Made by a program: the position numbers and the translations under genes. A stretch of DNA of 64,000 nt from Moorella sp. E308F (GTDB lineage: Bacteria > Bacillota > DSM-521 > Neomoorellales > Neomoorellaceae): contig NZ_BJKN01000002.1 of NCBI RefSeq assembly GCF_006538365.1, positions 647,119 through 711,118 on the forward strand. The letters are read 5' to 3'. Of the stretch, positions 1-64,000 are shown one piece after another. The first letter of the stretch is position 1; every line of letters starts with the position of its first letter. The notes beneath the pieces were generated by a model, which had not been told where the DNA came from, ran no database searches, and saw only the letters and a list, made by a program, of their open reading frames with translations.

Positions 1-1
1 T

Positions 2-301
2 CTCTTTACCGGTGACGCCGGTAATACCGCCGAGGAGGAAATGCTGGCCGGCGGCAGGTCTCTTAAGGCTGATGTACTCAAAGTCGCCCACCACGGTTCC
101 CGTTATTCTACCAGCACTGCTTTTCTCAAAGCTGTGGCTCCCAGGTATGCTGTTATCTCTGTGGGTAAAGGTAATGACTATGGCCATCCCCATGCCCAGA
201 CCCTGCAACGCCTACAAAAAGCCGGGGTTAAAATCTACCGCACCGACCGGGATGGTACCATAACGGCCGTCTCCGACGGTCAGAAGGTGACTATACACTA
301 G
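2..301 (+). CDS. ComEC/Rec2-type metallo-beta-lactamase domain, C-terminal end (partial)
   Basis: The frame is open from the window edge and ends at TAG 299-301, giving the last 99 residues. Visible motifs are FTGDAG at the start, EEEML, and then LKVAHHGSRYST, which carries the metal-binding HHGS of the ComEC-associated metallo-beta-lactamase domain. The tail (GHPHAQTLQRLQKAG, then YRTDRDGTI) is also typical of this domain. Proteins of this kind are either the C-terminal domain of the competence DNA channel ComEC or free-standing secreted hydrolases. The 5' part lies outside the window, so the two cannot be separated. A DUF3006 gene following directly is a common partner of the free-standing form. 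Confidence 0.85.
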   Translation, partial: LFTGDAGNTAEEEMLAGGRSLKADVLKVAHHGSRYSTSTAFLKAVAPRYAVISVGKGNDYGHPHAQTLQRLQKAGVKIYRTDRDGTITAVSDGQKVTIH

Positions 302-378
302 CATTGTACGGCCAGGCCGAAGGCATTCCTGTTGTCTATACCTACCTGATGCAAAGTAAAAGTGAAAGGAGTAGAATA

Positions 379-594
379 ATGCCCCGCCGGGAATTGCTGG
401 TCATTGATCGCTTTGAAGAAGACATGGCTGTAATTGAATACGGCCGCCGCACCTTTACCCTGCCCCGCTCCCTCCTGCCCCGGTCTGCCAAAGAGGGTGA
501 CGTGATTAAACTCGCCGTCGTCCTGGATCCGGAAGCCACTGCCCGGCGCAAAAAAGAAGTCCGCTCCCTGGCGGACGATGTGTTTGAGGGATAG
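379..594 (+). CDS. DUF3006 family small protein
   Basis: This 71-residue protein starts at ATG 379, preceded by AAAGGAG with normal spacing; an upstream in-frame ATG at 304 has no ribosome site and overlaps the end of the preceding gene region. The sequence (LLVIDRFEEDMAVIEYG, then LPRSLLP and EGDVIKL) matches the short beta-rich DUF3006 family, whose members often sit beside ComEC-like metallo-beta-lactamase genes, as here. The molecular function of the family is unknown. It is probably co-transcribed with the upstream gene, 77 bases away. Confidence 0.8.
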   Translation: MPRRELLVIDRFEEDMAVIEYGRRTFTLPRSLLPRSAKEGDVIKLAVVLDPEATARRKKEVRSLADDVFEG

Positions 595-605
595 AGGCTT
601 ACTGA

Positions 606-998
606 TCACCGGGCTGCATCCACAATGGCCCTGATTTTAGCGTCCACCTGTGAGGCTATTTCTTCCAGGCCGGTTTCGGGATAAAACTTGGCCAGCATGG
701 TGGGCCGCAGGGCGCTGATGTAAGTCTTGCCGTCGCGGGTGTAGACATTTATTTTACAGGGCATCATCAAGCTGATAAGGACGTCTTTTGCCAGGACTTC
801 GTGGGCGTAGCGGGCATTGCAGATTTCAATAATTTTCAGTGGTTCAGAATCATAGCCTTTGCTTTTCAGGGTGGCCTGGACATCATGGATATGCTGGACC
901 TTCATGCCTTGCGCGGCAGTAGCTTCTTCCACGGCAGTCACGGCGGCGTCAAAATTTTTTTCAGTTGTCACGGTGTAGCTGATGTCTTGGTAATCCAT
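606..998 (-). CDS. DUF302 domain protein
   Basis: This 130-residue protein starts at ATG 998, with GAAGGAGG 8 bases upstream; the longer frame to 1046 would place the ribosome site inside the gene. The pattern YTVTTEKNFDAAVTAVEEA, the IEICNARYAHEVL segment with a central cysteine, and MMPCKINVYTRDGKTYI with a second cysteine fit the DUF302 fold, a small alpha/beta domain of unknown function often found in sulfur- or stress-related contexts. The stop faces the convergent DUF3006 gene 11 bases away. An ATTCGC inverted repeat lies about 100 bases upstream. Confidence 0.8.
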   Translation of the reverse strand: MDYQDISYTVTTEKNFDAAVTAVEEATAAQGMKVQHIHDVQATLKSKGYDSEPLKIIEICNARYAHEVLAKDVLISLMMPCKINVYTRDGKTYISALRPTMLAKFYPETGLEEIASQVDAKIRAIVDAAR

Positions 999-1096
999 GC
1001 CAAATGCCTCCTTCACTTGTTGGCCTGTAGTAAGTCTGGCTTTCATTGTTGAGTTTTATAAATGCTTTTCGACTTTTTTATAATACTACTATCATA

Positions 1097-1122
1097 ATTC
1101 GCTGTCAATATATATGGCGAAT
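1097..1122. promoter_or_regulatory. ATTCGC inverted repeat upstream of the DUF302 gene
   Basis: ATTCGC at 1097-1102 and GCGAAT at 1117-1122 form an inverted repeat with a 14-base AT-rich spacer in the promoter region of the minus-strand DUF302 gene. ATTCGC also occurs upstream of mgsA (12153) and twice upstream of the superoxide reductase gene (33728, 33741). The arrangement resembles an operator, but no known regulator is assigned to it. Confidence 0.3.
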
Positions 1123-1185
1123 AATAACCCGATGAACCCTTAATTTACTCCGTTTTCGGAACGCCGGGAAAACCCTGTCCCGGTA

Positions 1186-1998
1186 TTAGCTGCTTTTTGC
1201 CAGGGCAATGAGGCTCCTTGCTGCCTGGTAGGCTTCCAGGTAATCGGCTCCCGTGTAAGTTACGGTAACGGCATCGAGGAACCGGCTGCGGGGCAAGATG
1301 GCTGCTGCCGCCGCCCGGGCCGGGTCGTTAAATTTAATCGTTACCGTTGCCGGGGCCGGTGCCGCAAGGGGTTGAAAGCTTTTCCTGCTGAGGGCCCGGA
1401 CCAGTCCCTGGCGGATTTTTTCCCTGGCCAGCCGGGGCGGGAGCGACCTGGCGGCGTGGAAATTAACTGCTTCTTTAACAATAACGGCTTCTACTCCTTC
1501 AAGGATTTGCCTTGCTTCACCGGCCAGGACCTGGTCGCCGCTCACCAGGACCACCGTGACACCGAAATAACCGGCCAGCAGGGCATTCAGGCCCAGTTCC
1601 CCCATTTCCTGTCCATTAACCTCCAGGCGGTGGACTACGTCGCTGTAGGTGTGGGCCAGGACGCCCGGGCTGCCGGCCCGGGCATGATAACCTATGAAAC
1701 AGGCTACAGCAAAGCCCCTGTCTATCCCCTCCATCATGCCCAGTTTTTTCGGTGCGCCGCTGATAAGCTGGACCCCGGGGTGCAGGTCTTCCGGCGGGAT
1801 GTTACGCATCCTGCCGTGGGCGTCATTGACGGTTACGCTGGCAGCCCCGGCTTCAAGGGCGCCACGGATGGCGGCATTGACTTCAGCCGTCATTAGTCTC
1901 TGGGAGCGTGCGTATTCCACCCCTCCTATGGTTTCCACCTGTTCCCAGGCAGTTATCCCGGCCACGCCCTCCATATCGGCGGATATGTAAACCCGCAT
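1186..1998 (-). CDS. M55 family metallopeptidase (DppA-type D-aminopeptidase)
   Basis: This 270-residue protein matches DppA, a zinc D-aminopeptidase that forms decamers and releases D-alanine from peptides. Residues corresponding to the zinc ligands and active site are present: D8 and E10 in ISADMEG, H61 in NDAHG, H105 in IGYHARAG, H116 in AHTYSD and E134 in MGELGLN. ATG 1998 is chosen because AAAGGAGG lies about 9 bases upstream, whereas the ATG three codons earlier is almost on top of that site. It stands alone between short genes. The natural substrate, cell-wall or food peptides, cannot be told from sequence. Confidence 0.88.
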   Translation of the reverse strand: MRVYISADMEGVAGITAWEQVETIGGVEYARSQRLMTAEVNAAIRGALEAGAASVTVNDAHGRMRNIPPEDLHPGVQLISGAPKKLGMMEGIDRGFAVACFIGYHARAGSPGVLAHTYSDVVHRLEVNGQEMGELGLNALLAGYFGVTVVLVSGDQVLAGEARQILEGVEAVIVKEAVNFHAARSLPPRLAREKIRQGLVRALSRKSFQPLAAPAPATVTIKFNDPARAAAAAILPRSRFLDAVTVTYTGADYLEAYQAARSLIALAKSS

Positions 1999-2065
1999 CC
2001 CTGTCATTCCTCCTTTATAACGGGTGAATGTCAAAAGGGCCTGACCGGCCCTAAGAACAACTCCT

Positions 2066-2341
2066 TCATGATTTATGGATATAATGGTAACCGAGTTTGG
2101 TGATATGCTCGCCAATGATTTCCAGGCTTATCTGGGGCAAATAATAGGTAATTACCACCCAGCGACGTTCGAGGACGACATTGACGCTAGTTACACCGGG
2201 TAGACTGCCCAGGGCATTACTAATTTTCTTGGCATCTTCCCCGGTGCGCATATCGGTTACAATCAGGGTCATGGTTACCTGCCGGAGGCCAGGGGGGTAA
2301 CCGGCCAGAATTTCTGCGGCCCGCTGGCTGTACCAGCTCAT
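2066..2341 (-). CDS. Small HMA-like fold protein lacking the CxxC motif
   Basis: This 91-residue protein has AAAGGAGG 8 bases before its ATG. Residues 20-88 follow the heavy-metal-associated domain pattern: a first strand (MTLIVTDM), a helix, LPGVTSVNVVLERRWVVITYY, and a closing helix ending LGY. At the loop where HMA domains carry the metal-binding CxxC it has RTGEDAKK, so copper or zinc binding by that motif is not possible. The next upstream gene (2410-2688) has a similar strand-helix layout. The fold assignment is an inference from pattern; no function is known. Confidence 0.6.
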   Translation of the reverse strand: MSWYSQRAAEILAGYPPGLRQVTMTLIVTDMRTGEDAKKISNALGSLPGVTSVNVVLERRWVVITYYLPQISLEIIGEHITKLGYHYIHKS

Positions 2342-2409
2342 CTATTTAACCTCCTTTTACCATTTTAACTATAAATTACTGATGAGCATCCTGCTCACCC
2401 GTTTTCTCC

Positions 2410-2688
2410 TCAGGGACTCAGACGCCGGAACTCAACCCCCTTTTGCAGTAACAAATAGTCCATAAAAGAAGGTGTAATCCTTTCCGGGTCATAGATTATT
2501 TTGACCATATTGGCCTGGCCCTCCCGGGGTAGCTGGATCTCCTTTACCAGGGCTGCCAGGGTATAATAGACTGTTTCCCGGATGACCGGCGTTTCAAGGT
2601 TGGGTATAATGTAGGTAACTTCCTGGTGCCGTCCAGGTTGGAATTTTTCCTGGCGGGCGTCAATCCACATTCTTACCTTCGGTTCCAT
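2410..2688 (-). CDS. Conserved hypothetical, possible HMA-like fold
   Basis: This 92-residue protein starts at ATG 2688, with GGAGG about 10 bases upstream. A beta-alpha-beta-beta-alpha-beta pattern can be drawn (VTYIIPNLETPVIRETVYYTL, then ANMVKIIYDPERITPSFMDYLLLQKGVEF), ending much like HMA domains but with no cysteines at all. It is followed after 68 bases by the CxxC-less HMA-like gene at 2066-2341, and the two are probably co-transcribed. I do not recognise a family, and the shared fold is a guess. Confidence 0.5.
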   Translation of the reverse strand: MEPKVRMWIDARQEKFQPGRHQEVTYIIPNLETPVIRETVYYTLAALVKEIQLPREGQANMVKIIYDPERITPSFMDYLLLQKGVEFRRLSP

Positions 2689-2817
2689 GTCCTTGCCACC
2701 TCCAGAGCCCTGCCCTATATTCTATGCATCAACTCGCTTTTTGCCGCCTGTTTAGGTCCATTCCACCTTTCATCAACATATGCTGTAATAGTGATTTTAT
2801 GAAATGAGGGGTGAAAG

Positions 2818-4422
2818 ATGGCTAAAATCCTTTTGGGAGATATTGCCTTATCATCATGGGAGCTTGATGCTTTCAGCAAAGACTTGTTTCCAATCCTGTG
2901 CCGCAGTTTGGGTGTAAGTTTCTTAGAAGATGGTGAAGGAAACTTTATCCTGAATCCGCCCCTGGCTAATAAGACGATTGTTTTACGCCCGCTGGCCGAC
3001 CAGGATCAAACCTTGACGGCCCTGCTAACTACCTTAAGCCAGGAGCTCCAGGGACAGGGGGCCAATGTTTTAATTGTTCCGGCTACCGCCAGCGACGGGC
3101 AGCTTTTCCGGCTATGGCAGACCCAGGTCCTTTTTGCCTTCTCGCAAAAGGATGGTGCCGCTCCAGAACCAGCTTTACGCTTTTTTTACGCACCCAAAAA
3201 GCGCGAGGAAAGCCTGGGTCTAATTGCCGCCCTGGTACAGGCTATGCTCCGTTCAGGAAGACCCCTTAGTTATACCATCCCCGGAGCCTGGGAGTATTTT
3301 AAAAACTTCCGCTACCGCCGCCTTTTAAATAATGCAGAAGTGCCATCGGTCTTAATTGAATTTTGCCAGGTTCACCTGGAGCCGGAATTTATTCACAACA
3401 TTACGATGTGGCTGGTTGGCGGGTTAACCTGGTATTTCCAGAAACCGCTTACGGAAGAAACGGTTTTTAAGCTTCAATCCCTGTTGCAGCGCTTCCGGGA
3501 TGCCTGTTTAAGTGAACCGAAGTACCGGGTTTCCGCAACAAACCAGGTAAAGAAGGAAACTGCGCCTCCGGAAGAGGAACCGGCAGCTATGACGCCGGCC
3601 GGGCCGGGAGAGAGCCCTATTCAGACCGGAGAAAAGAGGGACGCAGGAACAGAAGCCACAGGGGTCGCGGCCCGGGGAGAGACGATGGGGGAGAAAACAG
3701 CCTCGAGGGCTATAACGGACCCTGGAGATGAAACGGAGGCAGGAGGTACAAAGGTCAGGGATGAGGCAGCCATACCCGGCAGAAGCGCAATGCAGGTGCA
3801 AGATGGACTGCCGGTGCAGGGTAAAATACAGGGGCGAGACGAGGCAGCGGAACAAGCAAAGATACCACCCCAAAATGAGCTCCTGGCAACAGAAGGGGAC
3901 GTAAACCAAGGGTCAACGCCGGCAAAGGATACAGTTTCCAGCAGCCAGGCTTCTCCGCCGGCACCTTCCGGGCAGATCCAGAATGCCCGGCAGGGTAAAG
4001 GCCGTCACCGGGGCAACCCATTTTCCCCTCCCGGTGACGAGCCGGTGTTTATCTTTAAGCGGCCGCTCGGAGCCAGCCTTGCTCCTGTCTTTTTCCCCCA
4101 GGGAGTACTGGAAAGTATGGCACAGCTGCCCCTCCAGAGCACTTTTCTGACAGGGGAACAATGGCGTAATTACCTGTCCTCTACCGGAGCGGATATTGAC
4201 GTGGCCAGCCTCGCTGCCCGGCAGGAGCCTCAGCCAGGAGCAGCAAAACCGTCAGCACTTAACTTTGACCCAATCAGGACCGATATGCTCACGACGGATA
4301 CGATAGCCCCGGAGACCGGAAATAATGATAGCACCCTGGTGGAGCTAAAAAATTTAAGTGCCGCCATCCTGGCCCCGGAACAGTCCGGAGAACCACTAAA
4401 CGGCGAAGCACCGTCAATTTGA
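2818..4422 (+). CDS. Degenerate N-acetylmuramoyl-L-alanine amidase-like protein with long disordered tail
   Basis: This 534-residue protein starts at ATG 2818 after a GAGGGGTGAA ribosome site. Residues about 50-215 follow the amidase_3 outline: a first strand (IVLRPLAD), a helix, ANVLIVPATASD where the family has its TR..D strand, an LGLIAALVQAML helix, and VPSVLIEF where the family has PAVLVEMGF. The zinc-binding GHGG of the first strand is replaced by PLAD, and the later HxN is missing, so catalysis is unlikely. Residues about 235-400 are low complexity, rich in E, G, P, Q and A. A final block contains VFIFKRPLG and FPQGVLESM. No signal peptide is visible. Neighbouring genes look like spore-surface components. 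Confidence 0.55.
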   Translation: MAKILLGDIALSSWELDAFSKDLFPILCRSLGVSFLEDGEGNFILNPPLANKTIVLRPLADQDQTLTALLTTLSQELQGQGANVLIVPATASDGQLFRLWQTQVLFAFSQKDGAAPEPALRFFYAPKKREESLGLIAALVQAMLRSGRPLSYTIPGAWEYFKNFRYRRLLNNAEVPSVLIEFCQVHLEPEFIHNITMWLVGGLTWYFQKPLTEETVFKLQSLLQRFRDACLSEPKYRVSATNQVKKETAPPEEEPAAMTPAGPGESPIQTGEKRDAGTEATGVAARGETMGEKTASRAITDPGDETEAGGTKVRDEAAIPGRSAMQVQDGLPVQGKIQGRDEAAEQAKIPPQNELLATEGDVNQGSTPAKDTVSSSQASPPAPSGQIQNARQGKGRHRGNPFSPPGDEPVFIFKRPLGASLAPVFFPQGVLESMAQLPLQSTFLTGEQWRNYLSSTGADIDVASLAARQEPQPGAAKPSALNFDPIRTDMLTTDTIAPETGNNDSTLVELKNLSAAILAPEQSGEPLNGEAPSI

Positions 4423-4432
4423 CGGTGCTTCG
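4404..4432. terminator. Bidirectional hairpin between convergent genes
   Basis: A perfect 13-bp stem with a 3-base loop begins with CGAAGCACC and closes with GGTGCTTCG. It overlaps the stop codon of the plus-strand gene (TGA 4420-4422) and lies 15 bases past the end of the convergent minus-strand gene. U-rich tracts are short, so its strength as a terminator is uncertain. Confidence 0.6.
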
Positions 4433-4446
4433 TACTTCCTGCTTTC

Positions 4447-5073
4447 TTAGAAACACTGGGCCGGTGGCGCCGGCGGGCAGACGCCGGGAGCCACAACGCA
4501 GGGTGCCGGCACGCAGAAGCCGTAACTGGGCACCAGGAGCTGGACGGTAAGGATGGTCTTAATGACCAGGCACACCTGGAAGTCGCAGGTGACGGTGATA
4601 GTACCGACACCGACGGCGGAAACCACACAGTTGCAGAAAAGTAGGGTACTGTCGTTTTCGCAATCGACGGTTACTCCCTCGGGAGCGCAGAGAGTAACGA
4701 TTTTGGTAAAGGTAAAGACGCGGTCGGCAGTTTCAGCGGGAGCATTGGGGTTGGTAAGGGTGACGGGTACGGAAATGACAATGGTCAGGGTGGCAAAATT
4801 ACCGGTGGTCGGGACGCGGTTAATGACGTTGCAGGTAATAGGCCCGGCCAGGGCACAGGGGATGGCCTGCCCGACGGTAAAAGTACCGGTAGCAAACTCA
4901 CCACCTACACCAGTAGTTACAGTAGTATCCCGGCTACGGCTTTCTACCTGGAAACAACTATCATAAACCTTGTCAACCTTAATACACTCGATACGGGTAG
5001 GTGGTGGACACCCTTCCGGCGGGCACTGGCCGGGAGCAACGACGGCCTGCTTGGCGCTCGCTTCGTCAGCCAT
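4447..5073 (-). CDS. Cysteine-rich, likely spore-coat or exosporium protein
   Basis: This 208-residue protein has AAGGAGG 11 bases before its ATG. No signal peptide or membrane segment is seen. The N-terminus is rich in Pro and Cys (CPPEGCPPP), followed by IECIKVDKVYDSCFQVE, a start resembling proteins related to the spore-associated SPOCS/DUF3794 domain. The middle is beta-rich and threonine/valine-rich, with paired cysteines (LFCNCV, CDFQVC), and the C-terminus repeats the CPPAPP motif. This composition suits a disulfide-linked coat protein. The assignment is by composition and context, next to the amidase-like and LysM genes, not by a firm family match. Confidence 0.5.
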   Translation of the reverse strand: MADEASAKQAVVAPGQCPPEGCPPPTRIECIKVDKVYDSCFQVESRSRDTTVTTGVGGEFATGTFTVGQAIPCALAGPITCNVINRVPTTGNFATLTIVISVPVTLTNPNAPAETADRVFTFTKIVTLCAPEGVTVDCENDSTLLFCNCVVSAVGVGTITVTCDFQVCLVIKTILTVQLLVPSYGFCVPAPCVVAPGVCPPAPPAQCF

Positions 5074-5252
5074 GCTTAAACCTACCTCCTTGGAGCAAAT
5101 TTTTCTGGTTAATGTCTGGTATATAATATTGACCTCAACGGGTGGATGTTACCGGGAAAACATAATTTATTGCCGGCAATCAAAATTATATTTTTCCTGC
5201 CAGTATAGCATATGCATTAGTTAGGTAGCCCTGGTCCAGGAAGGTGATGGCC

Positions 5253-6239
5253 ATGGTAAATTATTTAGCTACACCAGGTGATAGCTGGCAGTTAGTTTTG
5301 CGCCAGGGTATATTACGCTATAGTTATACTGCTACCGGTGAGCCCATGGCTGGCCTGAGCGCCTCTACTGCCGTTATTGACCCTGCCGGTCGCTTGCATA
5401 TAGTGGCAACGTTGCTTAATAAGCGTTTAATTTATGCCCGCTGGCAGGGTCATCGCTGGGAGAGCAGGGAGTTGCCGGCAAATGGTTCCGTCCTGGCCTT
5501 TGTCCTCGATTCCCGCGGGCAACCGCACCTCTTATTAGAGGAATCCTATAGACCGGAAATTGTCCATCTCTACCTGGCCGGTAACCGCTGGCAAAGGCAG
5601 TTTTTACCCTTTAACCTTACGGCTCCTCCCTTACTATTTAAACCCCTGCCCCGGGGTCGGCTCTTCTTTGCCGGTCAGGATGCATCCAGGGGAAGGCAGC
5701 TTTTATTTTTAACAGTTTATGATCCTGCCACGGGCTGGCAGATGCCCCGTCCCCTTACCGGCGTAGAACCTGGTAATAAAATTTATGCTTACTGGTTTCA
5801 GGGGTATCTTTACCTCTTGTCCTGGCACAGGCAGGAAAAGGACTCCTTGCTTTTTTTACACGTAGTTGAACCGGAAAAAAACACCTCGCTGAGGCTCTGC
5901 CCGGGAACAATGGTTGATCTTCCCGATGACCGGCCGGTACTCCTGGCTAAGGAAAAAACCTTACTTTTCCTCTGGACATCCAGCAACCGCCTGGCCTTTT
6001 GCTTCTCCCAGGATGGCGGCAGTACCTGGTCACCACCCCAGAGCGCCTATTTCTTTTTTCCGGCCCGGATTAAAGCTGTAGAGGGGCCAGAGGGCCCCTC
6101 CACCAGGCAGGTGGTTTTCACCAAGATCAGCGGTCTGGAGCCGGACTGGCCGCTGGTAATCAATTTTGAGCCTCTTTTTTCTTTGTGCAGGGCGGTCGTT
6201 GTAAATCCCAGCAGCAGGAATACTCCTTTTAAGCAATGA
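5253..6239 (+). CDS. Asp-box beta-propeller-like protein
   Basis: This 328-residue protein starts at ATG 5253, 8 bases after AGGAAGG; GTG 5244 and ATG 5247 overlap that site. The sequence is a series of short strand blocks with aromatic and Gly residues (GRLHIVATLLNKRLIYARW, GQPHLLLEE, GRLFFAGQD). Near residue 255 is SQDGGSTWS, a classical Asp-box as found in BNR/sialidase-type propellers. No signal peptide is present. No catalytic sialidase arginine triad could be recognised, so a structural or binding role is more likely than glycosidase activity. It converges on the LysM gene, with 2 bases between the stops. Confidence 0.55.
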   Translation: MVNYLATPGDSWQLVLRQGILRYSYTATGEPMAGLSASTAVIDPAGRLHIVATLLNKRLIYARWQGHRWESRELPANGSVLAFVLDSRGQPHLLLEESYRPEIVHLYLAGNRWQRQFLPFNLTAPPLLFKPLPRGRLFFAGQDASRGRQLLFLTVYDPATGWQMPRPLTGVEPGNKIYAYWFQGYLYLLSWHRQEKDSLLFLHVVEPEKNTSLRLCPGTMVDLPDDRPVLLAKEKTLLFLWTSSNRLAFCFSQDGGSTWSPPQSAYFFFPARIKAVEGPEGPSTRQVVFTKISGLEPDWPLVINFEPLFSLCRAVVVNPSSRNTPFKQ

Positions 6240-6241
6240 TT

Positions 6242-7168
6242 TTAGATAATGATTGGCACCACAACACCCAGGAATAAAGGCCCAAAGACAAAGGGGAACC
6301 TGCGGGCAGCGCCGATTAACAAAACAGGGTCTTTATCCATCTCAGCATCCATCATATGATGGCTCATCATCATCCCATCGGCCATGGGCCTCATTTCAAC
6401 TACCCTAAATTCCTCCATTTCCCGGTAGCGAACCATTAAAACGACATGCTCCATACCGAAATGCCTGGGATCAGGAATCCCGCGGGCAACAACCAGCAGC
6501 TCCCGTTTTTCTATATCAATGATACCCATACCCATGGCACCGGGGCAATGATGGGTGGGATGCATCATAAAACAGTGGCGCCGGGGCATTACTGGTGGCA
6601 TGATGGGAATGCAGATGCGCTGGCCGGGATAAATCAAATTGGGATCTGTAATTTGCGGGTTGGCCGCCAGGATCTGGTCCACTGTAGTACCGAACTTGCG
6701 GGCGATGCTGCTTAAAGTATCTCCGGGCTTGACGACATAGATAAACCCGTTGGGGCAGGGCATGGCGGGCCTGGTTGGAATGCAGAGCACCTGCCCCGGA
6801 TAAATCAGGTTGGGATCCTGGACCTGGGGGTTGGCGGCTATCAAGGCATCCAGGCTGACATTAAATTTTTGGGCAATGGAGTACATGGAATCGCCTGGTT
6901 GGACAGTATAATAGAAGCCGCCGGGGCAAGGTACAGGCATTTTCCTGGGAATGCACAGTACCTGGCCGGGATAAATGAGGTCGGGATCTCTTACCTGGGG
7001 GTTGGCAGCAATAAGCTCCTCCAGGGGTATACCAAAATGCTGGGCAATAAGAAACATGGTGTCCCCGCTTTTAACGGTATAATGGAAGCCATGGGGACAC
7101 GGGGGCACGACATGCTGGGCTGCCGCCTCACTTACAGTTGCCTCAGCTTTCCTGCTTTCTTCACTCAT
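6242..7168 (-). CDS. Triple LysM-domain protein (SafA-like spore-coat candidate)
   Basis: This 308-residue protein carries three LysM domains at about residues 29-74, 83-128 and 137-182, each with YTVxxGDT/S, LIAANPQV and DPxLIYPGQVLCIP. The linkers are Cys/Pro-rich (PCPHGF, PCPGGF, PCPNGF). LysM binds peptidoglycan N-acetylglucosamine; with no signal peptide, the protein probably assembles from the mother cell onto the forespore cortex or coat, as SafA and SpoVID-type proteins do. The C-terminal 110 residues are Met/His-rich (MMSHHMM) with an IDIEKRELLVVARGIPDPR block I do not recognise. GGAAAGGAG precedes the ATG. The three LysM units are also near-repeats at DNA level. Confidence 0.8.
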   Translation of the reverse strand: MSEESRKAEATVSEAAAQHVVPPCPHGFHYTVKSGDTMFLIAQHFGIPLEELIAANPQVRDPDLIYPGQVLCIPRKMPVPCPGGFYYTVQPGDSMYSIAQKFNVSLDALIAANPQVQDPNLIYPGQVLCIPTRPAMPCPNGFIYVVKPGDTLSSIARKFGTTVDQILAANPQITDPNLIYPGQRICIPIMPPVMPRRHCFMMHPTHHCPGAMGMGIIDIEKRELLVVARGIPDPRHFGMEHVVLMVRYREMEEFRVVEMRPMADGMMMSHHMMDAEMDKDPVLLIGAARRFPFVFGPLFLGVVVPIII

Positions 7169-7240
7169 AAGGCCGGTCTCCTTTCCTTGCAGGCATGATT
7201 TGCTAGTATAGGGTATGAAACCGGCCAGTTCTTGGTGACT

Positions 7241-7264
7241 AAAAAAGCGCCCCTACGGGTGCGC
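7241..7264 (-). terminator. Rho-independent terminator of the 8-oxoguanine deaminase-like gene
   Basis: Read on the minus strand, the hairpin GCGCACCC-GTA-GGGGCGC (one mismatch) is followed by six T. It lies about 120 bases downstream of the amidohydrolase stop. A second GC hairpin (7302-7318) lies between. Confidence 0.6.
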
Positions 7265-7383
7265 TAAATTACTTGTTCTGGTATGAGGGCCTCACTCAAC
7301 GGCGGCTTCGCTCCGCCATCCGTGGGTGGCTACTGTTTATCTTATCACCAGCAAATTCTTTTTTTTCGCCGTCCTTATAACAG

Positions 7384-8790
7384 CTACTGCCGTTTGGGGT
7401 AAGCATAATAATCGGTACCTGTACGCCTCCCGGCCCTGGTCAGCATTTCACCTGATATCCGGTTGGCCCGGCGAACGATTTCAGTTTCATCAACCTTCAC
7501 CAGCCGCCCTTCCCGGACTACGACCTCACCGTTAACAATGGTGGTATCCACCAGCTGGCTATCACCACAGGTGATAATAGCCGCTACCGGGTCATGCTGC
7601 CCCCCGGCAAACCCCAGTTCCTCAAAGTTTATCAGGATCAGGTCTGCTGCCATTCCCGGAGCCAGGTAGCCAATGTCATCGCGGCCCAAAACTTCAGCGC
7701 TGCCGACAGTTGCCAGACGCAAAACTTCTTCTGCTGTCAGGCCGTCATTACCGTAAGCCAGTTTTTGTAAGAGATAGGCAATACGCATTTCACTCCACAT
7801 ATTAGAGGAATCATTACTGGCGCTGCCATCCACGGCCAGACCCACCCGGGCCCCGGTAGCCAGCAGGTCCTTCACCCGGCAGACGCCGGAAGCCAGCTTC
7901 ATATTGGAAGCCGGGCAATGGGATACCCCGCTTTTCGTCTCGCCCAGCAGGGCCACCTCGGCGTCGTTTAAATGTATGGCATGGGCAAACCATACATCGG
8001 GTCCCAGCCAGCCCAGGTCAGCCATGTACTCCACGGGCCGCCTGCCAAATTTTTCTTTACAGAAGCGTTCTTCATCCAGGGTTTCGGCCAGATGGGTATG
8101 GAGCATGACACCGTACCGGCGCGCCAGAGCAGCACTATCTCGCATCAGTTCGGGAGTTACAGAAAAAGGTGAACAGGGAGCCAGGGCAATACGGCACATG
8201 GCGAAGGGGTCAGCCTCATGGTACTTTTGGATCAAGCGCTCACTATCAGCTAATATCTCGTCTTCTTTTTGAACTACTTCATCCGGTGGTAGACCACCCT
8301 GACTTTTGCCCAGGGACATGCTGCCCCGGGTGGCATGGAAGCGGATCCCCAGTTCCCGGGCCGCCTGAACTTCAATATCAATAAGTTCATTTCCCTGGCC
8401 CCGGGGAAAGACGTAGTGATGGTCGCTGGAGCAGGTACAGCCTGTCTTCAGCAATTCCCCCAACCCCACCATGGCTCCCAGGCGAACTGCTTCCGGCGTC
8501 AGTTCACGCCAGATTTCGTAAAGGGTCACCAACCAGGGGAACAGAGGTATATCCTGGGTTGCCGGGATATTGCGGGTCAGGGTCTGGTAGAGGTGATGAT
8601 GGGTGTTAATCAGGCCGGGGAGGACGACTTTGCCCCGGGCATCGATAGTTTCCGTACCTTCGTCGACGGGCAAGTTGCGGCCGATTGTCTTGATTGCCGG
8701 GCCTTCTATTAAAAGATCGGCTTGCCGGTAGCGACGGCCCTCCCTATCAAGGGTGATTATCCATTCGGCATTTTTGATAAGTAAAGCCAA
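7384..8790 (-). CDS. 8-oxoguanine deaminase-like amidohydrolase
   Basis: This 468-residue member of the cytosine deaminase-like amidohydrolase superfamily is expected to deaminate a purine or triazine ring in the cytosol. The metal-binding NTHHHLYQTLTR motif near residue 62, the LHTHLAE motif, the HCPASNMKLASG loop and GLAVDGSASNDSSNM with its metal-binding Asp are all present. This set, especially HHLYQTLTR and DGSASND, is typical of 8-oxoguanine deaminases and their AtzB-like relatives. No purine-sensing riboswitch was found upstream. A TATAAT-like -10 element lies at about 8902-8913 on the minus strand. The substrate remains inferred. Confidence 0.8.
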   Translation of the reverse strand: MALLIKNAEWIITLDREGRRYRQADLLIEGPAIKTIGRNLPVDEGTETIDARGKVVLPGLINTHHHLYQTLTRNIPATQDIPLFPWLVTLYEIWRELTPEAVRLGAMVGLGELLKTGCTCSSDHHYVFPRGQGNELIDIEVQAARELGIRFHATRGSMSLGKSQGGLPPDEVVQKEDEILADSERLIQKYHEADPFAMCRIALAPCSPFSVTPELMRDSAALARRYGVMLHTHLAETLDEERFCKEKFGRRPVEYMADLGWLGPDVWFAHAIHLNDAEVALLGETKSGVSHCPASNMKLASGVCRVKDLLATGARVGLAVDGSASNDSSNMWSEMRIAYLLQKLAYGNDGLTAEEVLRLATVGSAEVLGRDDIGYLAPGMAADLILINFEELGFAGGQHDPVAAIITCGDSQLVDTTIVNGEVVVREGRLVKVDETEIVRRANRISGEMLTRAGRRTGTDYYAYPKRQ

Positions 8791-8954
8791 GCCAAGTGCC
8801 CCCAGTCAACCGGGCAAACCCGGTTAAATTTAATGACTTATTTCAGCATTAAAGCGGGCTTCCAGGACGATGAGGTGTGGTTTGTTTTTTCTTCCATGGC
8901 TTGATTATACCATAGAAGCATGTTTGGGTATCTAGTTCCGGGTACTCAGGCATG

Positions 8955-9686
8955 CTAAAATGAAAAATTACACGGTATTAAATTTAACCTGGCTAAAAGA
9001 TTGGCCAAAGCGGTAGCCACTTCAGCCCGGGTGGCATTCTGGTCGGGCCGGAAGGTGCCGTCCGGGTAGCCGCTCATAATCCCGGCCGCCATGACCTGGC
9101 GAATGGCCGCCTCGGCCCAGTGACCCTGGATATCGCGGGGCTCGCTTGGCTTTAGGCCCAGGTAGGCGGCCAGGCCGCAAAAGATGGCCCGGGCCAGGGC
9201 TTGTTGTACTGCGGGCGTAGCTAGTTTAGCTGCCGTCTCCGGGTTGCTGAGAAAACCCATTTCTACGAGGACTGCAGGAGCGTCGGTTTCCCGCAGAATG
9301 TAAAAATTTGCCTGGCGGACGCCCCCGTCCGGCCAGCCGGTGGCCGCCACCACTTCGGCCTGGATCAAGCGGGCGATCTTTTCAGCTTGGCCTCCGGGGG
9401 CCAGGATAAAGGTGCTGACATAGTTGGGATCCGGAGTGCCGGCACTGTTGACGTGCAGGCTGATGACGAGGTCTACCTTTTCCCGGTTGAAGAGGGCCGC
9501 CCGATCGGCCAGGAAGACATCCTGGTCAACGGTACGGGACATTACAACTACTATGCCTGCTCCTTGAAGCAGCTGCTGCAGCGCCAGGCCCACGGCCAGG
9601 GTAACGGCCTTTTCCTGGAGGCCGCCGGCGGCAACGGCACCGGGGTCGCTGCCGCCGTGGCCGGGATCAATACCTACTTTTGGCAT
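8955..9686 (-). CDS. N-acetylmuramoyl-L-alanine amidase with one SLH motif
   Basis: This 243-residue amidase_3 enzyme cleaves the bond between N-acetylmuramate and L-alanine in peptidoglycan. Zinc and catalytic motifs are intact: VGIDPGHGGSDPGA at the start, ISLHVNSA and LRETDAPAVLVEMGFLSNPE. Residues about 190-238 form a single SLH motif (DIQGHWAEAAI, then GYPDGTFRPDQNATRAE), used elsewhere for attachment to cell-wall polymer; three are usual, so this anchor is reduced. No signal peptide is visible, which suggests release in the mother cell at sporulation or an unusual export route. Start ATG 9686 follows GGGGGTGG, which is part of a long hairpin. GTG 9695 is the alternative start. Confidence 0.85.
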   Translation of the reverse strand: MPKVGIDPGHGGSDPGAVAAGGLQEKAVTLAVGLALQQLLQGAGIVVVMSRTVDQDVFLADRAALFNREKVDLVISLHVNSAGTPDPNYVSTFILAPGGQAEKIARLIQAEVVAATGWPDGGVRQANFYILRETDAPAVLVEMGFLSNPETAAKLATPAVQQALARAIFCGLAAYLGLKPSEPRDIQGHWAEAAIRQVMAAGIMSGYPDGTFRPDQNATRAEVATALANLLARLNLIPCNFSF

Positions 9687-9692
9687 TAAAAC

Positions 9693-9741
9693 CACCCCCG
9701 TTTTAAGATATGCTTTAAGTTGATCTTAAGCTCCGGGGGTG
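9693..9741 (-). promoter_or_regulatory. Two-part hairpin covering the ribosome site of the SLH amidase gene
   Basis: On the minus strand CACCCCCG (9741-9734) pairs with CGGGGGTG (9700-9693), and an inner TTAAGAT pairs with ATCTTAA. The 3' arm contains the G-rich ribosome site of the amidase gene, so folding would hide it. The element also lies 24 bases after the aspA stop and could serve as its terminator, although the T-run is only TTTT. Confidence 0.5.
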
Positions 9742-9764
9742 ACCATGGCTAATGGCGTAAATTG

Positions 9765-11198
9765 CTAATTACACAAGCTCTGGCCCTGTTGCAGCCTATT
9801 TATGGTCTTAACTGTACCGGGTTTCGTCATAGCGGCAGGGGTTAAGATGCTTTCCAGTTCGTCCTGCGTCAAAAAACCTTTTTCTAACAGGATTTCTCTA
9901 ATCGAGCGGCCGGAAGCTTCTGCTTCCCGTACCACCTCTGTTGCTTTTTCGTAACCGAGATAGGGCAGTAAAGCTGTGGCCAGTACGGGACTCTGCTCCA
10001 GCACTTCCCGGCAGCGCCCGGCGTTGGCTGTTATACCGCTGATACATTCCGTGCGGAAAATCCTGGCCGCTGCCGCCAGCATTTCCAGGGATTCCAGCAG
10101 GGCGTGGGCGATGAGGGGCGCGAAGGCATTGAGCTCCAGGTGGCCCTGGCTGGCGGCCATGGCGATTACCATATCGTTGGCCATGACCTGTATGGCCACC
10201 TGGTTGACCATTTCCGGGATCACCGGATTGACCTTGCCGGGCATGATGGAAGAGCCGGCCTGGCGGGGGGGGAGGTTGATTTCTGCCGGCCCGCCCCTGG
10301 GACCGGCAGAAAGGAAACGCAGGTCGCCAGCAATTTTATGCATGGTTACGGCGGCGGCCTTCACGAGACCGGAAACTTCCACAAAGACGTCCATATTCTG
10401 GGTGCCATCGATCATGTTTTCCGCCCGGGCCAGGCCCAGCCCCGTCAGGCGCCTTAAATAATCATTAACCAGGTAAATATATTTCAGGGGGGCATTGAGG
10501 CCGGTGCCGGTGGCCGTGCCGCCCAGGTTCACCTGGCGCAGGCGCTCCTCAACCTTGTACAGCCGCCAGCGGTCCCGGGCCACGGCCTGGGCATAGGCAC
10601 CGAATTCCTGTCCCAGCGTTACCGGAACGGCATCCTGGAATTCAGTACGGCCGATTTTAAGTATCCCGGCAAAGGCAGCCTCCTTTTCCTGAAGGGCCTC
10701 CTGGAGCCTGGCCAGTTCCTCGGCCAGGGGTAGTAAAAGGCGGATGGCCGCTATACGCATGGCGGTAGGGTAGACATCGTTGGTGGACTGGTGCAGGTTA
10801 ACGTGGTCATTGGGGTGGATGGTGGCATAATCACCCCTGGGAAGGCCCAGGATTTCCAGGGCGCGGTTGGCGATTACTTCATTAACGTTCATATTAGTCG
10901 AAGTACCGGCCCCGCCCTGGAAGGCGTCGAGAAAAAACTGGTCGGCCAGTTCACCCCGGGCTACTTCTTGGCAGGCGGCGATAATGGCCTCTCCCTTTTC
11001 CCGGGGCAGGTAGCCCAGGTCGAGGTTGGCCCGGGCGGCCGCTTCTTTGACGGTAGCCAGGGCTTTAATTAGCTCTGGATGGACTTGATGCCGGCTGACG
11101 CGGAAATTCTCCGCTGCCCTTAAGGTGTGGATGCCGTAGTAGGCGCTGGCGGGCACTTCCCTGGCACCCAGGAGATCATGTTCCTGGCGGGTAGACAT
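9765..11198 (-). CDS. aspA: Aspartate ammonia-lyase
   Basis: This 477-residue enzyme of the fumarase/aspartase superfamily converts L-aspartate to fumarate and ammonia, as a homotetramer in the cytosol. It has the superfamily signature GSSIMPGKVNP near residue 320, GAGTSTNMNVNEVIANRA, HPNDHVNLHQSTNDVYPTAMRIA and TGTGLNAP. Length and the aspartase-type NMNVNEVIAN and QSTNDVYPTA blocks favour aspartase over fumarase C, which is the main alternative. The ATG follows AAGGAAGGG. It appears to be transcribed alone, with a long hairpin directly downstream. Confidence 0.88.
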   Translation of the reverse strand: MSTRQEHDLLGAREVPASAYYGIHTLRAAENFRVSRHQVHPELIKALATVKEAAARANLDLGYLPREKGEAIIAACQEVARGELADQFFLDAFQGGAGTSTNMNVNEVIANRALEILGLPRGDYATIHPNDHVNLHQSTNDVYPTAMRIAAIRLLLPLAEELARLQEALQEKEAAFAGILKIGRTEFQDAVPVTLGQEFGAYAQAVARDRWRLYKVEERLRQVNLGGTATGTGLNAPLKYIYLVNDYLRRLTGLGLARAENMIDGTQNMDVFVEVSGLVKAAAVTMHKIAGDLRFLSAGPRGGPAEINLPPRQAGSSIMPGKVNPVIPEMVNQVAIQVMANDMVIAMAASQGHLELNAFAPLIAHALLESLEMLAAAARIFRTECISGITANAGRCREVLEQSPVLATALLPYLGYEKATEVVREAEASGRSIREILLEKGFLTQDELESILTPAAMTKPGTVKTINRLQQGQSLCN

Positions 11199-11267
11199 AG
11201 CTCATCCCTTCCTTTGGACTCTATTGTAGCAGACCGGGGACGGTCAGGAAATACGGACAAGTAAAGA

Positions 11268-11295
11268 GCGACCGGCTATCGAAATTGCCGGTCGC
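11268..11295 (-). terminator. Hairpin downstream of the 11363-11674 gene
   Basis: A perfect 9-bp stem GCGACCGGC / GCCGGTCGC with a 10-base loop lies 68 bases downstream of the small Cys-containing gene. On the minus strand it is followed by TCTTTACTT, a modest U-tract. Confidence 0.55.
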
Positions 11296-11362
11296 CATGA
11301 AAGGGTAACGAGCACCTATCGACTAGTACTTTTTGCTGGATGTGTCTTCCTGAGGTACAAAA

Positions 11363-11674
11363 TTATTTCTGGACATAGATATGGGCATCCCGGGGCAGGG
11401 CCAGACCGGCAGCTACTTCGACGGCCTTAACCATGCCGGGGAGTACCGGGCAGGCAGCATGGGGGCAATGTTGAAAGAATAATTCCCGCAGGCGGCTGTT
11501 GCCTTTGAAGCCAATCTCGTCCAGGGGATTGAGGGTGCTCAGTTCAGCGGCAATCTTCTGGATGTTGGGACAGGTAGTGTTGATGGTCAGGTTGCAGGAA
11601 AACATATCCGGTGCTTCAGCCAGAATGTCGGTGGTAAAACCACAGATACCGGATTCAACAGTTACTTTAGCCAT
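11363..11674 (-). CDS. Small cysteine-containing conserved protein
   Basis: This 103-residue protein has five cysteines, at residues 11, 27 and 35 and in HCPHAACP near residue 70. The opening VTVESGICGFTTDI and the central TINTTCPNIQKIAAEL look like a conserved family of small, possibly metal- or cluster-binding proteins of anaerobes, but I cannot name it securely. It lies just downstream of mgsA (56 bases) in the same orientation and ends at a hairpin, so the two may be one transcript. Confidence 0.6.
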   Translation of the reverse strand: MAKVTVESGICGFTTDILAEAPDMFSCNLTINTTCPNIQKIAAELSTLNPLDEIGFKGNSRLRELFFQHCPHAACPVLPGMVKAVEVAAGLALPRDAHIYVQK

Positions 11675-11730
11675 AGGAGAATTCCTTTCTTTGCAGAAAT
11701 TGTTAAAAAGCGTCTGAGACGGCTTTTATG

Positions 11731-12108
11731 TTACTCTTTTGTCCTGCTTTTTAAATACTCGAGAAAGATTGTTGCTGTGGCCAGATTGGTGGCCGCCGGC
11801 ACGTTGTGGACGTCACAAATGCGCAAAAGAGCGCTGATATCCGGTTCATGGGGCTGGGGCGTCAGCGGGTCCCTCAGGAAAATTACCAGGTCCAGGCGTT
11901 TTTTGGCCACCAGGGAACCCATTTGCTGGTCTCCCCCCAGGGGCCCGGACATAAGACGGTGGACCTTGAGGCCGGTGCGTTCCATGATCCTGGCACCTGT
12001 AGTTCCCGTGGCTACCAGCCGGTGGTTGGCAAAGATATGTTTATGCTGGTCGACAAAATTGACCAGATCGTCTTTCATGCGGTCGTGGGCTATGAGGGCG
12101 ATGCGCAT
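11731..12108 (-). CDS. mgsA: Methylglyoxal synthase
   Basis: This 125-residue enzyme converts dihydroxyacetone phosphate to methylglyoxal and phosphate, a bypass that relieves sugar-phosphate build-up. Family motifs run the full length: [33 protein letters not shown] with the catalytic Asp, and [15 protein letters not shown] with DVHNVP. ATG 12108 follows GGAGG by 7 bases; the TTG one codon earlier is less likely. The size fits the short bacterial form. An ATTCGC motif lies 45 bases upstream (12153-12158). Confidence 0.93.
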
Positions 12109-12207
12109 CAATTATCCTCCGTTTACAGTTTTTCGGGAAGTTAGATAAATATATTCGCTAAAAATGTATTTTTTCCTGTTGCTATACAAATATTTTGCTT
12201 TGTATTT

Positions 12208-12867
12208 CTATTGGTGAAGCTGCTGCCATAGTTCCGGTGGACAAAGGGATTTTATAGGAACTTCGGCATAACTCAAGCAGCCGGCGAAAGGAGTTGGTTC
12301 CCAGTCATGGCGGTGTACCCCTGTCGGTACCGCCGGTTGCAAAGAAAGCCAGTAACGCACCAGTTCATCTTCCCCGCGGTTGACAATGGTTTCCCGTAAA
12401 ATCCTGGCCCGACGGGTGAGGGGGCAGCAAAAATAGGTACGACAAATAAGGGGCCGGTATTTGTACAGGCGGCACCGACGACGGTAAGGTTCTAAAAAAA
12501 TACAGTAACCTTCGGCGTCAGTCCGCAAAGTAATATCTACCACCCGCCCTTTCACCCGGACCTGGCAGTACTCCTCCAATATTTCTGGCAGGGAGAATAT
12601 TTTACCAGTAAGCTCCTCCAGTCCCTGTTGCAATACCTGCAGATCAATGCTGGTCAGGGGCAGACGCCCGCCACAGCAATGATCACAACCCAGACAATCG
12701 CCGTTAGTATAGGGGCGGTAAAGGAGGGATGGGTCAAGTCCTTCCACGGCGGTAATATAATCAGCTATGTTGGCCTCAGGAGATAAAACCCGGAGATCAT
12801 ACCCTAGCTTGCCATTGACCTGCCAGTAACGCACCTGGACGGGGTTCTGTTCTTGCCTTGCGAGCAA
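12208..12867 (-). CDS. YkgJ-type Cys-rich (zinc/iron-chelating) domain protein
   Basis: This 219-residue protein belongs to the CxxCxxCC-type family. The N-terminal half holds CLGCDHCCGG and the middle holds CRLYKYRPLICRTYFCCP, the two cysteine clusters typical of these putative metal- or Fe-S-binding proteins. The start is uncertain: TTG 12867 lies 7 bases after AGGAGG and is preferred, whereas TTG 12885 begins before that ribosome site. It follows hydF by about 25 bases in the same orientation, so it may be co-transcribed. The function of the family is not established. Confidence 0.7.
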   Translation of the reverse strand: MLARQEQNPVQVRYWQVNGKLGYDLRVLSPEANIADYITAVEGLDPSLLYRPYTNGDCLGCDHCCGGRLPLTSIDLQVLQQGLEELTGKIFSLPEILEEYCQVRVKGRVVDITLRTDAEGYCIFLEPYRRRCRLYKYRPLICRTYFCCPLTRRARILRETIVNRGEDELVRYWLSLQPAVPTGVHRHDWEPTPFAGCLSYAEVPIKSLCPPELWQQLHQ

Positions 12868-12892
12868 ATGACAACCTCCTGCCAATTATATT

Positions 12893-14113
12893 TTACTCTT
12901 CTTCCCGCCATGCCATCAGGGCCAGGGGGAAGGGTTCCAGGGCCCGTTCCAGGACGCCGTGGATAAAGGCCAGGAGGACGCCGTAATTAACTATTGGTAC
13001 GCCGGCTTCCTTGGCCAGCTGGATGCGGTAGAGCATTTCCCGGCGGTTGATCATGCAGCCGCCGCAGTGAATTATCACCTTGTAACTGGCCACATCTTCC
13101 GGGTAGCCAGTACCGGAATACCAGGAAAACTGCAAATCACCACCCACGTACTGGCGCAGCCAGCGGGGTATCTGCACTTTACCGATGTCATCAGCCTGGC
13201 GGTGATGGGTGCAGGCCTCGGCGATGAGAACCCTGTCTCCGGCCTGCAAATTTTTAACAGCCTTCGCGCCCCGCACCAACTCCACCAGGTCCCCTTTATA
13301 GCGGGCAAATAAAATGGAAAAGGAAGTCATCCAGATGCCGGGCGGCGTGTCGGCCGCTACCTTCAGGAAGGCCTGGGAATCGGTAATAACAATCTTGGGG
13401 GGCGGGATCTTCGCCAGAGCCAGCTTCAGTTCCCGCTCCTTGACCACCAGGCCCATGGCGTCATGATCCAGCAAGTCCCGCAGTGTCTGTACCTGGGGCA
13501 GAATCAGCCGCCCTTTCGGTGCCGCCAGGTCGATGGGTACCACCAGGACGGCCATTTCTCCGGGCCCCACCAGGTCGGCAACAATATAAGGCTCCTCAAA
13601 GTCGGCAGGAGCGGCTTTAATCAGCTCCCCTTTCAACTCTTCGATCCCCTGGCGGGTCAGGGCGCTGACCGGCAGGACCCGCTGTCCCAGGGTTTTTTCC
13701 AGGTCCGGCAATAGTTCCCGGCCGCCCTGGTCGATTTTATTTAAAACTATCACCAGGGGCAGGTTTTGTTCCTTTAGTCGCTGCAAGAGTTCCAGTTCGT
13801 AAGGTCCAACTCCGGCTGCCGGGTCCAGGACCAGGATGGCCAGATCAGTGCGCCGCAGGACTTCCATGGTCTTTTTGATCCTTAAAGCACCCAGTTCGCC
13901 CACGTCGTCAATCCCGGCCGTGTCGATGAGCACGACGGGACCCAGGGGTAAAATTTCCATGGATTTAAGGACTGGGTCTGTTGTTGTGCCTGGAATGCTG
14001 GAGACTACAGCCAGTTCCTGGTTGGTCAGGGCGTTGATTAAACTGGACTTGCCGGCGTTGCGGCGGCCAAAGATAGCAATATGCAGGCGGTTCCCCCTTG
14101 GTGTTGCTTCCAC
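12893..14113 (-). CDS. hydF: [FeFe]-hydrogenase H-cluster maturation GTPase HydF
   Basis: This 406-residue GTPase is the scaffold on which the di-iron subcluster of [FeFe]-hydrogenase is assembled before transfer to HydA. The P-loop GRRNAGKS lies at residues 16-23 and DTAG is the G3 motif. C-terminal ligands for its own [4Fe-4S] cluster are present in ACTHHR and IHCGGCM, the diagnostic HydF CxHHx(n)HCxxC set. GTG 14113 is chosen because GGAGG lies 10 bases upstream and the resulting length matches other HydF proteins; the frame extends upstream to 14155. No hydE or hydG lies in the window. Confidence 0.93.
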   Translation of the reverse strand: MEATPRGNRLHIAIFGRRNAGKSSLINALTNQELAVVSSIPGTTTDPVLKSMEILPLGPVVLIDTAGIDDVGELGALRIKKTMEVLRRTDLAILVLDPAAGVGPYELELLQRLKEQNLPLVIVLNKIDQGGRELLPDLEKTLGQRVLPVSALTRQGIEELKGELIKAAPADFEEPYIVADLVGPGEMAVLVVPIDLAAPKGRLILPQVQTLRDLLDHDAMGLVVKERELKLALAKIPPPKIVITDSQAFLKVAADTPPGIWMTSFSILFARYKGDLVELVRGAKAVKNLQAGDRVLIAEACTHHRQADDIGKVQIPRWLRQYVGGDLQFSWYSGTGYPEDVASYKVIIHCGGCMINRREMLYRIQLAKEAGVPIVNYGVLLAFIHGVLERALEPFPLALMAWREEE

Positions 14114-14195
14114 AGCTGCTTCACCTCCACGTAAAGCAAAGCTTCGCTCCAACAAAAAACGCTTTACTGGTGCTGGCCCCGGAAATTTTCCCAGT

Positions 14196-14219
14196 AAAAA
14201 ACGGGAGTTTATCTCCCGT
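14196..14219 (-). terminator. Terminator of the tat transcript
   Basis: On the minus strand the perfect stem ACGGGAG / CTCCCGT with a 5-base loop is followed by six T, 15 bases after the tatA stop. It separates tatA from hydF. Confidence 0.85.
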
Positions 14220-14233
14220 AGCTTACCACTTTT

Positions 14234-14455
14234 TTAACTGATCTGTTTAGTGGCTTTCTCTTTACTGGCATTGCTGTCGCCTTCGTCTATTTTGACCGCT
14301 TCTTTGATTTCCTCAGTTACGGAATTGGTAGCATTCTTAAATTCCCTGATACCCTTTCCCAGGGCGCGACCTACCTCGGGCAGCTTGCCGGGGCCAAAAA
14401 TAATCAACGCCAGCACTAAAATCAAGATTAATTCAGGAGCTCCCAAACCGAACAT
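14234..14455 (-). CDS. tatA: Twin-arginine translocase TatA/TatE subunit
   Basis: This 73-residue membrane protein forms the Tat pore that exports folded proteins. It has a single N-terminal membrane helix ([14 protein letters not shown]), the [17 protein letters not shown] hinge and amphipathic helix, and a charged tail. ATG 14455 lies 8 bases after AGGAGG, while GTG 14464 overlaps that site. It follows tatC by 47 bases in the same direction, giving the minimal TatAC system usual in Firmicutes. Confidence 0.95.
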
Positions 14456-14502
14456 CCTTCTCACCTCCTGTTAAGATTATTGTACACCTGTTTCTTTTAA
14501 AT

Positions 14503-15246
14503 TTAAATACCTTCTTCCTTGGCCTTTTCTTCCCGCCTTCGTCGTACCAGGTAAGAAATCCAGATGCTAACTTCATAAAGGGCAATTACCGGTAAAGCCA
14601 TTAGCGTTTGGGAAATCATATCCGGCGTAGGGGTAAGAATGGCCGCCAGTATAAAGATAATTAAGACAGCATATTTACGGTTTTTAGCCAGAAATCGGGG
14701 TGTTATCAAGCCTAGATGGGTGAGAAGCATAATAACCAGGGGCAACTGGAAGACGGCCCCGAAGGGTAAAATAAACATGGTCAAGAAACTAAAATATCGG
14801 GAGATGGAAATCAGTGGCGTAAAGCCTTCACTGGCACTTACTAGTAAAAAATGAATGGCTGCCGGGAAAACTACCAGGTAACCAAAAACTATTCCCCCGG
14901 CAAAGAGCACTATTGATGCCGGCATTAACATATAAATCAGCCGCCGTTCATGGCTGTGCAGGGCTGGCAGGACAAAGCTCCACACTTCCCAGAGAATCAC
15001 CGGTAGAGCTAGGAAGATAGCTGCCACGAAGGAAATTTTAATCGTCGTGAAAAAGGCCTCCCAGGGAGTGATAAAGACCGGGTTTATGCCTAGTTCCTTA
15101 ATTGGTCGCAAGATTAAAACCAGCAGCTGGCCCCGGAAGCCAAAATAAACAGCGATAGTTGCGATCACTAAAGCAATAATAGACACCAGCAGTACCCTGC
15201 GCAAAGCTTCCAGGTGTTCCGTCAGGGTCATAGACTTATCTTCCAC
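14503..15246 (-). CDS. tatC: Twin-arginine translocase TatC
   Basis: This 247-residue, six-helix membrane protein is the receptor for twin-arginine signal peptides. The N-terminal MTLTEHLEALRRVLL motif, an early Phe-rich segment (FITPWEAFFTTIKISF), and the FGYLVVFPAAIHFLL and ILTPTPDMISQTLMALPV segments are characteristic. GTG 15246 is preferred because GGAGG lies 7 bases upstream; ATG at the SMTLTEH position is the alternative. It lies in a run of minus-strand genes from the prenyl-synthase-like gene through menG to tatA. Confidence 0.95.
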   Translation of the reverse strand: MEDKSMTLTEHLEALRRVLLVSIIALVIATIAVYFGFRGQLLVLILRPIKELGINPVFITPWEAFFTTIKISFVAAIFLALPVILWEVWSFVLPALHSHERRLIYMLMPASIVLFAGGIVFGYLVVFPAAIHFLLVSASEGFTPLISISRYFSFLTMFILPFGAVFQLPLVIMLLTHLGLITPRFLAKNRKYAVLIIFILAAILTPTPDMISQTLMALPVIALYEVSIWISYLVRRRREEKAKEEGI

Positions 15247-15314
15247 CGCTCCACCTCCTTTTAACCCTTTTATGGTTAGTTTCATTATACTGCCGTTATC
15301 ATAGCAGGGCAACA

Positions 15315-16016
15315 TTATTTCTTTATACCCACATGGACGGCTACAATGCCGCCCGTCAGCTCGTGATAACTTGCCCTGTCCAGGCCCAGGTCACGGAAGT
15401 ATTGCAATATTTCTTCCTGGTGGGGATAGCCCTTAAGGGAACGGGGCAGATAACTATAGGGGCCATCCATTCCCACCCCAAGGCGACCTATTAAAGGCAC
15501 CAGGTGGTCAAAGTACAGGTAGTAAATATGCTTAAAAATGGTTCGAGAAGGTTTGGCTAATTCCAGGGAAACCACCCGTCCTCCCGGCCGTACCACCCGC
15601 CTCATTTCCGCCAGGCCCCGTTTGATATCAGGGAGGTTGCGCAGGCCAAAGGCAATGGTGGCGCAATCAAAAGTATTATCCGGGAAGGGAAGATCCATGG
15701 CATTACCTTCTACCAGCTGTACCAAATGGCCGTAGGGACTGGCTGCCAGGCGGCGACGGGCGACCTCAAGCATGCCCGGAGCAAAATCTAGCCCCACTAC
15801 CTGGCCGCCCGGGGCTACGGCCCGGGCCAGTTCCAAAGAGAGCATACCGGTGCCACAGCAGACATCCAGGGCCTTGTTCCCAGGTGCAAGACCTGCCCGG
15901 GCTACGGTAAAGCGGCGCCACCCCCGGTCGCAATTAAAACTTAGAATCGTATTTAACAGGTCGTAGCGGGGAGCAATGTTGTTAAAAATGCCACGTACAT
16001 ATTCCTCTTTGGTCAC
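15315..16016 (-). CDS. menG: Demethylmenaquinone methyltransferase (UbiE/MenG)
   Basis: This 233-residue SAM-dependent methyltransferase catalyses the last step of menaquinone synthesis. The family signature is clear: YVRGIFNNIAPRYDLLNTILS, the SAM loop LDVCCGTGMLSLELA, GLDFAPGML, and FDCATIAFGLRNLPD with RPGGRVVSLELAKP. It starts at GTG 16016, which overlaps the stop of the upstream prenyl-synthase-like gene in GTGA, implying translational coupling. Its presence suggests a menaquinone-based membrane redox chain in this anaerobe. Confidence 0.93.
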   Translation of the reverse strand: MTKEEYVRGIFNNIAPRYDLLNTILSFNCDRGWRRFTVARAGLAPGNKALDVCCGTGMLSLELARAVAPGGQVVGLDFAPGMLEVARRRLAASPYGHLVQLVEGNAMDLPFPDNTFDCATIAFGLRNLPDIKRGLAEMRRVVRPGGRVVSLELAKPSRTIFKHIYYLYFDHLVPLIGRLGVGMDGPYSYLPRSLKGYPHQEEILQYFRDLGLDRASYHELTGGIVAVHVGIKK

Positions 16017-16693
16017 AGGGCCATCACCCGTTCGACAGGCAGCTCTTCGCTTAATTGAATAACCAGTTCACCAAGGAGCTCCCTTACTGTTCCGGGAGCA
16101 AGTTTTTCTACGGCCTGGCTGGCTTTTACGGTTACTGGTTGGCCATTCCACAGCTTGCCTAAAAGTAAGCCTATCTCCTGCCACGCCTGAGCCAACCAGG
16201 GTTCGGCCCGACCTAACTGGCTACCCAGGGAAGTCGCCGCGGCAGCCAGGTATTCCCGCATGCGAAAACTTTTGGATGAAGATGGTTTTTCGTGTTGCCG
16301 GGCCGCATCCAGGTGTATCTGGCAAATCAATTGGGAAAGGGGTGCCAAAAATTGCAGATTACCATCGCGACAGAGGAGATCAAAAAAACGGGTGTAGAAA
16401 TAATCTCCTACCAGGGTTTCCAGAGCTACCTCATCCTTAACATTGTTATGAATCAATGAGGCCAGGAAAATAAATTGAAATACGGCAGCCAGAGAAAGCG
16501 CCCTGGAGCCAGAGTAACCCTGGGTATGGGCGCTCAAAAGAACTAGAGCAGGTAGAAAATCTTGATCTAAATGGTTCAAAACAGGCCAGGTGACCCCGGG
16601 TAACCTTCGCCCTTGCAAGCGAGTTTCCCTTAGCAAGCGATGGCGAACCATTTCTAGCTCTGGTTGTAATAGTTTAAACAGGGCGGTCAACAT
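16013..16693 (-). CDS. Polyprenyl-synthase-like protein lacking the first Asp-rich motif
   Basis: This 226-residue protein shares the layout of trans-prenyl diphosphate synthases around residues 70-105 (AVFQFIFLASLIHNNVKDE, then LVGDYFYTRFF), matching the usual LIHDDVxDD and LAGDYLLARAF blocks. The catalytic DDxxD is replaced by NNVKD, and about ten residues including the RRGxPT loop are missing; the second Asp-rich motif is not seen either. It is shorter than the roughly 320 residues of active synthases. Overlap with menG suggests a menaquinone side-chain role, perhaps as a non-catalytic partner. The ATG follows AGGAGGG. Family membership is an inference. Confidence 0.6.
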   Translation of the reverse strand: MLTALFKLLQPELEMVRHRLLRETRLQGRRLPGVTWPVLNHLDQDFLPALVLLSAHTQGYSGSRALSLAAVFQFIFLASLIHNNVKDEVALETLVGDYFYTRFFDLLCRDGNLQFLAPLSQLICQIHLDAARQHEKPSSSKSFRMREYLAAAATSLGSQLGRAEPWLAQAWQEIGLLLGKLWNGQPVTVKASQAVEKLAPGTVRELLGELVIQLSEELPVERVMAL

Positions 16694-16774
16694 CCAGCCC
16701 TCCTAAATATAAAAATAAGTATTCCATTTGATATTCTATTCTTTAAAGCATATTCCTGCTGGTTATTTGAACGC

Positions 16775-16818
16775 AAAAACGCCACAGGCCCTGCAAGTTT
16801 TCTCCCTGCAAGGCCTGT
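16775..16818 (-). terminator. Terminator of speH
   Basis: A stem of ACAGGCC pairs with GGCCTGT, extended by CTGCA/TGCA, in 16784-16818, and is followed on the minus strand by GGCGTTTTTGCG. It lies about 55 bases past the speH stop. Confidence 0.6.
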
Positions 16819-16873
16819 CAGCTCCTACCCTCACTACTACCTTTACATGTAGGTAATAAAATAAATATCCCTC

Positions 16874-17251
16874 CTACAGATTTACCGCTGCCGCCCGAGG
16901 AGGTTCCATTACGCCCCGTTCAATTTCGGTGGCGTGGACTTCGCCTGCTTGGAACTGCTCGGTTAAGTACCTGCAGGCATCCCAGGGATTTACCCTTTCA
17001 CCACAGGTAAAAACATCAACGGCAGCATACCCTAACTCCGGCCATGTGTGGATTGCCAGGTGCGATTCGGAGATGACCACCACGCCGCTGACACCCTGAG
17101 GGCTGAATTTATGGAAGCAGACTTCCCGGATTTCGGCACCGGCCTCCAAAGCAGCTTTAACCATGATTTCTTCGACCTTTTTGATGTCGTTTAAGATCTC
17201 GAAGCTGCATCCATAAACCTCAGCTAAAACATGACGGCCCAATGCGCGCAA
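16874..17251 (-). CDS. speH: S-adenosylmethionine decarboxylase proenzyme
   Basis: This 125-residue class 1B AdoMet decarboxylase provides the aminopropyl donor for spermidine synthesis. Self-cleavage between E62 and S63 in VVVISESHLAIHTWPE would produce the pyruvoyl cofactor. FTCG with the catalytic Cys83 and the early GRHVLAEVYGC are present. It starts at TTG 17251, 8 bases after GGAGGAGG; ATGs in the leader are out of frame. No spermidine synthase gene is adjacent. A thermophile would be expected to use such polyamines. Confidence 0.95.
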   Translation of the reverse strand: MRALGRHVLAEVYGCSFEILNDIKKVEEIMVKAALEAGAEIREVCFHKFSPQGVSGVVVISESHLAIHTWPELGYAAVDVFTCGERVNPWDACRYLTEQFQAGEVHATEIERGVMEPPRAAAVNL

Positions 17252-17385
17252 TTATCATTCCTCCTCCAGAATAAAAGTGGAGCATGACATCAATCAAATC
17301 CAATTGTAACCCCACTCCCCCTTATTGTCAACTAAAAATCGCAGCAGATGTCGGATAAAGTTGAGGGCTTGTCTTTAGAGGCTAT

Positions 17386-17420
17386 AAGAAGCGGCCTGGT
17401 ACCAAACCATGCCGCTTCTT
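17386..17420 (-). terminator. Hairpin downstream of gnd
   Basis: A perfect 10-bp stem AAGAAGCGGC / GCCGCTTCTT with a 15-base loop lies 14 bases after the 6-phosphogluconate dehydrogenase stop. The following bases are only moderately U-rich. Confidence 0.6.
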
Positions 17421-17434
17421 AGCCTTTTAGCCCT

Positions 17435-18334
17435 TCAATATTTCCGGGCCACCTCGTGGCCGCCGAACTCGTGGCGCAGGGCGGCCACCACCTTGGTGGC
17501 GAAGCTCTCCTCCTGCTCGGAGCGGTAGCGCATCAGCAAGGCTGCCGTGATTACCGGCGCCGGTACCTTCAGATGCAGGGCTTCCTCCACTGTCCAGAGG
17601 CCCTCACCGGATGAATAAGCGATATCTTTTATGCTTTCCAGAGTAGCGTCTTTGCTAAGGGCACTTTCCATGAGGTCCATTAGCCAGCCGCGGATTACCG
17701 AACCATGGCGCCAGACCCCGGCCACCGCCCTGAGATCCAGTTTAAAGGGCCCTTTAGCCAGGACTTCCATCCCCTCGCCGATGGCCTGCATCATGCCGTA
17801 TTCGATGCCGTTATGGACCATTTTAACATAGTGGCCGCTGCCGGGGGGGCCGGTGTGCAGGTAGCCCCCGGGAACGGTTATATCCTTAAACAAAGGCTCC
17901 AGATAGGTAAAGAGCTCATCTTCGGCTCCCACCATACAGCAGGCGCCATAGCGAGCTCCCTCTATACCGCCGCTAGTACCGGAATCGGCGAAGCGAATAC
18001 CCTTTTCCTTTAAAAATTGATAACGGCGTAAAGTATCCCGGTAATGAGAATTACCCCCGTCGATGATAATATCGCCGGGAGCAAGCAGGGGTAATAGCTG
18101 TTCAATAACCTCGTCCACGGCTTTGCCGGCAGGGATCATTAACCAGATAAGGCGGGGAGATACCAACTCGCCTACCAGCTCTTCCAGGCTGAAAGCACCT
18201 TTAATCCCACGGGCGGCGGCCTTTTCCACTGTCGACCTCGTGCGGGCGTACCCTATCACTTCGTGACCATGATCCAGCATATTGAGGGCCAGGTTGAGGC
18301 CCATTTTGCCTAAGCCTATTAAGCCGATTTGCAA
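17435..18334 (-). CDS. gnd: 6-phosphogluconate dehydrogenase, decarboxylating (short YqeC/GndA type)
   Basis: This 299-residue enzyme oxidises and decarboxylates 6-phosphogluconate to ribulose 5-phosphate. The N-terminal Rossmann motif is MQIGLIGLGKMGLNLALNM, and the family blocks IIDGGNSHYRDT, ADSGTSGGIEGARYGACCMVG and VKMVHNGIEYGMMQAIGEGMEVL are present. The short form is often NAD-dependent, unlike the roughly 470-residue NADP enzyme; cofactor choice here is an inference. It lies at the downstream end of the sugar-acid locus, behind the gluconokinase-like kinase and a URO-D-family gene, so 6-phosphogluconate may come from that kinase. Confidence 0.93.
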   Translation of the reverse strand: MQIGLIGLGKMGLNLALNMLDHGHEVIGYARTRSTVEKAAARGIKGAFSLEELVGELVSPRLIWLMIPAGKAVDEVIEQLLPLLAPGDIIIDGGNSHYRDTLRRYQFLKEKGIRFADSGTSGGIEGARYGACCMVGAEDELFTYLEPLFKDITVPGGYLHTGPPGSGHYVKMVHNGIEYGMMQAIGEGMEVLAKGPFKLDLRAVAGVWRHGSVIRGWLMDLMESALSKDATLESIKDIAYSSGEGLWTVEEALHLKVPAPVITAALLMRYRSEQEESFATKVVAALRHEFGGHEVARKY

Positions 18335-18438
18335 AAATAAATCCCCCTTTAGTCACACGGAGAAAAAATATTACTGTGGCCTTGTCTTAGTATTATAATT
18401 TACCAGCCTCATAATCCATCCTCCCCTGCCACTCCCGC

Positions 18439-19509
18439 CTATAACGGGTAACGATTCTCCCTGGCTACCCGAATCATAGTACGGACGTTTACCTGGGGGG
18501 TGTAATAAGCCAGTTCGCAGCCGGAACCGAGGATAAACCCACCACCCTTGCCGGCTAAATCGATACACCGCTGGGCTTCTTTTGCTACCTCATCCGGCGT
18601 TCCTCGTAACAGTAATTCAGATGGATCGAGGTTACCCATTAAGCATACCCGATCGCCTACGACAGCCTTGGCTCTGCCCAAATCAACCTTATAGTCAAGC
18701 TCTAAAATCATGGCTCCAGTATCCGCCATCAAAGGTAAAACCGGTGTCATATCGCCGCATACATGAAGAAGTGTGATAACCTGCCGGTCTTTATGACAGA
18801 TATTAAGGGCATTAAAGAATTTTTTCTCATAGGGAAAGGCCCATTCCTTATACATTTTAGGTGAAATAACATCGATAGAAGCCAGGGAATCACCGGCCTG
18901 GACAATGTCGGCACCTGCTTCCACCTGTGCTTTGGCGAAGGCAATTAATGCATCGCTGGTCAGCTCTAATAAATGCCGTAAAGCCCTGGCATTTTTTCCT
19001 TCAGGTTCGGTGGCAGCCATTGCTAACTCCATCAAGAAGCGCTGGGTACCCATTAAATGTGACGCCAGGGAAAAAGGGCCGGTACCCGTTCCCCTGATGG
19101 CGACTTTACCACCCACCTGTTCTTTGATCAAATCAATGGCCTCAAGGTAAACAGGCATTCGTCCATCTTTATAAGGGTCAGGTACTCTAAGCTTATAAAC
19201 ATCTTGAAGTTCATGAACCACAGGTTCCCTCAAAGTGGGTGTAGAATCCTCATGCATATCCACGGTAATACCGAAGCCTTCAGCAATATAGTAGTTGTCC
19301 GATTGGGCGACAATAATATCCTGCTGATAAATTTCCCAGGCCTTCAGTTGTGCTTTCGCCATTATTCTACCGTTGGTGCAGTATTGAGATATTAAAGCCC
19401 CGCCTACCTTTGCCCCGTGGTTACCCATATAAGGTCCAACTGGTACGACATCGGGTTCCATCCTATTGGCAGCGGCACGTACCCTTTCAAGTGAAGTCAT
19501 ATTAGGCAT
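18439..19509 (-). CDS. Uroporphyrinogen decarboxylase family protein (MtaA/CmuA-like)
   Basis: This 356-residue protein of the URO-D superfamily has HVCGDMTP near residue 250 and ILGSGCELAYYTP near the C-terminus, the His/Cys zinc-binding pattern of corrinoid- and methyl-transferring members such as MtaA rather than of true haem-pathway UROD. The segment RGTGTGPFSLASHLMG is also typical. It starts four bases after the stop of the FGGY kinase and is clearly in that operon. Such genes are seen beside catabolic genes of anaerobes, but the reaction is unknown. A second, divergent URO-D-family gene lies at 29155-30240. Confidence 0.8.
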   Translation of the reverse strand: MPNMTSLERVRAAANRMEPDVVPVGPYMGNHGAKVGGALISQYCTNGRIMAKAQLKAWEIYQQDIIVAQSDNYYIAEGFGITVDMHEDSTPTLREPVVHELQDVYKLRVPDPYKDGRMPVYLEAIDLIKEQVGGKVAIRGTGTGPFSLASHLMGTQRFLMELAMAATEPEGKNARALRHLLELTSDALIAFAKAQVEAGADIVQAGDSLASIDVISPKMYKEWAFPYEKKFFNALNICHKDRQVITLLHVCGDMTPVLPLMADTGAMILELDYKVDLGRAKAVVGDRVCLMGNLDPSELLLRGTPDEVAKEAQRCIDLAGKGGGFILGSGCELAYYTPQVNVRTMIRVARENRYPL

Positions 19510-19512
19510 TCT

Positions 19513-21036
19513 TTACACCCCAAGAGAAGTAAAGTCTTTCTCTATTTTTCTACAGATACGTTGGTAAATATCAAAAAGAACACGGTATTTATTGGTGTTT
19601 AGCCAATAGGGGTCAAATTGCTTCGCTTTTTGTAAGAACTGATAAATGATGTTGATATCGCTTGCTTGTCCTGTGGCAACCATCCCAAGGACCGCTGCCC
19701 CGAGGCAAGCACCTTCAATACCTGGATATACTATTACTTCTTGTCCCAAAATGTCTGCCAGTATTTGACACCATAATGACGAGCGAGTGAAACCGCCGGT
19801 GGCACGAACTTCTTTAAACGGTCCACTTAACTCCTGCAAGGCCAGGGCAACGCTGTAAAGGCTGAAACAAACTCCTTCCATTGTAGCCCGAGCCAGGTGT
19901 TCCCGGCCGTGGTGGAGGGCCAGGCCAACAATAATGCCCCGGAAGCTGTCATTCCACCACGGTGCTCTTTCTCCTGTGAGGAAGGGCAGAAAAATAAGGC
20001 CATCACTGCCTGGTGGTATACTGGCTGCACAAGAATTCATTAAATCATAAACTTCCCCCTTTCCCTCAAGTGCAGCTCTTACTTCAGCCTGAAAAAACTT
20101 ATCCCGCAGCCAGCGGTAAACCAATCCACCGTTATTGATGGGCCCGCCGATAATCCAATCTTTGTCCGTCAGGGCATAACAAAAAGTTCGCATGCCGGGA
20201 TCAGTTATGGGTTTATCAACATGGACTCTTACGGCACCACTGGTACCAATTGATATAGCTGCTATCCCCGGTTTAATGGCGCCGACACCAAGGTTGGCCA
20301 GGGTCCCGTCGCTGGCACCAATTATAAAGGGGGTTTCCGGTTTCAGGCCCATGGCTGCCGCATCTCCTGCCTTAAGACCCCGGAGAATGTAAGTCGGCGG
20401 TACAGGTTGGGAAAGCTGTTGATGGCTGATACCTGACAGCCGCAGAGCATCTTTATCCCAGGTGAGCTTGTATAAATTAAAAAGACCAGTTGCTGATGCT
20501 AAAGAATAATCAATAACGTATGTCCCAAAAAGCCTGAAAAAAATATACTCCTTAATTGAAATAAATCTAGTGCTCTTCTGGAAAATTTCGGCCATATTCT
20601 CTCGTAACCAAATTAGCTTGCATAGAGGAACCATAGCATGATAGGGTACACCACAACAACGATATAACTCTTTTCCCTTTGGATCTTGGCGTAGTCTTTG
20701 GGCAATAGTTGCACTGCGGTTGTCCGCCCATATCCAGCAATTAGTTAAGGGGTTACCTTTTGCATCCACAGGCATAATACCGTGCATGGCCGAACTGAAG
20801 GCTACCCCGTCAATTTCGCTGGCTCTGGCGCCGGCCTTCCTAACAGCCGTCCCTATTACTTCCAGTGTATCCTGAAAAATTTTTTCGGCATCCTGTTCTG
20901 CCCAGCCGGGTTGGGGTTGTTCAAAACCGCTTTCTTTTGCGTAGTACCCACGGACTTGTCCCTGCTTATCCAAAACTACAGCTTTTGTTGTAGTTGTTCC
21001 CAGATCAACACCAATAAACAGTCCGCTTCCGGTCAT
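19513..21036 (-). CDS. gntK: FGGY-family carbohydrate kinase, gluconokinase-like
   Basis: This 507-residue kinase has the N-terminal phosphate loop FIGVDLGTTTTKAV, VAFSSAMHGIMPVD typical of FGGY gluconokinases, the substrate loop NCWIWADNRS, SIGTSGAVR, and the ATP-side motif GGFTRSSLWCQILADILGQEV. It would phosphorylate a sugar or sugar acid, most simply gluconate, feeding the 6-phosphogluconate dehydrogenase two genes downstream. The ATG follows GAGGAG. Its promoter carries a 15-bp near-palindrome shared with the rpiR promoter and with a kinase remnant at 30234-30440. Xylulose or another pentose is the alternative substrate. Confidence 0.85.
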   Translation of the reverse strand: MTGSGLFIGVDLGTTTTKAVVLDKQGQVRGYYAKESGFEQPQPGWAEQDAEKIFQDTLEVIGTAVRKAGARASEIDGVAFSSAMHGIMPVDAKGNPLTNCWIWADNRSATIAQRLRQDPKGKELYRCCGVPYHAMVPLCKLIWLRENMAEIFQKSTRFISIKEYIFFRLFGTYVIDYSLASATGLFNLYKLTWDKDALRLSGISHQQLSQPVPPTYILRGLKAGDAAAMGLKPETPFIIGASDGTLANLGVGAIKPGIAAISIGTSGAVRVHVDKPITDPGMRTFCYALTDKDWIIGGPINNGGLVYRWLRDKFFQAEVRAALEGKGEVYDLMNSCAASIPPGSDGLIFLPFLTGERAPWWNDSFRGIIVGLALHHGREHLARATMEGVCFSLYSVALALQELSGPFKEVRATGGFTRSSLWCQILADILGQEVIVYPGIEGACLGAAVLGMVATGQASDINIIYQFLQKAKQFDPYWLNTNKYRVLFDIYQRICRKIEKDFTSLGV

Positions 21037-21106
21037 GGTTTTCTCCTCAGCTAAAGTTTAAATTCAATATCTAATTCTACATATTTTCTCCAAATCCTTC
21101 TTTCAA

Positions 21107-21121
21107 GAAAAAAATTTTCTC
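21107..21121. promoter_or_regulatory. Candidate RpiR operator, site 1 (kinase promoter)
   Basis: The 15-mer GAGAAAATTTTTTTC (minus strand) is a near-palindrome about 70 bases upstream of the FGGY kinase start. Identical copies lie at 30504-30518 and, inverted, at 31412-31426 in front of the RpiR-family gene. RpiR/MurR-type regulators commonly bind GAAA..TTTC palindromes. Confidence 0.6.
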
Positions 21122-21133
21122 GTTGATAACGTA

Positions 21134-21172
21134 TAAAAAATACCCTCCCAAAAGCCGGAGGGTATTTTTTTA
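21134..21172. terminator. Terminator after garR
   Basis: The stem TACCCTCC / GGAGGGTA is flanked by A-rich and T-rich tracts on its two sides, four bases past the stop of the reductase gene. It separates the transketolase-reductase transcript from the kinase promoter. Confidence 0.88.
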
Positions 21173-21176
21173 GCCA

Positions 21177-22070
21177 TCAATTTTGTCGCCTCACCTCAAC
21201 TTGAGCCAGCTTTTCGTAGAAACGAATAATAGCACCATGGTCGGCATCACCCAGGCCATCAACCTTTAAAGCCTGGAGGATTTCCATCATGGCGGCAGTC
21301 AAAGGCAAGGGCACTCCGACTTCATGGCTGGCAGCCAAGGCATTGGCCAGGTCTTTAATATGCAAATTAATGCGGAAACCGGGGTTAAATTTCCTATCCA
21401 GCACCAGCGGTGCCTTGGCATCCAGGACGGTACTGCCGGCCAATCCGCCGCGAATGGCCTGATATACCAGTTCGGGATCAACGCCGGCTTTGGTGGCCAG
21501 TACCAGAGCTTCGGACATGGCGGCAATGTTCAAGGCGACGATAACCTGGTTGGCCAGCTTGGCCACGTTGCCGGCACCTATCTCGCCCACCCGGACGACA
21601 GAAGATCCCATGGCTTTAAGGATGTTAAAGCAGGCGTCAAAATCCGCCTGGTTGCCGCCCACCATAATAGCCAGTGTACCGTCGATGGCCTTCGGTTCCC
21701 CGCCGCTCACCGGGGCATCAAGCATTCTAATCCCTTTCTCAGCAAGCCTGGCTGCTATCTCCCGGCTGACCAGGGGGTCGATGGAGCTCATATCGATAAG
21801 GATGGAACCGGCTCGGGCACCTTCAATGACACCTTCCGGGCCTAAGACTACTTCCTTAACATGGGGGGAGTTGGGGAGCATAGTGATGATAATATCTGCC
21901 TGCCTTGCCACCTCTTTGGGCGAACTGGCCGGGGCAGCCCCGGCAGCTACGAGTTCATCTACCGCCGCCCGATTGATATCATGCACCACCAGCTGGTACC
22001 CGGCTTTCAATAAATTCTTGCTCATGGGTTTACCCATGATACCAAGGCCGATGAAACCAATCTTTTGCAT
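21177..22070 (-). CDS. garR: 2-hydroxy-3-oxopropionate (tartronate semialdehyde) reductase-like
   Basis: This 297-residue beta-hydroxyacid dehydrogenase has the cofactor motif IGFIGLGIMGKPMSKNLLKAGY, the substrate motif LDAPVSGGEPKAIDGTL with the SGG loop, and the catalytic lysine region GNVAKLANQVIVALN. Gene length and the GKPMSKNL/DAPVSGGEPKA wording match GarR/GlxR, which reduce tartronate semialdehyde to D-glycerate; 3-hydroxyisobutyrate dehydrogenase is the alternative. It follows the two transketolase genes by 24 bases and ends at a strong terminator. Confidence 0.85.
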   Translation of the reverse strand: MQKIGFIGLGIMGKPMSKNLLKAGYQLVVHDINRAAVDELVAAGAAPASSPKEVARQADIIITMLPNSPHVKEVVLGPEGVIEGARAGSILIDMSSIDPLVSREIAARLAEKGIRMLDAPVSGGEPKAIDGTLAIMVGGNQADFDACFNILKAMGSSVVRVGEIGAGNVAKLANQVIVALNIAAMSEALVLATKAGVDPELVYQAIRGGLAGSTVLDAKAPLVLDRKFNPGFRINLHIKDLANALAASHEVGVPLPLTAAMMEILQALKVDGLGDADHGAIIRFYEKLAQVEVRRQN

Positions 22071-22094
22071 AATTAATCTACCCCTTTCCTAAAT

Positions 22095-23033
22095 TTATAG
22101 GGCTACTACCCGCCGGCAGGCGGATAATACTGCCTCACTGGTTAAATTGTAGGCTGTCAATAGATCATGGTAATTACAAGCTGACTGGCCAAAAACATCT
22201 TCGATGCCCACAAATTCCATAGCGATGTTCTTTTCTCCGCGAAGCGCTTCGGCAATAGCGCTGCCCAGGCCACCGATAACGCTATGTTCTTCAGCGACAA
22301 CTACCGCCCCGGTTTCCCTGGCCAGGGCGGTGATGGCTTCCCGGTCCAGGGGTTTAATGGTACTCACATTTATCACACTTGTTTCTATTCCCTCCTCGGC
22401 CAGGATTTCAGCGGCCTCCAGGGAGCGGCTGACCATAATACCGCTGGCAAATACGGTAACATGTTTTCCCTGGCGTAAAGGATAGACTTTACCAATGCAG
22501 AACTCTTCTTCTACAGGGAAAACAGCCGGGAGGTCATTGCGATTAAGCCGCAAGTATACAGGCCCTTCATACTTGGCGATGGCCCTGGTGGCCTTCGCTG
22601 TTTCCGTTGCATCTGATGGAACGATGACCGTCATATTGGGCAAAGCTCGCATCAAGGCCACATCCTCCACCGATTGATGAGTAGCGCCGTCACCATAATC
22701 AGAAAGTCCGGCGGAAGAGCCGATCAATTTGACGTTAGACCGGGCCAGGGCCACCCCTACACGAATCTGGTCATAGGCCCGACCCGTAAGGAAGACGGCA
22801 AAGGAATGGACGAAGGGGATCTTGCCTCCCAGGGCAAGGCCAACGGCGACGGAAACCATGTTCTGCTCGGCGATGCTCATCTCAAAGTGTCTTTCCGGGA
22901 AACGTTCTTCGACCAGGATGCCCCGAGTAGATTTTGCCAGATCTGCATCCAGAGCAACGATGCGCTTATCTGCTGCAGCCAGTTCCACTAACGTTTTACC
23001 ATAGGCTTCACGGGGATTTAACAAGATACTCAT
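22095..23033 (-). CDS. Transketolase, C-terminal subunit
   Basis: This 312-residue protein is the pyrimidine-binding and C-terminal part of a split transketolase. MSIAEQNMVSVAVGLAL carries the catalytic Glu that activates thiamine diphosphate, and HQSVEDVALMRALPNMTVIVPSDA and EEHSVIGGLGSAIAE follow. It overlaps the N-terminal subunit gene by four bases (23030-23033), so the subunits are made together. Split transketolases of this kind accompany sugar or sugar-acid loci in many Firmicutes; the acceptor may differ from that of the housekeeping enzyme. Confidence 0.92.
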   Translation of the reverse strand: MSILLNPREAYGKTLVELAAADKRIVALDADLAKSTRGILVEERFPERHFEMSIAEQNMVSVAVGLALGGKIPFVHSFAVFLTGRAYDQIRVGVALARSNVKLIGSSAGLSDYGDGATHQSVEDVALMRALPNMTVIVPSDATETAKATRAIAKYEGPVYLRLNRNDLPAVFPVEEEFCIGKVYPLRQGKHVTVFASGIMVSRSLEAAEILAEEGIETSVINVSTIKPLDREAITALARETGAVVVAEEHSVIGGLGSAIAEALRGEKNIAMEFVGIEDVFGQSACNYHDLLTAYNLTSEAVLSACRRVVAL

Positions 23034-23878
23034 TTGTTGTCACCTCCAGCCAGGGCTGCTTCGGTCGCGGCGCAGGCAATCTGGTACTCTTCTTCCGTCA
23101 TACCGGCATTGTGATATGCAGCTTTATGTTCAGCAAAGGGAATACCTTTACCTTTTACAGTGTGGGTAATAATCACTACCGGCCGGCCGCAGACTGTATC
23201 GGCTTCGTCCAGAGCCGAAGCAAGGGCCCCAACATCGTGGCCGTCTACCTCCAGGACATACCAGCCGAAGGCCTCCCATTTTTCCTTCAAGACCCCCATA
23301 TCCATCCGTTCCTTGATAGGTCCGGTGGCTTGCACATTATTTTTATCCACTATGGCTACCAGGTTGTCAGCCCGGTAGGCGGCAGCAGCCATGGCCGCCT
23401 CCCAGACCTGGCCTTCAGCCAGTTCGCCGTCGCCCAAGAGGACGTAAACTTTGTAAGATGCATTATCCAGTTTGGCCGCCAGGGCCAGTCCCAGGCCTAT
23501 CGATAGCCCCTGGCCCAGGGAACCGGTATTGGCTTCAATTCCCGGGGTTTTGCGCATATCGGGGTGCCCCTGGAGGTGGCAGCCCAGCTCTTTATTGTAC
23601 CGGAGTTCTTCCCTGGGAAAATACCCGCATTCCGCCAGGGCGGCATACTGGGCCAGGCCCGAATGGCCTTTACTCATAATAAAGCGATCCCGCTCTGGCC
23701 AGTTGGGATTTTGCGGGTCGTGCCGGAGTTTATAGAAATAAAGTACGGCTATAATCTCGGCGCAGGATGCAGATCCCCCCAGATGCCCTATTTTGGGCGG
23801 CGCCACCATATCGACGATATCCCGTCGGATACGGGCAGCTTTCTTTTGTAAAAACTCTTTTTGTTCACCGGTGATCAT
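23030..23878 (-). CDS. Transketolase, N-terminal subunit
   Basis: This 282-residue protein is the diphosphate-binding half of a split transketolase. GHLGGSASCAEIIAVLYF, SKGHSGLAQYAALAECGYF, the thiamine diphosphate motif LLGDGELAEGQVWEAAMAAAAY, and NNVQATGP are present. It is the first gene of a transketolase-reductase unit; about 200 bases without a gene separate it from the upstream dehydrogenase. It acts with the subunit encoded at 22095-23033, moving two-carbon units between sugar phosphates. Confidence 0.92.
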   Translation of the reverse strand: MITGEQKEFLQKKAARIRRDIVDMVAPPKIGHLGGSASCAEIIAVLYFYKLRHDPQNPNWPERDRFIMSKGHSGLAQYAALAECGYFPREELRYNKELGCHLQGHPDMRKTPGIEANTGSLGQGLSIGLGLALAAKLDNASYKVYVLLGDGELAEGQVWEAAMAAAAYRADNLVAIVDKNNVQATGPIKERMDMGVLKEKWEAFGWYVLEVDGHDVGALASALDEADTVCGRPVVIITHTVKGKGIPFAEHKAAYHNAGMTEEEYQIACAATEAALAGGDNK

Positions 23879-24075
23879 GTTATCCTCTCCCTGCTATACC
23901 TGGATGTTATGCCTGGATGGCTACTAACATAAACGTTCAAGTCTGGTAATTGCAAAATCTGATGCTTTCTTAAAATAAAACTTGTAAGTTGTCATACATC
24001 TCTTGCGCCCTTGCCTCTTCACATTCCGTTTGCGACACCTTATTCCACCATTAAGGTTTAAACCCCATTGCATGG

Positions 24076-25113
24076 TTAAGATGGTGTGAGCAAAACTTTA
24101 AGTCCCTGGCGATTTTCGATGAGTTCAAATCCTTTTTCCCATTCTTCCAGAGGTAGTTCATGGGTTATTAGTTTGTTCAGATTAATTTCCTTTTCACTCA
24201 TGAGGGTCAGGCATTTCTCCCAAACGTCCCATGTATGACTGAAAGAGCCCTGCAGGCGAACGGATTTGGCTATCAACTGGTCGAGGGAAAAGTTTACCGG
24301 TGCTGGTCCCCAGCCGATTTTGGTGATTTGCCCAGCTGGCCGAACAATGTCCAGGGACAACCTCAGGGTGGCCGCCGGGCCGGCGGTGTCCACCACCACA
24401 TCGGCCCCGTAACCATCCCCCACTTCCTGTACTAGCTTTAAAACGTTATCGCCGCTACTGATTAACGTCCTGGTCGCACCGAATTCCCGAGCCTTTTCCA
24501 GGCGCTCTTCATCTCCGGCTGTACCAACGACGATTATTTCCCCGGCGCCGAGGAGATTGGCCATGGCCGTACAAAGCAGGCCTATAGGGCCGGGTCCAAT
24601 TACTACGATAATATCCCCGGGCCTAACCTGGCTGTTGTTAACCAGGGCGTTGTAGGCTACGCAGAAGGGTTCCGTAATGGCTGCCTCTTTAAGGCTTACA
24701 GCTTCCGGCACCTGGTGCAGGATGCGTGCCGGAACCCGGACGTAGCGGGTAAAGGCGCCGTCGACTCCAAATCCGAACCCCTTGCGTTCGCGGCAGAGGT
24801 GATAAAGGTTGGTCCGGCACAGGTAGCAATGCCCGCAATACCGGGCATGGGTTTCGGCTGTCACCCGCTCGCCGACCGCCCACCCCTTAACTTCCGCTCC
24901 TACTTCTACGATGGTACCGGCAAACTCATGTCCCAGGATTAACGGTACGTTGACAGGGTAGGAAACATTCTGGTGGTGCATGTGGGGGTCGCTACCGCAG
25001 ATACCGGTGTAAGCTACTTCTACTAATACATCGGTAGGGCCAATGGTTGGTACGGGCACGTCCCTTATTTCCGTACAACCGTCCTGATTAGCATATTTGA
25101 CAACGGCTTTCAT
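24076..25113 (-). CDS. Zinc-dependent medium-chain alcohol/sorbitol dehydrogenase family
   Basis: This 345-residue medium-chain dehydrogenase has the catalytic zinc motif YTGICGSDPHMHH with GHEFAG, structural zinc cysteines in ARYCGHCYLCRTNLYHLC, and the NAD-binding VIGPGPIGLLCTAMANLLGA. It is nearest in feel to L-iditol/sorbitol- or threonine-type dehydrogenases that oxidise a secondary hydroxyl of a polyol or sugar acid. ATG 25113 lies 10 bases after GAGGAGG; the longer frame to 25269 has no such signal. It follows the TRAP transporter genes, so it probably oxidises the imported substrate. Confidence 0.85.
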   Translation of the reverse strand: MKAVVKYANQDGCTEIRDVPVPTIGPTDVLVEVAYTGICGSDPHMHHQNVSYPVNVPLILGHEFAGTIVEVGAEVKGWAVGERVTAETHARYCGHCYLCRTNLYHLCRERKGFGFGVDGAFTRYVRVPARILHQVPEAVSLKEAAITEPFCVAYNALVNNSQVRPGDIIVVIGPGPIGLLCTAMANLLGAGEIIVVGTAGDEERLEKAREFGATRTLISSGDNVLKLVQEVGDGYGADVVVDTAGPAATLRLSLDIVRPAGQITKIGWGPAPVNFSLDQLIAKSVRLQGSFSHTWDVWEKCLTLMSEKEINLNKLITHELPLEEWEKGFELIENRQGLKVLLTPS

Positions 25114-25326
25114 TGTATATTTTCCTCCTCTAAAAAACCTTATTATATCAACTGTCAAATTTGTGCTGAGAGATAAATTACATTCCGAACCGGTAGCGCC
25201 CTGGATGGAACGTTTTACCACCATTACGACTTTTGCAAGAGAGTGATGGCCCTGGCCCGTGAGGCGCATTTACATTTATATTACTTATATTTTCTATTAC
25301 TGGTCAGGGCCATCAGCATGCCGTCC

Positions 25327-26388
25327 CTATTTAACAGCCTCAACCGCTTTCTTAAATTCGGCGATAAGTTCTTTTCCAATCTTATCTTCAAATTCTTTAT
25401 AAACAGGCTGAACCGCATCCTGGAATGCCTTGAGCTGCTCAGGTGTTAGTTCTGTAACTGTCATGCCGACTTTCTTTAACTCATCAACATAATTCTTGTT
25501 CATCTCTCTGTTTGTGCTCCGTTGAAACTTTGCTGATTCTTCTGCGGCTTCTTCAAATATTTTCTTGTCCTCAGGAGGCATAGACTCCCAAAGTTTTTCG
25601 CTGATTAACATAATATGTGGCCCGTATATGTGTCCGGTCATTGTAACGTACTTCTGCACTTCATAGAATTTCTGCAGGTAAATAGTAGGTATCGGGTTTT
25701 CCTGGCCATCAATGGTCTTTTGTTGCATTGCGGTAAATACTTCACTGAATGGCATAGGAGTCGGGTTAGCTCCTAATGCCCTCCATGTCGCCAAGTGAAT
25801 GGGATTCTCCATGGTCCTTATTTTCAACCCTTTAACATCTGCCGGACTTTTTACCTCACGTACGCTGTTTGTTAACTGCCTGAACCCGTTCTCATAGTAT
25901 GCCAGTAAATGCAGGCCCTTTGAATCCAAGGTGGAAGCTATTTTCTTTCCTACAGGTCCGTCAAATATTGCATCGGCAGCCTTTTCGCTGGGAACGATAA
26001 AGGGGAGGTCAAAAACCATAAAGTCTTTTGCCAGGCCTGTTATTGGCGAGGCAGAGGTAACAACCATTTCAAGGTTGCCCATTCTGACATCCTGGGTTGC
26101 TTTTACGTCATCCCCCAGCTGAGCATTAGCATAAACCTGTACGTCGTATTTTCCGTTAGTTTTTTGTTCTACAATCTCTTCGAATTTTTTACAAGCCAAA
26201 TAAGAAGGGTGTTTTTCATTGACGCCATTACTGATTTTAATTACTATCTGACCTTCATTCTTTGACCCCTCTGTCTGCTTGGATGTACCACTGGTTGCCG
26301 GAGCTTTTTGTTGTGATAATGTACATCCTGATAGTAATGCCGCTATAACAGCCAGAACAGTTAACACTAAGACTAGCTTTTTCCTCAT
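25327..26388 (-). CDS. dctP: TRAP transporter solute-binding lipoprotein (DctP family)
   Basis: This 353-residue secreted binding protein has an N-terminal signal with a lipobox (LLSGCT, Cys near residue 22), a low-complexity linker, and then the DctP fold, including FVVPSEKAADAIFDGPVGKKI, LAYYENGFRQLTNS, PADVKGLKIRTMENPIH, and FSEVFTAMQQKTIDGQENP. The conserved Arg in LKIRTM would bind a substrate carboxylate, which suits a sugar acid. ATG 26388 lies 8 bases after GAGGAGG. It forms an importer with the DctM and DctQ genes just upstream. Confidence 0.93.
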   Translation of the reverse strand: MRKKLVLVLTVLAVIAALLSGCTLSQQKAPATSGTSKQTEGSKNEGQIVIKISNGVNEKHPSYLACKKFEEIVEQKTNGKYDVQVYANAQLGDDVKATQDVRMGNLEMVVTSASPITGLAKDFMVFDLPFIVPSEKAADAIFDGPVGKKIASTLDSKGLHLLAYYENGFRQLTNSVREVKSPADVKGLKIRTMENPIHLATWRALGANPTPMPFSEVFTAMQQKTIDGQENPIPTIYLQKFYEVQKYVTMTGHIYGPHIMLISEKLWESMPPEDKKIFEEAAEESAKFQRSTNREMNKNYVDELKKVGMTVTELTPEQLKAFQDAVQPVYKEFEDKIGKELIAEFKKAVEAVK

Positions 26389-26476
26389 GTGCAGATCCTC
26401 CTCTAGTTTTTTTAAATTGAAAACGGCTGGTCTACTATAAATCTTTGCCCCTCCTTTCTTTACCAGCCGGGAGTAT

Positions 26477-27754
26477 TTAGTTGCCAAACGCATTAGGTAT
26501 AAAAGTAATTATTCCGGGGAAATAAGTGACTATCAATAGTACCGCTATCATTATACTGATGAAACTTAAGAGGGGTTTGACCAGTTCACCCATTGACAGC
26601 CCGGACAGCCCGCAACCCACATACAATACCGTGCCTACCGGAGGTGTTATGATGCCTATACACAGATTCATTACCATAACCACACCGAAATAGATAGGGT
26701 CCAGCCCAAAATTCGTAGCTATAGGCAGCAGGATGGGACCCAGGATGAGCAAGGCGGGAGTCAGGTCCATTACGAGCCCTACTAGCAGCAGCAATATATT
26801 GATTAACAACATGAGTACGACAATATTATTGGATATGGACAAAAGGGTGTTAGACAGGAGCTGAGGTATCTGGGCTGTTGTAATCAGGTATCCCGCTGCT
26901 GTTGCCGCTCCACATACAAGCATTACAACCGCTGTACTTTTGGCCGCGCGGGCAAATATCTCCGGTAGATAACTTAATTTTAACTCCCTGTAGGCAAAGA
27001 ATCCCACCAAAAGGGCATATACTACCGCCACCACCGCTGCTTCGGTGGGAGTAAATATTCCGCCCAAGATTCCTCCCATAATAATAACTGGTAAAAGTAT
27101 TGCCCAGAAAGCCGCTATCGTACTCTGCCACAATTCCTTTAAAGTTGTTCTTCTAGTCTTCCTGTAGCCACGCTTTTTCGAATGGAAGTACCATCCTATC
27201 ATCAGTCCTATTCCGATTAATATTCCAGGGATAATGCCTCCCAGGAACAACTTGACAATGGATACGCCACCTATAACGCCAAAAATAATCATCGGGATAC
27301 TGGGGGGGATAATAGGTCCAATAGTACCAGCCGATACTATTAAGGCGGTACTTTTATTTTTGTCGTAACCTTGTTCCTCCATAACAGGGAGCAATATGGA
27401 CCCAATGGCAGATGTATCGGCTACCGCCGACCCGGACACCCCTGCAAACAGCATGCTGGCGAGTACGGTAACATATCCCAAACCTCCGGTTACGTGCCCG
27501 ATCAGCGCTTTAGCAAAGTTTACAATTCTTTTCGATATGCCGCCGGCGTTCATAATTTCCCCTGCTAGAACAAAGAAAGGTATGGCCATTAAGGGGAAGT
27601 TATCTATGCCTCTGACGATATTCTGAGTAATAATAGCAGGTGATACGCTGCCTGTAAACATCATCAGCACCAGGGCCGTTAATACAAGACTAAAAGCGAT
27701 AGGCACATTTAAAAAAATGAAGGAAAACATGCTTATTAAAAAGGCAGCTAGCAT
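26477..27754 (-). CDS. dctM: TRAP transporter large permease (DctM)
   Basis: This 425-residue membrane protein has about twelve hydrophobic segments. It matches the large TRAP permease that couples solute uptake to a sodium or proton gradient: PLMAIPFFVLAGEIMNAGGISKRIV, ADTSAIGSILLPVMEEQGYDKNKSTALIVSAGTIGPIIPPSIPMIIFG, and GIITPPVGTVLYVGCGLS. It overlaps the end of dctQ by 7 bases and is followed by dctP after 88 bases. Confidence 0.95.
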   Translation of the reverse strand: MLAAFLISMFSFIFLNVPIAFSLVLTALVLMMFTGSVSPAIITQNIVRGIDNFPLMAIPFFVLAGEIMNAGGISKRIVNFAKALIGHVTGGLGYVTVLASMLFAGVSGSAVADTSAIGSILLPVMEEQGYDKNKSTALIVSAGTIGPIIPPSIPMIIFGVIGGVSIVKLFLGGIIPGILIGIGLMIGWYFHSKKRGYRKTRRTTLKELWQSTIAAFWAILLPVIIMGGILGGIFTPTEAAVVAVVYALLVGFFAYRELKLSYLPEIFARAAKSTAVVMLVCGAATAAGYLITTAQIPQLLSNTLLSISNNIVVLMLLINILLLLVGLVMDLTPALLILGPILLPIATNFGLDPIYFGVVMVMNLCIGIITPPVGTVLYVGCGLSGLSMGELVKPLLSFISIMIAVLLIVTYFPGIITFIPNAFGN

Positions 27755-28266
27755 GATACCCCCTCCTTGCCTTGCACTTTATCCGAAGCTTCTCTCATAA
27801 AAAGTGCTTTTATATGATAAATAATTTTTAATATCGTCTGCAGGAACAGTATTGCTCCGGATATAGGTACGATTAAGTATACATAAGCGTAAGGTATTGC
27901 TGCCGCAGGTGATGTCCAGTCCCAACTTTCCATAGTAATGGAATATCCGCCTTTTAAAATTATTGTTATTGCATATAGGACGAGCAGGTCGGCAATCACA
28001 GCTATAACTTTTGCTGCTTTTTTGGGGATTGACTTTACCACTATATCTAATCCCAGATGCTCATCGTTGATATAAGCCAGAATTGCTCCTAAAAATACCA
28101 GCCATATGAGCATGAACCGGGAAACCTCTTCTGACCAGGCAATTGCTGCATTTAAAAAGTAGCGTCCGATGACGTTGAAAAATACGACAATAACCATTCC
28201 TGATAGCAAAATTATTATCGTATATTGTAATATTTTTTCGCATATTATGGTTAAATTTTTATACAT
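27748..28266 (-). CDS. dctQ: TRAP transporter small permease (DctQ)
   Basis: This 172-residue protein has four predicted membrane helices and the DctQ hallmark NAAIAWSEEVSRFMLIWLVFLGA in the second helix region. It is the small membrane partner that holds the DctM channel and the binding protein together. It starts at ATG 28266 with GAGGGG upstream and is the first gene of the transporter unit. The leader between 28267 and 28438 is AT-rich and contains the palindrome TTTGTACAAA, a possible regulator site. Confidence 0.92.
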   Translation of the reverse strand: MYKNLTIICEKILQYTIIILLSGMVIVVFFNVIGRYFLNAAIAWSEEVSRFMLIWLVFLGAILAYINDEHLGLDIVVKSIPKKAAKVIAVIADLLVLYAITIILKGGYSITMESWDWTSPAAAIPYAYVYLIVPISGAILFLQTILKIIYHIKALFMREASDKVQGKEGVSC

Positions 28267-28438
28267 ATTTTTATTCCCCTCATTTGGTTAATCAAAAATT
28301 ATAACTCAGTCTCAATTTTTGAATACAGTTTATCTTTAACTTTAATCAAAACTAATTATCTTCTTTGTACAAATAGTCTCCTCCTTTCTCCTTTGATAGT
28401 AATTATCTTTCGTCCTTCAATGTTGGAATTCAATTAAT

Positions 28439-29137
28439 CTAGCTCTCAGGATATTTTTCCTCAATATCTTGAATGGTTAGCTCAATATGCTCGGTCATTA
28501 TTTTGGCTGCCAAATCTGCATCTTGAATGGTAACGGCCTCTAAGATGCGGGGATGGTAATATAGACCGGCCGACGTACCCCGAAAAGATACAATCTCCTC
28601 CATATGGAAACACAAGATGTCCTTCGTAATCTGGCTTACCTTTAGAATCAGTGAATTTTTCGTTGCCCGAGCCAACTCTAGATGGAAGTTAAGATCCTCC
28701 ATGGAGAAACGTTTAATATCGTCACTATATTCACGCATTCTCGTTATAATAGCGTTTAATCGTTCTAAATCTTTTTCATTCCTGCGTAATGCGGCCAGAC
28801 GGGCATTTTCTATTTCATATACCTTTCTAAATTCCAGTATCTCTAACAAATCATGCTTGCCCAGAGCAAGGGCTGGCAAGAGTGAATTAAGATAGATATC
28901 AGTCGATAGGTCAGCTACAAAGGTACCATCTCCCTGCCTGGTTTGGATTAACCCTAAAATTGCCAGTTTTTGCAATGCTGAGCGTACGGAAATGCGGCTC
29001 ACGCCGAACATTTTGGTGAGCTCATTTTCCGAAGGGAGCCTGCTCCCCGGGGGCCAGTTGCCACTCAAGATCTGTTCTTTAATTTGTTCAAAAACAGCAT
29101 TGCTGACACTTATTTTGGGGATTTGTTTAATAGCCAT
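28439..29137 (-). CDS. GntR/FadR-family transcriptional regulator with FCD domain
   Basis: This 232-residue regulator has an N-terminal winged helix at residues about 10-75 (AVFEQIKEQILSGNWPPGSRLPSENELTKMFGVSRISVRSALQKL, then TRQGDGTFVAD) and an all-helical FCD ligand domain with EFRKVYEIENARLAA and later His residues that bind metal or a carboxylate. It sits directly upstream of the TRAP transporter genes and is the obvious candidate to control them in response to the imported acid. It is separated from the URO-D-family gene by 17 bases. Confidence 0.92.
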   Translation of the reverse strand: MAIKQIPKISVSNAVFEQIKEQILSGNWPPGSRLPSENELTKMFGVSRISVRSALQKLAILGLIQTRQGDGTFVADLSTDIYLNSLLPALALGKHDLLEILEFRKVYEIENARLAALRRNEKDLERLNAIITRMREYSDDIKRFSMEDLNFHLELARATKNSLILKVSQITKDILCFHMEEIVSFRGTSAGLYYHPRILEAVTIQDADLAAKIMTEHIELTIQDIEEKYPES

Positions 29138-29154
29138 GGTGTATATGACCTCTT

Positions 29155-30240
29155 TTATTGCTTGATACCGTATATATTTTTGATAAACTGATTTAATTCC
29201 TTTGCTCGGGGGAGAGTTTCCGCAATTATATTCAGGAATATCCCCCGGCAGGGTAATTCACTGCGGATGACTTCAATATCCTCTTCATCCAGTGCCCCCC
29301 AGATGATTAAACACTTCTTTTCAAGTACGCGACGAAACTCGGGCATCATATCTCTGACCGAAGGGCCGCCCACATCTTTATTGATTTCAATTACTTTCAA
29401 TTCCTGGATTTCCAATAAATCATCCAAAATAAAGAACGAAGCCGGATGTAAATGGACAGCAGTATAGGGATAGGCCTGGCAGATCTTCCGGTCGCATTGT
29501 AAAAAGAATTGGCGGTAAATCGTAGGGGAACATAAGGCAGAAAGATCTTCCTGAAACCATATACACTTGCCTGGAGCCCATAGCGGATAGAAACCCAAAC
29601 TATAACCGCCGTAGAAAGGAGGCACATTTTCTAACAGGTTGGCTATAACCTCCAAAAACGCTTCCGTAACTTCCCGGGCAAGTTGTTGCATAAGTTCGGG
29701 GTAATCATAAAAATAATACACGAGTTTATCCTGTCCCAGGATGGCGCCCAGCAAGTCGCTCGGTCCGCGCATAATCGGTTCGCCTATAGGGAAACGTCCT
29801 ACTGATAGTTTTACAAGCTTATTAATAAACTCATTAAATTTCAAGTACCAGGGATTATTATAATTTAGCTGTAATTTACCGCTTATTACTGCAGGAGATT
29901 CAGCGTAAGGTTTGGCCCAGAAACTTTCTTCAGAACTGTAAATATGGCATCCCAAAAAAGCTTCCATCCAAGGAATACCTGTAAAGGGTTCGGCGCACCA
30001 AAAGGCATCCTGTCCTACCTGTAGATTTTCCTGGTACATCCTTTCGTAATCATCCAGGTAATCGTTCACCTGCAACATTTCGGGCGTCACACGTTGCGGA
30101 CGAGCGAGTAAGGATGCGGCGGCATTGAAGCTTTGGCTAAAGAAATAATTACCTATACGAAATCCCGCAAGTGGATAATCAAGCTCCTTTTTATTCCAAA
30201 ACGCCAGGTGACGCATTATTCTTTCCTCTACCGTTAGCAA
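29155..30240 (-). CDS. Uroporphyrinogen decarboxylase-like protein (second, divergent)
   Basis: This 361-residue protein has the outline of the URO-D superfamily: an N-terminal helix, GPSDLLGAILGQDKLVYYFYDYPELMQQL, FQEDLSALCSPTIYRQFFLQCDRKI, AVHLHPASFFIL and a VIEINKDVGGPS turn. It lacks the HxCG and GSGCE zinc pattern of the copy at 18439-19509 and is only distantly similar to it. It overlaps the preceding kinase remnant by seven bases, in the same kinase-then-URO-D order as the first copy. The substrate is unknown. Confidence 0.7.
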   Translation of the reverse strand: MLTVEERIMRHLAFWNKKELDYPLAGFRIGNYFFSQSFNAAASLLARPQRVTPEMLQVNDYLDDYERMYQENLQVGQDAFWCAEPFTGIPWMEAFLGCHIYSSEESFWAKPYAESPAVISGKLQLNYNNPWYLKFNEFINKLVKLSVGRFPIGEPIMRGPSDLLGAILGQDKLVYYFYDYPELMQQLAREVTEAFLEVIANLLENVPPFYGGYSLGFYPLWAPGKCIWFQEDLSALCSPTIYRQFFLQCDRKICQAYPYTAVHLHPASFFILDDLLEIQELKVIEINKDVGGPSVRDMMPEFRRVLEKKCLIIWGALDEEDIEVIRSELPCRGIFLNIIAETLPRAKELNQFIKNIYGIKQ

Positions 30241-30440
30241 CCTCCCTCCCGCCTCCTATATTGGTAATACAACTTACAACTTATATCTTTCGCCTTTGTT
30301 TTTAAAATTCCTGCTAAATATAAAAGAAATTTTTTGTCGGTTTTCTTAACCGCTGCTTTAATGGTATCATGAAGAATTTTTTCAGCATCCTGTTCGGGGT
30401 TCCCGAGATCGACGCCGATAAAATGATTGGTTTTCACCAT
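30234..30440 (-). pseudogene. Remnant of an FGGY kinase gene with internal deletion
   Basis: The 68-codon frame opens with HFIGVDLG and jumps straight to EQDAEKILHDTIKAAVKK. In the kinase at 19513-21036 these correspond to LFIGVDLG and EQDAEKIFQDTLEVIGTAVRK, which lie some 35 residues apart; the rest of the kinase is missing. The upstream leader (30441-30521) is also recognisably the same as the leader of the intact kinase, including an identical 18-base stretch. It is a collapsed duplicate that kept its promoter and now leads into the URO-D-family gene. Confidence 0.75.
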
Positions 30441-30503
30441 TGGTTTTCCCCTTGTAATTTTAATATATCTATTCTACATTTTTTCTCCAATTCCTGCCGA
30501 TAT

Positions 30504-30518
30504 GAAAAAAATTTTCTC
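30504..30518. promoter_or_regulatory. Candidate RpiR operator, site 2 (kinase-remnant promoter)
   Basis: This is an exact copy of the 15-mer at 21107-21121 in the same orientation relative to its gene, about 64 bases upstream of the kinase remnant and 10 bases downstream of the rpiR stop. The identity extends three further bases (18 in all). Confidence 0.6.
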
Positions 30519-30527
30519 GTTAAAGAA

Positions 30528-31394
30528 CTAAAAGCGTTTGTTGGCAATGGCGTGGCGAATTTTTTGTAAACCACTCAGGGCTTCTTCCTGGCGCCTGAGG
30601 GAAACTCCGACTACGAGAGAGTCTATTATGGCCAGCTGGCTGATACGCGAGGACATGGCTTCCGAACGAAAATGCGTTTCCCTGGCGGAGGTAAAGAGGC
30701 AAATATCGGTTACACGGGTCAGGGGAGATTTCATGAAGTTAGTGATGCCAATGGTTTTCGCTCCAGCTTCCCGGGCCGTCTTCAAGGCTTCATAAACGTC
30801 TTTGTTGGCCCCGGTATGGCTGATGCCCACGGCTACATCTTCGGGGCCAAGAAGGGAAGCGGCCATGACCTGTAAATGGGCATCGGTGTGGGCCTGGCAC
30901 CAGATGCCTGTGCGCATAAACTTATGGTAGGCATCCATCGCTATGGCGCCTGAACCGCCGGAACCATAGAACTCTACCCGGCGGGCGTTGAGTAGCATTT
31001 CTACCGCCTGTTCCAAGGCTTCTTTCTCCTGGATTTTCAGGGTATCCTGAAGGCACTGGACATTAGATTGAAATACTTTATGGGCGATAATCAACATGTC
31101 ATCACTCGGCTGTACGTCTTCATGGATATTCTGTACGGGGTCTACCATTTCACTGGCCAGGGCAATTTTGAAGGCCTGGAAGCCGCGATAACCTAGGCGC
31201 TTGCAGAGGCGGAAAATAGTGGCTTCGGCTGTTTGTGCCTGTTCGGCCAATTCGGTAATTGATAGATGGATTATTTCCCCCGGGTTCTCCAGGATATAGC
31301 TGGCCGCCCGCTGCTCGGCAGCGGTAAGGCTGGGATAAATGCTTCGCAAACGTAAAAGGCCGCCTTGAGCAGGCGTATCATTGTTAGGAGCCAT
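30528..31394 (-). CDS. MurR/RpiR-family transcriptional regulator
   Basis: This 288-residue regulator has an N-terminal HTH_6 domain (LTAAEQRAASYILENPGEIIHLSITELAEQAQTAEATIFRLCKRLGYRGFQAFKIALA) and a C-terminal SIS domain for a phosphosugar (RVEFYGSGGSGAIAMDAYHKFMRTGI, then VAVGISHTGANKDVYEALKTAREAGAKTIGIT). Such proteins sense sugar phosphates and bind GAAA/TTTC palindromes. An inverted copy of the shared 15-mer lies 18 bases upstream of its start, suggesting autoregulation together with control of the kinase operon at 21 kb. Confidence 0.93.
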   Translation of the reverse strand: MAPNNDTPAQGGLLRLRSIYPSLTAAEQRAASYILENPGEIIHLSITELAEQAQTAEATIFRLCKRLGYRGFQAFKIALASEMVDPVQNIHEDVQPSDDMLIIAHKVFQSNVQCLQDTLKIQEKEALEQAVEMLLNARRVEFYGSGGSGAIAMDAYHKFMRTGIWCQAHTDAHLQVMAASLLGPEDVAVGISHTGANKDVYEALKTAREAGAKTIGITNFMKSPLTRVTDICLFTSARETHFRSEAMSSRISQLAIIDSLVVGVSLRRQEEALSGLQKIRHAIANKRF

Positions 31395-31411
31395 CAGGCC
31401 CCTCCTTTCTG

Positions 31412-31426
31412 GAGAAAATTTTTTTC
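31412..31426. promoter_or_regulatory. Candidate RpiR operator, site 3 (rpiR promoter)
   Basis: On the plus strand this reads GAGAAAATTTTTTTC, the exact reverse complement of the plus-strand sequence at sites 1 and 2. It lies 18 bases upstream of the rpiR start, partly over its leader. Confidence 0.6.
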
Positions 31427-31465
31427 ATGAGAATAGGATAACATAATATTTAGTTTTTGAGAAGC

Positions 31466-31493
31466 AAAAATTAAAGCCCCGGGCGGACCGGGG
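31466..31493 (-). terminator. Terminator after the hepT remnant
   Basis: The perfect stem CCCCGG / CCGGGG with a 5-base loop is followed on the minus strand by CTTTAATTTTT. It lies about 55 bases past the end of the hepT remnant and insulates rpiR. Confidence 0.75.
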
Positions 31494-31549
31494 TATAGAA
31501 GCAAGTAAGTAAATATAACCTTTACTGATGTGGTACCAACACGGGAAGA

Positions 31550-31962
31550 CTATTTAACTGCTATAACTTCACGCATACGCTCCAAGAATACCTGGAGATC
31601 CCAGCGTAAGGCTACCAGAGTTTCCGGTAGCTTCTGTACCAATCTTTCCAACCGTTCGGCTGCCAGGTTGAAACCGTAAACGTTAAGAAAAACATGGCGG
31701 AAGCCGCGGTATTCGTCCAACAAAGCCGCCGTTTCTTTCCGGATAAATGGTTTTAAAAATATTTTCTGCCGCCACATAAAAGTCATGCAGAATCGAGCCA
31801 ATTGCCCGCAGGAAAAAAGAATCGCTAGCGGGAAAAGCTATCCTGTTATTCTGGCCTCTGGCTATTAAACCTTTAAGAGGCTAGTTCAGCCTCCAGGCGG
31901 GCCATATTCTCCAGTTCCTGGCGTATGCGGCCTTCTAAGATAAGGAATTGCTCTCCGGTCAT
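31550..31962 (-). pseudogene. HepT-like toxin gene, frameshifted and internally deleted
   Basis: Three pieces in two frames make up one HepT/DUF86-type protein. ATG 31962 opens MTGEQFLILEGRIRQELEN and stops at 31873. The other frame continues LKGLIARG, FFLRAIGSILHDFYVAAENIF up to about 31755. The first frame resumes with RKETAALLDEYRGFRHVFLNVYGF to the stop at 31550. The first switch is a single-base change near 31875; the second also removes some 30-40 codons expected between the helices. The RxxxxH-like FRHVFLNVYGF core of this HEPN family is still present. Its ATG overlaps the stop of the mntA remnant. Confidence 0.8.
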
Positions 31963-32325
31963 AGCTCCAATCCCTTTTGCCTGACTTCTAACAATAAACC
32001 TGCTACAGCGTCTTCGGCCAGAACTATGCTGGGCGGAAAGGGTGCTGTGATAGCCTCTACCTCCAGCCACATGCGCCAGTAGTGGTCTTTAGCTGTAAAG
32101 CCTTCTATCAATAAATCAATATCGGAATGAGGGGGTAAAATACTCACTCCAGACCAGGGAACCATAAAGGTAGACTTTTCTAACCTTGTATTTCTCTTTT
32201 AACCAGCTGGCAGCCAGGCGAGCTTTTGTTAGCGCTTCCTGGCGGCGGTTTATGGCAGCCTGCTTTTCTATTTCAGCCCGCCGCTGCCAGGCCTTTCGCA
32301 TGGTACTAATATCATCCAGCACCAT
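31959..32325 (-). pseudogene. MntA-like nucleotidyltransferase antitoxin gene, frameshifted
   Basis: ATG 32325 opens a frame with KVRKVYLYGSLVWSEYFTP, then runs out; the next frame continues PHSDIDLLIEGFTAKDHYWRMWLEVEAI to a TGA that overlaps the hepT ATG. The GS...DID nucleotidyltransferase core is split by one extra base in a run of five C (G on the plus strand, 32131-32135). MntA partners AMPylate or otherwise neutralise HepT toxins. With both genes damaged the module is unlikely to work, unless the C-run is a sequencing error. Confidence 0.8.
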
Positions 32326-32411
32326 GTTCCCCGCCTTTCTTACTTAAAGCTCACCACTGCATTACATTGTATCGTTACTTTTTTTACCAGTTAACGGCTA
32401 TATCTTAAGAA

Positions 32412-32441
32412 GTGAAAAATAAAAGACGCCATTATGGCGTC
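32412..32441 (-). terminator. Terminator of tRNA-Pro
   Basis: The perfect stem GACGCC / GGCGTC with a 5-base loop is followed on the minus strand by TTTTATTTTT, starting 9 bases past the tRNA 3' end. Confidence 0.88.
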
Positions 32442-32449
32442 CTGTAAAA

Positions 32450-32527
32450 TGGTCGGAGCGACTGGACTCGAACCAGCGGCCTCTACCACCCCAAGGTAGC
32501 GCTCTAGCCAAACTGAGCTACGCCCCG
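32450..32527 (-). tRNA. tRNA-Pro (anticodon GGG)
   Basis: The reverse complement folds as a full cloverleaf: acceptor CGGGGCG / CGCTCCG, D-arm GCTC/GAGC, anticodon stem CTACC/GGTAG with loop TTGGGGT (anticodon GGG), T-arm GCTGG-TTCGAGT-CCAGT, and an encoded CCA end at 32450-32452. It reads CCC and CCU proline codons. Confidence 0.95.
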
Positions 32528-32612
32528 TTCTTCCTCTGTGCAAGGAAAAGTATATCACTTGACGAACGGCATTGTCAAGGGGCGATTCTGGCGCAGCCCG
32601 GGGCAAGTAAAA

Positions 32613-32816
32613 TTATTTATTCTGCAGGGCGCTGTGCAGTTCGCACAGGTGCCGCCTTTCCTGGCGTAACAACTCATCAATCACGGCTGTCTCAGTTACA
32701 GAAACAAGGTTTTTTAAACCGCTAAAAAACAGCAGGGCATCCTTTTCAAACTGGATGGCGAAAGTAAAATACCTGCTATCAACTGCCGTGTTAACTATAT
32801 AGAGCCGCCGCCGCAA
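32613..32816 (-). pseudogene. C-terminal fragment of a ferritin-like (rubrerythrin-type) protein
   Basis: The 67-codon frame contains FTFAIQFEKDALLFFSGLKNLV and later LLRQERRHLCELHSAL, the second half of a four-helix ferritin-like domain with its E..H metal ligands. The N-terminal helix pair is absent, and the frame begins in a non-standard place overlapping the end of the rubredoxin-like gene in another frame. It may be a truncated gene or the second half of a rubredoxin-ferritin fusion broken near 32800. A functional short protein cannot be excluded. Confidence 0.5.
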
Positions 32817-32935
32817 TCAGGGATATAGCAGTTGGCATCGACAAAACTACAGGTTGACTGACAGGAAGGACATTTTTCCGGAGGGGCTTCCCCTTCAAAA
32901 GCATAACCACATACGGAACAGCGCCATTTATTCAT
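32795..32935 (-). CDS. Small rubredoxin-like zinc-ribbon/iron protein
   Basis: This 46-residue protein starts at ATG 32935, 9 bases after AAAGGAGG. The sequence has two metal-binding pairs in rubredoxin spacing (WRCSVCGYAFEGEAPPEKCPSC) and a cysteine-containing tail with CSFV, NCYIPDC and GGGS. The short knuckle spacing is that of the rubredoxin domain at the end of rubrerythrins, not of free rubredoxin. It may once have been joined to the ferritin-like fragment that follows. It lies in the oxidative-stress cluster. Confidence 0.7.
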   Translation of the reverse strand: MNKWRCSVCGYAFEGEAPPEKCPSCQSTCSFVDANCYIPDCGGGSI

Positions 32936-33040
32936 GCCAATATGCCTCCTTTAGACTCTAGCCCAGAAAACTTTTGTCGCCTTATTGCAACTGCAGTCAG
33001 CCATTTATAATAATGGCGCCTACCGGTTAACAGGGTGCTT

Positions 33041-33202
33041 TCAGGCTTCAGGTTCAAACATCTCTTTGCCGGCGCTGCACACCGGGCAAACCCAATCTTC
33101 CGGCAGGTCGGCAAAGGGCGTATCCGGGGCGATGCCGTTAGCAGGATCGCCTTCAGCCGGGTCATAGACATAGCCGCACGCTATGCAGACATATTTTTCC
33201 AT
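33041..33202 (-). CDS. rub: Rubredoxin
   Basis: This 53-residue one-iron electron carrier has [14 protein letters not shown] and [14 protein letters not shown], with the usual aromatic residues (YVY, DWV). ATG 33202 lies 10 bases after AAGGAG. It can pass electrons to superoxide reductase, rubrerythrin or the flavodiiron protein encoded close by. It is very similar to the C-terminal domain of the Hrb protein at 36059-36748. Confidence 0.95.
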
Positions 33203-33314
33203 TAAAAATGCACTCCTTGCCATATTATCTTACCCGGGTATACCGCCCGGGTTAATTTGACTTCAAATAACGTAAAGAAACATGCTGAGCTGGAGTGATT
33301 ATTTTTAACTTGGT

Positions 33315-33695
33315 TTAATTATTGGACCGCCAGTGGCCGTGGAGGTTGCAATAGGCGCGGGCCGTGGCACTCCCGGATTCAGTACAAAAAACTGCCTCGG
33401 GAGCGTCACCGGGATCCAGGTGCTGCCGCAAGACCTGGCCGCCGGCCTGCAGTTCGATCCACTCAATATAATGCTTTTCTTCCATTGGATGGGGAATACT
33501 GCCAACGGTCACTTTAAAACCACCATTAACTTTAGTAACTACCGGGACATGCTTTTCCTTGCTGGCGTCTACAGTGTTCTCCGTCAATAACTCCATGGGT
33601 TTGCCGCAGCATACCAGGGCCCCAACACCGGGATGGAGGACCTCGACAATATTACCGCAAACATTGCACCTGTAAACCTGGCCGATTGCTGTCAT
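33315..33695 (-). CDS. dfx: Desulfoferrodoxin / superoxide reductase
   Basis: This 126-residue, two-domain superoxide reductase reduces superoxide to hydrogen peroxide without making oxygen. The N-terminal desulforedoxin-type centre uses YRCNVCGN and CCGKPM. The catalytic Fe(His)4Cys centre is formed by [20 protein letters not shown] and the C-terminal AYCNLHGHW. It diverges from the rubrerythrin gene across a 200-base region. Two direct ATTCGC repeats 13 bases apart lie in its leader (33728-33746) and may be an operator. Confidence 0.95.
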
Positions 33696-33727
33696 AATGA
33701 AATTCCCCCCTTTTAGTAAGGATTACT

Positions 33728-33746
33728 ATTCGCAATTAATATTCGC
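33728..33746. promoter_or_regulatory. ATTCGC direct repeat in the dfx leader
   Basis: ATTCGC occurs at 33728-33733 and 33741-33746, a 13-base period, 33-51 bases upstream of the superoxide reductase start. The same hexamer is inverted upstream of the DUF302 gene and single upstream of mgsA. Confidence 0.3.
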
Positions 33747-33834
33747 TATAATTTCCCTTTTTTCCTGCCGGTTATAAAAGTTTTTCAAAAAAAATTTGCC
33801 TTTTAATTGCTTAAACCACCAACTGATGCCTGCC

Positions 33835-33863
33835 TTGACTTCCTAACTTTGGTAAGGTAAAAT
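33835..33863 (+). promoter_or_regulatory. Sigma-A-type promoter of rubrerythrin
   Basis: TTGACT (33835-33840), a 17-base spacer and TAAAAT (33858-33863) form a good housekeeping promoter. Transcription would begin near 33870, after the upstream in-frame ATG at 33862, which supports ATG 33895 as the gene start. Confidence 0.75.
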
Positions 33864-33894
33864 GGCGTCGAAATCTTATAGAGGAGTGAGCAAT

Positions 33895-34470
33895 ATGCCC
33901 GGTCTTAAAGGTACCCGGACGGAAAAAAACCTGCTAACGGCTTTTGCCGGCGAATCCCAGGCTCGCAACCGCTACACTTACTATGCCAGTCAGGCGAAAA
34001 AGGAAGGCTATGAGCAAATTGCAGCTATCTTTTTAGAAACTGCCGATAACGAAAAAGAACATGCCAAGCGTATCTTTAAATTCCTGGAGGGCGGCGAAGT
34101 AGAAATTAGCGCCGCTTTCCCGGCCGGTACCATTGCCACTACTTCCTTGAACCTGGCCGCCAGTGCCGACGGGGAAAATTACGAACATACCACCATGTAT
34201 CCCGAGTTTGCCCGGGTAGCTGAAGAAGAAGGTTTCAAGGAGATAGCTGCCGTCTTTCAGGCCATTGCCCGGGCCGAGAAGGGACATGAAGAACGCTTCC
34301 GCGCCCTGCTGGCTAATATAGAAAATAACCGTGTCTTTAAGCGGGAAGAAAAGGTAACGTGGCGCTGCCGCAACTGCGGCTATATCCATGAAGGCAATGC
34401 CGCCCCGGAAGTATGCCCGGCCTGTGCTCATCCCCAGGCGTTCTTTGAACTACAGGCGGAAAATTACTGA
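33895..34470 (+). CDS. rbr: Rubrerythrin
   Basis: This 191-residue peroxide-reducing protein has an N-terminal ferritin-like di-iron domain ([74 protein letters not shown]) and a C-terminal rubredoxin-like domain ([25 protein letters not shown]). ATG 33895 lies 8 bases after GAGGAG. It probably shares a transcript with the small regulator, fprA and hrb downstream. Confidence 0.95.
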
Positions 34471-34487
34471 GGAGTGGTGACGGCCTT

Positions 34488-34745
34488 ATGTCTTGCCCGA
34501 CGATTATGGCCATCCTGGTTGACAACCGGCGCGAAACGGCGACTAAAGTTCAGGAGATTTTAACCAAGTATGGCTGTATTATCCGGGTGCGCCTTGGCCT
34601 CCACGAAACTGAGGCCTGTAGCGACGAAGGATTGATTATCCTGCAGTTATGCGCCCCTGAAGTCCAGGTCCAGCAGCTAAGGGATGAGCTTAACGCCCTT
34701 AGCCGGGTAAAAGCTGAGGTAATAAAGCTGACATTGGATGATTAA
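34488..34745 (+). CDS. TM1266-type iron-only hydrogenase system regulator-like protein
   Basis: This 85-residue ACT-like protein (MAILVDNRRETATKVQEILTKYGCIIRVRLGLHE, then GLIILQLCAP) matches the small family named after TM1266, annotated as a putative regulator of iron-only hydrogenase systems and related to the NikR ligand domain. No DNA-binding segment is present. It lies between rbr and fprA; hydF is elsewhere in the window. The proposed role comes from the family name, not from anything visible here. Confidence 0.7.
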   Translation: MSCPTIMAILVDNRRETATKVQEILTKYGCIIRVRLGLHETEACSDEGLIILQLCAPEVQVQQLRDELNALSRVKAEVIKLTLDD

Positions 34746-34814
34746 TTAGCCGCCCTGTTTTACTGATAGGCGAGGATGAAAAAACAGACCGGCCGAAAGG
34801 ATGGTTAAGGACTC

Positions 34815-36014
34815 ATGAGCCAGCCCGTTACCATTGCGGAAGGTATTTACTGGGTGGGTGCCATCGACTGGAACATCCGCTACTTTCACGGCCCCGCCTT
34901 TTCCACCCACCGGGGTACTACATATAATGCCTACTATATTGTCGATGAAAAAACCGCCCTGGTGGATACCGTTTACGAACCCTTTCAAGAGGAATTGATC
35001 GCCAAACTGAAGCAAATCCAGGACCCGGTCAAAATCGATTACCTGGTGGTCAACCACACTGAAAGCGACCACGCCGGCGCCTTCCCGGCCATCATGGACC
35101 TATGCCCCGGCGCCCACGTCCTCTGTACCCAGCGTGGTTATGAAAGCCTCAAGGACCATTACCCTCATCTTGATTTCCAGTACACCATCGTCAAAACCGG
35201 GACCAGCATCAGCCTTGGTAAACGTTCCCTGGCATTTATCGAAGCGCCCATGCTCCACTGGCCCGACAGCATGTTTACCTATGTTCCCGAAGAGGCCCTG
35301 CTCCTTCCCAACGATGCCTTCGGCCAGCATATCGCCTCCAGCGCCCGCTTCGATGATCAAGTAGATGTGGGACTAATTATGGACGAGGCGGCCAAGTATT
35401 ACGCCAATATCCTCATGCCCTTCAGCAGCCTGATTACCAAAAAGCTGGAAGAAATCCAGAAGATGAATCTGACCATTAAAACCATTGCCCCCAGCCACGG
35501 CATTATCTGGCGGCAGGATCCCTACCGGATCATTGAGGCCTATGCCCGCTGGGCTGAAGGCAAAGGTACGGCAAAGGCCGTTATTGCCTATGATACCATG
35601 TGGCTGAGTACGGAAAAGATGGCTTATGCCCTTCTGGACGGCCTGGTGGCCGGGGGCTGTGAGGTCAAGCTCTTCAAGCTCTCCGTATCCGACCGCAATG
35701 ATATTATCAAAGAGATCCTCGATGCCCGCGCCGTCCTGGTAGGCTCACCGACCATCAATAACGACATCCTGCCGGTGGTCTCTCCCCTCCTGGATGACCT
35801 GGTGGGCTTAAGGCCGAAAAATAAAATCGGCCTGGCCTTCGGTGCTTACGGCTGGGGGGGCGGCGCGCAGAAGATCCTGGAGGAACGTTTAAAGGCCGCC
35901 AAAATTGAGTTAATTGCCGAGCCCGGCCCCACAGTGAAGTGGGTGCCTAAAGAGAGCGACCTGCAGCACTGCTATAACCTGGGCCGGGAGATGGCTATAA
36001 GAATTAGGGGCTAG
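34815..36014 (+). CDS. fprA: Flavodiiron protein (NO/O2 reductase)
   Basis: This 399-residue protein has an N-terminal metallo-beta-lactamase domain with di-iron ligands in VNHTESDHAG (H81, E83, D85, H86), MLHWPDSM and PNDAFGQH, and a C-terminal flavodoxin domain (IAYDTMWLSTEKMAYALLDGL, GSPTINNDILP, GLAFGAYGWGGGA) that binds FMN. It reduces nitric oxide to nitrous oxide or oxygen to water. Length and sequence agree with the characterised Moorella FprA, which receives electrons from Hrb, encoded next. ATG 34815 is preceded by a weaker ribosome site. Confidence 0.96.
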   Translation: MSQPVTIAEGIYWVGAIDWNIRYFHGPAFSTHRGTTYNAYYIVDEKTALVDTVYEPFQEELIAKLKQIQDPVKIDYLVVNHTESDHAGAFPAIMDLCPGAHVLCTQRGYESLKDHYPHLDFQYTIVKTGTSISLGKRSLAFIEAPMLHWPDSMFTYVPEEALLLPNDAFGQHIASSARFDDQVDVGLIMDEAAKYYANILMPFSSLITKKLEEIQKMNLTIKTIAPSHGIIWRQDPYRIIEAYARWAEGKGTAKAVIAYDTMWLSTEKMAYALLDGLVAGGCEVKLFKLSVSDRNDIIKEILDARAVLVGSPTINNDILPVVSPLLDDLVGLRPKNKIGLAFGAYGWGGGAQKILEERLKAAKIELIAEPGPTVKWVPKESDLQHCYNLGREMAIRIRG

Positions 36015-36058
36015 AGGCGTTATGACACTCTGACTTACATTTACATGGAGGGATAGTT

Positions 36059-36748
36059 TTGGATACCAAAGCCCTGCATACCATTTCCTACGGGCTGTAT
36101 GTGGTTACGGCCAAAAAAGACAATCGTTTCAACGGTCAGGTTGCCAATACCCTCTTCCAGATTTCCTCGGAACCGCCGACAGTTGCTGTCAGCATCAACA
36201 AGCAAAACCTGACCCATGAATTTATCCAGGCCGGCAGGAGCTTTGCCGTCTCGGTCCTGGCCAAGGATACCCCCCTCTCCCTCATCGGCCAGTTTGGCTT
36301 CAAATCCGGCCGTGAGGTAGACAAGTTTGCCGGGTTGAACTACAAGCTGACGCAGGCCGGGCTTCCTTACCTGGCCGAACACACCCTGGCCTACCTGGAA
36401 GCTAAAATAAATCAAACGGTTGACGCCGGCACCCACAGCATTTTTATCGGCACTTTAACGGATGCCGCCGTCCTGCAACAGGGTGAGCCCATGACCTATG
36501 CCTACTATCATCAGGTCAAGCGCGGCACGACCCCGAAAACGGCGCCGACCTTTGCCGCCGCCGGGGCGGAAGGCGGGCCGGCTACCACTGCTCCCAGGTA
36601 CCGGTGCACTATCTGCAATTATATCTATGACCCGGCCAAGGGCGATCCGGAACACGGCATCGCTCCTGGTACCCCTTTTGAGGACCTGCCTGGTGACTGG
36701 GCCTGCCCTATCTGCGGCGCCGGTAAAGAAGCCTTCGAGAAAATTTGA
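36059..36748 (+). CDS. hrb: High-molecular-weight rubredoxin (flavin reductase-rubredoxin fusion)
   Basis: This 229-residue protein fuses an N-terminal FMN-binding flavin-reductase-like domain (residues 1-150, with [29 protein letters not shown]) to a C-terminal rubredoxin (from about residue 177: [16 protein letters not shown] and [14 protein letters not shown]), joined by an Ala/Pro-rich linker. In Moorella this NADH-oxidising protein supplies electrons to FprA. It starts at TTG 36059, 6 bases after GGAGGG. A strong terminator follows. Confidence 0.95.
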
Positions 36749-36768
36749 TTGCGCCCCCCTGGATTAGC

Positions 36769-36800
36769 AAAAGCCATCTGTCTCACGCAGATGGCTTTTT
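36769..36800. terminator. Bidirectional terminator between hrb and the glutamate synthase genes
   Basis: A 12-bp stem AAAAGCCATCTG / CAGATGGCTTTT with a 7-base loop has an A-run on one side and a T-run on the other. It ends the plus-strand hrb transcript and the minus-strand glutamate synthase transcript. Confidence 0.92.
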
Positions 36801-36811
36801 GTTCATTTCAC

Positions 36812-37549
36812 TCAATAAGCATACAACGTACCATATGGCCGTTTATTGTAGGGTATCAACTTGGTAAAGGGACGGGCCAGGATCTTTTCGGCCTCCAGGT
36901 CAAAGTAACGGGCAAAATCGCCAACAATTTTCCGCAGGCGCTCCTGGTCGGCGGCTGTAAGCGGTACTGCTTTAACTTCTTTACCCAGGTAGAAAGAATC
37001 TACCTGGCCGCGGATAAAGATTTCGCCGCCGTGCATCCCGGTGCCTATAAAATTACCCACAACAGCTTCCCCTGGTTGTAAATCCAGGCCTAGGAGGACC
37101 AGGGTGCCGCCGGCCATGTACTCGCCGAAAAAGTCTCCGGCCTTACCGCCGATGACAATCAAAGGGTTTTTATCCCGGAAGGCCTTCATGTGGATACCTA
37201 CCCGGTAGCCGACATTACCACGGATGAAAATCCGGCCGCCGCGCATGGAGTAACCGGCTATATCGGTGGCGTTGCCGTGGATAATTACCGTGCCGTCGTT
37301 CATGGTGTTGCCCACGCCGTCCTGGGCATTACCAAAAACCTCTATTTCCAGACCATCCATAAGGGCCGCCAGGTTGTTGCCCGGCACGCCGTAAACCTCC
37401 AGCCGGGCCCGGCCCTGGACCCCGGCACCGATATAACGCTGGCCGTTGACGTTTTTTAAAACCAGTTCCCGGCAGCCGTTATCCAGGAGGGTCCTGATGG
37501 ACTCATTCAGGGTTTGATAAGACAGTCCCCGGGCATCCAAGGTTTCCAT
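36812..37549 (-). CDS. Glutamate synthase GXGXG-domain subunit (GltB3 type)
   Basis: This 245-residue protein corresponds to the C-terminal beta-helix domain of the glutamate synthase large subunit, here a separate protein as in archaeal-type enzymes. Repeated G-x-x-G-x-G turns are seen throughout (GNAQDGVGNTMNDGTVIIHGNATDIAGYSMRGG, GGKAGDFFGEYMAGGTLVLLG, GTGMHGGEIFIRG). It is the last gene of the minus-strand glutamate synthase unit and helps hold the ammonia-channel architecture together. Confidence 0.9.
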   Translation of the reverse strand: METLDARGLSYQTLNESIRTLLDNGCRELVLKNVNGQRYIGAGVQGRARLEVYGVPGNNLAALMDGLEIEVFGNAQDGVGNTMNDGTVIIHGNATDIAGYSMRGGRIFIRGNVGYRVGIHMKAFRDKNPLIVIGGKAGDFFGEYMAGGTLVLLGLDLQPGEAVVGNFIGTGMHGGEIFIRGQVDSFYLGKEVKAVPLTAADQERLRKIVGDFARYFDLEAEKILARPFTKLIPYNKRPYGTLYAY

Positions 37550-37564
37550 AAAATCCCCTTCACC

Positions 37565-38797
37565 TCACTCTGCCAGCTTTTGCTTCCAGATGGTTTCCGG
37601 TAAACTTAAGAGACCAAAATCTGGCCGCAGCAATGCATCTTTAAAGGACGTGACCTCAATGCCTTCCTCGAGCAACTGGCGGTAGATGCCGGCCCGATCG
37701 ATTTTATTGATCAGCAGCGCGCCGCTCAAGCAGTTATCCTTTAAAACCAGCTTGCGGTAGACCAGGGTGGCAGGGTCTACTTCCGTCAGGAGTTCATATC
37801 CCTCACCGGTGGCTACACTGTTACCCATGCTGATAATATGCAGTCCCAGGAAACCAAGGGCGTTATAGGGCGGTAAGGGTAGATAGGTCTCCTGTGCCCC
37901 GGCCATATTGCGCCCAGCTATTTTCCCCTGGATGGCAGCATGGGGTAGTAAAGGCGGGTTGCCATCCACCACATCCCCGGCGGCGTAAACGCCGGGTAGG
38001 CCGGTGCTGAGGTCCGGTCCCACAACGACGCCGCGGTTAATGGTTACCCCTGGTAAACCCTCGAGCAGCTCAACGTTAGGCCGCACGCCGATGGCAATCA
38101 CCAGGATGTCGGCCTTGAGTTCCCGGCCGGATTTAAGCTCCATATGGAGGTGGCCATCATCCTCCTGGCGGATGCCGGTCAGGGTATCGTTTAAATAAAG
38201 GCTGATACCATTATCCTGCAGGAAGCCGGCTATTAAAGCTCCCGCTTCCGGGTCCAGGGCTGGGGCCCAGATGCGGTCGGCCAGCTCCACCAGCGTTACT
38301 TTGACGCCCCGCTGCACCAGGCTCTCCATGGCCTTGAGGCCCGTGGGCCCGGCCCCCAGAATTACGGCTTCCCTCCCGGGGATGGCAAAAGCCTCCAGGC
38401 GACGAACGTCGTCATAGTTTATAAAGGTAAAATAGTTGGCCGCGGTTAACCCCGCAATTGGCGGCACAAAGGGCCGCCCCCCGGTGGCTAGGAGCAAACG
38501 GTCGTAGGGGAGCTTCTCACCGTTATCCAGGTGGACCTGGCGGACTTCCGGGTCCAGTTTTACGGCCCGGCGTCCCAGGAGGACGCGGACGCAATTTTTT
38601 TCATAAAACTCTTGCGGCCGGTAGGGCATATCCTGGTCCTGGACCCGCTTTTCCAGCCAGTAGGAAATCAGGGGCCGGCCATAGGCATAATAGTTTTCCG
38701 CCGAGACGATGGTAATGGAACCTTCCCGATCATATTCCCGAATTCCTGCGACGGCGTTGACGGCAGCTACGGAATTGCCGATAATGACGTAGTTCAT
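37565..38797 (-). CDS. FAD-dependent pyridine nucleotide oxidoreductase of the glutamate synthase unit
   Basis: This 410-residue flavoprotein has two Rossmann folds: IIGNSVAAVNAVAGIREYD at the N-terminus (FAD) and AVILGAGPTGLKAMESLVQRGVKVTLVE (NAD(P)H), plus GVYAAGDVVDG near residue 270. It resembles NADH-rubredoxin reductases and nitrite-reductase-type oxidoreductases. Position between the ferredoxin-like and GXGXG genes, with a 4-base overlap to the former, suggests it delivers electrons from NAD(P)H to the glutamate synthase in place of the usual GltD. Confidence 0.85.
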   Translation of the reverse strand: MNYVIIGNSVAAVNAVAGIREYDREGSITIVSAENYYAYGRPLISYWLEKRVQDQDMPYRPQEFYEKNCVRVLLGRRAVKLDPEVRQVHLDNGEKLPYDRLLLATGGRPFVPPIAGLTAANYFTFINYDDVRRLEAFAIPGREAVILGAGPTGLKAMESLVQRGVKVTLVELADRIWAPALDPEAGALIAGFLQDNGISLYLNDTLTGIRQEDDGHLHMELKSGRELKADILVIAIGVRPNVELLEGLPGVTINRGVVVGPDLSTGLPGVYAAGDVVDGNPPLLPHAAIQGKIAGRNMAGAQETYLPLPPYNALGFLGLHIISMGNSVATGEGYELLTEVDPATLVYRKLVLKDNCLSGALLINKIDRAGIYRQLLEEGIEVTSFKDALLRPDFGLLSLPETIWKQKLAE

Positions 38798-39249
38798 GCC
38801 CCTGCCCTCCTTTCCTCAAAAACAAGGGCCCGGTTGGGACAACCGGCCACGCAGGCCGGCTCATCAGCCTCCCGGCAGAGGTCGCATTTCAAAGGCACCG
38901 GGCGACCGTTTTTCTCCCCGGGCCGGATGGCGCCATAAGGACAGCCGGCCACACAGGTCCAGCAACCCACGCATTTATCTTCCTGGCAGTAGACAATCCC
39001 CGTCTCCGGATCTTTGACCATGGCCCCCGAGATGCAGCCGGCCACACAGCGGGGATCATCGCAGTGCCGGCACTGGACGGCCACCGAAAGGGGCAACCGC
39101 TCTTCGACAATAACCCGCGCCGTACCCCTTAAATTCTCGCGCTTGTAGGCCCGGAATAGATCGCGGCTGCGGGAATGGGCTACAATGCAGTTCACTTCGC
39201 AGAGGTGACAGTTCATACAGTAGGCCGGCCGGGCGTATACTTTTTTCAC
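38794..39249 (-). CDS. Four-cluster 4Fe-4S ferredoxin-type electron carrier
   Basis: This 151-residue HycB/CooF-like protein has 16 cysteines in four groups: YCMNCHLCEVNC, CRHCDDPRCVAGC, CVGCWTCVAGCPYG and CDLCREADEPACVAGCP. It would shuttle electrons between the FAD oxidoreductase, whose gene it overlaps by four bases, and the FMN/Fe-S synthase subunit. GAGGGGAGGG lies upstream of ATG 39249. Confidence 0.9.
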   Translation of the reverse strand: MKKVYARPAYCMNCHLCEVNCIVAHSRSRDLFRAYKRENLRGTARVIVEERLPLSVAVQCRHCDDPRCVAGCISGAMVKDPETGIVYCQEDKCVGCWTCVAGCPYGAIRPGEKNGRPVPLKCDLCREADEPACVAGCPNRALVFEERRAGA

Positions 39250-39266
39250 TGGTGTTCCCTCCCCTG

Positions 39267-40775
39267 CTACATTGCTTCGCCAGCATGCTTGACACCCAGG
39301 AGCTTCAGTTCCACTTCGTTCAAGCCAACGCCCCGCAGGTGCAAGCGGTTGCCGCGCAGGCTTTCAATGGAGTTGATGCCCATGCCGCCCAGCATTTCTT
39401 TTATCTCGTGGGACCAGCCCCGCAGCAGGTTGTAGAGGCGTTCGGCGCCGATTTCCGGGTTCAGGCGCCGGCTGCGGTAGGGATCCTGGGTGGCGATGCC
39501 CCAGCTGCACTTGCCGGTATAGCATTTCTGGCAGAGGTGGCAGCCCAGAGCAATCAAGGCGGCGGTGGCGATGTAGACCGCGTCGGCACCCAGGGCTATG
39601 GCTTTCACCACATCGGCGCTGCTGCGGAAGCCGCCGGCAGCCACCAGGGATACCCGGTTGCGGATACCTTCCTCGCGCAAGCGCTGGTCCACGGCGGCAA
39701 TAGCCAGCTCGATGGGAATACCCACATGGTCCCGGATCATGGTAGGCGCCGCCCCGGTTCCCCCCCGAAAGCCGTCAATGGCGATGATATCGGCCCCGGC
39801 CCGGGCAATGCCGCTGGCAATGGCCGCCACGTTATGGACGGCCGAAATTTTGACGGAGACCGGTTTCTGGTATCGGGTTGCTTCTTTTAAAGTAAAGATT
39901 AATTGCTTCAAGTCTTCAATGGAGTAGATATCATGATGGGGAGCCGGTGACAGGGCGTCGGTACCCTCAGGTATCATTCGCGTCTCTGCCACAGGCGCGG
40001 TAATCTTTTCCCCCGGCAGGTGGCCGCCGATGCCCGGTTTAGCCCCCTGGCCGATTTTAATTTCGATCACGCGCCCGGCATTCAAGTAGTCGGCATGGAC
40101 GCCGAAGCGGCCCGAGGCCACCTGCACCACGGCATGATCGGCATACTCGTAGAGATCCCCCGGCAGGCCGCCTTCGCCGGTATTAAACAGGGTGCCGAAG
40201 GCTTTCGCCGCCCGGGCCAGGGATTCAAAGGCCTCATGGCTGATGGACCCGTAGGACATGGCGGAAAACATGATGGGGGTCTCGATGGGCACCAGGGGGG
40301 TGCTGGTTTTATCTTTGCTTTCCTCCCGGCTTACCGGCTCGGCACGGCTGCCCAGGTAAGTCCGCAGTTCCATGGGTTCCCTTAAGGGATCAATGGAAGG
40401 ATTGGTCACCTGACTGGCGTTAAGGAGCAGCCGGTCGAAATAAGGGGGGAAGGGCTGATCGTTCCCCATGCCGGTGAGGAGCACCCCGCCGGTTTCCGCC
40501 TGCTTGACAATGTTGCGTAAGTGTCCTTCCGTCCAGTGGGCATTGGGCCGCATGGGCGGCGGGTTTTTATAAATAGTCAGCGCCCCGGCCGGGCAGATGC
40601 TAACGCAACGCTGGCAGTTGACGCAGTTGGCATCAATGGCATAGAGACGGTCGTCTTCCGCGTCATACTGCTGGGCGTCAAAGCCGCACTGGCGCACGCA
40701 GGCCAGGCATTTAATGCATTTGTTGTCATCGCGGACGACACTGAATTCAGGCGGCATCAGGCTGAGAGACGGCAT
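39267..40775 (-). CDS. Glutamate synthase FMN/ferredoxin subunit (GltB2 type)
   Basis: This 502-residue protein carries two [4Fe-4S] motifs near the N-terminus (CIKCLACVRQCGF, CVNCQRCVSICPAGA) followed by the FMN-binding glutamate synthase barrel (FSAMSYGSISHEAFESLARAAKAFGTLFNTGEGG, QVASGRFGV, KPGIGGHLPGEKI, ADIIAIDGFRGGTGAAPT, CHLCQKCYTGKCSWGIATQDP). It reduces 2-oxoglutarate plus ammonia to glutamate. ATG 40775 lies 7 bases after GGAGGAGG and overlaps the end of the amidotransferase gene by 19 bases. Confidence 0.94.
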   Translation of the reverse strand: MPSLSLMPPEFSVVRDDNKCIKCLACVRQCGFDAQQYDAEDDRLYAIDANCVNCQRCVSICPAGALTIYKNPPPMRPNAHWTEGHLRNIVKQAETGGVLLTGMGNDQPFPPYFDRLLLNASQVTNPSIDPLREPMELRTYLGSRAEPVSREESKDKTSTPLVPIETPIMFSAMSYGSISHEAFESLARAAKAFGTLFNTGEGGLPGDLYEYADHAVVQVASGRFGVHADYLNAGRVIEIKIGQGAKPGIGGHLPGEKITAPVAETRMIPEGTDALSPAPHHDIYSIEDLKQLIFTLKEATRYQKPVSVKISAVHNVAAIASGIARAGADIIAIDGFRGGTGAAPTMIRDHVGIPIELAIAAVDQRLREEGIRNRVSLVAAGGFRSSADVVKAIALGADAVYIATAALIALGCHLCQKCYTGKCSWGIATQDPYRSRRLNPEIGAERLYNLLRGWSHEIKEMLGGMGINSIESLRGNRLHLRGVGLNEVELKLLGVKHAGEAM

Positions 40776-41863
40776 TGGGATCCCTCCTCCAGGCGGCCGA
40801 TGACCGGCTCGCCGCCCTGCGGGTACCATACCTTTTCCACGTCAGGGCAAATTTCCCGGATGGCTGCTTCCTCGCTGGCCACATACAGGGTAGTACCTTG
40901 AGAACCGGCCACCAGAGGCCGCAGCTTGATGCGGTCGTTGAGGGCCATAATGCCGCCGCTGAAGCCGACAATGATAGAAAAGGGCCCGTTCATCAAAAGG
41001 CTACCGTAAACTACCCGCAGGCGAGTATAAAGGTCGCGTTCCGCTGCCGGCAGGCGGTCAATTGCCTGCCAGAAGGGGGCTGCCAGGACCCTGGCCGCCA
41101 GTTCCAGGGGCAGTTTATGGCGCCGGACCAGTAAATCTATGGCATAGGCCACTACTTCGGTATCTGTCTGCAGGGTCATTTTATATCCGTACATTTCTAA
41201 AAAGCGCCGGTTGGCCCCGTAGGAAGATATCTCGCCATTATGAACTACAGACCAGTCCAGCAGGGTAAAAGGGTGGGCGCCGCCCCACCAGCCGGGGGTA
41301 TTGGTGGGAAAGCGGCCGTGGGCAATCCAGCTGTAGGCCTGGTACTCGTCCAGGCGGAAAAACTCGCCGATATCTTCCGGATAACCCACTCCTTTAAAGG
41401 CTCCCATGTTTTTACCGCTGGAAACGACATAGGCGCCGTTGACGCTATCGTTGATACGCATGACCAGCCGGGTCATGAAGTCGGCCTCTGACTCCTGGGA
41501 TTCTTCAATTTTCGACAGCCTGGGGGTTACAAAATAGCGCCATAGTAAGGGCGCTTTGCCAATGGACCGGACATGACGGGTAGGGATACGGTCTTCGGCT
41601 TCAATATAAAAATTATCCTTAATCAACTCTTCCACCTGGTTGCGGCTCAGCTTGTCCTCAAAGAGCAGGTGCAGGGCATAATAATCTTGATATTCCGGGT
41701 AGATGCCATAGGCGGCGAAGCCGCCGCCCAGGCCGTTGGACCGCTCCTGCATCAGGGCAATGGACTGGATGATAGCGCTGCCGTCAACCCTGCGCCCGTC
41801 TTTATTGATAAAGCCGCTAATGGCGCATCCCGAAGGGATCCGGTATTTTCCCTCCCTGAGCAT
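40757..41863 (-). CDS. Glutamate synthase glutaminase subunit (class II amidotransferase, GltB1 type)
   Basis: This 368-residue Ntn-hydrolase-type glutaminase has the nucleophile Cys in PSGCAISGFINKDG at residue 13, which implies removal of a short propeptide. Further motifs are IAHGRFPTNTPGWWGGAHPF, VVHNGEISSYGANRRFLE and LQTDTEVVAYAID. It releases ammonia from glutamine for the GltB2 subunit. It is the first gene of the split glutamate synthase unit and lies just downstream of glnA, so glutamine synthesis and use are encoded together. The ATG follows AAGGAGTGA. Confidence 0.93.
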   Translation of the reverse strand: MLREGKYRIPSGCAISGFINKDGRRVDGSAIIQSIALMQERSNGLGGGFAAYGIYPEYQDYYALHLLFEDKLSRNQVEELIKDNFYIEAEDRIPTRHVRSIGKAPLLWRYFVTPRLSKIEESQESEADFMTRLVMRINDSVNGAYVVSSGKNMGAFKGVGYPEDIGEFFRLDEYQAYSWIAHGRFPTNTPGWWGGAHPFTLLDWSVVHNGEISSYGANRRFLEMYGYKMTLQTDTEVVAYAIDLLVRRHKLPLELAARVLAAPFWQAIDRLPAAERDLYTRLRVVYGSLLMNGPFSIIVGFSGGIMALNDRIKLRPLVAGSQGTTLYVASEEAAIREICPDVEKVWYPQGGEPVIGRLEEGSQCRLSA

Positions 41864-41884
41864 CGTTGCTCACTCCTTAATATG

Positions 41885-41912
41885 GAAGTGTGAAGTTAGA
41901 GGTGAGAGGTGG
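41885..41912. repeat. Four-unit heptamer array 3' of glnA
   Basis: Four consecutive 7-mers, GAAGTGT, GAAGTTA, GAGGTGA and GAGGTGG (consensus GARGTGR), fill the space between glnA and the amidotransferase gene. A matching array lies on the 5' side of glnA. Confidence 0.8.
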
Positions 41913-41916
41913 GATA

Positions 41917-43251
41917 CTAAAATTTCGTCAGGTACTGGTCGATCTCCCACTGGTGTACCCTGGTACGATATTGTTCACATTCGAGTTTCTGGGCCAGGGT
42001 CAGGCGCTCATAGATATGGGGTCCCAGAGCTTCCTTGATAACCTCATCTTCTGCTAGGGCTTCCAGGGCTTCATCAAGGCTTCCCGGCAGGACGCCGATG
42101 CCTTCCGCCTGGAGTTCGGCCGGGGTCATGGCAAAGATATTTTTATCCGTCGGCGGCGGCGGGGTCAGGCCTTTTTTAATTCCATCCAGCCCGGCCTTCA
42201 GCAGTACGGCCAGGGCCAGGTAGGGGTTGCAGGAAGGATCCGGGTGTCGCACTTCAATGCGGGTGGAAGGACCGCGTTTGGCCGGCACACGGATCAAGGG
42301 GCTGCGGTTGCGCGGCGACCAGGCGATATAGACCGGCGCTTCATAACCGGGAACCAGGCGTTTATAAGAATTGACCGTCGGGTTGGTTACGGCCGCCAGG
42401 GCGCGGGCGTGAGCCATGACGCCGGCGATAAACTGGTAAGCGGTCTGGCTTAAGCCCAGCCTGTCGTCGGGGTCGTAAAAGGCGTTCTGGCCGTCTTTTG
42501 ACAGGGAGATATTAACGTGCATACCCGAACCGTTAATGCCGTAAATGGGCTTGGGCATGAAGGTGGCATGGAGGCCGTGACGCTGGGCGATGGTCCGCAC
42601 CACGAATTTGAACGTGGCAATGCGGTCAGCCGTGGTCAGGGCCTCGGCGTATTTAAAGTCAATCTCATGCTGGCCGGGAGCCACCTCATGATGGGAAGCC
42701 TCGATTTCAAAACCCATCTGCTCCAGGGTCAGGACCATGTCCCGGCGGGCGTCCTCCCCCAGGTCCACCGGGGTAAGGTCAAAGTAACCGGCCCGGTCGT
42801 GGGTTTCCAGGGTCGGCCGGCCGGAGGCGTCGGTATGGAAAAGGAAGAATTCAGCTTCCGGCCCGGCGTTCATGGTAAAACCCATAGCGGCCGCTTCGGC
42901 CATAACCTTCTTCAAGGTACAGCGGGGACAACCGGCAAAGGGCGTACCATCGGGGTTATATACGTCGCAAATGAGGCGGGCTACCGTCCCCTCATGGGGC
43001 CGCCAGGGGAAAACAACAAAGGTGTCTGGGTCAGGGCGCAGGTACATATCCGACTCTTCAATACGCACAAAGCCTTCAATGGAAGAGCCGTCAAACATGA
43101 GTTCATTGTTGAGGGCCTTGGGCAACTGGTCCACCGGAATGGCTACATTTTTCAATACCCCAAAAATATCGGTAAACTGGAGGCGAACAAATTTTACCCC
43201 CCATTCTTCAGCCCGGTTTAGGACAGCCGCCCGTTTTTCCTTGTCATCCAT
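41917..43251 (-). CDS. glnA: Glutamine synthetase type I
   Basis: This 444-residue enzyme makes glutamine from glutamate, ammonia and ATP. Motifs in order: [23 protein letters not shown], metal-binding [30 protein letters not shown]-site [56 protein letters not shown] and [19 protein letters not shown]. It lacks the adenylylation-site region of longer GS forms, as is usual in Firmicutes. ATG 43251 lies 9 bases after AGGAGG, while ATG 43257 is too close. A conserved partner glnA lies at the window end. Confidence 0.96.
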
Positions 43252-43278
43252 CAGCATAAACCTCCTGCTAAATTGATA

Positions 43279-43306
43279 GAAGTGAGAGGTGAGAAGTGGG
43301 AAGTGG
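43279..43306. repeat. Four-unit heptamer array 5' of glnA
   Basis: Four consecutive 7-mers, GAAGTGA, GAGGTGA, GAAGTGG and GAAGTGG, lie in the glnA leader. They share the consensus GARGTGR with the array at 41885-41912. Confidence 0.8.
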
Positions 43307-43316
43307 GATCTTCTAT

Positions 43317-43339
43317 AGAAACTGGCTACGCCAGTTTCT
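43317..43339 (-). promoter_or_regulatory. Perfect hairpin in the glnA leader
   Basis: A 10-bp perfect inverted repeat, AGAAACTGGC / GCCAGTTTCT with a 3-base loop, lies between the terminator and the heptamer array in the glnA leader. It may be part of an ANTAR-controlled leader RNA, but the usual pair of six-base-loop hairpins was not recognised. Confidence 0.4.
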
Positions 43340-43343
43340 TTAT

Positions 43344-43393
43344 AAAAAGCGTCCTGCAAGAAAAGGGCATAAAAACCCTCTCCTTCAGGACGC
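43344..43393 (-). terminator. Terminator between the ANTAR gene and glnA, possible attenuator
   Basis: The stem GCGTCCTG / CAGGACGC with an inner AGGG/CCCT pairing is followed on the minus strand by TTTTTAT. It lies 16 bases past the ANTAR gene stop and upstream of glnA in the same direction, so it either ends the regulator transcript or is a control point read through when ANTAR protein is active. Confidence 0.8.
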
Positions 43394-43408
43394 CGTTGCC
43401 CTAAAGGG

Positions 43409-44017
43409 TTAGTCCGTCTTTTTGGCCTTATTGCTGCCACCCTGGAGTTCATGGGCGACAATAATGGCTTCCGCGATGCTTTTCATGGGAACGCAGCGAT
43501 CCATACTCTGGCGCTGCATGCGCCGGTAGGCCTCGGCTTCCGTTAACCCCATGGTATCCATGAGAATGCCCTTGGCCCGCTCAATTATTTTCCGCGCCGC
43601 CAGGGTCTCCTTCAGCTTGCTGATTTCCTGCTGCAGGCGGCATATTTTCTGGTAATTGGCCAGGGCTGCTTCTACCGCCGGCAACAGGGTGCTTTCCTGG
43701 ACCGGTTTAATTAAATAAGCAAAGATTGGAAAATCACGCGTACGGGCAAGCAGATTGCGGTGCCAGGAAGAGGCTAGGAGGATAATTGGTGCTACCCCAT
43801 CTTCCTCGATTATCCTGGCTACTTCCAGGGCATTGGTACCCTGGAGTTCGCTATCTAGAATTATCAGGCTGGGCTGCAGGGTGCGGATCATCCGCAGGGC
43901 CTGGCTGCCGTCCGGGGCTTCGCCGGCAATCAAGTAACCTTCCCGAACCAGCATGTACTTCAAGTTTTGCCGGGCAGACGGGTCGGCACTGGCGATAAAA
44001 ATTTTGGGCTGCTGCAT
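43409..44017 (-). CDS. Response regulator with ANTAR RNA-binding domain
   Basis: This 202-residue protein has an N-terminal receiver domain ([64 protein letters not shown]), a coiled-coil segment and a C-terminal ANTAR domain ([53 protein letters not shown]). ANTAR proteins act as transcription antiterminators on leader RNAs. Its position just upstream of glnA, with a terminator between, suggests nitrogen control of glnA and the glutamate synthase genes. ATG 44017 is chosen by AGGG spacing; upstream starts are possible. Confidence 0.9.
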
Positions 44018-44132
44018 AAAATCTAATCCCTGCCCTCCTCGCGCTACGCCGTTGTAGCACTTCATGGACCCCTTTGCCCTGCGAAATGCTTTTTCATTTG
44101 GTATGGCACAATTATAAAGGAAAAACACTGAA

Positions 44133-44160
44133 TTGACAATAGGCAAAACTGATGTATTCA
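44133..44160 (+). promoter_or_regulatory. Probable promoter ahead of the truncated ATPase-gene copy
   Basis: TTGACA (44133-44138), a 16-base spacer and TATTCA (44155-44160) lie about 113 bases upstream of the ATG of the left repeat copy. This stretch is not part of the repeat, so the intact right-hand gene has lost it. Confidence 0.4.
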
Positions 44161-44230
44161 GTATTTCAAAAAATATTTCCGCATAGTGAAAATCATGTTA
44201 TTCTTGGACCAAGCAAGTTTTGTGCCTGGG

Positions 44231-44549
44231 AGCATAAGATTTAAGTAAGTTAGTATTACAGGGAGGTTATAACATGGGCCAGGGCAAGTTGCGAAGGGTT
44301 TTCCCGGCGGGAATACCTGTGAGGGTTTTTATTCCTTTTATGATTACATTATCGAACCCGATGCCACCCGGATCTTTGTCGTTAAAGGCGGCCCGGGAGT
44401 GGGCAAGTCCACCTTCATGCGTAAAATCGGCGAAACCATGCTGGCTAAAGGTTATGATGTAGAATTCCACTGCTGCTCCTCCGATAACAATTCTCTGGAT
44501 GCCGTGGTTATCCCGGCCATTAAAGTAGCTCTAATGGATGGTAAGGCTC
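44231..44549. repeat. Left 319-bp direct repeat bounding the island
   Basis: This segment matches 57262-57581 with about nine substitutions and one single-base gap (about 97% identity). It starts at AGCATAAGATTTAAG upstream of the ATPase start codon and ends in the coding region after GCTCTAAT.GATGGTA. Outside these limits the two sequences are unrelated. Confidence 0.92.
44274..44549 (+). pseudogene. Truncated, frameshifted 5' copy of the PRK06851-type ATPase gene
   Basis: ATG 44274 and the first 92 codons match the intact gene at 57305, but a T-run has four T instead of five (about 44299-44302), so the frame is lost after MGQGKLRRVF. The P-loop codons still exist in the shifted frame. Similarity stops at 44549, where the island begins. 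This is presumably what remains of the original locus next to the ANTAR gene. Confidence 0.9.
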
Positions 44550-44765
44550 TTTTGCAACCTTTTTAATGCCGCCGGCGCGAGCAGACCTGTTTTGGCCCGA
44601 CAAATCATGCTCACGCCGCTCAAAAAAACGGGCGGCGCGAGTTTAGTTATCAAGATGGTTTCTAGAGGGTCCGCCCAAAAGGCTAAACAGACGAGCGGTT
44701 CCACGCTCAAGTTTCTGGCAAGTCGGAGCAGGGTATTGCCGTAATGTCCGGTCTGGATTAACTAA
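44531..44765 (-). pseudogene. Unrecognised protein fragment at the island's left edge
   Basis: One frame is open for about 77 codons without a start codon, with protein-like sequence (YGNTLLRLARNLSVEPLVCLAFW, then ADPLETILITKLAPPVFLSGVS and TGLLAPAALKRLQKSL). It stops at TAG inside the left repeat. A short similar reading, RYGSTLLYCLNL, occurs near 54830-54865 at the other side of the restriction genes. I do not recognise a family. The rest of 44550-44823 shows no other gene. Confidence 0.35.
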
Positions 44766-44823
44766 AACCAATTCCCAAACGTACAGCGCTGATAAACCCT
44801 CTTTCGCTCTCAAATACGTCATA

Positions 44824-45627
44824 GAGCTTTTCTTGAGGGAAGTCACCCACAGTCACCACCTGGTCGGAAAATATCTCCCCCAATCACCTCCAGGCCCCGC
44901 AGCAGGTGTTCCTGGACGTAGTAAAAGGAGCGTTCCACTTTTCCTTGGTCCGGGCACGGTAGTTTTCGCAAGCCGAAGGCTGGATGCCATATAGCCCGCA
45001 GAATCTTAAAAACTCGTCATTATACCGGACGATACCGTCCTTCTGGTGGGTGATAACCATTTGCTTGCCGTTGTCTATCACCAACTCCGGGGCATAGCCG
45101 CCGAAAAAGTCAATGGCTTCAACCAGGACCCGGATCACGTCGGCGGTGGTAATGCTTAAAGAGAAGGTATAGAATTTCATCCGGCTAAAAGACAGGATCA
45201 CTTCGTGGAAATATATTTTCACGGGCTTCCCGTCAACTGGTAGGGTCCACACCTTCCAATCGTACTGCATCTGCCAGCCCGGCCCGGTTTCCACCCGGGT
45301 GGTAGCTAATTTAGCTGCCTTATCTTCTGCCTTTATGGACCTAAGATAACGGTGGACACTGGCCAGGGAGCCTTGATAGCCCTTTTCTACCAGTTCTTTG
45401 TAAATCTTCGGGCCAATATATCCTTTAGCAAGCATGGCCTTGATTTCTTCCTGATACCTATCCAGTTCTTTTACGTATTCCCTGGCTTTAAACTGGGGCG
45501 GGTTGGCTTCTTTCAGGTACTTCCTGACGGTATTCCTGGACACCCCTATTGTTCTGGCTATTTGCTTGATGCCGACCCCTTGAGCATGCAGTGCCTTGAT
45601 GCGCTGCCACTTGTACATGCTGACCAC
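44824..45627 (-). pseudogene. istA: IS21-family transposase IstA, 5' part, frameshifted
   Basis: ATG 45627 opens MYKWQRIKALHAQGVGIKQIARTIGVSRNTVRKYLKEA, the N-terminal HTH of IstA, followed by the start of the DDE domain (WQMQYDWKVWTLPVDGK, MKFYTFSLS, ELVIDNGKQMVITH). Near 44943 one base is missing, after which the family reading VERSFYYVQEHLLRGLEVIGGDIFR continues in another frame to about 44830. The C-terminal half of IstA and the helper gene istB are absent, so the element cannot move on its own. Confidence 0.85.
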
Positions 45628-45719
45628 CTCTTTTTCCTCCCCCTCTCGAGGGAGATTTTATCACATGGTGGTTCAGTTTTATTTGACGATCTGGGGTCAA
45701 TTCTATTTTACGATCTACA
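44824..45719 (-). mobile_element. Partial IS21-family insertion sequence
   Basis: The istA-proximal end is intact: on the minus strand TGTAGATCGTAAAATAG (45719 inward) is followed by a second copy of the ATCGT.AAATA motif, the multiple end repeats expected for IS21. The element entered the reading frame of the older hsdR fragment, which is cut at 45720. The other end and istB are missing. Confidence 0.75.
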
Positions 45720-46485
45720 CGCCTCCGGGTGGGGACTCACGAGCGCAAACGCCTTGGTTAACTCGGTGCAGGCTTTCAGGAAGCGGCTCTTTGTTTCGTC
45801 ATCCGCCACCACCGCGTTATGCGCCCGCTGCAGGAGTCGCGTGAGCTCCGCCGACGCCAGCCGCCGCCACCCCTGGTAATCAATCCCGTGGAAGAAGGCA
45901 CAGGTGATATCGTACTTCTCCCGCAACACCGCAATCGCCTGGTCCAAGGGGATCATCGCCTCGTTGCGGTCTTTCTCGGTGTAGCAGGCCAGCGCTTTTT
46001 TGAGGTCGTCGGCGATCCCGATGTAGTCCACGATCAGCCCGCCCGGCTTGTCCTTGAAAACGCGGTTCACCCGGGCGATCGCCTGCATCAGGTTGTGGCC
46101 CTTCATCGGCTTATCAACGTACATCGTGTGCAGGCAGGGGTTGTCAAAACCGGTGAGCCACATATCCCGGACGATCACTAACTTCAAAGGGTCGTCGGGG
46201 TCCCGGAAGCGCTTCTTCAGTTCCTCCTGCTTGGCCTTGCTCCGGATGTGCGGATGGTAATCCTCCGGGTCACTCGCCGAGCCGGTCATCACCACCGCCA
46301 CCTCGGGACAACCTGGTAGCTCCCGGAGATACTTGTAAAACTTAACGCAGATGTGCCGGCTCATGTAGAAGACCATGGCTTTACCGTTTAAAGCCTTCAG
46401 CCGCCTTTCGAAGTGGAGCACGGCGTCGCGCAGCTGCCGGGCTAAGCCGCCGATTAAGTCGTACTGGCTACCTCGCGCTGCCAGG
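45720..46485 (-). pseudogene. Internal fragment of a second type I restriction subunit (older hsdR)
   Basis: A frame beginning about 46485 ([27 protein letters not shown]) runs through [80 protein letters not shown], the second helicase domain of an HsdR, and is cut by the IS21 end at 45720. It is not similar in wording to the intact HsdR beyond shared helicase motifs. Its 5' half is missing, with the intact hsdR 3' end fused to it; the two frames overlap at 46468-46485. Confidence 0.88.
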
Positions 46486-49400
46486 CTCGCTGTAGGTCAG
46501 TGCGAATACCGTATCGGTCAACCAGCGACGGAACGACTCATTGTCGCTGAACTGCTTGAACAGCTCAGTGTCATCCTTGAGCAGCGCAGTCATCACCCGA
46601 ACGAGGGCCTTGTCGTGCTCGATGCGTGCGTTTTGTTTGTCAGAATGCTTGCGTGCATTCTGGTAGGCGGTGTCGGCCGCTACTCGTGCAGGAATCTCCT
46701 CGGTGATCAGTTTGCGCACCCGATCGGCGTCGGTCCAGGGAATGTTGCCGAACTGATCGTTAAAAGCCTTGATGATGTTCGAGAGACGGTCGAGCTCCGG
46801 TTCGGGCTTGTGTCCACCACCCACAGCGGGCACCGGTTCGATTTCGGCATCCGCATCGGAAAGCGCGATACTCATGCTCGCCTGCTTTTCGACCCGGTAG
46901 CTGTCCATGTCGATCGCCTCGAGGATGCCCTTTGAGAGGTCTTCCTCTTTCGGCGCCGGCAGCTTGGGTACCAGGAAGTTAAGGAAGATCGATAGCTTCT
47001 CCCACTCGGCGTTAGTGTAGGGGAGGATTGAAGACAGAAAGTTATAGGTTCGCAAAAACGCCTTGGCTTTGCCCTTGAAGTCGACCTGACCGTCCTCGTC
47101 GAGATGCTCCATGTAGGTGGCGACGCAGGCGTCGAGGATCGGGTCGAGCTGGTCACGGTCGGCCCCGCTCAGGTAGAGCCGCACCAGTTCATCAACTTGC
47201 TCAGGCGCGTACACCTGGTAGCCGTCAAGGTCGGCTTTAAGGTCGTGCAGCTTGTTCGGGTCGGTCTCGTCGGCGAGGATGGTCGTCCGGTAGTAGGGCT
47301 CGAAGGCCTTCCGGATCGTCTCCGGATCGTTGACGAAATCGAGGACGAATGTGTCGTGCTTCTGGGGGTGGGCGCGATTGAGGCGCGAAAGTGTCTGCAC
47401 CGCCTTGACCCCGGATAGCACCTTGTCCACGTACATTGTGTGCAGGAGCGGCTCGTCATAGCCGGTCTGGAACTTATCGGCGCAGATCAAAAACCGATAC
47501 GGGTCCTCCCGGATCTTGTCAGCGATCTGGTTCGAGGGAAAGCCGTTAAGGCTGGCCTCGGTGACCTGTTGACCGCCATACTCGTGCTCACCCGAGAAGG
47601 CCACAATCGCCCGATAGGGGCTTTTGCGCTCCGCAAGGTACGCCTTAAAGGCATGGAAGTACTGAATAGCTCGCTCGATGCTGCCGGTCACCACCATGGC
47701 CCGCGCCTGACCGCCGATCTTGCCCTTGGCGATCACCTGCTCATGAAAGTGGTCCACCATGATCTCGGCCTTGAGCCGGATGGCGTACTCGTGCCCCTCG
47801 ACGAAGCGGCGCAGCTTCTTCTGCGCCTTTTTGACGTCGAATTCGGGGTCGTCCTCGATGGTCTTGATGAGCCTGTAGTAGCTCTTCACCGGCGTGTAGT
47901 TGGCCAGCACATCCAGGATGAACCCTTCCTGGATGGCCTGTTTCATGGTGTAACTGTGGAACGGGCGATGCTTCACCGTGCCGTCGGGCTGCGGGTCGGG
48001 TTCACCAAACATCTCCAACGTTTTGTTCTTAGGGGTGGCGGTGAAGGCGAAGTAGCTGGCGTTCGGCAAAAGCTTCCGGGCCTCCATGAGCCGGTTGATC
48101 TGGTCTTCGAAGGTCTCGTCTTCGTCCTCGGCACCGGCCTCCGACAAGGCCATGCTCATCTTGGCCGAGGTGCGGCCGCCCTGACTCGAGTGCGCCTCGT
48201 CGATGATGATCGCAAAACGGCGCCCGCGGTGCTCGTTGCCGATTTCGTCGAGGATGAACGGGAACTTCTGAAGCGTCGTAATTATGATTTTCTTGCCGCC
48301 CTCGATGAAGCGCCGAAGGTCGCCGGAATGCTCGGCGTGCCCCACCGTGGCGCTCACCTGGGCAAACTGTTTGACCGTGTCCCGGATCTGCTGGTCCAGG
48401 ATGCGCCGGTCTGTCACCACGATAATGGAATCGAAAACGGGTCTTCCGTCCTTCGCGAGACCGATTAGCTGGTGGGCCAGCCAGGCGATGGAGTTGGACT
48501 TGCCGCTGCCGGCGGAATGTTGGATAAGGTAGCGCCGGCCCACGCCGTGTGCCGCCGCGTCCGCCAAGAGTTTTCGCACCACGTCGAGCTGGTGATAGCG
48601 GGGGAAGATCTGCCGTCGCCGTTTCTTGCCGGTCTTGAGGTCTTTTTCCTCAACGAGTTGAGCGTAGTTTTCGAGGATGTCGGTCAGGCTCTCACGGGTG
48701 AGTATCTCCCGCCACAGGTAATCGGTCTTGAGCCCCTGCGGATTGGGAGGATTGCCCGCGCCGTCGTTCCATCCCTTATTGAAGGGCAGAAACCACGACG
48801 CCTTGCCCGCAAGGTGCGTGCAGAACCACACCTCGTTTTCGTCCACGGCGAAGTGCGCCACACACCGCCCCAATTCAAATAGCTTTTCGCGCGGGTTGCG
48901 GTCACGCTTGTACTGCTCGATGGCATCGTGCACCGTCTGTTTGGTGAGGCGGTTCTTGAGCTCGAAAGTGAAAACCGGCAGGCCGTTGATGAAGAGCACC
49001 AGGTCCAGCGCCCGCTGCGTCTCATCGCGGCTGTAGCGGAGCTGGCGCGTGACGGTAAAGCGGTTCTGCTCATAGAGTGCCCGCGCTTGCTCGTTTCCAG
49101 GCGAAGGAGTGCCGTAGAAAAGCTCGATGCGGTGCTGCCCGTGCTGAATCCCATTGCGCAATACGTCCACCACCCCGCGCTTGCTCACCTCGCCCTGGAG
49201 CCGCGCCAGAAACTTCCGCCGTGTGGGGCTGTCGTTATCCAGATCGAGCGCTTCGGCAACCTCCGGTTGCGTCGAACGCAGAAAGGCCGTAAGCTGAACC
49301 AGATCGACGCAGTACTCCCGGTCGTAATCGGCCGGATCGCCAGGGAGCCAACCCACACCGCCGTAGGGTGCCGGCGTCTCGGCAACGAACGCCGGAGTGC

Positions 49401-49488
49401 CGGCAGGTCGAGGTACGCAGTCGCTGCCAGTCAGCGCCCGGCAGATAAGAGTTTCAAGCCCGGCTTCGCTGGTGTCGGTTGGTTTCAT
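46468..49488 (-). CDS. hsdR: Type I restriction endonuclease subunit R
   Basis: This 1006-residue motor and nuclease subunit cuts unmethylated DNA after ATP-driven translocation. The PD-(D/E)xK nuclease lies near residues 162-178 ([19 protein letters not shown]), helicase motif I at 324-331 (HSAGSGKS), DEAH at 430-433 (IIIDEAHSS), motif III in FAFTATPKN, and later [25 protein letters not shown]. The N-terminal 150 residues are a family-specific extension. The ATG overlaps the hsdS stop by four bases. The frame is intact. The stop lies at the junction with the older hsdR fragment. Confidence 0.95.
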
Positions 49489-50927
49489 GGTTCAACTTCC
49501 TCCTCAGAGAAAGTTTCTGCAGCGGCCTCATTATCTGCCGCCTCACCTTCCGCTGTCTCCTCTGTGTCCTCCAACTCAGCTTCCTCCTCAGCTGGCTCCT
49601 CTGGCAGCCGCGCCGCGACCTCGCGCACATCCACCTTGCCGGTGACGACGTCGGAAATGAGGCGGGTGCGGTATTCGCGCAGGAGTTCGATTTCGCGGCG
49701 AGCGGCAGCAATGGCAGCGTCGATCTTGGTCGTCTGGGCGTCGAGGTACTCCACGATGGCGGATTGTTCGGGGAGGGGAGGAAGGGGAAACAGCATTGCC
49801 CCGACGAACGTCCAATCGGCCCGGGGCATCTTGGCACCGTAAGTCGAGCTGTTTACAAAATCAATAGCTGGTGCCGATCGCAGAACCACCTCTAGATAGT
49901 GGGGTGCAACAACGGGCCTTGCGCGCAAAACAAAAAACTCACCAACGCAGACGCCACTCTGTTTGGGACGAACAACCTTAGCAAGATATGGCCTGAGCTT
50001 TCCGAAAAGAACATCTCCAGCTCGGAAGCGCTTCACTTGACTGTCAAATTGTGCTTCTCCGGATGGCACCAGAAGGCGACCTGTCCAACTCTCAACGTGC
50101 TCCAATGCTATGTAGAGATCCTCATCGTTCTTGGTACTCGTCTGCTCGTTAATATGATCGACTACCGTTTTCAGCCGCCGCACCTCCCAATGCTCCGGCA
50201 CCTCGCCCAGCCACTCCACGCCCGAGTCCTTGTACGCCGGGTAGGGCTGGCCGGTGCGGACGTCGATCTTGCCGGTGACGGCCTGGTGGATGAGGGTCTG
50301 CTTGTACTCCTCCAGAAGTTTGACCAGTTTCTGCTTGGCTCGAATATATCGCCGAATCCGCCGGTCCATGTAATCGAGAAAGCGGACGATGGCGGTTTGT
50401 TCATCGGGTGAAGGGATCGGGATGTACAGGGCACCAAACTTCTCCCTTGTAAAGTGCGCGATTGTAGCCTTGTTGGTAAGAGCGTCAAACCAACCGGTTG
50501 TCGCAATAACGCTCATGACATACTGCAAGTAGTCGTTCCGACAATGATCACGTGGGCGAACACGATGCAGTGCATTCTGAATAATGAATCCCTCTGGTAT
50601 TTCTTTCACAATTCCGCAACGCCCTCCTTCACCCCCTTCGCATACAAGAAGATCGCCAGCAGTGATACCAAATTGTTGGATATCTCGTGGACTGGCCCAC
50701 ATCCTTGGTGCATCTGATGTTCTCACCGAAAACCACTGAATATGTTGTGCCTTAAGATAAGGAACCTCAATATCGTCTGGGCTATTCGGTCTTGTTTGCA
50801 GCATTTTTCCAAGTTGAATGTCGTAATGACGCTTTACCGGCTTGACCTCCCAATGCACCGGCACCTTGCCAAGCCAGGGCACGCCGGAGCCTTTATAGGC
50901 GGCGTAGGGGGTCAGGGTGCGTATCAT
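49485..50927 (-). CDS. hsdS: Type I restriction-modification specificity subunit S
   Basis: This 480-residue subunit chooses the bipartite recognition site. It has two target-recognition domains, each introduced by the same phrase (YAAYKGSGVPWLGKVPVHWEV near residue 8 and YPAYKDSGVEWLGEVPEHWEV near residue 235) and each closed by a coiled-coil spacer (PDEQTAIVRFLDYMDRRIRRYIRAKQKLVKLLEEYKQTLI; LPEQSAIVEYLDAQTTKIDAAIAAARREIELLREYRTRLI). The last 50 residues are very acidic (Glu/Ala-rich) and are not usual for HsdS. It overlaps both neighbours by four bases. Confidence 0.94.
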   Translation of the reverse strand: MIRTLTPYAAYKGSGVPWLGKVPVHWEVKPVKRHYDIQLGKMLQTRPNSPDDIEVPYLKAQHIQWFSVRTSDAPRMWASPRDIQQFGITAGDLLVCEGGEGGRCGIVKEIPEGFIIQNALHRVRPRDHCRNDYLQYVMSVIATTGWFDALTNKATIAHFTREKFGALYIPIPSPDEQTAIVRFLDYMDRRIRRYIRAKQKLVKLLEEYKQTLIHQAVTGKIDVRTGQPYPAYKDSGVEWLGEVPEHWEVRRLKTVVDHINEQTSTKNDEDLYIALEHVESWTGRLLVPSGEAQFDSQVKRFRAGDVLFGKLRPYLAKVVRPKQSGVCVGEFFVLRARPVVAPHYLEVVLRSAPAIDFVNSSTYGAKMPRADWTFVGAMLFPLPPLPEQSAIVEYLDAQTTKIDAAIAAARREIELLREYRTRLISDVVTGKVDVREVAARLPEEPAEEEAELEDTEETAEGEAADNEAAAETFSEEEVEP

Positions 50928-51730
50928 GGCTGACCTCCTTCACGAACTAGCACGGCATCATCCAGCTTGCGATGCAACAAAGAGAGGAGTGTAAGGTAGT
51001 CTACAGCGTCGTCTTCTCCTTTCCACAGAATCTTTGGCTCGTGAGCCCGTGGGTTCCGGATTGCGCCAAAGCAACCTTTCAGCAGTAACGCGAAGCCCTT
51101 GTGCTCCGACTTTTCGCTTTCTGTTCGGAGCGAATTCAGAGCGAGCAGAGGTCGGTCGATAGCGAAAACATGATCAATGAGTGCCGCGCCGTCCAACTGA
51201 ACGCCCGTCATGTCCCGGATACGTTGGGCAAGCCCTTTCGTTGCTTCGAACACGGCATGGAAGTAATTGTCCTGCATTAGTTCGGCTCGGCAGTACTTTA
51301 ACACCTTTGGGTGCACACTACGGCCCTTTAACTTCGCTCGGATGGTCTCTACGCGTTCTTCTGCCTCGTCCAGTGTTGTCACCATGTTCACTTGTCGGAA
51401 CTGCCCATCGGGCCCGTACTCTAAGCCAGAGAAAAGCAAGATCTTGTTGAGTTCTTGTCGATGTTCCTCGAACTTCTGCGGCTGATCAACAAATCGTACT
51501 GTAGCGAGGAATGCGCGTATGAAATCAAGCACGTGATTGGCACACTTGTACTCATTCTGGTAATGTTGAAATACCCAGTAAAGGCGCCGCCACTTCGTGG
51601 ATTCGCCGGATTTGTCAACCAGTCCCCGTTCCCGAAGCACTTGGGAAATCTCACTGCCTGTGCCGCATTCACCGAGTAAGCGTGCAAGTCTTTCAATCTG
51701 AGCATTGGTAAATGGTCGGACCGTGGTCAT
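50924..51730 (-). CDS. TIGR02391 (Ymh) family protein, HEPN-like, inside the type I operon
   Basis: This 268-residue protein has an N-terminal region of unknown fold (TNAQIERLARLLGE, then LRERGLVDKSGESTKWRRLYWVF) and a C-terminal helical domain from about residue 140 (HPKVLKYCRAELMQDNYFHAVFEATKGLAQRIRDMTG, ending LLLKGCFGAIRNPRAHEPK). The last block carries R225-x4-H230, the RNase signature of HEPN domains, and matches the TIGR02391 family, reported near restriction loci, phages and plasmids. ATG 51730 overlaps the hsdM stop and its stop overlaps the hsdS start, four bases each, so it is made in step with the RM subunits. A role as a back-up toxin or assembly factor is an inference. Confidence 0.85.
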   Translation of the reverse strand: MTTVRPFTNAQIERLARLLGECGTGSEISQVLRERGLVDKSGESTKWRRLYWVFQHYQNEYKCANHVLDFIRAFLATVRFVDQPQKFEEHRQELNKILLFSGLEYGPDGQFRQVNMVTTLDEAEERVETIRAKLKGRSVHPKVLKYCRAELMQDNYFHAVFEATKGLAQRIRDMTGVQLDGAALIDHVFAIDRPLLALNSLRTESEKSEHKGFALLLKGCFGAIRNPRAHEPKILWKGEDDAVDYLTLLSLLHRKLDDAVLVREGGQP

Positions 51731-53754
51731 CTTGTTGATCCTCCCAAAATCTCCGCCAGCAACCCCTCCGCCTCCTTCTCCACCGCCAGCAGGTCGGCGC
51801 GGATCTCCTCCAGGGTGCGCAGGGCCTTTGGCTTGTAGAAGTAGCGGTTGAAGCTGATCTCGTAGCCCACCTTGACGCTCGCCGGGTCGTACCAGGCATC
51901 CGGCGCGTAGGGCAGGACCTCGCGGCGCAAGAAAGTCTCGATGGCCGTGCGCTGGTCTTCCGGGCTCGGCAGGTAACCAGGCTGATGGCAGGCCTGGCAC
52001 TCAAGGAACGGGATCTGCTCGCTGTCGCGCAACTCCGTGTCCGGTTCATACTCCACCACACGCGGCTTGCCACCGATGACAACCTCAAACAGCCCGCGCA
52101 GCGGGTCAGGCGCCGTGCCGGGTTTGTGGATTTTTTTGATGACCGGCGGTGCATCTTCGGCACGCTCGGCCGTTTCCCGAAGCGCCTTGATCTCCTTGGG
52201 AGTGTAGGCGCGCTCGGGGTCGATGCCTTTCAAGCGCAGGGGGCGCTCCACCGTCACCTTCCAGTAGCCGAAGGCCGCGTTGGAGAAGATCTTGGACTGT
52301 TCGGTCTCCTCGAATTTGAGGAAGGTATCAACAATGCGACGGATGTCCTCTTCGGACAGCTCGCAGTTCTTCTTGCCCAGGTTCTTGCGCAGGGGCTTGT
52401 ACCACTGCGTGGCATCGATGAGCTGCACGCGGCCTTTGCGGTGCTCGGGCTTGCGGTTCGTGAGCACCCAGATATAGGTGGCGATACCGGTGTTGTAGAA
52501 CATGTTGAGCGGCAGGGCGACGATGGCCTCGAGCCAGTCGTTCTCGATGATCCAGCGGCGGATGTTGCTCTCGCCCTGGCCGGCGTCCCCCGTAAACAGC
52601 GACGAGCCGTTGTGCACCTCGGCGATGCGACTGCCAAGCGGGGTGTCGTGCTTCATCTTGGAGAGCATGTTCACCAGGAACAGCATCTGGCCGTCGCTGG
52701 TGCGGGTGATCAGTGAAAGCTCCTCGCCCCGGTGCTGCACGACAAAGCGCGGGTCCTTGATGCCAGCCTTGCCGCCCATGCGTTCCAGGTCGCTCTTCCA
52801 ACTCTTCCCGTAGGGCGGATTGGAGAGCATGAAGTCGAAGGTGCGGCCGGGGAAGGCGTCGTTGGACAGGGTTGAATGCTCGGGCCCGCCGACGATGTTG
52901 TCGGCAGCATCGCCCTCGCCCTTGAGCAAAAGGTCGGCTTTGCAGATGGCGTAGGTTTCGGCATTGATCTCCTGGCCGAAAAGATGCACCGAGACCTGTT
53001 TGCCGCGTTCTTTCGCCAGCTGCAACAGGGTTTCCTCGGCCACCGTGAGCATCCCGCCGGTGCCGCAGGCGCCATCGTAGAGCAGGTAGGTGCCGGATTC
53101 GATCTGGTCGGCGATCGGCTCGAATATCAGGCGGGCCATCAGTTTGACCGCATCGCGCGGGGTCCAGTGCTCGCCGGCTTCTTCGTTGTTTTCCTCGTTG
53201 AAGCGGCGCACCAGCTCCTCGAAGATGGTGCCCATGGCGTGGTTGTCGAGGCCGGGCAGCCGGACGGTGCCGTCGCTGTTGAGCACAGGGTAAGGACTCA
53301 GGTTGATGGACGGGTCGAGGAACTTCTCGATGAGCGTGCCCAGGGCGTCGGCTTTGGCCAGGCGGGGGATCTGGTTGCGGAACTCGAAGTTGTCGATGAT
53401 CTCCTGCACGTTGGGCGAGAAGCCATCGAGGTAGGCGCGAAAATCCGCCTCCAGTTGCTGGCGGCTGGCACGCGCCTTGAGGTCGCGTAGCGTGAAGGGG
53501 GAGGTGTTGTAGAAGGCTTGACCAGCGGCCTGTCGCAGAGCAGCGTCCTGGTGTACGATCCCCGCTTTGTCGAGCGAAGCTTTCATGTCGAGCACGGCCT
53601 GCTTGGTGGGCTCCAATACCGCATCCAGTCGGCGGATCACGGTCATCGGGAGAATGACGTCACGGTACTTGCCGCGCACGTAGAGGTCGCGCAACACGTC
53701 GTCGGCAATGCCCCAAATGAAGTTGGTGATCCAGGTCAGTTGGCCGTTCTCCAT
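51727..53754 (-). CDS. hsdM: Type I restriction-modification methyltransferase subunit M
   Basis: This 675-residue N6-adenine methyltransferase has an N-terminal HsdM helical domain, the SAM motif LLYDGACGTGGMLTVAE (residues 227-235 core) and the catalytic FMLSNPPYGKSW (NPPY at 312-315). It is longer than the usual 500 residues; the C-terminal extension carries a cysteine pair (LECQACHQPGYLPSPEDQR), possibly metal-binding. It methylates the host site and, with HsdS and HsdR, forms the restriction complex. GGAGGAAGG precedes the ATG. It is the first gene of the intact operon and begins directly after the older hsdM fragment. Confidence 0.95.
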   Translation of the reverse strand: MENGQLTWITNFIWGIADDVLRDLYVRGKYRDVILPMTVIRRLDAVLEPTKQAVLDMKASLDKAGIVHQDAALRQAAGQAFYNTSPFTLRDLKARASRQQLEADFRAYLDGFSPNVQEIIDNFEFRNQIPRLAKADALGTLIEKFLDPSINLSPYPVLNSDGTVRLPGLDNHAMGTIFEELVRRFNEENNEEAGEHWTPRDAVKLMARLIFEPIADQIESGTYLLYDGACGTGGMLTVAEETLLQLAKERGKQVSVHLFGQEINAETYAICKADLLLKGEGDAADNIVGGPEHSTLSNDAFPGRTFDFMLSNPPYGKSWKSDLERMGGKAGIKDPRFVVQHRGEELSLITRTSDGQMLFLVNMLSKMKHDTPLGSRIAEVHNGSSLFTGDAGQGESNIRRWIIENDWLEAIVALPLNMFYNTGIATYIWVLTNRKPEHRKGRVQLIDATQWYKPLRKNLGKKNCELSEEDIRRIVDTFLKFEETEQSKIFSNAAFGYWKVTVERPLRLKGIDPERAYTPKEIKALRETAERAEDAPPVIKKIHKPGTAPDPLRGLFEVVIGGKPRVVEYEPDTELRDSEQIPFLECQACHQPGYLPSPEDQRTAIETFLRREVLPYAPDAWYDPASVKVGYEISFNRYFYKPKALRTLEEIRADLLAVEKEAEGLLAEILGGSTR

Positions 53755-53755
53755 G

Positions 53756-54784
53756 TTAAACCTTCCTCCAAAAAGGTCGCATACTCTCTAGTGAAAGTAC
53801 GCCGAACTTCCAGCGCTTGTCCTCGCGCAGCTGCTCGGCGCCCCACTCCTTCATATTGAAGGGCGGATTGGCCAGGATGAAATCGGCCTTGAGATCAGGG
53901 AAACGGTCGTTGTGGAATGTGTCGTCCTGCTCGATCCTGCCGTCGATGCCGCGTCTGGCCAGGTTCATCCTGGCCAGACGCCACGTGGTGTAGTTCGACT
54001 CCGGGCCGTAGATCGAGATGTCGCCCTTCGCCTTGCCTCCGTTGCCATTCCCGGTGGCATGAGCCCGGATGAAACCGACGGACTGGACGAACATGCCCCC
54101 GGAACCGCAACAGGGATCGTAGACCTGCCCTCTGTACGACTCGATAATCTCGACTAGAAGCCGGACGATGCAGTGCGGCATGTAAAACTCGCCGCCTTTC
54201 CTGCCATCGGCGCTGGCGAACTGGGAAAGGAAGTACTCGTAGACACGGCCGAGAACATCCCGCGCCACGGCATCGCCGTTGATCAGGTCAATCGTCGAAA
54301 GAGGTTTAGCAGTTCCCCTAAGGTCTGCGCCGGAATGGCGGCGCGGGCGTAAATCTTCGGGAGCACGCCGCGCAACTGCTTCGGGTTCTCTTTCTCGATG
54401 GCGGCCATCGCCTCGTCAATCAGCCGGCCGAGATGCGGTTGGTGCGCGTTCGCCAAAAGATAAGACCAGCGGGCTTGGGGCGGGAACCCGATGATGTTGG
54501 CGGCCAGGTACTCGTCCTTGTCCTCAGCGACGGAAGCGATGTATTCCGCCGACGCCTCCTTGACGTAGTATTCCGTATTGGCGGGGTCGGTAACGGCGCG
54601 CGTCAGGAACCGTTGCCGGTTTTCAAAAGCGTCCGAGAGGTATTTCAAAAAGAGCAGCCCGGATGATGTGCTTGTATTCGGTTGCCTCCACCGTGCCCCT
54701 TAGCCGGTTGGTCGCCGACCAGAGCCGGTTGGCGAATTCGAGGTCGCCGTTGCCGTTTTTTACCGCGCTTTTCCATTTCGCCAT
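53756..54784 (-). pseudogene. 5' part of a second type I methyltransferase gene (older hsdM), frameshifted
   Basis: ATG 54784 opens GDLEFANRLWSATNRLRG.VEATEYKHII, the standard HsdM N-terminus. A frameshift near 54660 moves on to FLKYLSDAFENRQRFL and [21 protein letters not shown] second near 54298 leads to [27 protein letters not shown], the SAM motif [15 protein letters not shown] and catalytic FILANPPFN. Similarity ends near 53797 (WKFGV), where the leader of the intact hsdM begins. This is a different HsdM subfamily from the intact gene. Confidence 0.88.
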
Positions 54785-55028
54785 AACCTTCTCCCGCAGG
54801 ATGAACCGAAAGTTTACCAAACAGCTGGTTTTTAGAGGTTCAAACAGTAAAGGAGCGTACTGCCGTAACGCCCGTTTTTTGTTTTATTCGCCAATCGCTG
54901 CCATTTTTCCTGCCGGAGCCCTTACAGCGTCAACTGTCTTTTTTTCCCCATTTTCTCAGCCGGCGTTCGCACTCGGTGCGGGGCAGGCGGCTTCCCATCG
55001 CCCGCATCTTTTCTAGCGCTCGAGCCGC

Positions 55029-55412
55029 TTATTGGGGCGTAACGATTTGCTGTCGAACCAGTTCGTCAAGTATCCAAAGCGTCCCGTGCACTGATACTTT
55101 CTCTTGTTCCGTGGCTTTCCGCAGGTGCCTGTCACCGGTTAGCAAAACAGCGCCCCTTGCTTTGGCCAGCGCCAGGGCAAAAAGGTCCACGCGCGAGGGC
55201 GTCGGGATACCGGCTTGCTAATTGAATGACAAGGTGGACTCCGTCGCCGACAAGTTCCTCCTGCTGCAATCCGATGGATACCAGGGCCTGTCCATCGGGC
55301 ACCCGTAATTCGGCAATAACCATATCCGGGGCGATAAACCGGAGCGGCAGTTGGAACGATTCGTGAATATCCCGCCGGCATACAGGTCGATCCAGATGTT
55401 CGTGTCAGTCAC
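55029..55412 (-). pseudogene. PIN-domain toxin-like gene broken by two frameshifts
   Basis: GTG 55412 opens TDTNIWIDLYAGGIF (PIN motif with the first catalytic Asp). The next frame continues HESFQLPLRFIAPDMVIAELRVPDGQALVSIGLQQEEL, and a third gives TPSRVDLFALALAKARGAVLLTGDRHLRKATEQEKV and LWILDELVRQ to the stop at 55029. Joined, they make a PIN-like ribonuclease with its D..E..D..TGDRHL residues. It begins where the intended end of the HTH-ImmA gene lies, so the two were one unit, probably a toxin-antitoxin pair. Confidence 0.8.
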
Positions 55413-56473
55413 GTGGGTCCGCCGGGAATCCTCCATGCCGCTCGGCCACCTCCCGCCAAAATTTAGCCAGGGATTTGGTGAGAAGTTCGGCGGCACGGGA
55501 TTCTGAGATCAGATCCTCCGTAAGCGCACGCATCACGAGCCGTTCCATCCGCTTTGGTTCCTCGGGGGGCAGAGCATCGCCGGGTTCTTTCTGGTCCCAA
55601 CCACGGTGGCGAAATTCGCGCGAACAAATTCGTGGCGAGCGCTTCCGAAATGATACTTAAATCCTTCGCCCGGTAAATCCAGGCCTGCATACTGAGGCCG
55701 TATTTATGCTTTAAAAGGTGCAGTTCGTAGAGGCTAAGCGCCTGCCGCTGCTCCCCCGATTCGCGGCACGCCGCCAGTGCGGGGTCTAAAAAAGCACCAG
55801 CAAACCGGTGCGCCGCTTTCTCTGCACTCGCCCCTTTTTCAGGCCGGAGAATAATGTGCCCTAATTCGTGGGCCAAATTGAAGCGCTGGCGGTCGCCGGG
55901 AAGACTACGCCGCATAACAATGACCGGGGTGTTGTCCTCCATCATGAAGGTGCAGGCGTCAAAGCCATCCACACTGTCTACCAACCCAACCTTGATCCCT
56001 TTATCCTCAAGAAGTTCGGTCAGGTTTTCGATGGGGGCCAAGCCTAACTGCCAGGCCGCCCTTAGCTCTTCCGCCATCCGCTCCGCTTCTTCCAGCACGG
56101 TAATCCTGGGATTTACGCCCTCCGGTAAAACAAAGCCGCGTGCGGCGTCGCCGGGCGGGAAAAGCGCTTCAATTTCGAGATATCGTTCAAGCCACCCCTG
56201 GATTTGGGCAAGGACCGTTTGTTCTTGTTTGCGGCGCAGCGCAGAATTTTTACGGTAAGCCGGCACGGAAAGGTTCACCCTACGCGTCCGGAAAAAATAT
56301 TCAACCTTGACCCCGAGCGCCTCTGCTAGACGGAGCAGGACACCGGAACTTGGTATGTCTAAGCCCCGTTCGTACTTTGAAATGGCCTGAGGCGACACAC
56401 CTACACGGTTGGCTAATTCCCGCAAACTCAGTCCAGCGGCCCGCCGGGCCATCCTGAACCGTTCTCCGACCAT
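55405..56473 (-). pseudogene. XRE HTH plus ImmA/IrrE metallopeptidase gene with 3' frameshift
   Basis: ATG 56473 opens an XRE-type helix-turn-helix (FRMARRAAGLSLRELANRVGVSPQAISKYERGLDIPSSGVLLRLAEAL), then an IrrE/ImmA domain with the zinc motif FNLAHELGHIILRPE. A one-base insertion near 55636 shifts the end of the protein; the correct reading continues FRHRGWDQKEPGDALPPEEPKRMERLVMRALTEDLISESRAAELL to a stop at 55405. The present frame runs instead to 55463 and still contains both domains, so partial function is possible. Such proteins act as antitoxins or as regulators of mobile elements. Confidence 0.85.
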
Positions 56474-56629
56474 CACCTTTTCACCCCGGTTGACATTCTA
56501 TCAAAAATATTGCATTTTGTAAGCCGAAGAATAATTGGAAATCAGGGGGGACACCATACTCAATCTGCTCAGTTCCTCGTCCGCCGGGGTCCTTTGGGTC
56601 CGCTCTTGCGCGGCGGCAGGATCCGTTCG

Positions 56630-56711
56630 CAAGGTGCGCCGCGGCACTGCTCAAAGGATACTGCCAGACCTCTTCTACCAGCCCTGCACGGACGGGATTA
56701 AGCTCCGCCAT
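56630..56711 (-). pseudogene. Fragment of a REP-associated (RAYT/Y1) transposase
   Basis: The peptide ELNPVRAGLVEEVWQYPLSSAAAHL is the conserved C-terminal motif of RAYT/IS200-like Y1 transposases. Only this piece remains; the catalytic HUH and Tyr regions are absent. Confidence 0.75.
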
Positions 56712-56896
56712 CAGGTGCAGGTATGCCCTGTATCATCTTCGCAAAAGAATGTTTGCTGCACTTCCACTCGTTCCACAACCATGCTGCCGGATTTCGCCGC
56801 CAGACCGAGAAGGAGAAACAGAACCAAGCCGGGAATGACCAGTTTCAGCACGCGCCGCGGAAAATGATGGTGGATAACATTTTCGCACGTCGTCAC
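56711..56896 (-). CDS. Possible small membrane protein, unrecognised
   Basis: An open frame of about 61 codons contains one hydrophobic segment (LVIPGLVLFLLLGLAA) after a His/Arg-rich start, and a short Cys-containing tail. GTG 56896 is the best available start, but its ribosome site is too close. It lies in decayed DNA at the right side of the island and may be a chance frame or a remnant. Confidence 0.25.
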   Translation of the reverse strand: MTTCENVIHHHFPRRVLKLVIPGLVLFLLLGLAAKSGSMVVERVEVQQTFFCEDDTGHTCT

Positions 56897-56993
56897 CTCT
56901 CCCTGATATAATCTACCTGGACATCTCCAACACCTCGATTTCCTCCCGCTGCTAAGTTTACTGACCATTAGCAGCAGGATTCGATTTGTTGGG

Positions 56994-57053
56994 GGTGGGT
57001 CCCTTTTTGTTTACCATTTCCTTAAAAGTGGGTCACTTTTAGATTACCATATA
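56994..57053. repeat. Orphan insertion-sequence end (IS21-like double repeat)
   Basis: Two imperfect direct repeats, GGGTCCCTTTTTGTTTACCA and GGGTCACTTTTAGATTACCA, lie about 30 bases apart. Paired repeats like this form the ends of IS21-type elements, but no transposase lies next to them. The following 57054-57261 shows no supportable gene. Confidence 0.4.
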
Positions 57054-57261
57054 CAAGCGGCGTCTTAGAAAATATTTTCTATTAGGTGTTCTGGGGAATC
57101 CGCAAAATTAGTGTGACACGTCTTTATCCTTTGCTCCGTAAAGGAACTCCGGCCTTTCTGTGACACAAAGGAACGCCCTGATCTCAACCATTGCTCGCGC
57201 TTCACGCCTTCCTGTAGCCAGATGGAAATAATTGAAGCTATATGCAAAGTGTAGGACCGTA

Positions 57262-57581
57262 AGCATAAGATTTAAGTAAGTTAATTTTACAGGGAGGTTA
57301 AAACATGGGCCAGGGCAAGTTGCGAAGGGTTTTTCCCGGCGGGAATACCTGTGAGGGTTTTTATTCCTTTTATGATTACATTATCGAACCCGATGCCACC
57401 CGGATCTTTGTCGTTAAAGGCGGCCCGGGGGTGGGCAAGTCCACCTTCATGCGCAAAATCGGCGAAACCATGCTGGCTAAAGGTTATGATGTGGAATTCC
57501 ACTGCTGCTCCTCCGATAACAATTCCCTGGATGCCGTGGTTATCCCGGCCATTAAAGTAGCTCTAATCGATGGTACGGCTC
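57262..57581. repeat. Right 320-bp direct repeat bounding the island
   Basis: This is the partner of 44231-44549. It begins 43 bases upstream of the ATPase ATG and runs 277 bases into the intact gene. The sequence upstream of 57262 is island DNA, so the native promoter of the ATPase gene remained with the left copy. Confidence 0.92.
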
Positions 57582-58447
57582 CCCATATAGTTGATCCTAA
57601 GAACCCCGGTGCGGTAGATGAGATTATCCACCTGGGGGACTACTGGGACGAAAGCAAAATGCGGGCCCATAAAGAGGAAATCCTTAAAGCCAACGCACGG
57701 GTGGCGCGCTTGTTCCAGATAGCCTACAGTGCCCTCCGGGAAGCCAAGGTTATCCGCGATGAGTGGGAAAGTTATATTTCCGAGTGCATGATTGAAAGTC
57801 AGGTAAACAAGGCTGTGGCCAACCTGCTTCATGCCATTCTCAGCGGTGTAGCGCCACGCTATGACCGGCCGGCTAAAGTTCGCCATCTCTTTGCTACTGC
57901 TATTACCCCTGATGGCATCATTACCGGCCATGTAGAATCCCTGCTCCAGGATGTGCAGCAGCTATATACCATCTCTGGCGAGCCAGGTTCCGGCGTGCCC
58001 CAGGTGCTGGCCCGGATCGCCGACCTGGCCCACGAAAAAGGATTGCACACGGAGATTTACCATTGTCCCTTCAATCCCCGGAATATTGACCTGGTAATTA
58101 TACCGGAAATAAAAGCAGCGGCCATGAACGTCCAGCCGCCCCACACTTACGATCCCTCCTGCCTGCCGGAACTCACGGCCATGAAACTTAACCTCTCGGC
58201 CTATATCGACCGGGATAAGCTAGGAACTTACGCCCACGAGATCAGCAGCGCCGCCTACCGCTATCAGGCCTGCCTGGACCGGGCCGTGGCCTATATCCGC
58301 CAGGCCAAGTTAACCCATGATTACATGGAAACCTTCTATATACCGGCCATGAATTTTGAGGCCATTAACGCCAAACGCCAGGAGGTCCTGCAGCGGATTT
58401 TGAACTATGCTGCTGAATTTCCTGAAAACCTGATTAAAGCAAGTTAA
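57305..58447 (+). CDS. PRK06851-type P-loop ATPase
   Basis: This 380-residue protein has a Walker A motif at residues 39-46 (VVKGGPGVGKSTFMRKIG) and a second, degenerate nucleotide-loop-like motif in the C-terminal half (TISGEPGSGVPQVLARIADLAHEKG), followed in each half by similar wording (VEFHCCSSDNNSLDAVVIPAIKVAL and TEIYHCPFNPRNIDLVIIPEIKAAA). It is thus an internally duplicated ATPase. The family is found in spore-forming Clostridia and has no proven function. The ATG follows AGGGAGG. Its 5' 277 bases are repeated at the left end of the island. A strong terminator follows. Confidence 0.85.
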   Translation: MGQGKLRRVFPGGNTCEGFYSFYDYIIEPDATRIFVVKGGPGVGKSTFMRKIGETMLAKGYDVEFHCCSSDNNSLDAVVIPAIKVALIDGTAPHIVDPKNPGAVDEIIHLGDYWDESKMRAHKEEILKANARVARLFQIAYSALREAKVIRDEWESYISECMIESQVNKAVANLLHAILSGVAPRYDRPAKVRHLFATAITPDGIITGHVESLLQDVQQLYTISGEPGSGVPQVLARIADLAHEKGLHTEIYHCPFNPRNIDLVIIPEIKAAAMNVQPPHTYDPSCLPELTAMKLNLSAYIDRDKLGTYAHEISSAAYRYQACLDRAVAYIRQAKLTHDYMETFYIPAMNFEAINAKRQEVLQRILNYAAEFPENLIKAS

Positions 58448-58453
58448 AGCTTT

Positions 58454-58490
58454 AAACCCTTCCTAATCTGCAGTATTAGGAAGGGTTTTT
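58454..58490 (+). terminator. Terminator after the ATPase gene
   Basis: A 14-bp stem AAACCCTTCCTAAT / ATTAGGAAGGGTTT with a 7-base loop is followed by T-rich sequence, starting 6 bases after the stop. Confidence 0.92.
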
Positions 58491-58563
58491 GGTAACTATC
58501 CGCGGAACAAAAGCATAAGTTAACATGAGTACAAGAGATGGAAAAGAAACGGGGTGATACTCC

Positions 58564-59670
58564 CTGGACCGGCAAATAGCCATTTTTACACCCAACCTGC
58601 TGGCCTGGAATGGTCAAGAACCAGTTATCGGGGGCCTGGAAAGATACCTCCACGCCCTGGCAGAACTCCTGACAGAGATGGGTTATGAAGTTTCCTTCCA
58701 TCAGAACGCCCACCGGGATTTTCAAACTACTTTCCGCGGCTGGCCGGTATATGGCTACCGGGCCGATCAGCACCATTTGCACTTAACTGTTAAACGAATG
58801 GAGGAAACTGTCCGCGGGAGAGTGCTTTATTCCTCTATTCTCCAGCAAGTCTATTACCGACCCCGTTCTATTTGCATCTCCCATGGCGTCTGGTGGGAAC
58901 TACCGGGTTACAGCCCGGCCCACGCCCGGGCTGCCTATGAAAACTATGTCGCTGCCGCCCTTATTCAGGCCACTTTAATCATATCTTGCGACTACAACTT
59001 TCTTAACGTTGCTCGGGCCATCTACCCTAATCTGGCCGACCAGAAGGTCCGGGTAATCCCAAACTTTGTCGATTTAAAGCAATTTTATCCCCGCGAAAAG
59101 GAACAACAGCCCAGGGTACGCGTCCTGTACCCGCGCCGGCTGGCCCCGGAACGGGGCTTTGACCTGTTGAAAGAGGTTATCCCTCCTTTACTGGCTGAGT
59201 ACCCCGACCTGGAGTTTTACTTTGCCATTGATACAAATACCCCCCGGTACCTGGAGATTTTTCATGCCTGGCGGCAAAAAGAGGCCCATAACGGGCGTAT
59301 TCTTTACAGTCATCCAGACTTTAACGCCATGCCGGAGGTTTATGCCGCTGCCGATATAGTTGTTATTCCCAGTATTTATTCGGAGGGTACCAGCTTTTCA
59401 TGCCTGGAGGCCATGGCCATGGGTAAGGCTGTTATTGCCACCAATGTTGGCGGACTCACCAACCTGATTATCGATGGCTATAATGGCCTGTTAATCCATC
59501 CCTCCAGGGAATACCTGACCCAAGCCCTGCGCTTTTTAATCGATCACCCCCGGGAACGCCTGCGCCTCGGCGCCAATGCCGCTGCTACCGCCCGGGCCTT
59601 TGACCGTCGCCTCTGGGAAGCCCGCTGGCGGCAGTATATCAACAAGGTTTATCCTTTGGATAAGCAGTAG
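58564..59670 (+). CDS. GT4-type glycosyltransferase, probable CTG start
   Basis: This 368-residue glycosyltransferase has an N-terminal block RQIAIFTPNLLAWNGQEPVIGGLERYLHALAELLTEMGY and a C-terminal GT4 donor site (VRVLYPRRLAPERGFDLLKEV, VIPSIYSEGTSFSCLEAMAMGKAVIATNVGGL). The GGLERYL acceptor-side loop lies upstream of the first ATG (58678), so the gene must start earlier. The frame opens after TGA 58555, and the only usable codon is CTG 58564, 6 bases after GGGGTGA. With this start it matches the length of its paralogue at 61044-62162 (372 residues). Confidence 0.85.
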   Translation: MDRQIAIFTPNLLAWNGQEPVIGGLERYLHALAELLTEMGYEVSFHQNAHRDFQTTFRGWPVYGYRADQHHLHLTVKRMEETVRGRVLYSSILQQVYYRPRSICISHGVWWELPGYSPAHARAAYENYVAAALIQATLIISCDYNFLNVARAIYPNLADQKVRVIPNFVDLKQFYPREKEQQPRVRVLYPRRLAPERGFDLLKEVIPPLLAEYPDLEFYFAIDTNTPRYLEIFHAWRQKEAHNGRILYSHPDFNAMPEVYAAADIVVIPSIYSEGTSFSCLEAMAMGKAVIATNVGGLTNLIIDGYNGLLIHPSREYLTQALRFLIDHPRERLRLGANAAATARAFDRRLWEARWRQYINKVYPLDKQ

Positions 59671-59691
59671 TTCGGAGGGAAAGCAAGTTCT

Positions 59692-60393
59692 ATGCCCAAG
59701 GTTACGGCCATGATGATCGTCCGTAATGAAGCCAATCGTTATCTGGAGCGTTGCCTTAAAGCTTTGACTAACTATGTTGATGAGCTGGTCATCCTGGACG
59801 ATGCCTCTACGGATGCTACTCCGGAGATCTGTTTGAATTTCCCCATGGTTAAACTTTATCGCCGCGATACCCCTTTATTTCTTAAGGATGAAGCTCAGTT
59901 GCGCTGCGAACTCTGGCACCATACTGTTGCTACCAACCCCGAATGGATACTGGCCATTGATGCCGATGAATTCCTGGAGACCAGGGTAGAACGGGAACTC
60001 CCTTATTTGTTAAAACAGGATCTCTTCCCAGCTATTAGCTTCCGCCTTTTTGATTGCTGGGGCAGTGAAGACTACTACCGCGTCGACGGCCTCTGGAATC
60101 CCTGGCTGCGTGGTTTTTCTATCTACCTCGTCAAGTACCAGCCCTGGCTGGATGCCGCCTGGCCATTACAAAAATTTCACTGCGGCCGCCTGCCTCTAGC
60201 CTACCGCCACCTGCCCCACCTGGAAAGCGATCTGAGGATCAAACACCTCGGCTGGGCCAACCCGGCTGACATCCGGGTTAAATACGAGCGCGCCGTTAGC
60301 CAGGATCCGACCTTTAAATATATGCCCCGGGAACATTATGAAAGCATCCTCTGGCCAGCGGATAAAATTCAGCTCGAAAAATGGCAGGACTAG
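59692..60393 (+). CDS. Glycosyltransferase family 2
   Basis: This 233-residue GT-A enzyme has MMIVRNEANRYLERCLKALTNYVDELVILDDASTDATPEI with the nucleotide-sugar-binding DDAS, and ILAIDADEFLE with the metal-binding DxD-type motif. It is short, lacking the long acceptor domain of polysaccharide synthases, and has no membrane segment, so it probably acts in the cytosol or mother cell. It starts 21 bases after the preceding glycosyltransferase, with GGAGGG upstream, in one operon. Confidence 0.88.
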   Translation: MPKVTAMMIVRNEANRYLERCLKALTNYVDELVILDDASTDATPEICLNFPMVKLYRRDTPLFLKDEAQLRCELWHHTVATNPEWILAIDADEFLETRVERELPYLLKQDLFPAISFRLFDCWGSEDYYRVDGLWNPWLRGFSIYLVKYQPWLDAAWPLQKFHCGRLPLAYRHLPHLESDLRIKHLGWANPADIRVKYERAVSQDPTFKYMPREHYESILWPADKIQLEKWQD

Positions 60394-60514
60394 ATAACTT
60401 CTCCGTGCTAAGATGCATATAGTAATATTAATCCAGAAAAAGGAAAGACCCCCTTTGTTAATACCAAAAAGGCACAGGGGGAAAGAGAAAAGCTTGTAAT
60501 AAGGAGTGATCTGC

Positions 60515-60976
60515 ATGGCTCTAACCGCCAGTGCCACTGTTACTGGCAGTACGGCAGGAACTGCCGATGTAGCTCTAACCTTAAGCCCGACCACGGCTCT
60601 TTTTTCCCCGGCCAACCTGGTTCCCGGCCAGTCTGTCGGGTCGCCCCAGCTGCAAGTGTCAAATACCGGTACTGTAGACGAGTATTACTTTATCTTTGCT
60701 GACTGGAAGGAAGTAAGTCCTACTACTCCCCGCGAGGCCCAGTTACTTGCCGACCGCTTAAACATTTATATCGAAGCCAGCCCAGCAACAGTGCTCTATA
60801 ATGGCACTCTTTCCGGTCTATACAACCAGCCTTCTAGTGGCCGCCTGCTGGTTTCTCCCTATGATGATCTGCTGACCTTCGTCGTCAGCCTGCCTAGTAC
60901 TGCTGGTACCATAGCCCAGAACCTGGACTTGAGCGTCGATCTGGTCTTTACGGCCCAGGCTTCCCCCCTCGCTTAA
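60515..60976 (+). CDS. TasA/camelysin-like beta-sandwich protein without signal peptide
   Basis: This 153-residue protein has ATG 60515 8 bases after AAGGAG. The order ATVTGSTAGTADVALTLSP, FSPANLVPGQSVGSPQLQVSNTGTVDEYYFIFADWKE, ADRLNIYIEASPATVLYNGTLSGLY, LLVSPYDDLLTFVVSLP and DLSVDLVFTAQA follows the TasA/CalY (camelysin) pattern of matrix-fibre and spore-surface proteins. Those are normally secreted with SipW; here no signal peptide or SipW gene is present. Flanking glycosyltransferases suggest that it is glycosylated or part of a spore-surface layer. Family membership is by pattern only. Confidence 0.6.
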   Translation: MALTASATVTGSTAGTADVALTLSPTTALFSPANLVPGQSVGSPQLQVSNTGTVDEYYFIFADWKEVSPTTPREAQLLADRLNIYIEASPATVLYNGTLSGLYNQPSSGRLLVSPYDDLLTFVVSLPSTAGTIAQNLDLSVDLVFTAQASPLA

Positions 60977-60982
60977 TGCCCT

Positions 60983-61010
60983 AGCCCGGCCCTTGGCCGG
61001 GCTTAATTTT
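60983..61010 (+). terminator. Terminator after the TasA-like gene
   Basis: A perfect 9-bp stem AGCCCGGCC / GGCCGGGCT with a 3-base loop is followed by TAATTTT, 6 bases after the stop. Confidence 0.9.
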
Positions 61011-61043
61011 GTAGAGCTGATTGCAAGAAGGTGAGAAAGAGAT

Positions 61044-62162
61044 ATGACGACTAAAAAGGTAGCTTTATTAACGACTAACTTTTTTCACCCTACTAACGAA
61101 AGAATTATTATGGGCGGTGCGGAGCGTTACCAGGTTGACCTCTGCCGCCTGCTCCGCGAGCTAGGTTTTTATGTTGAGGTCTGGCAGATAGGCAGCGGTT
61201 GGACCCGGGAATTCGATGGCGTGCGTATCCGCAGCATCCCGGTTTCTAAAAGCGAATACCATACCTTTCCCGATCTCAGTACAGCCTTTTACGAGAATTC
61301 CATGGCCTTTGATTACGCCATTTATTTCATCCTTACCCTGGCTTACCCCATAGCCCGGGAAAAAAGCATTGCCATTAGCCACGGGATCTTTTGGGATTGG
61401 CCGGGTTTCGACCTCATGGCCGGACGCCTGGAGGAACGCCAGGAATGGTTAAGGCGGCTTGGTATTGCCCTGACAGGGCCACAAAAATTAATCTCTGTAG
61501 ATACCAACACCATTAACTTCTTCAATGCTACCCTCCCCGGCTTTTATCACAAATGGGAGTACATCCCCAATTATGTTGATACTGACCTTTTTCACCCACC
61601 TGAAGAGGAAAAAAATAGCACGGATACCATCCGTGTCCTCTTCCCCCGCCGGCTGGTTCCCGTTCGCGGGATTAATGAAACCATGCGGGCAGCAGAAAAA
61701 TTGACGGCTCGCTATCCCTGGATTGAATTTCATTTTTGTGGACGCGGCCATGATGACAACGCCGAAAGGCTCATGTCCCAGTGGATTGCTACCCAGGAAC
61801 GTTGTTTTTACTACTGGAAGCCCCTGGAGATGATGCCTGAGGTTTACCGCCAGGCGGATATTGTCATCATCCCTTCACGCTCTACCGAAGGCACGAGTCT
61901 GGCCGCCCTGGAGGCCATGGCCAGCGGCCGGCCGGTAATTGCCGGCCTGGCAGGTGGCTTGAGCGACATTGTTTTGCACGGCTACAATGGTTATCTAATT
62001 AAACCGACTGTGGAAAATCTGGTGGCGGCCATCGAAGATTTGGCCCGGGATAAAGCTAAAAGGCAGATCATGGGCCAGAGGGCTCGGGAAGTGGCTCTGA
62101 CTTTCAACCGTAAGATATGGTCCGAGCGTTGGGCCAGGGTTCTGGAAACAGTTTTTCGCTAA
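61044..62162 (+). CDS. GT4-type glycosyltransferase
   Basis: This 372-residue glycosyltransferase is a paralogue of the one at 58564-59670. It has an N-terminal VALLTTNFFHP and IIMGGAERYQVDLCRLLRELGFYVEVW, and a C-terminal donor site IRVLFPRRLVPVRGINETMRA, IVIIPSRSTEGTSLAALEAMASGRPVIAGLAGGLSDIV with the EX7E-type glutamates. The ATG follows AAGGTGAG. No membrane segment is visible. It probably adds sugars to a surface protein or polymer made by this cluster; donor and acceptor are unknown. Confidence 0.9.
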   Translation: MTTKKVALLTTNFFHPTNERIIMGGAERYQVDLCRLLRELGFYVEVWQIGSGWTREFDGVRIRSIPVSKSEYHTFPDLSTAFYENSMAFDYAIYFILTLAYPIAREKSIAISHGIFWDWPGFDLMAGRLEERQEWLRRLGIALTGPQKLISVDTNTINFFNATLPGFYHKWEYIPNYVDTDLFHPPEEEKNSTDTIRVLFPRRLVPVRGINETMRAAEKLTARYPWIEFHFCGRGHDDNAERLMSQWIATQERCFYYWKPLEMMPEVYRQADIVIIPSRSTEGTSLAALEAMASGRPVIAGLAGGLSDIVLHGYNGYLIKPTVENLVAAIEDLARDKAKRQIMGQRAREVALTFNRKIWSERWARVLETVFR

Positions 62163-62199
62163 TTGTCTGGTTTTGGACTCACCGGGTGGGTGAAGGTAT

Positions 62200-62847
62200 G
62201 TGTCCTTTACAGCTCCTACTGTGGCCAATAAAGGAAACCTTTTCCATGTCGGTCCCAGTCCGATTATCCTGGTAACGGTGCAAGAATGGGTGGTCTTTAA
62301 TATCGTGCAATCTACTTTGCTGTTAATTCCAACCTGGGGAATACAGCCAGTAAGTCCGCCTGCACATGCGCTTGCTGCCCATGCCGACCGGCCTTTATTA
62401 CTTGAGGAACTACAGCCGGGGATTGAATTAATCACTGCGGAAAGGGTGCTGGATTCGGTTTACCTGGCCACGGATAATTTATTCCAGTGGTCTTATAGTT
62501 CCTCCTCACCTACCCCAGGCGTGCCGGTTAAAGTTATTGCCTGCTGTGCTAAAAATATTACCGTCAGACATCAACTGGTGCCCATTTCTTCTGGCAGCTA
62601 TGCCCTGGCGAGGGCTTTCTACAATTATGAAGTTCTTGTGACCTATGCCGATGCTGCCGGCCACACTGCTACCATTACCCTTATGTCCGGGCCCCGCTGG
62701 CAGCGGGCCTTTGTTTCCCCCGGATCGGGCCGCCTGGAGGTACAGGTCAAGGTAGCCTGTTCACGTATTGAGATCACCACTCCACCTGCCCCGAAACCCG
62801 GGCCGGCCTTACCGTATAATCCGGTCCGGGTATGGGTTTGGGTGTAA
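62200..62847 (+). CDS. Unrecognised protein, possible spore-surface component
   Basis: This 215-residue protein starts at GTG 62200 after GGGTGAAGG. There is no signal peptide. A middle block (LDSVYLATDNLFQWSYSS, PVKVIACCAKNITVRHQLVPI, YEVLVTYADAAGHTATITLMSGPRWQRAFV, RLEVQVKVACSRIEI) is beta-rich with a Cys pair and faintly resembles the Cys-rich protein at 4447-5073 (KVDKVYDSCFQV). The tail is Pro-rich. It follows the glycosyltransferase by 37 bases. A spore-coat role is a guess from context. Confidence 0.45.
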   Translation: MSFTAPTVANKGNLFHVGPSPIILVTVQEWVVFNIVQSTLLLIPTWGIQPVSPPAHALAAHADRPLLLEELQPGIELITAERVLDSVYLATDNLFQWSYSSSSPTPGVPVKVIACCAKNITVRHQLVPISSGSYALARAFYNYEVLVTYADAAGHTATITLMSGPRWQRAFVSPGSGRLEVQVKVACSRIEITTPPAPKPGPALPYNPVRVWVWV

Positions 62848-62897
62848 CAACCCGGGCGTGTCTCTGGTCGCGAAATTGGCGGCACCTCATGCTGATT

Positions 62898-64000
62898 TCA
62901 AAACATGGTCAAATATTGCTCTACTTCCCACTGATGGACCTGGACGCGGTACTCGTCCCATTCTTTTTCTTTGGCTTCGACAAAGCGTTCATAGATATGA
63001 TCGCCCAGGGCTTCCCTGATTACATTATCACGTGAAAGCTCGTCCAGGGCTTCCTTCAGGTCCTCCGGCAGGCTGCCGATACCCAGGTCGCGGCGTTCGG
63101 CCGCCGTCATTTCGTAGATATTGCGCTCTACAGGTGCAGGGGGCTGGATCTGCTTTTTTATCCCGTCCAGGCCGGCTTTGAGCATGACGGCCAGGGCCAG
63201 GTAAGGATTGCAGGCCGGGTCGGGGTTGCGCAATTCTATTCTAGTTGAGGCCCCGCGCTTGGCCGGTACGCGAATCAAGGGGCTGCGATTGCGGGGGGAC
63301 CAAGCGATATAGACCGGGGCCTCAAAACCTGGTACCAGGCGTTTGTAGGAATTGACGGTCGGGTTGGTAACAGCTGCCATGGCCCGGGCATGGTGCATCA
63401 GGCCGCCGATATAGTAATAAGCTGTCTGGCTTAGTTGTAAGGGATCTCCAGGATCATAAAAGGCGTTCTGCCCGTCTTTGAACAGAGACTGGTGGGTATG
63501 CATGCCCGAACCGTTAATGCCGGCTACCGGTTTGGGCATAAAGGTGGCATGAAGGCCATGGCGCTGGGCGATGGTGCGGACAACAAATTTAAAGGTAGCG
63601 ATTTTATCGGCCGTGGCCAGGGCGTTATCGTATTTGAAGTCAATCTCATGCTGGCCCGGGGCAACCTCATGATGGGAAGCCTCGATTTCAAAGCCCATGG
63701 CTTCCAGGGCCAGGACCATATCCCGGCGGGCGTCTTCGCCCAGGTCAACCGGTGACAGGTCAAAGTAACCGGCCTGGTCATGGGTTTCTAGGGTGGGCTT
63801 ACGGCCATCGGTATGGAACAGGAAAAATTCCGCCTCGGGGCCGGCATACATGGTATAACCCATAGCTTCCGCCTCGGCCAGGACTTTTTTAAGCACTCCC
63901 CGGGGGCAACCGGCAAAGGGAGTGCCGTCAGGGTTATATACATCGCAGATAAGTCTGGCTACCGCCCCGTCTGCCGGCCGCCAGGGAAAGATCGCAAAGG
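62898..64000 (-). CDS. glnA: Glutamine synthetase type I, second copy (5' end outside window)
   Basis: At least 367 residues of a glutamine synthetase closely similar to the one at 41917-43251. The frame is open past the apparent GTG at 63896 to the window end and reads [32 protein letters not shown]. Shared motifs are [82 protein letters not shown]. Most differences are conservative. Its 3' leader lacks the heptamer arrays. The role may be housekeeping versus nitrogen-limited supply, but which copy does which is unknown. Confidence 0.95.

Follow-up and report, generated by a model that had tools for sequence, protein, structure and literature searches.

The window (the whole stretch of 64,000 nucleotides of Moorella sp. 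E308F DNA that was analysed) carries a run of minus-strand genes in the order speD, hepS-like gene, menG, tatC, tatA and then hydF. The second gene of this run, which was named above cut-off by no Pfam or NCBIfam model, is the one considered here. The features referred to below, in window coordinates except for the last, are:

16874..17251, minus strand: speD (adenosylmethionine decarboxylase; TIGR03330 above cut-off), the upstream neighbour in relatives too
16784..16818, minus strand: terminator-like hairpin (stem of 14 pairs) in the speD/hepS-like intergenic region
16699..16704, minus strand: Shine-Dalgarno-like sequence AGGAGG, 5 nt 5' of the hepS-like ATG
16013..16693, minus strand: hepS-like gene (226 aa), encoding a putative non-catalytic homologue of trans-prenyl diphosphate synthases that is proposed to be a small subunit
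16433..16447, minus strand: degenerate first Asp-rich motif NNVKD (residues 83-87; DDxxD in catalytic relatives), preceded by H82
16385..16408, minus strand: retained GDYFYTRF block (residues 96-103)
16013..16016, minus strand: GTGA, where the stop codon of the hepS-like gene overlaps the start codon of menG
15315..16016, minus strand: menG (UbiE/MenG demethylmenaquinone methyltransferase, 233 aa; PF01209 E 4e-71; NF001244 and TIGR01934 above cut-offs)
14503..15315, minus strand: tatC, the next gene of the run, with a one-base overlap with menG
14234..14464, minus strand: tatA, with a terminator-like hairpin downstream of it (14201-14219)
G000:C2:642579-643547, outside the window, same strand as the hepS-like gene: HepT-type synthase (PF00348 match 642729-643460), 19.7 kb downstream

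Gene neighbourhood and selective constraint

The preliminary description, made from the letters of the sequence, had read 16013-16693 as an open reading frame overlapping menG by GTGA; the sequence agrees, with stop TGA and start GTG sharing these four positions. Hairpin sites such as the two listed were no more numerous in the region than in shuffles, and Rfam gave no match in 12000-19600 at gathering thresholds.

Within the genus, menG adjoins the hepS-like gene in 10 of the 10 genomes that have the latter (L007-L016). Outside the genus menG is sometimes located elsewhere; in two genomes (G016 and G017) the hepS-like gene stands directly 5' of tatC. An in-frame fusion of a hepS-like protein with MenG, 524 aa long, is present at L032:376-1950 (the same as L091:4504-6078), in a genome, G032, that has a second PF01209 match elsewhere.

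We also saw speD upstream of the hepS-like gene, on the same strand and within ~2 kb, in carriers from 11 families; the linkage has no functional explanation known to us. One genome (G053) has two hepS-like copies (L085:3098-3922 and L086:3899-4651), and in the stretches read speD and menG stand beside the first copy only.

The protein is 83% identical to the M. stamsii and M. mulderi copies (tblastn) and 59% (tblastn) to 61% (amino acid identity) identical to the M. thermoacetica copy; identities to M. thermoacetica are 83% for menG and 95% for speD. In comparisons with two Moorella species the dN/dS ratio of the hepS-like gene was 0.20 and 0.18, i.e. purifying selection; the same comparisons gave 0.10 and 0.07 for menG. 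The hepS-like gene is the fastest evolver among the five neighbouring genes compared; it is constrained nonetheless. One could take the rapid evolution as a sign of a decaying, non-functional prenyl-synthase paralogue. However, with these dN/dS values, with a family present in 31 of 61 genomes that retains invariant residues (see below) and with no internal stops within the listed family matches, we rejected the pseudogene reading, which we regard as scarcely credible.

Predicted fold and catalytic motifs of the hepS-like protein

The likeness of the translation of 16013-16693 to prenyl synthases, suggested in the preliminary description, proved to be above chance. A phmmer search of PDB with the single protein found the octaprenyl-diphosphate synthase 4jxn_A at E 8.9e-9; a profile of the 25-member hepS-like family reached the same structure at E 5.2e-29. 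The profile also found both chains of the Bacillus subtilis enzyme, HepT (9kp1_B) at E 1.5e-19 and HepS (9kp1_A) at E 6.4e-8; the latter chain was not reached by the single protein in the phmmer search of PDB. When the family was compared by hhalign with 11 classic HepS sequences, the probability was 96.3 over 70 columns around GDYF (the hhalign E-value of this comparison applies to one pair only).

The Pfam model PF00348 (polyprenyl_synt) scored 18 bits on the hepS-like protein (E 0.0017), below the gathering cut-off of 27 bits, and PF07307 (HEPPP_synt_1, the HepS model) had no match to it at E up to 1, nor at the gathering cut-off. At E <= 0.1, PF07307 matched 8 of the 25 family members (best 2.6e-6) and PF00348 matched 16; in the genome search the PF07307 cut-off was passed in one of the 61 genomes. 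The tree placed classic HepS neither with nor apart from the hepS-like family (HepS end branch 8.7; SH-aLRT of the hepS-like clade 76%). Judged by sequence comparison, the similarity of the family to characterised HepS is weak but consistent.

The AlphaFold2 model of the protein is all-helical (pLDDT 91.6, pTM 0.90) and prenyl-synthase-like, so that the terpenoid-synthase type of fold expected from the preliminary description is indeed the predicted one. Foldseek matched the model to the polyprenyl synthase 3wjn_B (E 8.2e-7). VIA gave 3oyr_A with Z 24.2 (rmsd 2.4 A, 215 residues), HepT 9kp1_B with Z 19.9, 3qkc_A with Z 20.5, and the mint chains 3kra_B and 3oab_B, which we take to be the small subunit, with Z 20.5-20.9. 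Of the solved structures listed, those nearest to the model are polyprenyl synthases; the best 50 fold matches did not include the HepS chain 9kp1_A, a result with no weight against kinship. The model has a shortened prenyl-synthase fold over nearly its whole length, without an extra domain. As the match spans the N-terminus to the C-terminal helices of catalytic enzymes, the protein would seem to be a prenyl synthase from which the block around the second motif was removed. It has 226 aa as compared with 279-360 aa in 75 catalytic sequences, and the region of the second motif is missing.

Motifs were counted in 105 aligned sequences, made up of 75 catalytic synthases, 29 members of the hepS-like family and one classic HepS, the last two groups making up 30 non-catalytic rows. 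HDDx2D or HDDx4D was found in 75/75 catalytic and 0/30 non-catalytic rows, GKxxRP in 68/75 and 0/30, and DD at the second motif in 74/75 and 0/30; the GD of the GDY block was kept in 72/75 and 30/30, respectively. In the alignment LASLIHNNVKDE (residues 77-88) falls on the first Asp-rich motif of prenyl synthases and LVGDYFYTRFF (residues 94-104) on their GDY block, just as the preliminary description had it. It was also right about the RRGxPT loop: the segment in which catalytic synthases have it, C-terminal to DDxxD, is absent. Its NNxxD pattern does stand in for the first Asp-rich motif in this sequence; however, it is not a motif of the family, its positions varying within the genus, where several congeners have H, E or Q instead of the aspartate. 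The invariant columns of the 25 aligned family sequences are A69, H82, L94, G96 and D97; in the MenG-fused relative, which is outside this alignment, H82 is replaced by Q.

An active trans-prenyl diphosphate synthase requires two Asp-rich metal-binding motifs. Both are absent from the hepS-like protein and, as no DD, DxxD or DxxxD occurs anywhere in the chain, DDxxD is not restored at another position; we consider the protein non-catalytic because it has no DDxxD motifs. One could argue that other residues bind the metal, making the protein an active short prenyl synthase or a terpene synthase: the fold is the same, the GD block is kept and H82 nearly so, and a few distant members have acidic residues near the first motif (KDDSD, PDDGE, PDTH). 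Such activity is extremely unlikely, however, since HDD, an intact GKxxRP and the second DD are lost across the family (30/30 non-catalytic rows) and residues 83-87 vary within the genus.

Co-occurrence with a HepT-type synthase

The host genome has three PF00348 synthases: an IspA-type enzyme, one whose gene adjoins a YtpB-like DUF2600 gene, and one of the HepT type. The last is the likely catalytic partner, of the kind that the preliminary description had proposed to look for; it is located just beyond the window, before a siroheme/heme gene run (named from translations), and belongs to a different operon than the hepS-like gene. In the tree it falls into a 26-row clade (SH-aLRT 99) together with HepT of a classic PF07307-menG-hepT locus (L087). 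Of the 14 NCBIfam models listed for it, the best was TIGR02748 (HepT) with 355.6 bits, under the curated cut-off of 456.55; HepT of the classic locus, with 439.8 bits, is likewise under this cut-off. The second-best model for both proteins (264.9 bits for the HepT-type synthase) is the large subunit of hexaprenyl synthase. Both models describe catalytic halves of heteromeric enzymes. Three subfamily profiles applied to the 75 synthase rows separated 33 rows forming a HepT group, which scored 86 bits or more over the best rival profile, from 42 others (at most 43 bits); in this division 11 of the 33 HepT-group rows had been used to build the HepT profile and 27 of the 42 others to build the rival profiles.

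The synthase beside the DUF2600 gene (L003:219-2373, i.e. G000:C1:889555-891709) is arranged tail to tail with it, and in many other genomes PF00348 and PF10776 matches are found a few hundred bases apart, which suggests a dedicated synthase for a YtpB-type terpene. We also considered whether the prenyl chain associated with the hepS-like gene might be kept for YtpB (DUF2600). The idea did not hold up: the DUF2600 gene of G011, like that of the host genome, adjoins a different synthase. No DUF2600 match was found in 7 of the 32 carriers defined below (G013, G017, G027, G032, G053, G055 and G058), and five of these seven have menG.

We analysed co-occurrence in 61 genomes with a table compiled by hand, counting as a carrier any genome with a gene of the hepS-like family or, in one case (G042), with classic HepS; this definition raises the count from 31 to 32. 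A gene of the HepT clade is present in 31 of the 32 carriers and absent from 27 of the 29 non-carriers (31/1/2/27 for carriers with and without it and non-carriers with and without it; Fisher test 6.8e-14). With one genome per family, which is the sole treatment of shared ancestry in these tests, the table becomes 14/0/1/27 (p 2.8e-10). The remaining synthases of non-carriers were fetched later and scored; besides the known HepT of G037 (L184), none was HepT-like. The exceptions are G021, a genome in 590 contigs that has the hepS-like gene without a HepT-clade gene, and G007 and G037 (58% and 82% complete), which have HepT without the hepS-like gene.

Among the 31 genomes with both genes, the two were on the same contig in 20 (19 with a hepS-like gene, one with HepS) and on separate contigs in 11. 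In 20 of the 20 same-contig cases the subunit gene was upstream of hepT and on the same strand, at distances from 0.14 to 66 kb. The hepS-like gene is immediately 5' of hepT at one locus (L080); at another (L076) the order is speD, hepS-like gene, UbiD-like, UbiA-like, UbiX-like, hepT, tatC, with the UbiD and UbiX genes named from translations and UbiA also by PF01040.

The hepS-like gene also tracks menG (27/5/6/23, p 5.2e-7) and MqnA/D (21/11/4/25, p 3.8e-5), less tightly than it tracks the HepT clade. These numbers bear on the other role put forward in the preliminary description, that of a membrane adaptor for MenG; such an adaptor or scaffold would bind the prenylated quinone or MenG itself and take no part in a prenyl synthase. 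The overlap of the reading frames, the adjacency to menG throughout the genus and the fusion with MenG are what one would expect of it. However, five of the 32 carriers (G011, G013, G035, G048 and G055) have no PF01209 match at E <= 1e-40, six of the 29 non-carriers do have menG, and menG is elsewhere in G016 and G017; the predicted protein, moreover, consists nearly throughout of the prenyl-synthase fold, with no additional domain. Because the hepS-like gene follows hepT better than it follows menG, we rejected the adaptor, which is very unlikely.

The ring pathway varies among carriers. The host genome has one gene of the MqnA/D family and no MenB match, while three carriers (G011, G027 and G053) have MenB above cut-off and no MqnA/D match; MenB was sought in 14 genomes. 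With ring pathway and methylase both varying, it is the side-chain synthase that the hepS-like gene follows more tightly. For one carrier, G011, which has neither an MqnA/D nor a MenG match, we had entertained a hepS-like gene without any menaquinone pathway; this was dropped, since MenB above cut-off in this genome indicates a ring pathway that is different rather than absent.

The proposed small subunit and its known relatives

We conclude that the hepS-like gene very probably encodes a non-catalytic protein, HepS-like though divergent, that serves as the small subunit of a heteromeric trans-polyprenyl diphosphate synthase; its partner would be the HepT-type synthase ~20 kb downstream. A non-catalytic subunit of a heteromeric menaquinone side-chain synthase was the first of the roles offered in the preliminary description; the predicted fold, the loss of motifs in 29/29 family rows and the co-occurrence with HepT make it a very probable one.

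By analogy with characterised enzymes, we infer physical pairing of the two proteins, dependence of activity on this pairing, a role of the small subunit in the tunnel and the chain length. The hepS-like protein would keep the helical core and the dimer-forming helices, the metal- and IPP-binding residues being lost; it would pair with HepT, which would bind Mg2+, farnesyl-PP and IPP and perform the chemistry. The small subunit may stabilise HepT, line part of the elongation tunnel and set the product length. The product would probably be C35, leading to MK-7; a UbiA-type enzyme would join this chain with the ring, which would then be methylated by MenG, the product of the overlapping gene. 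As MenG scored 230 bits on the heptaprenyl-type model TIGR02752 (cut-off 420) and the partner is under the cut-off of its own heptaprenyl-specific model, C35 is not supported by these models and the chain may have another length.

One could speculate further that the small subunit docks the side-chain synthase to later quinone enzymes, the chain being handed on within the complex. We consider this unlikely; if true, a dead prenyl synthase would have nucleated a menaquinone-tail metabolon, of which the MenG fusion and the overlap of frames with menG would bear witness.

The closest known counterpart is HepS (PF07307; B. subtilis HepS/HepT, PDB 9kp1). Both are non-catalytic prenyl-synthase homologues without DDxxD, the HepS gene too is upstream of and adjoining menG (L087), and the partners belong to the same HepT clade. 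The hepS-like protein differs in being below PF07307 detection, in its length (226 aa versus 260-317 aa for PF07307 ORFs, counted from their first start codon) and in having no D of the DTH block, a residue invariant in the 11 HepS sequences aligned. Its gene, unlike that of HepS, frequently has speD as a linked gene and, in L076, genes of the futalosine-pathway type; the distance to hepT is often several kb to tens of kb.

HexA, of Micrococcus luteus HexA/HexB (PDB 3aqb), is smaller than the hepS-like protein and was not among the best 60 of 94 profile matches; the 3aqb chains listed in the profile and fold searches are B (the catalytic component) and D. The likeness is one of kind: HexA is a small subunit without catalytic activity that, together with its catalytic partner, is proposed to set chain length (PMC7839719, in excerpt). 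The small subunits of plant geranyl diphosphate synthases (3qkc; mint 3kra/3oab) also have the prenyl-synthase fold without catalytic Asp motifs and, according to the same excerpt, regulate a catalytic large subunit; they are, however, eukaryotic, with a short-chain product, and their likeness to the hepS-like protein is that of a common fold. Catalytic long-chain synthases (octaprenyl and decaprenyl, PF00348) provide the best sequence and fold matches; unlike them, the hepS-like protein has lost the catalytic motifs.

The role had been thought not described. This does not hold, as HepS of Bacillus and HexA of M. luteus are already known subunits of such a kind, going by excerpts of PMC7839719 and by the titles of PDB entries 9kp1 and 3aqb. 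In HepS/HepT, HexA/HexB and the plant enzymes alike, a small subunit without Asp motifs is required for activity or may determine chain length (PMC7839719, in excerpt). The kind is known, and the hepS-like family is most likely a divergent, unnamed branch of it that is outside PF07307 yet would work like HepS. Among the best-ranked papers listed, titles and abstract openings contained nothing on the hepS-like gene in Moorella. In the portions available, PMC8578096 lists Moorella species among those containing menaquinone, and PMC8578096 and PMC13040438 give a proposed use of menaquinone in energy conservation by acetogenic Moorella.

A probable function for a gene that models leave unnamed, together with a catalytic partner, would make the side-chain step of menaquinone synthesis in Moorella testable. 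The same assignment would extend heteromeric prenyl synthases with a dead subunit from families with PF07307 to more anaerobic Firmicutes, and it argues for caution in annotating hepT of such Firmicutes as a stand-alone enzyme.

Elsewhere in the window, going by translations only, we noted type I restriction-modification-like genes at 45708-54648, where longer ORFs are accompanied by shorter fragments on the same strand, and two glutamine-synthetase-like ORFs at 41917-43461 and 62898-63896, with ~20 kb between them.
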